From Saccoglossus kowalevskii (Eukaryota; Hemichordata; Enteropneusta; Harrimaniidae), in contig NW_003151259.1 in the NCBI RefSeq assembly GCF_000003605.2, positions 243,768 to 288,721 on the forward strand: 44,954 nucleotides of DNA, written 5' to 3'. Shown here in pieces: positions 1 through 44,954 of this stretch. Position numbers and translations under genes: made by a program. The notes below the pieces were generated by a model that saw only the letters and a program-made list of their open reading frames with translations, ran no database searches and was not told the origin of the DNA. Each line of letters opens with the position of its first letter. The stretch's first letter is position 1.

Positions 1-342
1 TTTTTTTTATTTTGGGGTAATTAATGTCACCGGCGATTGAGTGATAAAAAATCAGTGTGCAGCAAATCGGGGTTGATCTTCCCGACGTACGCCGTGACTT
101 GTTTTGTCACATTGTTGCCGTTGCGTGCAATGGGCAAATTATTGCTACTCTAGTATTTTTGTTTGGATTTGGAGGCTCTGCACCCCGGCTCTGCATCCTT
201 GAAAGACTTCGCAACTTATTGCAGACTTCCGTTTTTATCACTGTCTTTGTATGGCTAACAAAAGCGGGATTACCTTTCGATCAATACATGTTATTGTTTT
301 AAATTCGTGCAAGACGAGACTGACACTTGTAAACAAAGCAAT

Positions 343-414
343 AAGCATCACGGGCCAGTGACCAAGCGTCACGGACAAAGGGCAAGCATCACGGCCGAGT
401 GTCCAAGCGTCACG
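343..414. repeat. Short repeat, AAGC(A/G)TCACGG x4
   Basis: Copies at 343-353, 364-374, 383-393 and 404-414, alternating A and G at the fifth base. This makes a two-copy ~40-bp higher-order unit. Confidence 0.7.
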
Positions 415-973
415 GTACCGTGTCGCTTCAGAGGCCTGGGGAGAACACTGAAGCTTACTAGATATATATATATATGTTTGCAGTGTGATGTATCGTTTTC
501 TCTGCTGTTTAATCTCACTTAAAGATAATTGTTTTTTGCCCCCTTAGTTGTAATAGAAAATGTTATTTGTACTTGATGATTTGCACCTGTTTATGAAACT
601 TATTTATTATAAATTACATAAAAAAAATCACTACAGAAATTCAGTTAAAGTTTTAAAATATTGTGATTTTTCATGATAGTAATAATTCAATTATATTTGA
701 GAGTTCATTTTACTGTGTATAGATGGAATAACATGGTATATATGACACATAGCTAATTATACAGCTGTGAGATTGTATTTATTAATTCCGCTGATAATGT
801 ATGCCAATACATTATTGTAGCAATTACATAGTAACAAAATCATTTATTATTAACATTTTGTATGCAGGTTTGATTTTAATCAATAACATAAAGCCATTTT
901 TATTTTTGAAGAGCATGTGTTCATGTATATCTTTACCTGAAACATTCTGATGAACAATGATAAAATGTTGATG

Positions 974-1392
974 TTAAAGGCCCAGGTATACTATAAATAC
1001 GCTCCTAAACAATAAGGATTATTTCCTTGCTTGTCACACTGTAGTAAACAGCTCCAGCCAAGCTCCGGTAAAGACATGTTTTCTCAAACTTACAGGTCGA
1101 TTATGTTGTGCCAAAGTGGATGCATGTGACTATAAATACCACAGCAGTGACTGTGTGTAGTATTTATGACAATAAATAGTGTAAGAGCTGAGATTTTGGT
1201 GTATAAAATTCAAAAACACGAACCGAGGAAAGTGACGCGCTACTAATCTCGAATAATTAACTACTGTCAATCAAAGTTACGTGATGTTAGACCACTGAAA
1301 CAGGATGCGTCATAGGCTATGCAAGTGATTAACAACACTCATTAGCATAGCCACACCTCCAATTCACACTTGCAAGTGAATTGGGCCTTTAA
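974..1392. mobile_element. TTAA-flanked MITE-like element
   Basis: Starts TTAA-AGGCCCA and ends TGGGCCT-TTAA, a 7-bp inverted repeat directly inside TTAA on both sides. The TTAA duplication is typical of piggyBac-type insertions. About 410 bp, no coding capacity. The short terminal repeat keeps confidence moderate. Confidence 0.5.
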
Positions 1393-1801
1393 GTATCTTA
1401 ATCTTAGCTCATGTTTGATCATTATCGAATTTGTGACTTTATTCATGTTCATGGGCCAATAGATAGCTATCATCTGATATGTTATAGCAGAGACGTCACT
1501 TAATAAACAAAGGCATATTATAATATGTGTATTTTGTAAATTAAAGCACTCGTATCTCCTTCCATTGCCACTTGCCTACTGTAACACCAAATTTATTTCT
1601 ATATTTCTGTGAGACTAGTTTTGTTCTTGTATGTATGGATTTTACTTTGAAGCATAGATCTATAGTCAAAGTTTACTAAAAATACAACATCAGTACGTTT
1701 TTACTAATCCTGTGTTACTATTAACTCATCATATGCATGATATTATATAATCAAAGCTAACAACTAGCATGTATGTTTGTATTGTTTGTTTTATGCCACA
1801 G

Positions 1802-1828
1802 TCTGATGCAGAAGGTGCTAATGATTTG
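1802..1828 (+). CDS. HID1: HID1 candidate 27-nt microexon
   Basis: Reads SDAEGANDL in phase 0. It is preceded by a T-rich tract ending CACAG and followed by GTGAGT, both good splice sites. It joins in frame to the next exon (RDGESIPLAQ...). It falls where vertebrate HID1 has a short, variable acidic linker before the conserved PLAxSLL block. The splice sites are seen; membership in the mRNA is inferred. Confidence 0.5.
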
Positions 1829-4800
1829 GTGAGTAGGTTACTCATTTATATGCAAATTATTATCGCTTGCTGCCCACCATATCACAATGCTGTTTCTATA
1901 CATGTTATGAAAATGAAAAGTGAATTTTATATTAAACTCATAAATATAGATAAGAACTCTTATTAATAATAGACATTGGTATGATTGAAATATGTATTCC
2001 TTTGAGAACAACAGTATTATTTGCAAGTTAGGCTTCCATTATAATAACTAATAACTAGTTACTAGTTGTTGATAATAGCTTCACATATAGCTAGTTACCA
2101 TTTGTTAATAATGTAAATAAAGACTTCACATACAGCTAGTTACCATTTGTTAATAATGTAAATGAAGACTTCACATACAGCTAGTTACCAGTCGTTAATA
2201 ATGTAAACAAAGACTTCACATACAGTTAGTTACCAGTTGTTAATAATGTAAATGAAGACTTCACATACAGTTAATTACCAGTTGTTAATAATGTAAATAG
2301 CGACTTCACATACAGCTAGTTACCAGTTGTTAATAATGTAAATAAAGACTTCACATACAGCTAGTTACCAGTTGTTAATAATGTAAACAAAGACTTCACA
2401 TACAGTTAGTTACCAGTTGTTAATAATGTAAATAAAGACTTCACATACAGCTAGTTACCAGTTGTTGTTAATGTAATTTAAGGCTTCCATTATGGTGGCT
2501 ACTTATCACTACAAGTATTTAAAAATGTGATTAAAGCCTCCACATCATAGTAACTAGTTATTAATAGTTAATAATGTGATTAAAAGCTACACATCATAGT
2601 AACTACTGGGTAGTTACCAATAATTAATAATGTGATTGAAGAATTCACATTTTAATGGCCAGTTACAAGTAGTTAAAAATGTAAGTAAAAGCATCACATT
2701 TTAATGGCTAGTTACCAGTTGTTAAAAATGTAATTAAAAGCATCACATTTTAATGGCTAGTTACCAGTTGTTAATAATGTAATTGAAAAATTCACATATA
2801 ATTATTAGCGGCATAATACCAGGTGGATTTCACAATAAATTAATAATTTTGTTTATTAGCTTGTGTTTGGCAGTGACATTCATAATCAGCTGACTTTTAC
2901 TGCTGTTGTTTAAATCAATATAAATTATTTTGAATCCAGTTTTATGAATAATTTTATATATGTACCAGGTGTGCATTGATCATGTCAGTGACATTCCGTA
3001 AAAACCATTGCAACCATCATTCCCATGCGTAATAGAAGATTGTAATTGAAAACAAGTAGCCAAACTGAATTTGATGTTTTGAAACATAAAACTAACACCA
3101 TCTTTCAATCTTAGTTTCCATAACAATACATTAACATTTCTCACTTTGAAAGCAAATGTAAATCCTATTTATCGTTAGCATCAAAAAATGTTCCTCAAAA
3201 TTTGATTATACACAGTTACCGGGTAACCACCATCACCATTGACTAAGGTTGAATTTTCATTTAGTGTTAAAGTAGGAAGAATGATAATGCTTATGATTAA
3301 AACCTAAATCTATAATGCATTATTAATGATAACCATCTAGATTATGACAGTTGTGTTTTGAGATGATGCATTTACAGTTGTTGGACTCCTACATGACTTA
3401 CATGTATTCTATTTTATGAATACATATGTTTGAAATCTGGGTAATGTTTAGAGATTCCCTCAAATTTGGCCTTGTTCTGAATAATTTGGAACAAAGATGG
3501 AATTTTGTGTATTTGTGTACATTGGAACACATTTAAAATTATTTGTAAATGAAATTAAAACAAATAACCAATTGAGAAACTGAAACGATTGTAAACATTC
3601 AGACTTACTGAAGATGATTGAAAGTTGACCATTTAGAAGATGCATGTATTTCATGCAATCAAATACAATGCATGATAGTCTTCAAATAACTCTAAACGTA
3701 TAATCTCAATGTCATGTAGACATGATACCATTCTCATTAAATACATAGATGTAGTTCAGTGTAGATAATAGAAATATGCAATCTCCCCAAAACAGTTGAA
3801 ACAAAATTCTTTAAGAAAAAAAATCAAATCTCATTACCATGGAAATGAGATATTTAAATTTTGTTGGGTAATTCACTGCCTCATCTCTTGTTGCATATCT
3901 CTATCAGTCAAGTCTAGTATCACTCATCTTCATAGTAGGTATAGTAGAGGTGTCATTGTGTATTGTCAGAGTGTAATTACATCCATAACTACTACATGTA
4001 TGTAGTAAATTGTCATTATTGTAATGGTGAAATGGTTCTAAGGTCTTTGTTTGCTTGGCGGCTATCACTATGTTTGTAAACTGATGCTGTAGTCAAGATA
4101 ACAAAATTATTAATCCTTTTGAGTTGAAAAGCACATAATTTCTTCCATGTTTTATTTTGAAAAAAAGATATGTAGGCAATGAGAAATTATGTTGCACTAA
4201 TATTATGACGGGGAAACTTAGACGTTGAAAGGGTTAATGATAACATAAAAATAGATTCTGTTTAATTCTTGTTGTCTGTTAAAACAGAATAGATTTATTA
4301 TATTATTTGGTTCAAATTAATTACTATAAAAGTAGAGAACAAATTTTAGATGTATTTTAAAATATTCTGGTTGTACATCTCTGTATTGTACCGATGAATT
4401 TTATCATTTTGCTGACTCAGCATCAGATTGTTTCTAACCTGTTTGTTTTTTCCATCTGTATTCCGATACACTTTTGATTTACATTCAATGGAAGGATCTG
4501 GAATGGTTACAGGTGTACATCTTACTTTTTCACACAACAAACAAATCCTGACACTTGTCTTATGGTGCTTTTGATATCAGCATGGCGTTGGCAATCTCAT
4601 CACTGTCTTTGAATTTCATATCTCTAGGGTGGCAATTCAAGTGCACGCAGTTTATATCTACATTTTTATTACATATTATCTGCCAAAAATATCTCTTGCA
4701 TCTGTTAAATACACTATTTGTATTTCAAATAATTGTTTAAAACAATACGTGCATTACAAAGATTGATTATAAACATCTGCGCTGTCTGTTCGCTTTGAAT

Positions 4801-7800
4801 GTGTAGCATGAACAGAAGAATTATTGAAATCTAATCATTGGTCATAAAAAATCTATGCACTGCATGTTCACTTTAAAAACCACATATTTCATAATTCTGC
4901 ATTTTGTGCTGAAAGATATTTTCACTGATAACTGTATTTTACTCATTATTGGATTTTTTCGTAGCTTGGTTCTGCTTTCAGTCTAATGGCTTTATTGCTA
5001 AATATGGGCATGTCTCATAATGCAGCTTGGTTTTCTTTTTTCAAGCATTGCTTTCTGACTTGGATAAGTATTGTGCATATGCTAGTGTTTTCTATACTTA
5101 TTTAACTTGAAGATTTAAGACTTTGGTTTCTCATAACAACCAACTAACAACTTGTATCTTAGATGTGATACTACCACCTTGTGGTACCACCACTATGACT
5201 TTACTACTGGTATTATGTTGCTAATGGTTGTGATGAGTTTATAAAGATCCTCAACTTATCAAGGGTTTAAACATTAAGTGATGAACTGGCAATGTAGATA
5301 CATGTATACTAATCCAAGTCAAGGCAATTCACTCTATTGGAATTGGCTGCTGGCTTTCTTCAACTCTTCATAGCAATCAATAACAATACCTAATATTGTA
5401 CTAATGTTTTGTTATATTATTTTGTAATGACACTGTCAATTATTTTGCTTTGTGTCTGAGGGTTATGGCTGAGGGATAGAATTGGGAGAGGCGGGAGGGA
5501 TATGGCCGAGGGCAAGATTGGGAGGTGGATGTGGCTGAGGTAAAGGTTGGGCCGGGCAGAGTGAGTGTATGAGGGCATGATTGGGAGGTGGATGTGGCTG
5601 AGGTAAAGGTTGGGCCGGGCAGAGTGAGTGTATGAGGGCATGATTGGGAGGTGGATGTGGCTGAGGTAAAGGTTTGGGCCGGGCAGAGTGAGTGTATGAG
5701 GGCAAGATTGGGAGGTGGATGTGGCTGAGGTAAAGGTTGGGCCGGGCAGAGTGAGTGTATGAGGGCATGATTGGGAGGTGGATGTGGCTGAGGTAAAGGT
5801 TGGGCCGGGCAGAGTGAGTGTATGAGGGCATGATTGGGAGGTGGATGTGGCTGAGGTAAAGGTTGGGCCGGGCAGAGTGAGTGTATGAGGGCAAGATTGG
5901 GAGGTGGATGTGGCTGAGGTAAAGGTTGGGCCGGGCAGAGTGAGTGTATGAGGGCATGATTGGGAGATGGATGTGGCTGAGGTAATGGTTGGGCCGGGCT
6001 GAGTGAGTGTATAAGGGCATGATTGGGAGGGATGGTGATGAGACTGCAGGTTAGATTAGGTGAGGGGGGGTAAAAACGAGGCTGAGAGCAAGATCAGAGG
6101 GTGGAGGAAGTGTCTAGGAAAAAGATGGGGTGTTGGGGATGAGCCTCAATAAAAGTTGAGGGGAGAGATAAGCATTAGAGTAAAATCAAAGGGTGGGGAT
6201 GAGCTTGAGATTAAATTTGAGATGGGATATGGCTTTAATATACTGTTATTTCACAAATTTAGCTCAGCTACAGCTAGAATGAACAGATGAATAGCTGTTG
6301 AAATATTGTTTTTCTTTTATCAGCAGTGTGATTTGTATTCAAAATTAAGAACACAGGGATACTATTAGGGAAGGAATTTTACCAAATGTATGAGATCTAT
6401 TGTTTCGAAAAATACCATAACCTCACCTGCTTATGTACATGGCTCACTACACATTAATATCTCTATATTAAGTACTTCTATGATATGTGTAGATAACTTT
6501 CATTGCAGTGGACTACACTTCTATGTATATTGAATAACAAGCTATATTTACTCCATGTCAACAGCGTGATGGAGAATCCATACCTTTGGCACAGTCATTA
6601 CTCAATGCTTTGGCTGATCTTCTCTTCTGTCCTGATTTCACTGTGTCACATCACAAGAAGGGTGGGCCGGTAAGTTTTATTATACTTGTACAAGTGTGAA
6701 TTTGCCACTAAACCCACATATATCGAAACACAAACCATACACTGATCATTCACTTGACAATGTAAGTAAAAATAACCCAGGGTATTTTTTCAAACACAGT
6801 ATTTAGAAAAGTAGGCAGCTCATGAGTCAAAAGAAGTGAAGTCGAATACAAATTGGACTGCATTCGCCTTTTAAGGAAATGTGAACAGTTCATTTGAGGA
6901 ATCATGAGAGGATTCAAAAACCTTGAAACCATATCTGTATTGTAAAGTTTCAAAACATTTTTGGGATCATGTAGAAACAGTTTTTATTTTGAATCCTTAT
7001 GTTTTACGCATTAATCAAAACATAGCCAATATGTACAAGTGCTGGTACATGTAATGAGGGAGTAAACACAGTAATTGTAAGTACATACCATACCATACTG
7101 TACATTTCACAGCTGGATCACATCAATCTTGTTATACACATGATGCATGCATCTCATTCATATCTAGACATATACTGTGTTCATTCATGTTTTTACACTC
7201 TTTGTTCTCACCAACACTAGTCTGTCATTGTGCTGTGTTTTCAACATGCATTTTTAGTGATTTGTATTAGATACTAGACTGAACTGAAGTATCATCTGAC
7301 TTTTTTTATATTAGTGTTTTTTTGTTTGGTTTCTGGGGCTTTTCACCAATTTCGACAGTGTTTTCTACTGTTTGCCATTGACTTTTACAGCTCACAAAAT
7401 ATATTAGGCTGTCTGTTGTTACAATCATTTCCATTGTTAATTAAATTGGATTTGCATAAATTGTAATATTAATTATAATATGTAATTAATAAAAAATGTG
7501 CATATAAAACTTGTACTGAAGTTATAACTTTGACAGATTTGGACTGAAGCAAATTAATTGACAATGTCAACAAACTGTCATTTCAACGCAAATCTATTTA
7601 GAGTTATTATAAAATACAGTATGTCTGGTCAAAACTCGGATATAATCATGAAAATAAAAACATGGGCAAGTTTTTTGATTGGGTAACTAAAATCATTGAG
7701 AACCACTCCAGGACTGATCTGAGAAATGTTTTCTTATAACATCTTAAGATGTTTATGTAATTTGCATGTGTGCGTGATCAGCTTGGCAAGAGATATCCTA

Positions 7801-10800
7801 TTTTACACATATTCTTACTTATTAGTATTGCATTGAAATCTTTTGATCATATATGTGGTACTAGTATGTTATAATAAAGTTACACAACTTGACTTTATTT
7901 CCCATAATGTTTTAATTAAAAGATACAACTTTGCAGCATGTTTGGAACAGTGTTGCCATGGTAATCTGGATATGTAGTCTTTGTAATATATAGATTGATG
8001 TCTCTGTGTTTTATGACATATTGATATGCTAATTTCATTGAAAAGATAAAATTAACTTGGCTATTTGTGGGTTTGGAAACATTTCAAAGATCTTGCTCAG
8101 ATAATTATAGACACAATGAAATGAATACTTGAATCATGTTCAATTTCTTTCTAGTTCACACCATATGGCCATTATAATTTTATCAACTGATATTAGTATG
8201 GTTTCTATGGAAACCAACTTGGTACCAAGTATATGTATCATATTGAATGATAAATCACTGTCTGCTTATCTCTTTAAATTTTTTTTTATCTCTAATATCT
8301 GTTTTGCTATTTTTAACTAATTTTACTGTCATAATCAACACATAGAAGTTTTTTAAATAAAACATTGAAAACTGAATATGACACCATCACTACTATGTAT
8401 GGTAAATCAATTCCAATGTGATGTTATTTATATGGCTGTTGTTTTTATAGGAGAAGCCTGAAGACCCACAGTCCATAGATAGCTGTGAATACATATGGGA
8501 GGCAGGGGTAGGATTTGCTAACACTCCTCCTACAGTACCACAAGCTGATCTTAACAGAACTGAGTTACTCAAGTTATTACTCACATGTTTCTCTGAAGCA
8601 ATGTATCTACCACCTGTTGGTGAGTCAATGTACTGTGTACTGTGTTTACTCTATTAGAACTGCACTTCCTAAACTGGGCATGTACCATATTTGCTTTTAA
8701 ATCTACAGAAGATGAACAATTGTTGTGCACCAAATGCACACGAATGCTAACTTTATAACCAGTTCTTTAATGTAAATTCATGTGCTCCCTTATAGAATAA
8801 ATACATCATTATTAGACCAAAAAGCAAAGTTTCTGGTCTATGTGCATTTCAGCTTAAAAATGTGGCTGCTTACACGTTTCTTTTGTGTAAAAAAAAAAAA
8901 AAAAAATTGAACTGTGAAAAAAACACATCAGGCAGCATATTTTCAAAAATCCTTGCTATTGGCAATTTAGGTTTTAATTGTTCTGATTATTTACCATTAT
9001 TTCAGACATTGGCATATATCTGCTATAATAACTCTCTATTAAATCAACTTGGCCATAATTTATTCTGCCGATGTGCCACTTTTCATGAGCTAGCTTGCCA
9101 TCTTGCATGTGCGTACGTGCGTCCATCCGAACCTATATCTTAAAAATGCCTGGACCTATCATAATCAAACTTCACACATACATCATACATGATATTATAC
9201 ATATGCACATCATTTTGTTTCATGATCTGATTCAAGATGGCCGAATGGCAGCCATTTTTGTGATAAAAAATCATCATAATCAAGCATTTCTCGGCTGTTT
9301 GCAAATGGATTTTGTCCAAACTTGGTATATACATTAGACATTATAGGACCTTTATGCAAATATTTTTGTATTTCAGATAAGATTCCAAATGGTTGATTGG
9401 CGGCCATTTTGTTGTAATGAATGAGGTTCTGGTGCCATATCTCTGACTTGCTTTGACTGATTATGTTCAAATTTTAAATATTCATTATACATTATAATGC
9501 TGTTCCAGAGCAATTTCTCTCAGTATGGACAAGTACTTATCACCTTCATATAAAAACAAAGAAAAACTTTCAAGTGTAATTAGGAAGTGCCCCAGATTTT
9601 TATGTTCCGGATTACTGTATACAAATCTCCAAGCCTTGGCCATTTTGAATTTATAATACATGCTCGAAAAAAAGACTTGTTTTACAGTATATTACCATAA
9701 ACAAAACTATGTATCTTAAATTCAATAACTAACATGGACTGTGCCATGCATGGCTTGTCTGAAAATTGAAATACAGTTTGCTAGCCTCCAAACCAAATGT
9801 ATATAATAAAAATAGATGAACATAAAGGATGATTATTTCATTGTTAACATAATATTTATTTCACCTTTTTCAGCCGATGCTCATACGAGTCCCAATCCGT
9901 GGATTACATACTTTTGCTCTTCTGAAAACCGGTGAGATATGCGCATGTTTTTCTCTTTTTATCAATATATTTTTCCATTTATTTCCAGTTTTTGAGAAAA
10001 TGATGGCTGTATTTTAGTAAACTGTGGCAAGTATTATAATGCGTTTACTATTTGTTGCAATTAGAGACTTTTGAGTTTCTAATGGCTGCTCATTTGCATG
10101 ACCATTTCAATGTTTGAACATGTGTGGGCGAACTATGAGTGGGGTTGTATTTGAATGACCGGGGCATAACATCTTTAATAATAATAATCTTAGTACGAAG
10201 AGGATCCTGCTAAACATGCAGTAATGCAGAAAAGGCAAAGCTTATTGAACTTGTAGAATTTGCTGATAAACTAAATGTTCGTCCTTTGAAGCCTGGTGAT
10301 TGTGGAATATCGAGTAAGCCCTGTTATTGAAAAAAACAACACGACCAATAATAATAATTATGTGTATGTAAATGTATTTATTTACTACAAACTAGGTTTG
10401 TCAGGTTCACGTTTGTGGCTATTGTCACTGCTGTTGTACGTACAAATAAAAACACAGGCATTCATGGGTTTAGTTATCATCGTATGTCGCCTGAGAATAA
10501 GTGTGGCAGACTGAATGAACAGTGAAGCAAAGTTGTTTCGTGGAAAGTCATCATAGGCAATGTATGATATAGTCAGGGATATTTTGCAGTCTTTTTTTTA
10601 ATTGCAAATCCAGTTAACTATTTATATGCCTGTAGGTCCGATTCTGGAAATAATACACTTGCCGTACAATGCTAATTGGGTGCATACCATGTTATATTAA
10701 TTCAACCCCACACCACTGGCCGAACACCCCTGTCATCTGGGTACTTTGTTATGCCCTTCATGGGTGTTATGGCAAAACCAGGCAACTCGAAAGTCAGTAA

Positions 10801-13800
10801 TTGAGAGATATTATCTCAAATTTTAGGCAGGTGACATATTTCTTGTGATATGAAACAGTTGTTGATGTTTTTTATCTCCTTTATTTCAGACATGCATTGC
10901 CACTGTTCACCTCTCTACTCAATATAGTATGTGCATATGATCCAGTTGGATATGGAGTTCCATACAATCACCTCATGTTCTCAGATTTCCGTGAATCCCT
11001 AGTAGAAGTGGCTGCTCAGCTCCTTGTTGTGACATTGGACCATGATTCAGGTCATAGTTCTGTTGTGACCGTAGATGGCACAGTGAATGGCACACCAGTG
11101 GAGGCTGGAGATGTAAGTCGCAATATAGACACATGCAATCATAACAGTAGACCCTTTTCATAAGTTTGGCACCCTCACAGTTTTCTATTAAAGACATTGT
11201 CATAATTGTACACACTGATGGAATATGGTTTCCTGTGCCTGTACATCCAGCAAAAACACAGAATTTCCCAGGAGCTTCTTTTTCAGTTCACCTGAAAGGA
11301 CTACCCCACAGGAACCGGCGAGGGTACCAAATTTATAGAAAAAGGTTCATGCCTCTATCTGATTAGTTCCATGATGCCATATGGATATTATCATCAAAGG
11401 AACCTCTGTTAAAATCTAGCTTATTAGAATCAGAAACTGAAATTTGATTAAAATAAAAATATATTTACTGAATTGAGAAAATTAAATGTTATCATTTGAC
11501 CTCTTGTTTATATGTATTTGACAGGGTATACCAGATAATCTGTTTGTCAATTACTTATCAAGAATACACAGAGAAGAAGATTTTTATTTCATACTTAAAG
11601 GTTTGACAAGACTTTTAAACAACCCATTGATACAGGTGAGTGTCAGTAAACAAATGTATGACTTTTTGTATCAACTGTAGAGATGCTGTCAAATTTTAGC
11701 TCCCCTGTTGACTTTGTTGAGCAAAGATTGTCATATGAGTTATTGTCCATTGTTGTTTGTGTTTGCATCTGGCGTCCAGTGTTTTTGACTCCTGTGTGCG
11801 AAGCACAAAAAGGGAGTCTTTGCAGTTAGTGTGTCTGTATGTGTGTATGTATGTGTGTGTGTGTGTGTGTGTATGTGTGTCCGTCTGTTCCACTGATATC
11901 TCAAGAACCATACATCAATTTTTGATGAAACTTGGTGCATAGATGCTCTGGGCCAATGCGCAGATTTGATTAGGTTTTGGTAAAAATCCATGCATATTAA
12001 TTACCTAATTTGCATGATAATTAGCTGATTTTTGGCTGTTTCATGACTGTTCCACTGATATCTAAAGAACCACTCATTGGATTTTGATGAAACTTGGCAC
12101 ACAGATGCTCCAAACTAATGCGCAGATTTGATTAGTTTTGGGTAAAAATCTGTGCAATATTAATTACCTAATTTGCATAATGATTAATCAATTTTCGGCT
12201 TTTCCACTGATATCTCAAGTACTAATCATCACATTTCAATAAAACTTAGTGTCATAGGACACTGCACAAACCTGAAAGTTTTTAGGGTAATATCAGTAGA
12301 TATTAATTACCTAATTAGCATAATTAATTAATTTTCAGCTTTTGATATTTCAAGTAGTAATTGTCACATTTCAATGAAACTTGGTACATAGATGTCATAG
12401 GACACTGCACAGACCTGATAGTTTTTAGGGTAATATGAGTACATATTAATTACCTAATTTGCATAATTAATTAATTTTCAGCTTTTGATATTTCAAGTAC
12501 TAATCATCACATTTCAATGACACTTGGTACATAGATGTCATAGGACACTGCACAGACCTGATAGTTTTTAGGGTAATACGAGTACATATTAATTACCTAA
12601 TTAGCATAATTAATTATATTTCAGCTTTTGATATTTCAAGTAGTAATCATCACATTTCAATGAAATTTGGTACATAGATGTCATAGGACACTGCACAGAC
12701 CTGATAGTTTTTTGGGTAATATCAGTAGATATTAATTACCTAATTAGCATAATTAATTAATTTTCAGCTTTTGATATTTCAAGTAGTAATCATCACATTT
12801 CAATGAAACTTGGTACATAGATGTCATAGGACACTGCACAGACCTGATAGTTTTTAAGGTAATATGAGTACATATTAATTACCTAANNNNNNNNNNNNNN
12901 NNNNNNNNNNNNNNNNNNNNNNNNNNNNNNNNNNNNNNNNNNNNNNNNNNNNNNNNNNNNNNNNNNNNNNNNNNNNNNNNNNNNNNNNNNNNNNNNNNNN
13001 NATTTCAATGACATTTGGTACATAGATGTCATAGGACACTGCACAAACCTGATAGTTTTTAGGGTAATATGAGTACATATTAATTATCTAATTTGCATAA
13101 TTAATTAATTTTCAGCTTTTGATATATCAAGTAGTAATCATCATATTTCAGTGAGACTTCTAGGATTATGCAGAGACCTAATTAGTTTTAATTGGATATT
13201 AATTACATAATTTGCATAATGTTCCACTGATATATAAAGAACCACAAATTGGATTTTAATGAAACTTTTAAAGAGAACTATGCAGAAACCCAATTAGTTT
13301 TTGGTAAATATTTATGCTTATTAATCTCCTAATTAACATAATTAATTAACACTGATATCTCAATTACTGATCATCACATTTGAATAAAATTTGGTACATA
13401 AATGCTCTAGGACAATAGACAGGCCTGATTAATTTTGGGTTAAAATTTGTTCATATTAATTCTCTAATTAGCATAATAATTCATAATTTTTTTGTTCTGT
13501 TCTGTTCATATTAGTTACCTGATGTACATAATTAGTTTTCAGCTTTTCTATCAATATCTCATGTACAAGTAATTTTTAATGTGTCTTCAATACTCTCAGC
13601 ACACGGGAGTTCTTTCTAAGCTTTCTTTGATTACTTTTTAGCTCCGCTGTCTGCTTTGTTGAGCAGAGCTTATCATATGAGTGATTGTCCAGCGTCCGTG
13701 TCAATGTTTTACTTTTTCAACTTCTTCTTGGAAACTACATGTCCGATTGCTTTGATATTACATATATAGGTACTACATGTGGACCTCTCTCAGTTTTGTT

Positions 13801-16800
13801 CATTTCGTGATGATATCTTAAATTCTCTAATTTTGGTGAATATTTTTGTCATTTTTGGTAAAAAGTGATATTTTCTTGTTAAAAACCACAATCATTTATG
13901 GTGAAAAATGATATTTTTGAATTCTTGTTGAAAACAGCAAGTCCCATTGCATTGATACTATACGTATTGTTCATTTTCTAAATATTCACTAATGTGAACT
14001 TTATTTTCATATTTCTGAAAATTTATGTAAATGTCTGAATTTTTAATTAAGCAAATATAGTATATCATACAAATTTTGTATGTGCATTTTCATTAGATGA
14101 AAACTACAATGGCAATGTTTTTATTGTGTAATGTTTGATTTCAGACTTATTTGCCAGGCTCTGTGAAGAAAACTCATTTCCATCAGGAGCTTTTTGTACT
14201 ATTTTGGAAGATGTGTGACGCAAATAAGAAATTCTTGTACTATGTACTAAAAAGCAGTGATGTATTAGATGTCTTGGTTCCTATATTGTATCATTTGAAT
14301 GATGCTAGAGCTGACCAATGTAAGTAACCATGGTGATTCCAACTTAGGTGAATCCAGTTACTACGTGTGGATTTCACTGTTTGCAAGTTGCATGTTTGTG
14401 TCAGTCACTATGTGTGAATCAAGCTTTGTCATAAAAAAAAACACTTGTACACGGTGGCTACTAATATCCAGATGATGGGGATCTGCATTTCTGTTTGATT
14501 CAATCATTTTTTCAATTTGTATATATAAATTATAAATTATTTATTTCATAAATTTCACATTTGGCTATACCACTTGATACCAGAAGTCTGGAATACCAGA
14601 ATGATTAGAGAATTGCATAGAGAATAGAAAACAGAGCTAGGAATGTGAAATGAGGCATTGAATAAATTCACTAAGTGTCAGCAATAGTTTTCCATTTTTA
14701 GTCCTGAATGCCTATTTTATTAATTATTTTACTTTCAGCTCGTGTTGGGTTAATGCATATTGGTGTGTTCATACTACTATTGCTGAGCGGTGAGCGCAAT
14801 TTTGGAGTCCGTTTAAATAAGCCTTACAGTGTGAGAGTACCCATGGATATACCAGTATTTACTGGCACACACGCTGATTTCCTCATTATTGTAAGTATTT
14901 CTAAACAATGTAAGCACTCCCACAGATTGCATTAAAGAGATAATATGGATAATTTAGAATATTCTTGTGAACATTTTATGATATTACATCTTGATAAAAA
15001 AAGTAAGGTATAATTTATCTTAAAATAAAAACATATCAATATTCATTAGATGTAATAATAAAAAATTGTAGTATGTGTGTACCTCATCATATTTATGAAT
15101 ATGTACATGTAACTCTAAGCAATCATTCAATGAAATAACAATACATGTATTTTTGATTGAGATTTTGAATGATCTTATTACTGAGTTTCTTTTGTTTTCA
15201 TTCAGTCTAGCTCTGTTGCCAGCATTGCATGGAGTTGTCTTTGCTACTTTTCACTGAAAGGTCTTAACATTGTTATAATTGTATTGACAGGTATTTCATA
15301 AGATTATTACGTCTGGACATCAGAGATTACAACCATTGTTTGACTGTCTATTAACGATCATTGTCAATGGTAAGTATCATGACACGACAGAAATAAAGAA
15401 AGAAAGAACGACATTAGAACCAACATGATGTGATAGCACAATGTATTTTATGCAGCGATATGTGAAGCCTTTGTGTTAAACATATTGTTCATTTAATGAC
15501 ATTAGGACCAACCATGGTACATGTGTTTCATTTCTGAGCTTTGACCAGCCACCTGCTGTGATAGCACAATGTATTTTACAATATTTATCTTTATTACAAT
15601 GATGCGAGCAGCTATTGCATTGAGCATATTGCCCCCAAATAAATATGTCATTCCTGTTTTGGTATCTCATAATATTTCTTTCTTTTCAATTTCAGTATCT
15701 CCGTATTTGAAGAGTTTATCAATGGTGTCTGCAAATAAATTACTACACTTATTAGAAGCGTTTTCAACACCATGGTTTTTATTTTCCAATCCAACCAATC
15801 ATCATTTGGTTTTCTTTCTGTTAGAAGTTTTCAATAATATTATACAGTATCAGTTTGATGGTGAGTTCATTTTACTTTACCCCTTCATAACCTTTCACCA
15901 CAAAATTTTTAGATGTTTCGATTTAAAACTTGATTAGATTGGAGATTGAGAATGAATGTACCAAAATAATGAATGTACCAAAACCATTCTCTCAGCTTTG
16001 TTGTCATTCTTGGAGCACATTGTATACTTTAAATATCGCACAAACATATATTATTATACATCTGTCACCATAAGTTACAGCGAGCTGTAAATTTGCATTA
16101 TTGCACTGGGTATTTTCATTCTACCATATTAGTGGTGAGTAAAGTGAATTCCAAATATGGAATGATTATGCGCATAAGCATCCTCTAATAATAAAAACAA
16201 ATATGGCTGCCCCCAGGGTTTTGACTGGACCCCACACAAAAAAGTTTGCTGATTCTGTTCTAAATTTTTTTAGCTCCGCTGTCGACTTTGTCGAGCGGAG
16301 CTTATCATATGAGTGATTGTCCGTCGTCGTCCGTGTCAATGTTTTACTTTTTCGTTTTCTTCTTGAAAACTACAAGCCTGAATGCTTTGATACTTGGTGT
16401 ATATGTACCTTGGGTAGACCTCTCTCAGATTTGTTCATTTCATGATCATATTTTCAATTCTCTAATTTTGGTGAATATTTTGTCATTTTTGGTATAAAGT
16501 GATATTTTCGACTTCTCGTTAAAAACTGCAAGTCCAATTACTTTGATATTACATATATAGGTACTACATGTGGAGCTCTCTCAGATTTGTTCATTTTGTA
16601 ATGATATCTTTAGTTCTCTAATTTTGGTGAATATTTTTGTCATTTTTGGTAAAAAGTGATATTTTCGACTTCTTGTTAAAAACCGCAAGTCCAATTGCTT
16701 TGATAATACATATATAGGTACTACATGTGGAACTCTCTCAGATTTGTTCATTTTGTAATGATATCTTTAATTCTCTAATTTTGGTGAATATTTTTGTCAT

Positions 16801-19800
16801 TTTTGGTAAAAAGTGATATTTTTGACTTCTTGTTAAAAACTGTAAGTCCGATTGCTTTGATACTATACATATTGTTCATTTTGAATGATGTCTTCAGTTC
16901 TTTAATTGAAATGTGCATTGCTAACAGCGGAGCTATCTCAGCCGACAGGCTGCTTGTTAACAATATGATGCATTTTTTTGTGGTTGCTAACTGTATTGAG
17001 AATGGGTTGAAAATGTCTGTTTTGGGTTAAATTGTGTTTTTAAATCCAGGTACGGAGCAATAGCAATAGGGACAGGCAGTTTTGGAGGTCAAAGAGAATA
17101 ACGCAGACATACATATAGATGTCTTGGATCCATATAGGGGGTAGTTTATTACTAAAGCACTATGAACTAAGAAACCAGTGTTTTCACAAGGTATATGCAA
17201 ATTTATGCAAATGCTATGTAAATGTGAACATGCTGACTTTGAAAACACTTGTAACGTACGTATCTAAAAACTACAGACAAAACTAATGGACTAAAGTCCC
17301 CCTTGGAGTTAAAAAGAGACACACTAATCAACCTGGGTTGATTGTTAATAAATGTTAAAAGGAAAACATAGTTCAACCTGTGTTGGTTCTTAATAAAGCT
17401 AATACAGCAATCAACCTATGTTGATCATTGTTAGAGTAAGAAAGAGCAATCAACTGGCCTTGACATTGCAAGAATTAGAAATAAAAGAAATCGCACACCC
17501 ATGGTAAATATCATGACTTACCCATGTGAAAGAGGGTGGGGTGGGTGGGAGAGAAAAAAATGACGTCTGTGGCTGGCTTGGCAATGCGAACTGAGTACTA
17601 AATTAAAAATTGCCGGCAAATGAATAATTTATTTATTTATGCTAATAGGGCAGCATAGTCCATATGATTGGTCACAATTGAAATATGCAGATTTGACCTT
17701 TAAATCACTGACCTCCCTAAGGGCCTACTAGCTCCCCTGTATTTAAAACTCGTTAATGTATTAACTTTGCCTTAAATCCAGGTAAAATCCGACTCGCAGA
17801 TGTCATAATAAAATAAAATAACGTTAATAGACTATGTCAAAGTATAATATGCATCACAATAGTATTGTCTCCGTAATTTCTGGGAAAAATGTTTTTATTG
17901 TAATGGTGGTGTGGTTTTTGTATGGATGAGCGGAAATTGATGGTGGAAGTCCAACGAAACTTGACAATATTGATGGGCGCCTGTCTTCTTTTGCCAAATG
18001 CACTTATTCCCAGAATTTTCTTTCTCTTAATCTCGAAATGTATTCCATTTTGTTTTGATGAAGTCATCTCCACAGCTCAACGACGGTCGGCATTCAAACA
18101 TCTGAACTCAAGACCCCCCCCCCCCCCCACCGCTTCGTCGCGTCTTTTCATGCAGGGTCAAAGTTCTTACAGAGTGCACAGTGCTTACAGAGTGCCGCGC
18201 TTTCTCCAAGCATTCGTTCAGGGACATTAGGTCAATTATTCTCAGGACTTCAGAATCTCCTTTCATTATATTGTCATTACGGCCCACTTTTTTCGTCAAG
18301 GCATATGTGTTTCTTCAGTTGTACAGATGTATGATCCTGTGTCTGTCTCGTAGCTCTTTGGTGCAACCTACAATCAAATTTCGCCCTAACAATTTCATTT
18401 AATAGTTGAACATAGACATGCTTTATTCCCGGTCAGAGTCAGTCACGTAAATAATAGGGTTGGCAACATAGGGCTATGATTCCACAGCTAACTCAGAGTC
18501 GGACTCTGTCATGGAGCTGTCACTTTCGATACAGTATGCACTAAAAATCCTGTCTTCTCTTTGGTTATGATAGGAACCATGTTCTCCTTTTTACTCCATG
18601 TGGCATTGTTGTATATAATAAATAAATCTCTGGATATAAAATAGCTGATGTGTTGCGTATGAACGGCGTTTGTGAAATCGTGGAGGTAGCTCCATGGTGA
18701 AAGAAGTACACAGGAAACGAAACTACTGTTAAGCTCCAGTGATCAATCAACATTAATTAAGCAGGATTTATGCAAATTAAACAGTTAAACTAAGACCGTG
18801 GCACATGTGTTTGTTTTTAATAATTTTAATCCTAGTTTATAAGGTGTTCTACTCACAATAGAATTTTGAAATTTTCGCTCAAGAACAAGAACGTTTTCTG
18901 CTTTATAAAAAGTTAAAAAAGTGAAATTTCACCTCTAAATGCATTTTTCCCTGCAACGCCACCTTAAAGCAATTGATGGTTTACATTGGCTTCTATTTGA
19001 AATGTGTTTCTAATAGAACAAGTAAGATGATCATCTTTAAATTCGTTTGAATGTACTGATCTGGAAGGGTTTATTGTTATCTACTGTTTTTACCATCAGG
19101 AAATGCCAATTTGGTTTACACCATCATTCGTAAGAGAACTGTCTTTCATCAGCTAGCTAACCTGCCAACAGACTATCAGTCAATTACCCGTGCTCTCAGC
19201 AGACGTAGGAAGTTGTCATCAACTGGTTCTACTATCGATGCTGAGCCTATTATGGAAGGAGCCATTCCTGCAGCTGAAGCTGAACCAGGAACACTTAAAG
19301 CTACATTGGCTGCTACACCAGGTATGGACTGAATAGTAGGAAAGCATGGGTGGTACATATTCACTGCAAACTGAGATGGATTAACAGCACTGCAATTAAT
19401 GTTACTTTATTGATGATTTGGACTAATGGTTGATGATGGAATGAGTATACACAAGTTGCGGGAAATTTTTCTTATATGTGATAAATGTTAGAATTTTATT
19501 TGCTAAATACTGCTTTTAAATCTGATATCCTTGAATTCACTCTTGTTCCAAATCACAGCGAACAATTTCTCACAAATCACACATATCCATACCATCAGTT
19601 ATTAATTTAAGTATTAGTCCCAAAGCACCAATAAAAATGCAATGGTTGAATGACTAACGAGAGTCTTATTTGGCCTTCTTCTCTAAAACTACAGAATGGA
19701 TCTACCCTGAATTTGGTCGGCGATAAAATACCAACTTGGTATTGCTTTAGTGTGAATGAATTCTTTTAAGAGCTCTAGTTTAGACTTGACATTGAACCAC

Positions 19801-22800
19801 AAGAAATTGATAGTGCTTGATCTGAACTCAGTCTGCTCTGTCATTTACAGATTAGGAATTAATGTTTAAAGGGATGATGTCATCATAACTAAATGTCAAT
19901 CACACACAACATGACTGGCTGCTTTGTTGATAAGAGCAGAAAAACATGTTCATGTATAGTTATGACGAAAGTATCTCTTTTAATACAGCATGTACACTAG
20001 ATACATTATAATTACATTGAATTGTTTATGAGGTTGATCTGGTTGTACACCACATACGTATAGATATGAATGAGTTTGATGAAATATATCTACCAAAAGT
20101 TTCCATGTCTAAATAGAGAAACAAGTATGGTAATCACAAGGCAACCTATCTCAACCAAATATTCCAATATAATTTGTATCCACTGCACATGAAATGCAGT
20201 TGAATTCTTGTTGTGTCTTAAATAGGAGTTTTATTATTGTTTTAAATTTAAATCTATTGTTATTATTGTTGAACAGAAACATTTTAAGAATGTCACAGAA
20301 TTCTTGTGCAGTTCATTCAAGATAATATGGTTTACAGCTTTGTTAAAAAATCGCTTGCTGAAAGACTCTGCAGATAGCTGAAATAAAAGCATCAACAAAG
20401 AATAACATACAGTACATCCTATCTTAATTTTATTAGGTGTTGAAAGGATGACTGAAAGGACCGAGTTAGGGGCTCCACCAACTGAAGCATTAGCTACAAA
20501 TGGTGCTACCCATGCTGTTCAGCCACCCGATAGCCTGCAGGTAAGTTAACATGTCATGTACATCAGTAATATTTGGATCATTATAGTCACAATCCATATA
20601 ACAGTAAATTATAGTAAGTTAAAAAGTTCTCCACATTAGACAAATTATAGTATAACTATTTTTAGCTGCCTGGCAACTCAATAACAGTATGCCCTCTTTT
20701 GCTGGTCCCCTGGGTCCCCTGCGAAAGACTAGTAGAACTAATTAGCCATTGGATTCACATGTCTAAGTGACCTAATTTTAAAGCATTTTTCAATCTCCGT
20801 AAGACAAGTCTGTATTCTGTTATAACACCATCCCCATTCAGTCTGCCTGCTTAAACTTCATATTTGAGATGGTTCTGGCATTTCTCACTATTCCTGTGCA
20901 AAGTGAAAATAAAACTGTTATATTTGTGCAATCTTTGCAAGTCAAAGAAAACTCCTGCTCTATATATACCGGTAATACAACCACAAGCTTATGCGCCGAC
21001 ATCAGGAAATAGAACATGGAACATGATGGACATGATGGACCAATTAGAATACTGGAACGATCACTTGTTACCTGCTTCTTGTGGCTGAACACTTGAGGCG
21101 TAAACCAGCCAATATATGGCATCTCAATAACAGTATGCCTTCTGAGAGGTCACTTATATAAATAGTAATAACAATTGATATTAAAAGCACAGTCAGCTCA
21201 GGAGCCAATCAGCGACAGCCTTACTGATGACAATTTTGGTTTCTAATTTCCCGAGAAAGTGTTCTATGTTCTTCTTGTAATAGGTGTTCGTATGCAAGGT
21301 ATTTTTCCACACAAAAACAATTAATTTGGCCAAATTTCATTAGTGATTGGCTTAATATTACCCCAATGGATCTTCTGACTGTGAAGGTGTGGTATTTTTT
21401 AGTCCCCGTTTGGACGAAGTCCAAAAACAGGGACTATTAATTTAGGTTCCATCCGTCTGTGCGTCCGTGTGGCCATCCTGGGCCATTTCTCGGACATCGG
21501 ACACCCTTTGACCGATCTCGTTCAAACTTGGCATACAGACAATTTATGATGACCTACATATGCATGCCAATTAAATATGGCTGATTGACAGCCATTTTGT
21601 CCTTCAAATTTGCTAAATTCTGATATATAAACGTGTCCGGAACTGTTTTTCGGAGTTGAACAGGGTGATTTCAATCAAACTTTGTATGGCGATCATGCAT
21701 ATTGGGTTATAGTTGCACGTCACTTTTTTTTCGAGATTTGGTTCAAGATGGCTGGGCACCTATTTTTTTTTTTTTTTTTCGTTTTCGTGCTGATTCCTCC
21801 ATAAGATATGGCCTGATTCAGTTCAAAGTTTGTACATAGGTACTATACTTCAAGATAACACAAAACCATGTTTTGTCTTGAGATTTGATCAAATTTGTCG
21901 AAATGGCGGCCATTTTGTCAAAAAAACGTAAAATATTATTCTGTAACATGTCCGGAACTGTTTCTTGGAGCTGAACGGCATTTTCAATCAAACTTTGTAT
22001 GTTGACCTTACATATTAGATTACGGTGCAAGCCATATTTCTTTTGGAGATACTTGAACAACAATACCCGACTGGCTGCGTTTTTCTTTTATGCTATTTCC
22101 TCGGTAAGATATAGTCCAATTCAGTTCAAAGTTTCTACGTAGATACTATACTGACAGTAACACAATCTATAATCTGTGTTAGTGTTGGTATTAAAAAAAT
22201 ATTGATCTTTCATTTCTACATGTACATGTCACTTGTACTTAACATCTACTTCGACTACAGCTAATACTTAGCGGGGACTATGCATTATCAATGCTTGTTT
22301 TCTGATATGTGGGAATCTGAAAAATTTGTTTCTCAACTTGTCTTTATTCAGTTTCAAGCCATATTCAAGATGGTGCCCCCATATAGTAAATTTATACGCC
22401 AGCTGATTGTTATTAGAAGCTACATTTGTCATTATTAAACATTATTAAACAGGGAGGGTTACTGAATTTGGATGATTCCATATTCTGTACATACTTGTAT
22501 ATATTACCGTATATTCTTCCTCCAAAAGATTTGTTGAATGTTTTTTATTTTTACTGTTTCTTAAGTATACAAAATAAAAGTATACACATTTTTACCAATT
22601 CAGTGTTCTTGTGAAAACAAATTAATGTACAATGTGAAATGAACCAATTCTATGAATAGCATAGAATATATAAATGTTTTTAAATCCTAAATGATTACTC
22701 CTTTCTTGCTCACATTTAATGATAGAATGGTACACAAGTTGGTCTTACATTTCCCCAGGTACAGTTGAATAATTATATTCGGTGTATATTCCAGTTACTT

Positions 22801-25800
22801 GCCTTGTTTTATCCATGTATTATCACCTAAACATAAACTCCTACATCTTACCTACCCTCATTTTCATTTCCTCCCCGTCCTCTTTCCCCCTCCTCTTTCC
22901 CCCCTCATTCCATATGTTAGTAGATACTCTGCTATTACTCATTTTTGTCGTACATCTATGAATCGCTGTATTGAATAACCACCAACATATTTATCAGCTG
23001 TTACCCATGTTCAACCATAGAAATGTACATTGCACACAATATTATTAAATACTCTGAATTTTTCAAGTATACTGCATCCCTAATCAGTAATTGCCTGTTG
23101 TCTACTGTGATATCATGTTAACCAATATTGGATGCTAGAATTTCCAGCTAGATATCCCCCATAATTACTTGTTATATTATCGCATGAGACTTGTCGCTAG
23201 TTATTGATGTTGGTGTTTTGTATAAAAGTATATGTACTGCAAAATAAGAGAAATACAGAGCATGTGAAAACAATATTTTATAAATGTGTGAGTCAGTTTA
23301 CAACCTTGTATCAAATAAATAGGTTTATTTTTTTTGCCTGATCTTTTATAAAGCTTAATTATTTTCATCGTTTTAAGTTAAGGAAAATATTATCATTATT
23401 GGTTCACCCTTTATTATTATTATCTTATTTCATGTGTGATTGCAGGCTGGAGCTGGTGCAGTTAGTGCTAGCGACACAGAGAGCTCAGCTGCTGAGGAAT
23501 ATAAACCTCGTAGTAGAGGAGATAGTTCATCTGTAAATAGTAAACCAACCAGTCCTACGACATCAATACCACTTGGTGGTCATGGTATGCTACGTAGGGC
23601 TGGATCTACTGCCAGTGATACATGGAAAGCTACTTCTGATTGGGTAAGTTGTCTTGCATATATAATGAACTTATTTGCATATGTTCCTTCATGCTCAGTC
23701 AGTGTAACAATTGTAATTTGCATGAGACAAATTTTCGAGAGACTGAAAATCACAAAATTTGGTAGCAATGACGATTTCTCTGAAATGCTACAAAATGCTG
23801 TGTGAGTGATGAATGCCATAAAATCCTGATATCATGAAAATTGTTAGTGATGAAAATTAGATTGTTTACAGTACATATGTTTGGTCATTTGACTCAACTA
23901 GCACAGCGATAAGGATTTTAATGTTTGGTTAAGAAACAAAAATTTCAAAAGCTCTGGTAGACATTGAGAATTACCACTAACTTACTTGCGTTTTCTGGCA
24001 TTGCAGCAGTGAACTTTTGAGGTAAAACAGTCTCTAGATTGGTTTAACAACTTATGTAATATTTGTCTATCAGGTGCAGTCATGGAAACAGAAGTTACCA
24101 CTACAGACTATTATGAGACTGTTACAAGTATTGGTGCCGCAAGTAGAAAAAATATGCATTGATAAGTAAGCACAACATTTTTATTAAATTGTCATTCTTC
24201 ATCAGGTGAGAAATCATCAGGCGATACTTTGGGGGAAATGGATAGTACATTATTCTTTGTTAATGAATTCTATTCATGTGATTTTATATTGAGAATTTCT
24301 GAAGCTACAACTCTTTCAACATCATTGCAAACCGTGACTGAGATAAAGTCTGTTAAGTTTCTAGTATAATAGACAAAACACCAATGTGTACTCAAAAGTA
24401 CCCAGTAACTTGGCCGAGAAGGGATTAAATACAACGCAAGACAGTTACGCAAGACAAAACAAATCTCTCTTGACACAAGGAGCCGTAAACAGACACTGGT
24501 GGCGCTGTATACAAACAAAATCTATTTAGGCTTGCCAACGCTCACGCTGGCAACAATGTATATTTAGCTAAACTCTTGAGGTTTACTGCATTTCAAAATG
24601 GTATTCTCAAGTCACTAAACAAGTTATGTTTTGGATTTTTGGGAAAATGACATCACAAGGTCAAATTGTGTGCAAGAACCAATCAAGTTGCTAATGAAAC
24701 AGCATATAAAAATATACATGATACATTTATTTACTATTACAGGGGTTTGACAGATGAGAGTGAGATACTGAAATTTCTACAGCATGGTACACTGGTTGGA
24801 CTTTTACCAGTCCCACATCCCATTCTGATCAGGAAGTACCAAGCTAACAGTGGTACAACTATGTGGTTCAGGACTTATATGTGGGGAATTATATATCTTA
24901 GGTATGTACTTACAACTGATAAATGTGGTATGATTGGTATTCTCTCTGATTGTTGTGATATGTCTACTGTGTTTTCACTATTAGCAATACCATGCAATGC
25001 AACAATTGTTAAGCTCAGCGAATAATGCAATGAAACATTTCAAACTACTCAGATTCTCCGATATCTCCTTTCAATTACAAATCATGTGTACTCTCTTGTC
25101 TTGACTTTTAATGAAGATGTGTATGGTGATTTTACAAGTTTTAGAAGTACATGTAACAGGCACATTGTCAGTCTCCAAACATACTGAGATACACCCAGAT
25201 TTGTTTTTCACTTTATTCATACAATGTCATAACATTTACCTTTCAACATTGTAATGTAATGACTTCTATTAAATATCCAGTATATGCTAATAGTGAACAT
25301 GCACTGCAGTAGTTTGACATCAAGCTGGTTGAGAGAGTACTGTAAAACATGTTGAAAAAGCGGCATGCAATTTTAGCGAATTGTGGTAAAATGACGTAAT
25401 AGCGAAATGTTGATTTAGAGAATCTCTCTTGTCATTGTTGATTTCTTTGTTTGGTGGCCATTTTGAATTGATAATAAAGTCATTAGCGACATCTTGAATT
25501 AGCGAATCAGTTCTCTCGCTAAATTAGCGGAACATACATGCTCGCGAAAAAGTCATGTTTTACAGTACTTGTTTGTGTTGTGAAATCTCTTGTCACTGAT
25601 TCTACTTTCTTACTTTCAGCACTGATGCTCAGTTCATCTCTCCTAACAGCATGCAGAGCTTTAACTGCTATCACTACTAATATATGTATATATATATGTA
25701 TTCTAACTTGGTACTTGACTCTACAGCATGTGTTATTTTACACAGGACATCTTTGCTTTCATTACTGGGTGTGTTATCATGCATGCTGATGTATCCTACA

Positions 25801-28800
25801 GCTAATCACATTGCAGTTCATAGAAAGAGTGGTGCATTTCAAGTTTGGGGTTACACTACTCAAAGGGAGCTACATAATGCATGCAGGACACTCATGAATA
25901 CAAATTAAATTATCATTGGAGTAATTTTACAAACAAACATTTATCTGACACTACAACATCTAAAAGAGAAATGCTAGCCTTTGTTTGTTTGTGCAATTAC
26001 TCCAATTATAATTTAATTTATCTCTATGATCACAAGTTTGATGAGTTTTTATGAATCTATATTGGCTTAGGTCAATCACAAAGCTTGCATGGACAATCAA
26101 GAATGCATCCTATACTAAACTATTGGTGGTGGAAGGGATGGGGTTTCTTGAATTAGTTTAATGCTTATCTATATTTAGCAACATAAGGCTGCACTCATGA
26201 TGGTAAATGATGAGTAAATTATCGTATTTATCTGAAAGATCGCCTACTGTAAAAGATCTCTCAAGGGTGATGTTTCAGCACCTGGGCAATCTTTTGGTGT
26301 CGCAAAAACAAATAAATATCGTAAAAAATAACTGTGTAGTAAAGAGTACAGATTAATTGGTTTCAAGTCAACATTAGTGTAGCGGGTGTTTATAGTGAGA
26401 ATCTCATGCACACAGTGTCAACTAATAAAGGTTTGTAGGAAATATGCAATCCTGCCAAACAATAGCACTGTGACATCCAAGTTACATTCAAAAAAATTAT
26501 GCAAGTTCTTTGTTCAAATAATTTAGATTGAACTAAAAAACTGAAATCTTCGTTGATCTGGCAAGCTTGTAGTGACACAAGGTCAAGCAGCTATCCAACC
26601 AAAAACAGGGTTACTCCTGGCATTTGTATATGTTAGTAATGAACTTTTGACAACTTGGTATTGAAGTTGTGCAAGATTTCAGAGCGGTGCTTTCTCAATC
26701 TATCCGCATTGACTGAGGAAATGTTCCAATCTACTGGGTATACGCATTGCTTTAAGGAATTTTTTTCATGCCACATGCTTATACATTGTAGTTATTTTTT
26801 TGTCGTGAGTGAAAAAGATTCATTGTATAAAACAATGTTGAGAAAAAGTGCCTTGTATGCTGTTTTGGTTCTGGTTATCTTTCAAAATATGACCAGTCAT
26901 CCAAAACATCACCCAGGGCAATCTTTCAGATAAAAACAGTACTATTATGCCAATTGGATATAAATACCCTCACGTTATTGACTAATTAGATTCTTTTAAG
27001 GGATTATCTATTTGTCTATCAAAGCTACCCTGTCTCAACTGAATGTGTTCAGGGCGTACTAAGGTTGCTGTGTTTGAGGCTCATCCATCCTAACTGGCAC
27101 TGCATGGTAGTTCATTAACCTAGTGTTTTTCTATCTATCTCTCACATGCAGTTGTTATTCTCTGTTTGATGTTCCTTCTGTCTGTGTAATTGCATGTTGG
27201 GTGTTGTTTTTTCACTCCAGCTAAATAAATGTGTGCATGGGATATTTTACTTCTTATTTGACTTTTTGTGTCGCACATTGCAAATACCATTTGATGTGCT
27301 CTTGTGTATATTATATGCGATCAAAGTGGCTCAATACAGTTTCACAATTTTTTTTATATTTTGCCAATAAAATGCTCATTATTGTACAAAGTAATATGTA
27401 TAAAAAAAAGTGGTTGTACAGATGTATTGAGATAAATATGATATTACTGTATGTGGATTTCAGATTCTATGAGGAAAATCTTTGTAATGAAACAATGTTT
27501 CCAAAATAACATTTCCAAAAAATAAATACAGGGGGACTGGGGTATATACTTATTTGTAAAAATACAACAATTTTAGTAACTTGTCCTATGCATGGAAGGA
27601 TAGAATATGTTCTCACATGAGAACTCCTGCACATCCACAACCTACCTATGATGTTCAGGAAAACATTTTGAGCAACCTTAATTTTAATATTTCTAATATT
27701 TAAAAAATATATATATATCCGGTAACAAATTATTTGGAAATTGATAAAAAGACAAAATATGAATTTTTCATAAAGTCAATTTGTTGTCTTGTGTGCATCT
27801 TGATATCATATTTGGCACTACTTTCAAGCCTTTGTTGTATATATTGTGTTCTTGTTAACCCATATCACTGCTCCACCAACTACTCCACTGGTTTGTCACC
27901 CATGTTTTCTGCCTCGCTTTCTCTATCTAGGAACATAGATCCACCTGTTTGGTACGACACAGACGTTAAGCTCTTTGAAGTACAGAGAGTTAAAGACGTT
28001 AAAGAATCGTAACATGACTGAGCAGAATGACCATCTATAACTGTGATCTGTGGTATTGTCTGAATCAGTGCTGGTGTTTCCTGCATGCTCAGTATTTGTA
28101 ACCTCACTCTGTATGATCTGTGGCAGAAACTCTATTTATTCACATGTATCCCTTCTATATGTAAAATAAAATATACAAAGGAGTCTCATCAGGATTTGTG
28201 AACATTGTGATGGGATATGTAGTTACTGTCTAATTAGATACCTGCCATGGAGTGTCAAGCAATGATCCTAAATTCCTGGCTCATGTCAACTGGAAAATTC
28301 ACTAATTGCAGATACTTATTTCATTCATTCCATGTGTCGTCTGTAATTTGTAAATAGTAATTTATATCTAATATTGCTAAAATATAAAATATTAAAAATT
28401 CTGCTTCAGCCCATTAAAAAGCAAATAATGTCTAGATGATAAATTATTATCATTATTAGCAATCATTATACTCTATTTATAATTTATATAACTGCTGTAA
28501 ATGTTAAGGCCACTTTGCTTGAATGGTGAACCATAAGAGTTGAGGGCGCTTTTCTTTGCTGACTTGATTTGTAAAACAAATGAAATATGTTGAGATGAAG
28601 TTTGTATTTCCTGAATGTTTTCCAGTACAGCAACCTAATAAAGTATAAATAATTGTCCTGACATTTCAATAATCGGGTGATATATCACCATAGTAACGCA
28701 TTTATGTTTATTTGCAATTGGTACATTGAATTTTATTGGCCAGGAGTTTTGGATCATGCATGGTATTTTGTCTGCCCTTCCACTCTCTATCTCAATTAAT

Positions 28801-29061
28801 GGAATAACCCAGGCACATGTACTGTTTGGTTATACCAGTATGGAAAGCGGGTGAGAAGGTTATAAATATGCTGGTGGTGGCTGTATTATATATTACCGGT
28901 AGTGTTTTTTTATATCAATGTATTTATGAATAAGTATGTGTTACTTTGTATATTAAATTCCTCCCTGACCTATGCACTCTGACCTTTGAACCTAAAGGAA
29001 TGTGGATCCACCTATATGGTATGATACGGACGTCAAGTTGTTTGAAATCCAACGAGTGTGA
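1802..29061 (+). CDS. HID1: HID1 gene (partial: 5' exons missing), full span of coding exons in window
   Basis: Joined coding exons: 1802-1828, 6565-6669, 8451-8619, 9874-9931, 10890-11112, 11525-11635, 14145-14319, 14739-14890, 15291-15369, 15696-15860, 19100-19321, 20437-20540, 23446-23643, 24074-24165, 24743-24901, then either 27931-28012 or 28998-29061. All introns are GT-AG and every junction keeps the frame, giving 706 or 700 residues. The product matches the HID1 family (Hid1 domain; human protein about 788 residues): blocks such as SCEYIWEAGVGFA, CAYDPVGYG, NYLSRIHREEDF, GERNFGVRLNKPYS and HGTLVGLLPVPHPILIRKYQ are nearly identical. Family knowledge: HID1 is a peripheral, N-myristoylated Golgi/TGN protein needed for dense-core vesicle and neuropeptide sorting. 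The myristoylated N-terminus is not in the window. The least conserved part is the Ser/Thr/Pro/Ala-rich linker from exons 11 to 13. No membrane segment or enzymatic motif is evident. Confidence 0.95.
2030..2800. repeat. Minisatellite, 45-bp units then ~49-bp variants
   Basis: The motif AGACTTCACA recurs at 2121, 2166, 2211, 2256, 2301, 2346, 2391 and 2436, an exact 45-bp period. The consensus includes CAGCTAGTTACCAGTTGT and TAATAATGTAAA. From ~2480 to 2800 diverged copies follow, with a ~49-bp unit (CATCACATTTTAATGGCTAG). Located in a HID1 intron. Confidence 0.95.
5461..6030. repeat. Minisatellite, 63-bp unit, about 9 copies
   Basis: The motif GGAGGTGGATGTGGCTGAGG recurs at 5521, 5584, 5647, 5711, 5774, 5837, 5900 and 5963 (the last with one mismatch). 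The period is 63 bp except one 64-bp unit. It is strongly purine-biased (G-rich on plus) against an AT-rich background. Because 63 is 21 codons, it makes long open frames on the minus strand that I do not treat as genes. Confidence 0.96.
6565..6669 (+). CDS. HID1: HID1 exon (PLAQSLLNALADLLFCPDF block)
   Basis: 35 codons, phase 0 at both ends, acceptor CAACAG and donor GTAAGT. The peptide PLAQSLLNALADLLFCPDF followed by TVSHHKK matches the conserved N-terminal third of HID1. It ends in a KKGGP linker. Confidence 0.93.
6670..8450 (+). other. HID1 intron, nothing recognised
   Basis: AT-rich intron of 1.8 kb without repeats or coding signals that I can support. Confidence 0.55.
8451..8619 (+). 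CDS. HID1: HID1 exon (SCEYIWEAGVGFA block)
   Basis: 169 nt, starting in phase 0 (EKPEDPQS...) and ending one base into a codon. It contains SIDSCEYIWEAGVGFANTPP and LLKLLLTCFSEAMYLPP, both diagnostic for HID1. Acceptor TTTTTATAG, donor GTGAGT. Confidence 0.96.
9085..9760 (+). mobile_element. Family C hairpin-capped repeat, 5'-truncated
   Basis: Shares long stretches with the minus-oriented copy at 41479-42756, e.g. the segment around CAAACTTGGTATATACATTA and the (G)GCCATTTT motifs. The 3' end is the palindrome GCCATGCATGGC (9743-9754) followed by TTGT. The 5' hairpin is missing. Lies in the intron between the exons ending 8619 and starting 9874. Confidence 0.75.
9874..9931 (+). CDS. HID1: HID1 exon (NPWITYFCSSENR)
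   Basis: 58 nt; the first two bases complete the Ala codon left by the previous exon. Reads DAHTSPNPWITYFCSSEN and ends two bases into an Arg codon. It corresponds to the NPWVQFFCSTENR segment of vertebrate HID1. Acceptor TTTTTCAG, donor GTGAGA. Confidence 0.95.
9932..10889 (+). other. HID1 intron, nothing recognised
   Basis: About 960 bases of AT-rich intron. No exon or clear repeat found. Confidence 0.5.
10890..11112 (+). CDS. HID1: HID1 exon (CAYDPVGYG block)
   Basis: 223 nt; completes Arg, then HALPLFTSLLN, CAYDPVGYGVPYNHLMFSD and LLVVTLDHDS. It ends with a low-complexity Thr/Val/Gly linker (VEAGD) before GTAAGT. Acceptor TTATTTCAG. The central part is almost identical to vertebrate HID1; the linker after LDHDS is variable in the family. 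Confidence 0.96.
11113..11524 (+). other. HID1 intron, nothing recognised
   Basis: About 410 bases; a short open frame (11166-11366) has no recognisable similarity and conflicts with the gene structure. Confidence 0.5.
11525..11635 (+). CDS. HID1: HID1 exon (NYLSRIHREEDF block)
   Basis: 37 codons, phase 0 at both ends. Reads GIPDNLFVNYLSRIHREEDF then YFILKGLTRLLNNPLIQ. Acceptor TTGACAG, donor GTGAGT. The hairpin-capped repeats start 60 bases into the next intron. Confidence 0.96.
11695..11780 (+). mobile_element. Family B 5'-end fragment
   Basis: Begins TTTTAGCTCCCCTGTTGACT and continues GAGCAAAGATTGTCATATGA, a diverged family B 5' hairpin and flank. It stops where the family A element begins. 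Confidence 0.7.
12365..13160. repeat. 143-bp tandem monomers within family A element
   Basis: Four consecutive monomers before the gap are spaced exactly 143 bp, with at least one more after it. Monomers differ by few substitutions (GTAGTAAT/GTACTAAT, CTAATTAGC/CTAATTTGC), which suggests recent homogenisation. Confidence 0.9.
12887..13001. other. Assembly gap (115 N)
   Basis: A run of N inside the 143-bp array. The spacing between equivalent points on either side (12810 to 13015, 205 bp) is not a multiple of 143, so the gap length is only an estimate and the array is probably mis-sized. Confidence 0.95.
13639..14010 (+). mobile_element. Family B element, 3'-truncated
   Basis: Begins TTTTTAGCTCCGCTGTCTGC with the hairpin and TTATCATATGAGTGATTGTCC, then one or two core monomers (TGGTGAATATTTTTGTCATT). 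The 3' palindrome is missing. It directly abuts the 3' end of the family A element. Confidence 0.8.
14145..14319 (+). CDS. HID1: HID1 exon (TYLPGSVKK...NDARADQ)
   Basis: 175 nt, phase 0 start, ending one base into a Ser codon. Contains QELFVLFWKMCDANKKFLYY and KSSDVLDVLVPILYHLNDAR, matching HID1. Acceptor TTGATTTCAG, donor GTAAGT. Confidence 0.96.
14320..14738 (+). other. HID1 intron, nothing recognised
   Basis: About 420 bases, AT-rich, no feature. Confidence 0.5.
14739..14890 (+). CDS. HID1: HID1 exon (SRVGLMHIGVFILLLLSGER)
   Basis: 152 nt; completes the Ser codon and reads RVGLMHIGVFILLLLSGER, then NFGVRLNKPYS and DIPVFTGTHADFLII. This is the most conserved stretch of the family. The hydrophobic run belongs to the helical fold and is not evidence for a membrane span. 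Acceptor TACTTTCAG, donor GTAAGT. Confidence 0.97.
14891..15290 (+). other. HID1 intron, nothing recognised
   Basis: 400 bases, AT-rich, no feature. Confidence 0.5.
15291..15369 (+). CDS. HID1: HID1 exon (VFHKIITSGHQRLQPLFDCL)
   Basis: 79 nt, phase 0 start, ending one base into a Val codon before GTAAGT; acceptor TATTGACAG. The peptide is identical or nearly identical to vertebrate HID1 throughout. Confidence 0.97.
15370..15695 (+). other. HID1 intron with short direct repeat
   Basis: 326 bases. The phrase GTGATAGCACAATGTATTTTA occurs twice (near 15430 and 15560), with similar neighbouring phrases, suggesting a ~130-bp partial duplication. Otherwise empty. Confidence 0.5.
15696..15860 (+). 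CDS. HID1: HID1 exon (SPYLKSLSMVSANKLLHLLE)
   Basis: 165 nt; completes Val, then SPYLKSLSMVSANKLLHLLE, HHLVFFLLEVFNNIIQYQFD. Donor GTGAGT after one base of the Gly codon, acceptor CAATTTCAG. An open frame continues on both sides, but the phase and the similarity stop exactly at the splice sites. Confidence 0.96.
15861..19099 (+). other. HID1 intron
   Basis: 3.2 kb. Besides the family B element it holds four loosely repeated ATCAACCT(G)GTTGAT-like phrases (17320-17460), a run of 17 C near 18115, and a stretch from ~17500 to 18760 with more G+C and CpG than its surroundings. No exon recognised. Confidence 0.5.
16272..16958 (+). mobile_element. Family B hairpin-capped element, full length
   Basis: 5' hairpin: AGCTCCGCT / CGAC-TTT-GTCG / AGCGGAGCT (16272-16302). 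The core has ~157-bp monomers (TCTAATTTTG at 16461, 16617, 16774). Near the 3' end AGCGGAGCT (16926-16934) is inverted relative to the 5' start, then the palindrome CAGCC-GACA-GGCTG (16939-16952) and CTTGTT. Flanked by a T-run on the 5' side. No coding capacity. Confidence 0.88.
19100..19321 (+). CDS. HID1: HID1 exon (NLVYTIIRKR and variable linker)
   Basis: 222 nt; completes Gly, then NANLVYTIIRKRTVFHQLAN and LPTDYQSITRALSRRRKLSS. After that comes an Ala/Glu/Thr-rich linker with AEPGTLKATLAATPG, which matches the AEPGTLK...ATPG motif of vertebrate HID1. Acceptor ACCATCAG, donor GTATGG (weaker than its neighbours). Confidence 0.94.
19322..20436 (+). other. HID1 intron, nothing recognised
   Basis: 1.1 kb of AT-rich intron with no repeat or coding signal noted. 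Confidence 0.5.
20437..20540 (+). CDS. HID1: HID1 exon (linker, VERMTERTELG)
   Basis: 104 nt; completes Gly, reads VERMTERTELGAPPTEALAT and ends AVQPPDSLQ before GTAAGT. It is a low-complexity linker, so the call rests mainly on splice sites, phase and position. Vertebrate HID1 has a similar short charged motif after ATPG. Confidence 0.82.
20672..21143. repeat. 26-bp direct repeats flanking a 420-bp insert
   Basis: GGCAACTCAATAACAGTATG (20672-) and GGCATCTCAATAACAGTATG (21118-) both continue CC(C/T)TCT. 24 of 26 bases match. The sequence between is not recognisable. It could be a long target-site duplication or a segmental duplication edge. Confidence 0.7.
21401..22300 (+). mobile_element. 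Family C' hairpin-capped element, full length
   Basis: 5' hairpin AGTCCCCGTTTGGAC (21401-21415), loop GAA, GTCCAAAAACAGGGACT (21419-21435). The core repeats phrases such as CATGTCCGGAACTGTTT, TTCAATCAAACTTTGTATG and GGCGGCCATTTTGT. Near the 3' end AGCGGGGACT (22270-22279) inverts the 5' start, then GCATT-ATC-AATGC (22282-22294) and TTGTTT. Preceded by a T-run. Confidence 0.86.
22726..22758 (+). CDS. Possible HID1 33-nt cassette microexon
   Basis: Eleven codons, NGTQVGLTFPQ, phase 0 at both ends, between a pyrimidine-rich tract ending GATAG and a GTACAG donor. Inclusion or skipping would keep the reading frame between 20540 and 23446, inside the variable linker. No homology supports it; it is an inference from splice-like signals only. 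Confidence 0.3.
23446..23643 (+). CDS. HID1: HID1 exon (Ser-rich linker)
   Basis: 66 codons, phase 0 at both ends, acceptor TGATTGCAG and donor GTAAGT. Reads a Ser/Ala/Thr-rich region (ASDTESSAAEEYKPRSRGDS, SKPTSPTTS) and ends KATSDW, matching the (P)EW that precedes the conserved C-terminal domain in vertebrates. Many SP/TP and basic-Ser motifs suggest a disordered, phosphorylated segment (inference). Confidence 0.88.
23644..24073 (+). other. HID1 intron, nothing recognised
   Basis: 430 bases; the open frame continuing from the upstream exon shows no similarity and is intronic read-through. Confidence 0.5.
24074..24165 (+). CDS. HID1: HID1 exon (SWKQKLPLQTIMRLLQVLVP)
   Basis: 92 nt, phase 0 start (VQSWKQKLPLQTIMRLLQVL then VPQVEKICID), ending two bases into a Lys codon before GTAAGC. 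Acceptor TCTATCAG. Near-identical to the vertebrate C-terminal block. Confidence 0.96.
24166..24742 (+). other. HID1 intron, nothing recognised
   Basis: About 580 bases without a supportable feature. Confidence 0.5.
24743..24901 (+). CDS. HID1: HID1 exon (GLTDESEILKFLQHGTLVGL)
   Basis: 159 nt; completes Lys, reads GLTDESEILKFLQHGTLVGL, LPVPHPILIRKYQ and MWFRTYMWGIIYL. It ends two bases (AG) into an Arg codon before GTATGT. This donor must choose between two downstream terminal exons, both of which begin with G and complete AGG. Confidence 0.97.
25336..25569. mobile_element. MITE with perfect 16-bp inverted repeats
   Basis: AGTACTGTAAAACATG at 25336-25351 and its exact reverse complement at 25554-25569. 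The inside is rich in TTAGCGAA-like phrases on both strands. 234 bp. With TA as target duplication the element would start CTGTAAAAC; the AGTACT palindrome leaves the exact edge ambiguous. Confidence 0.82.
25905..26016. mobile_element. Small TTAA-flanked foldback element
   Basis: TTAA at 25905-25908 and 26013-26016 enclose an inverted repeat: ATTATCATTGGAGTAATTTT...AAACAAACA pairs with TGTTTGTTTGTGC...ATTACTCCAATTATAAT, about 30 bp with few mismatches. 112 bp in all. RNA from either strand would form a long hairpin. Confidence 0.78.
26227..26934. mobile_element. MITE-like element with 18-bp inverted repeats
   Basis: TTTATCTGAAAGATCGCC at 26227-26244 pairs with GGCAATCTTTCAGATAAA at 26917-26934 (one mismatch). 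A second matching phrase, GGGTGATGTTT, lies just inside on the left, with AAACATCACCC on the right. 708 bp. A 92-codon open frame on the plus strand (26655-26933) has no recognised similarity. Confidence 0.72.
27931..28012 (+). CDS. HID1: HID1 terminal exon, copy a (ends QRVKDVKES)
   Basis: 82 nt from a strong acceptor (CTCTATCTAG) to TAA at 28010-28012. The G completes Arg, then NIDPPVWYDTDVKLFEVQRV and six extra residues KDVKES. Human HID1 ends at the QRV position, so this copy adds a short charged tail. An AATAAA lies about 150 bases downstream (28165-28170). Confidence 0.92.
28013..28997 (+). other. Interval between the two HID1 terminal exons
   Basis: 985 bases: 3' UTR of the copy-a transcript and intron of the copy-b transcript. 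AT-rich, with one AATAAA (28165). No similarity between the sequences flanking the two exons is evident, so any duplication is old. Confidence 0.6.
28165..28170 (+). promoter_or_regulatory. Candidate polyadenylation signal after terminal exon a
   Basis: AATAAA 153 bases after the TAA of copy a. It would let transcripts end before copy b. Candidate only, because AATAAA is frequent in AT-rich DNA. Confidence 0.45.
28998..29061 (+). CDS. HID1: HID1 terminal exon, copy b (ends at QRV)
   Basis: 64 nt after an acceptor CCTAAAG preceded by a pyrimidine-rich stretch. The G completes Arg, then NVDPPIWYDTDVKLFEIQRV and TGA at 29059-29061. This is the same terminus as human HID1. Compared with copy a, 16 of 61 aligned bases differ but only three residues change, all Ile/Val exchanges, so both copies look selected as protein. 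Splicing from 24901 fits either copy. Confidence 0.9.
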
Positions 29062-30825
29062 AGTGAAGATGTGGAGAAACCTGGATGAGAATTCTAGAAA
29101 GTATACCGAACTTAATGATTACATTCCCCATTTAATGTGTAAACAATTTGTTGGTTTTCCCCAGTATCTTAAGTTCCAAACACATATTTTAAAACACATA
29201 TTTTTCATCGTGTGTCCCAGCTCTGAAATATAAGGAATTTACACCCCATGCATTGTTATTTCTATAAAGGTCACATTACTCAATCTATTAAACAAAGAGT
29301 TTCTTTTTTGTTTGGATCTTGTCATTTACCTCACTCCCTTCTTCATATTGGTGACCAATATAACCATAGTTATGAAGAGAAAAGCTAACTACTGAGTATC
29401 TTATTAGTAGAGGGGACTGTTTTCAGATACATTTACTTGTAAAGTTTTCTCTTTTCTTGTAGTTATATATAATCATGTATTCTTACTATTTAATATGTAA
29501 AATAAATTACTGTAGTAGAAGAAAACAAACTTTTAAGTTAGTTTAAAAGTAGTCTTTGTCGAAATTCTCTTGTTCTCCAACATTTTCTCACCCTAGATCA
29601 TCATCTTGGTAAATAAGAATGTTGCATTATGGGATTCACTAGAGGGCAAAGGTCAATAAGGGAGTGCAATTCTAACCATTCCAAAGATTACAGTGTACAT
29701 AAATTATACCGGGTAGTTAACAAACTGATGAAAGGAATTTGGGAAGAGATGTTTTTAGTTGTATGTGGTTTAAAAGTATAGCAGGTTTTACTTTTTTTCA
29801 TCCTTGGGCTTGTGCAATTATATATGCCAGTCAGTTTGACCTATCAAAGCACAGAACACTTTGATTCCTTGTGATAGTTTCCAAGGACCTGATGCGTTTT
29901 TGCTGCATGCCATTCGGTATTGAAACTGTTGACACAACAGAACATAGATAGCAAGTTTTCAATTTTGAAACATTTGACGAGTTGAATTGAACATGAATTT
30001 ATTTAAAATGCATGTCTGCATGGAGTGTGAGACCTATTGTGTGATCAGTCTAGGCCTGATGTATAGAATAGGTAGTATCAGAATTTGTTTTTCCCCTGAG
30101 CACGTTTGGACAATCTTTCTTAAAAAAAAGAAATCTAAATAAATTAACTATAATTGTTGCCATGTAATGAACAAGACACCAAAGTATAATTCTATAAATC
30201 TCTTTAATCAATAGCATGAAAATGTTACAGTGCCTACACAGATGATTACAAGAAAAGATAGATTTTTGTGTCCATCGTTACTGCATGCTTTTACAGTATC
30301 AATTTGTTTTGAATATTGTAGCATTTGTTTTGTATTATGTTTTATGAGATTTCATTAATGTATTTATGTTTAGGTTGAACAAATGTGAAAACTTTATATT
30401 GTCACAAATACCTACAAAGTTTGTGATGTAATCACTATTGCATTTTAGTTTTCAGCTATTTGCTTGTAGATTTCTTTGTTTCTTAAACAGTGTACAAAAA
30501 CCTCAGTATATATTACGAAAATATATTTGTAAAGAAAAAAAATAACAAGTACATTGTAATAGACATGTGAGCCTTTATTTGTGAGTATTATTTCTGTTTT
30601 ACTGCTTCAGTGGTTTTTCATAGATTTGCCAGCATTATTTTTAAATGAAGAGAGATTAATATTTGAGGAGTTTGGGATTGCTGGACAGTGTGGTAGTAAT
30701 CTGTAAGGTTTTAGTTGTAAAGGATTTATCTCATTAAAGGTAAATATGTAACTAGAAAGCATGTGAGTTGAGTATCTATATATTAATAACAGTTCCCAGA
30801 AATGCTTTGAAAAGTTTTGTATGCT
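29062..30825 (+). other. HID1 3' UTR and intergenic DNA
   Basis: AT-rich, no coding signal. Contains the candidate poly(A) signal at 29501. Confidence 0.5.
29501..29506 (+). promoter_or_regulatory. Candidate polyadenylation signal after terminal exon b
   Basis: AATAAA about 440 bases beyond the TGA of copy b, in AT-rich sequence. It is the first plausible signal I noted there. Candidate only. Confidence 0.4.
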
Positions 30826-31026
30826 TCACTGTTGATAAAGTTGAGCAGAGCTCTTCGTATTACTGATTGTTCATAGACATCTTTTTGTTGGCCAATGACT
30901 TTGATACTTTCAAGGAGGGTACCTTGGGTGGTTTTACCTCGGATTTATTCATTTCGATTTTCTCTAATTCTTTATTAGTAAAAAAATACTATTTTCAACT
31001 TCTCAAACACTTGCCTGATTGCTTTT
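30826..31026 (+). mobile_element. Family B fragment, degraded
   Basis: Matches the family B 5' end in diverged form (GTTGAGCAGAGCTCTTCGTA, then the ACCTTGGGTGG and CTCTAATTCTTTATT phrases). It is cut off where a family C 5' end begins. Confidence 0.6.
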
Positions 31027-31028
31027 GT

Positions 31029-31620
31029 TTAGTTCAAGTTTGGACGCTGTCGGAAAACGGGGACTTATGGATTCACCTCAGTGCATGCATGCGTACATGT
31101 ATGTGTGCGTCCGGACCTATATCTTGGACATGCCTGGACTGATTACATTCAAACTTCACACATACATCATACATAATATACATGTGCACTTTAATTTGTT
31201 TCACAATGTGAATGGCGACCATTTTTGTGCTGAAAAATCATTGAAATGAAGCATCTCTGACATTCTGGAAATAGATGTTGGCTGATTGAGGATGGATGTT
31301 GTTCAAACTTGGTACACATAAATTAGACATGGGTCCCTGATGCTTGTCATTTTGTATTCCAGATCAAATTCAAAATGGCTGATTGGTGGCCATTTTGTTT
31401 TAATGAATGCTGTTCCAGAGCAATATCTCTCAATATGGACAAGTACTTGTTTGATGATCAGATACAAGATGACTGTATGGCAATCATTTTAATGTTAAAA
31501 AATCTCTGACATGTTTATGTTCAAACTATATAGTACTACCGTATATACTATGGTAATATAAACAAAACTATATATCTTAAACTTAATAACTAACCAGGAA
31601 TGTGCCATGCATGACTTGTT
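31029..31620 (+). mobile_element. Family C hairpin-capped element
   Basis: Diverged 5' hairpin (AGTTCAAGTTTGGACGC...AAACGGGGACT, 31031-31064), a core with GGCGACCATTTTTGTGC and CAAACTTCACACATACATCA phrases shared with 9085-9760. The 3' palindrome is GCCATGCATGAC (31604-31615) followed by TTGTT. Confidence 0.72.
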
Positions 31621-32029
31621 TATATATATATATATCGGGTAAATCATTATAAAGGTGTTTATTGTAACAAAGTTACAGTGTATGAATTTCATATTACTGA
31701 TGCTTGTCCATACAGTATGCGATGTGAATCAAAATGGCTGATTGGTGGCCATGTTATTTTATTTTTTTAACCTCTTCTCAAACATGCTTTGACTGATTTT
31801 GTTGATGAAAGAAAGTATAAAATCAAGTCATGGTATACCTTGGCACATCAATTACTTTTGACGACTTTCGTCTGACTGGTGGCCATTTTTGTTTCGCATG
31901 TTTCTCTGTAATGCCTGAGCTAATTTCATTTAAACTTGGTATGAACAAAATGCATTTTATTTGATTTATGGTAGAAACCTACTCATGAATGCAAATACTC
32001 AGAATTTATTCATGTTCAAATAAAGTGTA

Positions 32030-32477
32030 CTTCCAGGCATTATAAGGATATCGGCTTAAAAAAGTTGGGGTCATCTAAGTTTCATTGAAATGTGATGATT
32101 AGTACATTTTGTACTTGAGATATCAGTGGAAAAGCCGAAAATGTACTAATTAATGCAAATTAGGTAATTAATATGCACAGATTTTCACCCAACACTAATT
32201 AAAACCTGGCCTTACTTCAGAGCATCTATGTACAAAGTTTCATCAAAAACCAATGAGTGGTTCTTTAGATATCAGTCATGGAACAGCTTAAAATGAACTA
32301 ATTATCATGCAAATTAGGTAATTAATATGCATGGTTCTTCTAAAACCTAATCAAATCTGCACCAAGTTCATCAAAAAACGATGTATGGTTCTTGAGATAT
32401 CAGTGGAACAGACGGACACACACATACAGACACATTAACTGCAAAGACTCCCATTGTGTGCTTTGCACACGGGAATC
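32030..32477 (-). mobile_element. Family A element, 3'-truncated, inverted
   Basis: Reverse complement of the family A 5' half. The hairpin is GACTCCCATTGTGTGC (32446-32461), TTT, GCACACGGGAATC (32465-32477). Before it lie CAGACGGACACACACATACA and two monomers with GCAAATTAGGTAATTAATAT. Confidence 0.8.
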
Positions 32478-32583
32478 AAAAATGTCAAAAAATTGTGCTC
32501 TATGGAATTGTAGCAATTATTGAAAAATATTAGAACAAGTTTCTCAAAATATGTCGCTGTAACACACAAAATAATGCTATTTC

Positions 32584-32949
32584 ATGGTGCCACGGGACAA
32601 TAACTTTATGATTTTACATAATAAAACAAACACTCATGCAATTTATGGCCAACTTTCTCAAAAATTAGGAGTAGGCTTCTACCTTAAAACATTTAACCAG
32701 TTTATGTGTGACTTGGACAAAACCTGGATAAGGTACTCTAAGAAGTTATGCCATCTTGTTAACATTCTGAACTATGACACTGACGAATTGTTTTGGCAAA
32801 GTTACTTAAAATTGAAAGGATTTTCAACTATGCTTTTCCAAAAATACAATTTTAAAGTTACGGTACCTTGTGCGAGATTTGAAGCCATGACAAGAGTTTA
32901 CAAGACTGATGTGCTAACTAATGTTATGGGTTCAATAACAAACTCATAG
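32584..32949 (+). CDS. Open frame, 121 codons, unrecognised
   Basis: ATG at 32584, TAG-ended, without long low-complexity tracts (MVPRDNNFMILHNKTN...). It lies just beyond an inverted family A copy in the intergenic gap. No domain, signal peptide or family recognised. Its amino-acid mix is not obviously random translation, but in AT-rich DNA a frame this long can occur by chance. Confidence 0.15.
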   Translation: MVPRDNNFMILHNKTNTHAIYGQLSQKLGVGFYLKTFNQFMCDLDKTWIRYSKKLCHLVNILNYDTDELFWQSYLKLKGFSTMLFQKYNFKVTVPCARFEAMTRVYKTDVLTNVMGSITNS

Positions 32950-33932
32950 CAACATACATCATGACTGTGACAACCACCGCTATTTAATACTGTACAAGGA
33001 ACAAGTACAATTGTTCACTTTATTATTCAGGTTATGCATGGTTCAGCCTTGGGTTAATGAATAGCTGGTTTATAAACCAAATCTACCTATTTTTGCCAAC
33101 TCAACTATCCTCATCATAAAATAATTGCAAAGTAAAGAGTTATAAATATGGAAAAAGGTTTCTTGCATTAAAGAGATGTGGTTGCCGCATTCCTTACAAG
33201 CTGGCATAAAAGTATACAATGCATGTACACTACTAATACACGCACAATTCAAACACTGCTTTTTAATATTCATAACTACCAATACAAACCACTTGTATGT
33301 GTTCTATTTCAGTTTTATTTAATGTCAATTATGACAAATATGATACAGAAGTGTAAAAATGTACAGAAATTATAAAAACATAGGGAACGTTCACCAGATG
33401 AATAGCGCCTTTTACATCCAAAATAAAAAATAATGTGATGATTTAACAGAAATATTGACACTTTTTAACTCCCAGCAATTTGTTAAAATCCCCAAACCTG
33501 TTTGAGCAGAAATTAAAAACAACTTATAGTGATGTGGTGTATTGTATTTATGGTACCAACCGGCAAAATGATAAATTCTTCATGATTTGAAGGTCATGAA
33601 ATGTAACATCTAAAAACATTATCATGTACCAATTCATGAAAAACATCGCAATTTTACAATTACAGTAATCATAGTGGCTGTACAGGTATGCTGGATCTTT
33701 CAACAATTATTGTAATCACTATAATTTCATCGTTTGTGCTAAAAGTGACTGTAAACTTATTGATGTGATCAAGCACTTACTGAATCTAAGATATTTTCTA
33801 ACATGAAATAGAATGATGATTGTCCTTTAGCAGTATCTAGCAACCATCAACCTGAACACATTACAAGTATTATATGTGTTACAATGAAAGTATAAGAGCT
33901 ACATGGCTGTGGTTTAACTCTTCAATAATGAC

Positions 33933-34372
33933 TATACTGAAAAACATGTCTTTTTAGCAAGCATGTTATTTTAGCAAATTTACCTACTGTTAAGTAGTTT
34001 ATATTCATATATTTTTGCTGAGGGATAAATCAGTGAAAATACCTTTTCCTATATTTTACATTAACAAAAATACACCAATATGTCGTTTCAGTGAAAAATT
34101 ATTCCAGGTAAAATAAAATATTTTACAGTAATCTGTAATTTTTGCTAATTCAAAATAAATTTTATTCGCACAATGTGATTGCTTTGAAAGGCGATGGTCA
34201 TTGTGCTGCTTGCCGTTTGATATGGTACTCGTGGTGAGTATACAACGTATGTAAAATGCATTGTTTACATGAAAATCAACCACCCTTTAATCACAGTTTT
34301 TAGTAACCGTGCTTTAATTTAGTTGAATTGGCTAAAATGGCATGTAGCTATTGAAACACGTTTTACAGTATA
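33933..34372. mobile_element. MITE-like element related to 25336-25569
   Basis: TATACTGAAAAACATG (33933-33948) pairs with CACGTTTTACAGTATA (34357-34372), 14 of 16 positions. The ends are the same TACTGTAAAAC(A/G)TG motif as at 25336. Internally TTTTAGCAAATTT and TTTTTGCTAATTC phrases recall that element too. About 440 bp. Confidence 0.62.
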
Positions 34373-34654
34373 CTGGTACACACAAGTATGTCAACCATTG
34401 ATAATTTTAATCAGCAAGTCAAATAGTGAAAACTTCTGGCGCCCTTCCCTTTAAACATATTTCCTTGTAAAAAATCTAAATTTAAACAAATATTGAATGT
34501 AAACATCCCCTACTTTTTTTAAAAATGTATTAGCTAATCAGGATATATAATTTAAGTGTTTTTTAAAGACTTGCATTGTAATGAATTAGAAACAGACAAA
34601 TATGCCAAAATGAATTCTAAACTTGTTCTCCATGAAATGGTGGGACGCCTTCAC

Positions 34655-34945
34655 TCTTGACGCAGGGGTCACCCCAACCAGGGTCACTGCTGACTGGGGT
34701 CACCTCAACCAGGGTCACTGCTGACTGGGGTCACCCCAACCAGGGTCACTTCTGACTGGGGTCACCCCAACCAGGGTCACTGCTGACTGGGGTCACCTCA
34801 ACCAGGGTCACTGCTGACTGGGGTCACCCCAACCAGGGTCACTTCTGACTGGGGTCACCCCAACCAGGGTCACTTCTGACTGGGGTCACCCCAACCAGGG
34901 TCACTTCTGACTGGGGTCACCCCAACCAGGGTCACTGCTGACTGC
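34655..34945. repeat. 31-bp minisatellite with paired GGGTCA motifs
   Basis: About nine units of CCAGGGTCACTGCTGACTGG followed by GGTCACCCCAA (e.g. 34681, then +31). Units differ at two sites (CTGCTG/CTTCTG and CACCCC/CACCTC). It ends about 135 bases past the CEP131 stop and may be transcribed in its 3' UTR. Confidence 0.95.
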
Positions 34946-35080
34946 TGCATTTCCAATATCACCATTACAGTATTTCATTGCTAGAAATCATGATGAACAA
35001 ATTTTATAGAATCCTTTCTTAACAAAAACACAATTGAGAGTGCTCCTATTCTGTTTTATAAAATTATAATTTATGAATGT

Positions 35081-35219
35081 CTATTTCTTAATTTTTATTA
35101 ACTGTTTTCTTTGTTGCTCTAATAATGATTCTAAATGATCAGCTCTCTTAACAGCAGCTGTATGTTGTTGTTTTAATTGGGTGACAGTTTCTTCTTTTTT
35201 CACAATGGCTTGTTTTACC
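35081..35219 (-). CDS. CEP131: CEP131 terminal exon (AAVKRADHLESLLEQQRK)
   Basis: 139 nt after TTTATTTCAG; completes Arg, reads VKQAIVKKEETVTQLKQQHT, AAVKRADHLESLLEQQRKQL and IKIKK, then TAG (plus-strand 35081-35083). The length and end match human CEP131. A 31-bp GGGTCA minisatellite starts about 130 bases past the stop. Confidence 0.95.
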
Positions 35220-38200
35220 CTGAAATAAAAACAAAACAAATACATAGGGCGAATAAATTAGCAAACATATATTTGTTATACCTGGCACAAAATATAATAG
35301 ATAGATGTTCGGCTCGCGTCTTTCACACAACTCGCGAGACCTCAGTTGAACAGAAAATCACCTATTGTAATAATTACAGCGACGGCGGTGAACATAATTT
35401 ACTAAGCGTGACATATACATAAATGTAGTTTTGCAATATTTTATTTTATTATTCTCATGATATTAATAATTCTCAATTCCACGTTATGTATATTGTTATG
35501 TATATAATAAGTTAGAACACAAACGCAAATTGCAAATTACAAGTATACATTTAGTAATTAATTTTTTAAATGAACCGAGTACATAAAGTAATAGACCGCA
35601 AATCAGTTTTCAGTTTTCATGGTACACACATGCCATCTTACCTTTTATGGACCTCAGCCATTTCCTCTTCCTTTTCTTTCTGTATCCTATCAATTTCCAA
35701 TTTATGCCTAGCCCTCATCTCAGACATCTCAGTTTTCACACGTCTATTTTCCTCCTCCGTCTCTACCAACCGATCAGCAAATTCCTGTCTCACCACATCT
35801 TGTACATTCTTTCTTTCCCGCGTCAATCTGTCGCATTCCTATAAGAAATTAAGGCCACACACTGAGTAAGTCATCACATCTCGCGAAATTTTGTAACAAG
35901 TCACCTGGTGTTAAAAATAGCTCTGCTGTTTCAGCAGTGCCTTCATTAAATGTTCCCCCAATGCACAGAAAGAACTAATCTAATCTATCCATGGTACACA
36001 TATTTCAATTTTCAAAGCAATTGGAGAACCGATTTTCAAGAAAAAGTCAACAATAACATTTTTGAGGAAAAAATGACAAAAATATTTGCTTAAAAATAGA
36101 GAATTAAAAATATCATCATGAAATAAACAAATCTGACAAAGGTCAAATTGTTGACAGATGAACAATCATCTATATGGCAGCTCTGCTCTGTCATCTATGA
36201 TGACACCGGATATATGAACCTTCTTTTGAAGGAAGAAATGCTAACCTTGCTGTCATCAACAATTCAACAGTCACAAAAACAAAGCAGAGGTTTTATTGGA
36301 CAAATCTATCATACCTTTTTAATGTCATCAACTTCTTGTTCTTTTTGATTCATGAGTCCTTGAAGACGGATATTTTCTCCTTCTACCTCACCCAGCCTTG
36401 CTTTAAGTTCATTCAATCTTTCTTGTGTGTTCCTTTCAGACCTTTCAATCTCTCTCAGTTCTGCTTCATACTTGTCACGAATACGTCTGCAATAAGAAAC
36501 AGAAATTTAAAAACAAGGGTTCGTTACCTGTGCATGCAAGGTAATTGAGTCCTAAGCGACGGTAACAAGGCACGCTAAAAATGCAAAGGACGACTCTCTC
36601 ACTTTAGAAAATGTCATTGTAAATGACAGTCCACATCAATAGAGTGTTGAAATCATATAAAGTCAGTGAAATTAACCTTAAAAGGTTTGAAACAGTAAAT
36701 TTTGATTCAGAGATACATGTAGAAACATCTTGAATTGGATCTAGAAAAGTAACAATGTGCACTTGTAATCCAATATGTATTATCACCATGACAAGTTTGA
36801 TTGCATTCTCAGAATATCATTTGATCTTTGATTTGGGACTTTTTGAAGCCTAAAATGGCTGCTACTCAATCAAAAGCCAAATCCTGGTGCATATGTATGG
36901 CATCATGTATTGTCTTTATACCAAGGCTCTGAATGAAACCAAAATTAATAGACCCTATTTTTAAGCCTTTGTCAAAATGACGACTAAAAAGTTTGCAGTG
37001 ATTGTCACTAAAAATTGAGAACAGAAACAAGGCGACAGAAATTCAATAACATCTAATCACACCAGACAGACAGACATGTATCTCTGACAAAAAACAATTA
37101 CATACTTTATTCTGTTTTCTGCAGCACGTTCACACTCATCTCGTGCAGATTCACTGTCATCTTCCAGTCTCTGAATAACTAATTCAATTTCTTTGTCTCT
37201 GTCTCTCCGTACTTGCTCTTTAAGTTCTCTCTCTTTGGCCAGTAACCAGGTTTCCTGTAACGACAATATGTCTAATACATTAACACTCAAATGATGAGTT
37301 CCATATGTCGAGGTTATCCTTTTAAATTTAAATACTGTACAACAAAAACAAGCCACTGAGAATTCCCCCTCTTCTTATATTCTTATATTTATGAAACAAA
37401 TGAACAGTCAGCATTTATATGCTCCATTTGGCACCACTGTATGTGCTAGTTCTATCCTGTGATTTCAATTTCTTAGACTGCAAGACAACTTTGCATGTAT
37501 GTGTTTGTATATGTTATATCTATATTGTGTATAATTGCATCAGACACAAATCATTTTGTATTGATACACTAGCTCACAAATGTCTGTGTACACAATTTTT
37601 ACTTTACTGGATGTAAATCTAAATGATTGCCAGTCAGCCATCGTGAATAGGATTTGCATAAGAAATAAGTATGCATCTTTGTAAAACAATACATTGTCCC
37701 TGTACCATTTGTTTGTAAAACTTTGTAATTGCCTTATCAAATTATAAGCTATTATATTGTCAATGACATAGTCCCGGTTCAATATTAGTTTTTTTAGTGA
37801 CTGTGACAGTCAGCCCAGGCATGCCTGAAAAGCATATGAGCTTGATTTGGCAAAGCATGTGTGATATACTGCTAGGTACAGACACATACACACATTGAAG
37901 ACAATCCTTACATCTATGTTTTCCTCTGAAATGGACTCACACCCTACTATTACCGTATAATCGTAGAATAAGTACAAACTTTCAACTGAATCGAGTAAAA
38001 TATAAAATAAATAAAAAAAATGGTCGCCAATCAGCCATTTTGGTCCAAAACTAAAAAAAATACGACTTGCATTTTCATACAAAGTTTGAATGAAATTGCC
38101 CTGTTCATCTCTGAGAAATGGTGCAAGACATGTTTAACCATGAGAAATGAGCGATGGCTAGTAATCAGAAAAAAAGGAAGGTGTTAAAAAGTGTTTGAAG

Positions 38201-41200
38201 TAAAAAGAAACTCCACAATCATGCAGCTGGTATGTATGCCATTCATGTGGCAGAAATGAAGATGAAGAGAAAGGATGGAGAAATAAGTTTACTCTGATGT
38301 GAAAAGTTTTTTTTTATATTTATACAACTAATTCAAATCACTGACCTGTTTCTTCATGTAGTTCTCCTCCCATGCTTCTTTCTCAACTTTGAGCCTTTCT
38401 TCAAGTTCTTTCACTTCCACCTACAAACAATGATACATCAAGTCTAGACTACCGGTATATGTAAACTGTCTGTTTCATGTAATCAATTTTCTTCCACTTT
38501 ACGTAGTGCAGTACAAGTGATACAGTATTTATTTCCTTGCCATGTGGGACCAGAGACAGAAGTGGAGACAATGTACTCAAATGTTTATTATGTTTGAATT
38601 TTTTCTACACTTATAAATTGTCATTGTATTTTCTTACAATTTGTCTCATGAGAGTAAAACACCTGGAACAAAAAATTAAAACATGAGGGAAATGTTTTGT
38701 GTCTCATGTTTGGTGAACACTGAACGTCACATCAATTAAATTAAGTCAGGTATACCATATGTCTGTGTTCATTTTCATCTCTATTTTTCTCATATTCTTG
38801 TCTCATTGTATTCATAGCTTTTCTATTATTCTCCTCCATCTGCATCTGCAGTCTGTCAAGTTCCTGTCTTTGTCTCCTCGCTTGTTCTGCTACTCTGTCC
38901 TTTTCTTCTTGAATCTCGGCATAAAGTCTGCGTCGCTGCTGTTGAAATGCTGATTCTTCCTGTTCCAGTTGTTTTTCATAGCTGTGTTCAAGACAATCAA
39001 AAATTAAATTAATACAGTGGTGGTGTAGGTGGTTTTAACAATCAGAAATACAGTGACTATATTTGATCTATTAGTAGTATATACACTTACACAAATGACA
39101 GAGGTGTGTCTATATACAAAATTAGTAATATTTTAATGATACAGTATACAAAAAATGTTTTGTTTATGTGCTTCTCTTGAGAGATACATAGAGTAATTAG
39201 AAAATGAGTTGTGTATGGATAATTGGATCATAGATCAACACCTTTATATAAATGTACCTGATTAATCACTGACAAGTTGCTTGTAAATTACATGGTAATT
39301 TAGTAGTCATGCAGTGGTTTATGAACAAAGTGTGTTGTATAATTCATATGCACACTATGATGTGGAGCTTTAAGCAAAATTCTATATCTCATTTGTTTAT
39401 GTCAAATTTCTAGTCAAGTCCCCAGTAGTGTTTAGCTTATCAGTGACAGTATATTTAGTAAACCTGCTAAATCATCAAGCCAAAATTATTGGTTTGCTCT
39501 CAATGACAATTTTTTTTAAATAAATTGTAAGTTTTGGTAAATTGACAATAGATAGCAAATATTGTTAAAAAGGTTGGTGCAGAGTTGTGAATTCATAATA
39601 ATTCCTAATCTAAATGTTTGATCAATAGATAGTAAATATTGTTAAAAAGGTTGGTGCAGAGTTGTGAATTTATAATAATTCCTAATCTAAATGTTTGATC
39701 AATAGATAGTAAATATTGTTAAAAAGGTTGGTGCAGAGTTGTAAATTCATAATAATTCCTAATCTAAATGTTTGATCAATAGCTGTTGATAACTTTTCAG
39801 ACTAGATATTGTCATTATTTGAAAATTAAAATTTATTCGCAAAAGAAATTTGCCTTTTAATAACTATAGTTATTAATATAATACAGATCGCTAAAATAAC
39901 AATATTAGCATATTCTGATGAAGTAAAAAACAAATCATCAAAGCACTGGTGACAGCCAGTCTGACAGAGAGACAGAAGGATTGAGAGGAGAAATGTTGAA
40001 AATTTGTCTGTATACATACCGTTGTTTGGCTTGGTCTCTTTCTCTGTTACAAGCTGATTCTTTTTCTTCAGCCAGCTGATCACGAAGCTCCTCAATATGC
40101 TTGATGTATTTTTGACCAGCTCTCTCTTCCCCTTGTAACAGCTCTGCTTCATGAATAGTCTTGAGTTTCTTGATTTCAGCTTTGTGTTTAGCAATTAATC
40201 GTTGGATCTCAGGCTCAAGTCCCTTGACTGTGATTTCCTGGAAACATACACAATACAAAGTATATTACATATTGATTCGTGAAGAGTAAATTTACAATGT
40301 TTTTTATTTGCAGTTTTGTGTGTGTAAATTGCAAGCACTAAATGGTAAATACAGTTGATATTGCCTAAGAACTGCATTCCACATTTGGGACTCTGTGACA
40401 GGGTTGTGTGACCATCTTCCTATCCTATTGCCATTATGTCAATTCAATTTGTGATCCACAACTTAATCAAAACAACCACAATGTTTTTTTATATAACCAA
40501 ATTGTATGAATGTCTATTGAGTTTGTGACACACTCACCTAGGGTAGGAAAATTCAAAATGTATAAACTTGAGACCTACTGAGTATGTGGGTCTAGCCAAT
40601 AAACACTACGTAATGTAGTATCCAGAAATACCATCTAGATAACTAATACTTTACCTTGATTTTCTTGGTTTTTTCATCAATCCATTTTTCACGTCTTATT
40701 TTTTCTGCAGCTGCTTGGACTTCCTTAATTTTTCTCAGTTCTTGGCTATGTCTAAAACCACAACAACAAATCATGAGAAGTCATTGTATAAACAATAAGT
40801 AAGGGAAGCTTTCATGATACAAGTCACTATGAATATGTCAATATAAAGAATCAAGTGTATTGATACCAGTAGAATGATTGACCTACTGAGCAGCGTTCAT
40901 TTTCACAAATAAAATTTCAAGCAACATTTTGATGTATTGTTTTACTCTTTTGTTAATTTCAGATCAAATGAACTTGATCAAAATTGTTTGCAAAATATTA
41001 GAAAAGTTACATGGATTTATTTTGTAAATGGTGAAAGAAGTTAACTTTTGGGATTCAAAGGACTGGCATACATTCCTTGACATATACTGTACTTGTCCAA
41101 CTTACAGCCAACGGTACTCAGCTCTTGTGTGTTGAAGGGGGGGGGGGGGGTGCTTACCCAAGTTTTTTTATAGCATTTTATAGGGGGCACACACACATAG

Positions 41201-42920
41201 ACACACTAACTGCACAGACTCCCATTGTGTGCTTCACACACAAGATTCAAAAATTGTTTGAACATGTGCTATTTTGTAACATTATTTGGGTAGTAAATCA
41301 AGCTAGAATTAATTTTTCTATGAAAAAACATATTGGTTGTTTACATGAAGCTGATTTCAACTAATATTTGATTACCCTGGTAGTCATATGTAAAATACAG
41401 AAGAAAAGATATTTTCACTGGATTTTATTTTCACAGACTTGTATGCCTTTAGAGAAAATAGCTAATTCAAAGTGAAACAAGCCATGCATGGCACAGTCCC
41501 CGCTAGTTATCAAATTTAAGATAAATAGTTTTGTTTATAATAATATAGCTGGAATATAACCATGTCAGGAATATGATTTTTTAACATTAAAATGATTGAC
41601 ATTTGTATCTGATCGTCAAACAAGTACTTGCTCTGGAACAGCATTTAAAATCGGCCATTTTGAATACACGTATATATATAACATGATGTATAACGATATA
41701 TAAAATTTGAATATAATCAGTCAAAGCATTTAAGAGATATGGCTTTAGAACCCCAATCATTAAAGCAAAATGGCCGTCAGTGACATCATGTATAATGAAT
41801 ATTTAAAATTTGAATATAATCAGTGAAAGCAAGTCAGATATATGGCACGGGAGCCACATTCATTAAAATAAAATGGCCGCATTTTGAAACTTATCTGAAC
41901 AAGCAGCCTCTCGGCTGAGATAGCTCCGCTGTTAGCAATGCACATTACAATTAAAGAACTGAAGATATCATTACAAAATGAACAAATCTGAGAGAGGTCC
42001 ATATGTAGTACCTATATATGTAATATAAAAGCAATTGGACTTGCTGTTTTTATCAAGAAGTCGAAAATATCACTTTTTACCAAAAATGACAAAAATATTC
42101 ACCAAAATTAGAGAATTGAAGATATCATCATGAAATGAACAAATCTGAGAGAGGTCTACCCAAGGTACATACACACCAAGCATTCAGGCTTGTAGTTTTC
42201 AAAAAGAAATCGAAAAAGTAAAACATTGACACGGATGATGACGGACACCGACGACGATGGACAATTACTCATATGATAAGCTCCGCTCGACAAAGTCTAC
42301 AGCAAAGCTTAAAAACAAAATTATTTGCATCAAGATCCCATAACGTCTAATGTATATACCAAGTTTGAACAAAATCCATCTGTAAACAGCGGAGAAATGC
42401 TTGATTTTTAGGATTGTTTAGCACAAAAATAGCCGTAATTCGGCCATCTTGAATCAGATCATGAAACAAAATGATGTGCATCAAGGTCCTATAATGTCTA
42501 ATGTATATACCAAGTTTGAACAAAATCCATCTGTAAACAGCGGAGAAATGCTTGATTTTTAGGATTGTTTAGCACAAAAATGGCCGCCATTCAGCCATCT
42601 TGAATCAGATCGTGCATATGTATAATATCATGTATGATGTCTGTGTGAAGTTTGATTGTGATTGGTCCAGACATTTCTAAGATACAGGTCTGGACACATA
42701 CACAGACGCACACACGGACACACGGAGGTCAAAACATGCGTCCGAACGGGGACTAAATAGTACATGAGTCATAACGACACCTTCATCAGAAGCATATAAA
42801 CTGGTAAACTTACTCTTCTTCCTGGTGTTTCATCTTTGTTTGGTATTTTTTATCAACTTCTTTCAAATCATGTACCACTTTATCATACTTCTCACTAAGC
42901 AATTTCTTGTCATCAATCAG
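35081..42920 (-). CDS. CEP131: CEP131 gene (partial: C-terminal half), span of coding exons in window
   Basis: Minus-strand exons in mRNA order: 42920-42814, 40751-40655, 40237-40020, 38981-38756, 38420-38346, 37254-37106, 36486-36315, 35838-35642, 35219-35081. All are GT-AG and phases agree; the sum is 1380 nt, i.e. 459 residues plus TAG. The product is one long Glu/Lys/Arg/Gln-rich coiled coil matching the C-terminal part of CEP131/AZI1 (human 1083 residues): LIDDKKLLSEK, REKWIDEKTKKIKE, GLEPEIQRLIAKHK, RDKEIELVIQRLE, RIRDKYEAEL, VVRQEFADRL and AAVKRADHLESLLEQ all align in order. Family knowledge: CEP131 is a centriolar-satellite and basal-body protein needed for ciliogenesis (dilatory in Drosophila). 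The N-terminal half with the IQ region lies beyond 44954. Confidence 0.94.
35642..35838 (-). CDS. CEP131: CEP131 exon (VVRQEFADRLVETEEENR)
   Basis: 197 nt; acceptor TTCTTATAG, donor GTAAGA. Reads ECDRLTRERKNVQDVVRQEF, ADRLVETEEENRR and ends two bases into an Arg codon. Corresponds to VIRQEFEDRLAASEEETR in human CEP131. Confidence 0.96.
35915..36205 (-). mobile_element. Family B element, degraded, inverted
   Basis: In the CEP131 intron between the exons at 35838 and 36315. It begins ATAGCTCTGCTG and ends GGCAGCTCTGCT, with core phrases (AAATGACAAAAATATTTGCT, TATCATCATGAAATAAAC) that are reverse complements of family B monomers. Confidence 0.65.
36315..36486 (-). CDS. CEP131: CEP131 exon (RIRDKYEAELREIERSER)
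   Basis: 172 nt; completes Lys, reads RIRDKYEAELREIERSER and GEVEGENIRLQGLMNQKEQE, ending DDIKK before GTATGA. Acceptor TTATTGCAG. It matches the human IKRLRDKYEAELSELE...GENLRLQGLV block. Confidence 0.96.
36487..37105 (-). other. CEP131 intron, nothing recognised
   Basis: About 620 bases of AT-rich intron; no repeat or exon supported. Confidence 0.5.
37106..37254 (-). CDS. CEP131: CEP131 exon (RDKEIELVIQRLEDD)
   Basis: 149 nt from GTTACAG, reading ETWLLAKERELKEQVRRDRD then KEIELVIQRLEDD and ending ERAAENRIK (two bases of Lys) before GTATGT. The diagnostic RDKEIELVI motif is intact. Confidence 0.97.
37800..38135 (-). mobile_element. Family C' fragment, degraded, inverted
   Basis: Contains CAATCAGCCATTTTGGTCC, TACAAAGTTTGAATGAAATT and CCTGTTCATCTCTGAGAAAT, diverged reverse-complement matches to the core of 21401-22300. 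Neither terminal hairpin is clear. Confidence 0.45.
38346..38420 (-). CDS. CEP131: CEP131 exon (VEVKELEERLKVEKEAWEEN)
   Basis: 25 codons, phase 0 at both ends. Acceptor TTTGTAG, donor GTCAGT. Matches the LKQQLELERQAWE segment of vertebrate CEP131 in position and pattern, ending YMKKQ. Confidence 0.9.
38756..38981 (-). CDS. CEP131: CEP131 exon (YEKQLEQEESAFQQQRRRLY)
   Basis: 226 nt; completes Arg, reads YEKQLEQEESAFQQQRRRLY, then a Glu/Arg/Gln coiled coil ending NEHRHM before GTATAC. Acceptor GAACACAG. It corresponds to the QQQRQRLYSE...RRHQM region of human CEP131. The donor is non-optimal. Confidence 0.9.
38982..40019 (-). other. CEP131 intron with 77-bp repeat
   Basis: 1.0 kb; apart from the triplicated 77-bp unit nothing else is recognised. 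Confidence 0.5.
39548..39785. repeat. 77-bp tandem repeat, three copies
   Basis: GATAG(C/T)AAATATTGTTAAAA starts at 39551, 39628 and 39705, exactly 77 bp apart. Copies are almost identical, so the expansion is recent. Confidence 0.95.
40020..40237 (-). CDS. CEP131: CEP131 exon (GLEPEIQRLIAKHKAEIKKL)
   Basis: 218 nt from acceptor GTTTCCAG to donor GTATGT. Reads EITVKGLEPEIQRLIAKHKA then HEAELLQGEERAGQKY and ending QAKQ plus two bases of Arg. Coiled coil. Confidence 0.95.
40655..40751 (-). CDS. CEP131: CEP131 exon (REKWIDEKTKKIK)
   Basis: 97 nt; completes Glu, then HSQELRKIKEVQAAAEKIRR and EKWIDEKTKKIK, the best conserved short motif of CEP131. Acceptor GGTTTTAG, donor GTAAAG. Confidence 0.95.
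41184..41248 (-). mobile_element. Family A 5'-end fragment, inverted
   Basis: CACACACACATAGACACACT then the hairpin GACTCCCATTGTGTGC / TTC / ACACACAAGATTC. This is only the 5' tip of family A. A run of 10 G just upstream (41141-41150) starts a GGGTGCTTACCC phrase that recurs at 43376. Confidence 0.7.
41479..42756 (-). mobile_element. Family C element, inverted, interrupted by family B
   Basis: On the minus strand it starts at AGTCCCCGTTCGGACGCA (to 42754). It contains a 151-bp duplicated unit (GTCTAATGTATATACC at 42345 and 42496). It ends with AGCGGGGACT (41495-41504, reverse strand) and the perfect palindrome GCCATGCATGGC (41481-41492) then TTGTTT. Bases 41899-42313 are a separate, complete family B element. 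Confidence 0.82.
41899..42313 (-). mobile_element. Family B element, full length, nested in family C
   Basis: On the minus strand: hairpin 42309-42279 (AGCTTTGCTGTAGAC / TTT / GTCGAGCGGAGCT), fewer core monomers than at 16272-16958, then AGCGGAGCT (41930-41922), palindrome CAGCC-GAGA-GGCTG (41917-41904) and CTTGTT. The ends match the copy at 16272-16958. Confidence 0.85.
42814..42920 (-). CDS. CEP131: CEP131 exon (LIDDKKLLSEKYDKVVHDLK)
   Basis: 107 nt after TTTTTACAG, ending two bases into a Glu codon before GTAAGT. It is the most 5' CEP131 exon visible. The reading frame stays open upstream through a 69-bp duplication, but the acceptor and the conserved LIDDKK start favour 42920 as the exon edge. 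Confidence 0.9.
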
Positions 42921-42945
42921 CTGTAAAAACACAATAAATTTGTTT

Positions 42946-43082
42946 ATTGCTTGTTGAAATCCTCTGCCCAAAGGAGAATCTGCCAAGAGCTTTTTAACCA
43001 ACCAGATTGCTTCAATTGCTTGTTGAAATCTTCTGCCCAAAGTAAAATCTGCCAAGAGCTTTTCAATCAACTAGATTGCCTT
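42946..43082. repeat. 69-bp tandem duplication next to a CEP131 exon
   Basis: ATTGCTTGTTGAAATC occurs at 42946 and 43015; units span 69 bp (23 codons) and share CTCTGCCCAAAG and ATCTGCCAAGAGCTTTT phrases. On the minus strand the frame is open through both copies and into the exon 42920-42814. Confidence 0.88.
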
Positions 43083-43317
43083 GATGCCAGGCTGTCCAGT
43101 CTAATGTGATATTTTATAGTCTGGACAAAACAGGGTTTTATATCATATCAAGTCTAAGGCTTTTATATAAAACATGTAACAATTTTGACTTTGATTAAAT
43201 ACTAAGATAACCACTGCTAAAAGGAAACGTCTGACAAACTCTCAAGAACATGTGTTTGAATACACACTCAGGTTCTTAAGGTAATATGATTTCAATGCAT
43301 GTCATTGGCTTTTAGAC

Positions 43318-44105
43318 TACCATACGCGACCACGCGCCCAGGGGCCTCAACTCAGAAAATCATGATTTTTTAGGGGTGGGTGCTTACCCGAGTACCCCCC
43401 TCGAAAAAGATTGCAAATGAAAATTTGTATTCATCATGTGAAACATTGAGGAGGATATTACGTCTTTGAGGGAAAATCAAATTACTAAATTAATTTGCGT
43501 CATCACTGATTTTTACAATTAAAAAACAGAAATGATCACAAAAAATATGCACATTTTATTACAATATTAATTACGTACCACCAGAATTTTCGAAATTAAA
43601 AACATTAGAGTATGTCGGAACACAGTCGTAGTCAAAATTCTCATCATTATCTCCACTGACGAAAGTGTTGGATCGTACGCAAACTCTCGATGAAAATCAC
43701 TTTCCGCCATGATGCATTTGCAGATTTGACTTTCAGCAGCGATCCTTTGACCTAATGGGTCAAGTTGGTTATTAACCAATCAGAATGTTGTGTTGTACCG
43801 ATGTAATTCTTCTGAAATTCCAGAAGACTTTCTGGTAACGCAACACGGAAGTGAATTTTCGATGTCCAAGTACGATCTGTTGGAATTGATTTCAGCGAAT
43901 AAATGACATGGTTTTTCCAAAAAACTGGTAACTAGCCATTTTTGAGAGGTAAACTGAATATGGCATGAAATATTTACCGCATTTTACTTGTATTAAGAGG
44001 TCATTGTCGAAGTATAGTTTACGCACGGTTACCGTGGTCCACGCACTCACAAGTGGGGGGTGGGCACTTGCCAGGGCATGGGCGCTAACGTGGTCGAGTA
44101 CGGTA
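43318..44105. mobile_element. Inverted-repeat-bounded CpG-rich element
   Basis: TACCATACGCGACCACGC..GCCC at 43318-43339 pairs imperfectly with GGGC..ACGTGGTCGAGTACGG at 44080-44105. The inside is richer in CpG than the surrounding intron. A 70-codon minus-strand frame (43567-43779) contains MAESDFHREFAYDPTLSS; I do not recognise it. Confidence 0.45.
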
Positions 44106-44195
44106 TATGACATTAAGAGTTAAAATCATGAATATTTATAAGATGATCATTATGCAAATTTGATGAGAACAATAGCAACAAATTTCAAAAAAATC

Positions 44196-44954
44196 ATGAG
44201 CTGTATACACATATATACTGTTATCATGTAGTGTGTGTAAGGGGAATCCATATATACTGTTATCATGTAGTGTGTGTAAGGGGAATCCATATATACTGTT
44301 ATCATGTAGTGTGTGTAAGGGGAATCCATATATACTGTTATCATGTAGTGTGTGTAAGGGGAATCCATATATACTGTTATCATGTAGTGTGTGTAAGGGG
44401 AATCCATATATACCCACTACATTCATGAGCTGTATACACATATATACTGTTATCATGTAGTGTGTAAGGGGAATCCATATATACTGTTATCATGTAGTGT
44501 GTGTAAGGGGAATCCATATATACTGTTATCATGTAGTGTGTAAGGGGAATCCATATATACTGTTATCATGTAGTGTGTGTAAGGGGAATCCATATATACT
44601 GTTATCATGTAGTGTGTGTAAGGGGAATCCATATATACTGTTATCATGTAGTGTGTAAGGGGAATCCATATATACTGTTATCATGTCGTGTGTGTAAGGG
44701 GAATCCATATATACTGTTATCATGTAGTGTGTAAGGGGAATCCATATATACTGTTATCATGTCGTGTGTGTAAGGGGAATCCATATATACTGTTATCATG
44801 TAGTGTGTGTAAGGGGAATCCATATATACTGTTATCATGTAGTGTGTGTAAGGGGAATCCATATATACTGTTATCATGTAGTGTGTGTAAGGGGAATCCA
44901 TATATACTGTTATCTTGTAGTGTGTAAGGGGAATCCATATATACTGTTATCATG
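44196..44954. repeat. 39/37-bp minisatellite running off the window
   Basis: The unit TGTGTGTAAGGGGAATCCAT with ATATACTGTTATCATGTAG (39 bp) alternates with a 37-bp form lacking one TG; about 19 units. At 44410-44450 the array is interrupted by CATGAGCTGTATACACATAT, the same sequence that forms its left flank (44196-44216). Open frames in all directions here result from 39 being a multiple of three. Confidence 0.97.

Follow-up and report, generated by a model that had tools for sequence, protein, structure and literature searches.

Why the HID1 gene of the acorn worm Saccoglossus kowalevskii closes with two successive, closely similar last coding exons, and whether both of them serve the protein, is the question raised by this locus. 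What makes the case special is that the duplicated segment encodes the indispensable tip of HID1, a gene needed for hormone-containing vesicles. According to the available text of PMC10522040, replacing the last 15 residues of mammalian HID-1 abolishes its function with its location at the trans-Golgi network (TGN) retained, and regulated secretion in mammalian cells requires the C-terminal residues; in the same text, the mode of action of HID1 is given as unknown and no structure is described. A search of the PDB with the C-terminal 170 residues of HID1 likewise returned no related chain at E <= 1. An earlier note on this DNA had described two tandem last exons, copy a and copy b downstream of it, and their coordinates, split codon, peptides and stops were all recovered as described, with the HID1 frame open into each (Table 1). 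Positions refer to the window, which is the whole stretch of 44,954 nucleotides analysed here.

HID1 is encoded on the + strand. A search of the acorn-worm assembly (572 Mb, 4830 contigs) for the Pfam Hid1 family produced 10 matches, with 56 of the 66 candidates scored; all 10 are on contig C4128, which carries the window at 243768-288721. The gene model consists of two separately joined parts, 8451-20540 and 23446 onward, the frame across 20540-23446 being assumed. In the first part, exons bordered by AG and GT join from 8451 to 20540 as an open frame of 486 residues, which scores 567.6 bits against Pfam Hid1 over profile positions 178-643. In the second, in silico splicing of either last exon to the three preceding exons gives a separate open frame from 23446 onward, and this C-terminal part scores 145.0 bits with copy a and 146.0 bits with copy b over positions 693-812 of the 812 in the profile, so that both copies match the profile to its end about equally well. 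The gene accordingly belongs to the HID1 family (Pfam PF12722), for which the curated cut-off is 22.5 bits. The penultimate exon, which ends at the donor 24901 (...CTT AG/gtatgt), was found once in a genome-wide search at E <= 1. Exons for the first ~130 HID1 residues were not found by the Pfam Hid1 search combined with exon reading. The joined exons 8451-24901 also give a strong match to Pfam Dymeclin (475.7 bits), which suggests that the HID1 and Dymeclin families are related.

Table 1. Modelled HID1 coding exons, acceptor regions and candidate poly(A) signals in the window.
Feature	Position	Strand	Description
Upstream coding exons 1-4 of 12 (modelled)	8451-8619, 9874-9931, 10890-11112, 11525-11635	+	
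Upstream coding exons 5-8 of 12 (modelled)	14145-14319, 14739-14890, 15291-15369, 15696-15860	+	
Upstream coding exons 9-12 of 12 (modelled)	19100-19321, 20437-20540, 23446-23643, 24074-24165	+	
Penultimate coding exon	24743..24901	+	GLTDESEIL...YMWGIIYL, then AG of the split Arg codon
Acceptor region of copy a	27829..27930	+	13 pyrimidines at -18 to -4; AG-free for 102 nt
Copy a, last coding exon	27931..28012	+	G + NIDPPVWYDTDVKLFEVQRVKDVKES; stop TAA at 28010-28012
Candidate poly(A) signal past copy a, AATAAA	28165..28170	+	153 nt past the copy a stop; TGTA at 28145 and 28160
Acceptor region of copy b	28935..28997	+	9 pyrimidines at -18 to -4; AG-free for 63 nt
Copy b, last coding exon	28998..29061	+	G + NVDPPIWYDTDVKLFEIQRV; stop TGA at 29059-29061
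Candidate poly(A) signals past copy b	AATAAA 29501..29506, ATTAAA 29287	+	

Both last exons are preceded by AG (ctatctag/G in copy a and cctaaag/G in copy b), share the same phase and have a stop behind them. The peptide of copy a is NIDPPVWYDTDVKLFEVQRV followed by KDVKES, 26 residues in all, and that of copy b has 20 residues. The earlier count of 16 differing bases was reproduced, here as 16 of the 60 that follow the shared G, distributed over the three codon positions as 5, 0 and 11. The alignment of 20 codons contains 8 without any difference, 9 with silent differences and 3 in which the residue changes, in each case between Ile and Val as had been noted, which leaves 17 of the 20 aligned residues identical. 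The statement that copy b ends like human HID1 agrees with its last 15 residues, which equal, letter for letter, the mammalian C-terminus quoted in the available text of PMC10522040; copy a departs from those 15 residues at two positions (Ile to Val) and carries KDVKES after them.

The pair is the longest among 11 direct-repeat families in 24400-31000, extending over 62 nt at 76% identity. When compared with the tip peptide, the two copy sites score 111 and 108 against a best score of 30 among 60 random order-1 sequences, each 6.1 kb long, and on these grounds a chance origin of the repeat pair is excluded. The tip peptide occurs at only two places in the genome (E <= 10, 2 of 2 candidates scored), and no third or decayed copy was detected in the window, where the next match among the best 20 listed has an E value of 1.1. 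A second copy was likewise not found in the window for any of the other 13 modelled HID1 exons, the penultimate one included; beyond their self-matches, these exons gave four stray matches with E values from 0.066 to 0.44, taken as chance. The flanks of the copies, compared over 100 and 600 nt on each side, displayed no homology above that of shuffled sequences, and with flanks that are unalignable the copies resemble one another in the coding part only. A derivation of KDVKES from formerly untranslated sequence was considered and is unsupported, the alignment over the 100 nt after QRV being matched by 192 of 200 shuffles. In the search for relatives, GTDB genome contigs gave 84 pattern matches and IMG/VR gave 15, none of which was confirmed.

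Comparison of the codons indicates how the two copies have been maintained. By the Nei-Gojobori method, 11.5 synonymous differences fall on 12.3 sites, a saturated value from a small sample, and 4.5 non-synonymous differences fall on 47.7 sites (dN about 0.10); the contrast between the two classes, taken on rounded counts, has a Fisher P of 1.6e-8. Under a codon model with equal rates, dN/dS between the copies is about 0.03 for kappa values of 1.5, 2.5 and 4 alike, to be read as an order of magnitude given the coarse grid and the branch lengths at its edge. A model in which both copies are neutral is 14 to 15 log-likelihood units worse, and the penalty is about 9 units if copy a is taken as neutral from a clock-like duplication onward. 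This pattern of substitution shows long-term constraint on both copies at the protein level. Saturated synonymous sites, unalignable flanks, the presence of two copies in the genome and the single state of the other exons together indicate that the duplication is old and involved the last exon alone, and that both copies have long been held to the HID1 sequence. The earlier claim that both copies are under selection therefore stands for the long term, on the saturated synonymous sites and the dN of about 0.10, and is weaker for the very recent past, in which one copy may have been released.

Several other features of the window and the genome were recorded. Exons encoding coiled coils of a convergent gene lie on the - strand at 35000-43100; we take this gene to resemble CEP131/AZI1, and of four stretches compared with Pfam, two had no family and two had weak matches below the cut-off. 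Five minisatellite arrays, selected from a table of 23 rows, are situated at 2079-2487 (unit of 45 bases), 5508-6030 (63), 12157-12886 (143), 34665-34944 (31) and 44210-44954 (39). The mitochondrial genome corresponds to contig C4830 of the assembly (17,037 bases), in which COX1 was identified by Pfam and is inverted. As read from translations, the remaining genes presumably comprise ND2 before ND1, then COX2, ATP6, COX3, ND3, ND4L, ND4, ND5 and CYTB, with ND6 on the other strand; the codons ATA and AAA presumably occupy positions that usually encode Ile and Lys, respectively, and TGA occupies Trp positions. For the S. kowalevskii mitochondrion, the available text of PMC3121625 reports a COX1 inversion, transposition of ND1 or ND2, AUA coding for Ile and AAA coding for Lys. 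The contig thus shows the pattern of this species in its inverted COX1, AAA as Lys and ATA as Ile.

The signals that would govern use of the two exons are less distinctive than their coding sequence. The pyrimidine content before copy a (13 of 15 positions) is reached by 2 of 195 AGs in 24930-29300, copy a included, and that before copy b by 52 of them, the 12 other HID1 acceptors having 8 to 13. Similarly, the AG-free distance of copy a is reached by 2 of 194 AGs in 24902-29300, copy a included, and that of copy b by 10, copy b included, with a range of 30 to 102 at the 12 other acceptors. Within 105 nt, copy a has a sole YTNAY, the branch-point-like TTAAC at -76, and copy b has four, two of which are CTGAC at -33 and -19. 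A composition model trained on the remaining 12 acceptors of HID1, each left out when scored itself, assigned -1.8 to copy a and -3.5 to copy b, compared with 1.6 to 7.3 for the others, and ranked them 46th and 71st among the 195 AGs; an earlier position-by-position matrix, which was over-fitted, had placed copy b 5th and copy a 135th of 195. Because the two models disagree, acceptor scores carry little weight, and the low values may reflect either regulated use or a poor model trained on 12 sites. As for polyadenylation, the AATAAA mentioned in the earlier note near copy a is present, and a second lies at 28637; with 1.2 expected, the two found between the copies are at chance level, two or more being seen in 33% of 500 random sequences, so the motif is no evidence by itself. 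Taken by themselves, the scans for splice sites and poly(A) signals give no support to the use of either copy. What holds of the note's interpretation is a tandem, intact and selectively maintained pair, whereas its alternative terminal exons with alternative polyadenylation gain nothing from chance-level poly(A) signals and low-scoring acceptors. The scan also revealed a microexon-like segment of 23 nt at 25746-25768, placed between the best acceptor of 195 AGs (24930-29300) and the best donor of 195 GTs (24910-27900); including it would apparently put the HID1 sequence that follows out of frame.

One alternative, which we regard as unlikely, is that one copy, either a or b, is a recent relic, both having been used for a long time until one lately lost its use or expression. 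Codon models with free branches accommodate such a history nearly as well: if copy a is neutral along a branch of 0.2 substitutions per site (and the branch of copy b has 4), the fit falls short of the best model by 0.5 to 0.7 log units and of the equal-rate model by 0.2 to 0.4, and if copy b is neutral along a branch of 0.1 substitutions per site, the fit lies about 2 log units below the best. At 0.05, 0.1, 0.15, 0.2 and 0.3 substitutions per site, respectively, simulation of neutral change from copy b (substitutions only) left three or fewer changes in 85%, 42%, 14%, 4.5% and 0.25% of runs, so that the 42% and 4.5% obtained at 0.1 and 0.2 are compatible with a short neutral episode; moreover, the acceptors of all 12 other exons outscore both copies. 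However, these fits need the two branches to differ in length by a factor of 20 to 40, which describes a late release and not neutrality since the duplication; furthermore, the frames of the two copies are open, the three changes are confined to Ile/Val and the fit to the family profile is equal for both copies. An assembly artefact, such as a misplaced allele or a scaffolding error, is conceivable in an assembly of 4830 contigs and a window with 115 N, seen near 12.9 kb, but it is highly improbable in view of the 24% divergence over 62 nt, the unalignable flanks, the lack of any N within 24500-30500 and the single genomic match of the penultimate exon.

It could also be supposed that copy a is a stop-bearing exon differentially included between 24901 and copy b, an arrangement as described for Drosophila Mhc, in which case copy b would become 3' untranslated sequence in a possibly unstable transcript. 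This option is named for stop-bearing terminal exons in the available text of PMC3228551, and donor-like sites past copy a fall within the range of the 14 real HID1 donors (3.3-12.1), the best being 28850 (CGG/gtgaga, 8.3, top of the 72 GTs between the copies) and another 28933 (6.1). Nevertheless, the best donor implies an exon of about 920 nt, its score barely exceeds the 7.7 that is best among 195 GTs of a control intron, and long-term protein-level constraint on copy a would be unexpected of a mere poison exon; we therefore consider such inclusion quite unlikely. Since both copies end in stop codons and no later HID1 exon was found beyond them, the pair does not represent internal mutually exclusive exons.

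Alternative terminal exons, with the copy a transcript ending at a poly(A) site of its own, are the likeliest reading of the DNA, and an ancient tandem duplication of the HID1 last exon, retained in this manner to provide two C-termini, is considered probable. According to this reading, the terminal coding exon of a single acorn-worm HID1 gene would have been duplicated in tandem long ago and both products kept. The donor at 24901 would be joined either to copy a, in a transcript ending between the copies, or to copy b downstream, which would result in two HID1 proteins whose tips are alike save for the three Ile/Val exchanges and the KDVKES on form a. We infer that both copies are transcribed, that terminal-exon and poly(A)-site selection determines the choice, and that both proteins work at the TGN. 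Copy b is probably the ancestral form, as it ends exactly where mammalian HID1 does. Both forms are probably active: HID-1-GFP and HID-1-HA rescue function in the available text of PMC10522040, so that an extension such as that of form a would be tolerated if these tags are C-terminal, as their names suggest. More tentatively, and with less likelihood than not of being correct, the pair may constitute a conserved switch by which tissue or developmental stage determines whether HID1 has a bare ancestral tip or a KDVKES tail; such a switch would be ancient in acorn worms or more widely and would tune dense-core-vesicle formation through the only part of HID1 known to be indispensable. If both exons are used, the natural pair of tips would mark positions that tolerate change (the three Ile/Val sites and the extension after the final Val), offer a natural test of whether a free C-terminus matters, and add a case from a deuterostome invertebrate to the duplicated terminal exons.

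Tandem homologous terminal exons form a known class, and the HID1 case appears to be unreported in the literature searched, where no paper combined HID1 with Saccoglossus and none joined HID1, dense core vesicle and alternative splicing. The mammalian HID1/HID-1 of PMC10522040 is the same gene and shares its last 15 residues with copy b; the available text of that source mentions no second last exon and refers to an isoform 2 without detail. In exon structure, the acorn-worm pair corresponds to type B of PMC3228551, as far as its available text defines it, in that acceptor phase and frame are shared, each copy encodes at least 15 residues with a stop after it, and the copies are homologous with lengths (26 and 20 residues) inside the default difference of up to 20 residues; exons of that type are used mutually exclusively, each with a separate poly(A) site. 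Human capping protein beta, named in the same source, has a homologous pair of 3'-terminal exons with multiple poly(A) sites; the likeness extends to two last exons with their own stops, the same phase, similar length and an important C-terminus, whereas the gene and the animal group are different and the HID1 pair is known here from DNA alone. A broader parallel comes from the tandem duplicated exon substitution events of human genes, 77 of 236 of which swap C-terminal regions according to the available part of PMC9741552. Those events concern human genes, with HID1 absent from the main text, and the present case concerns an acorn worm, but the two have in common a tandem duplication, mostly conservative replacements and an ancient origin.
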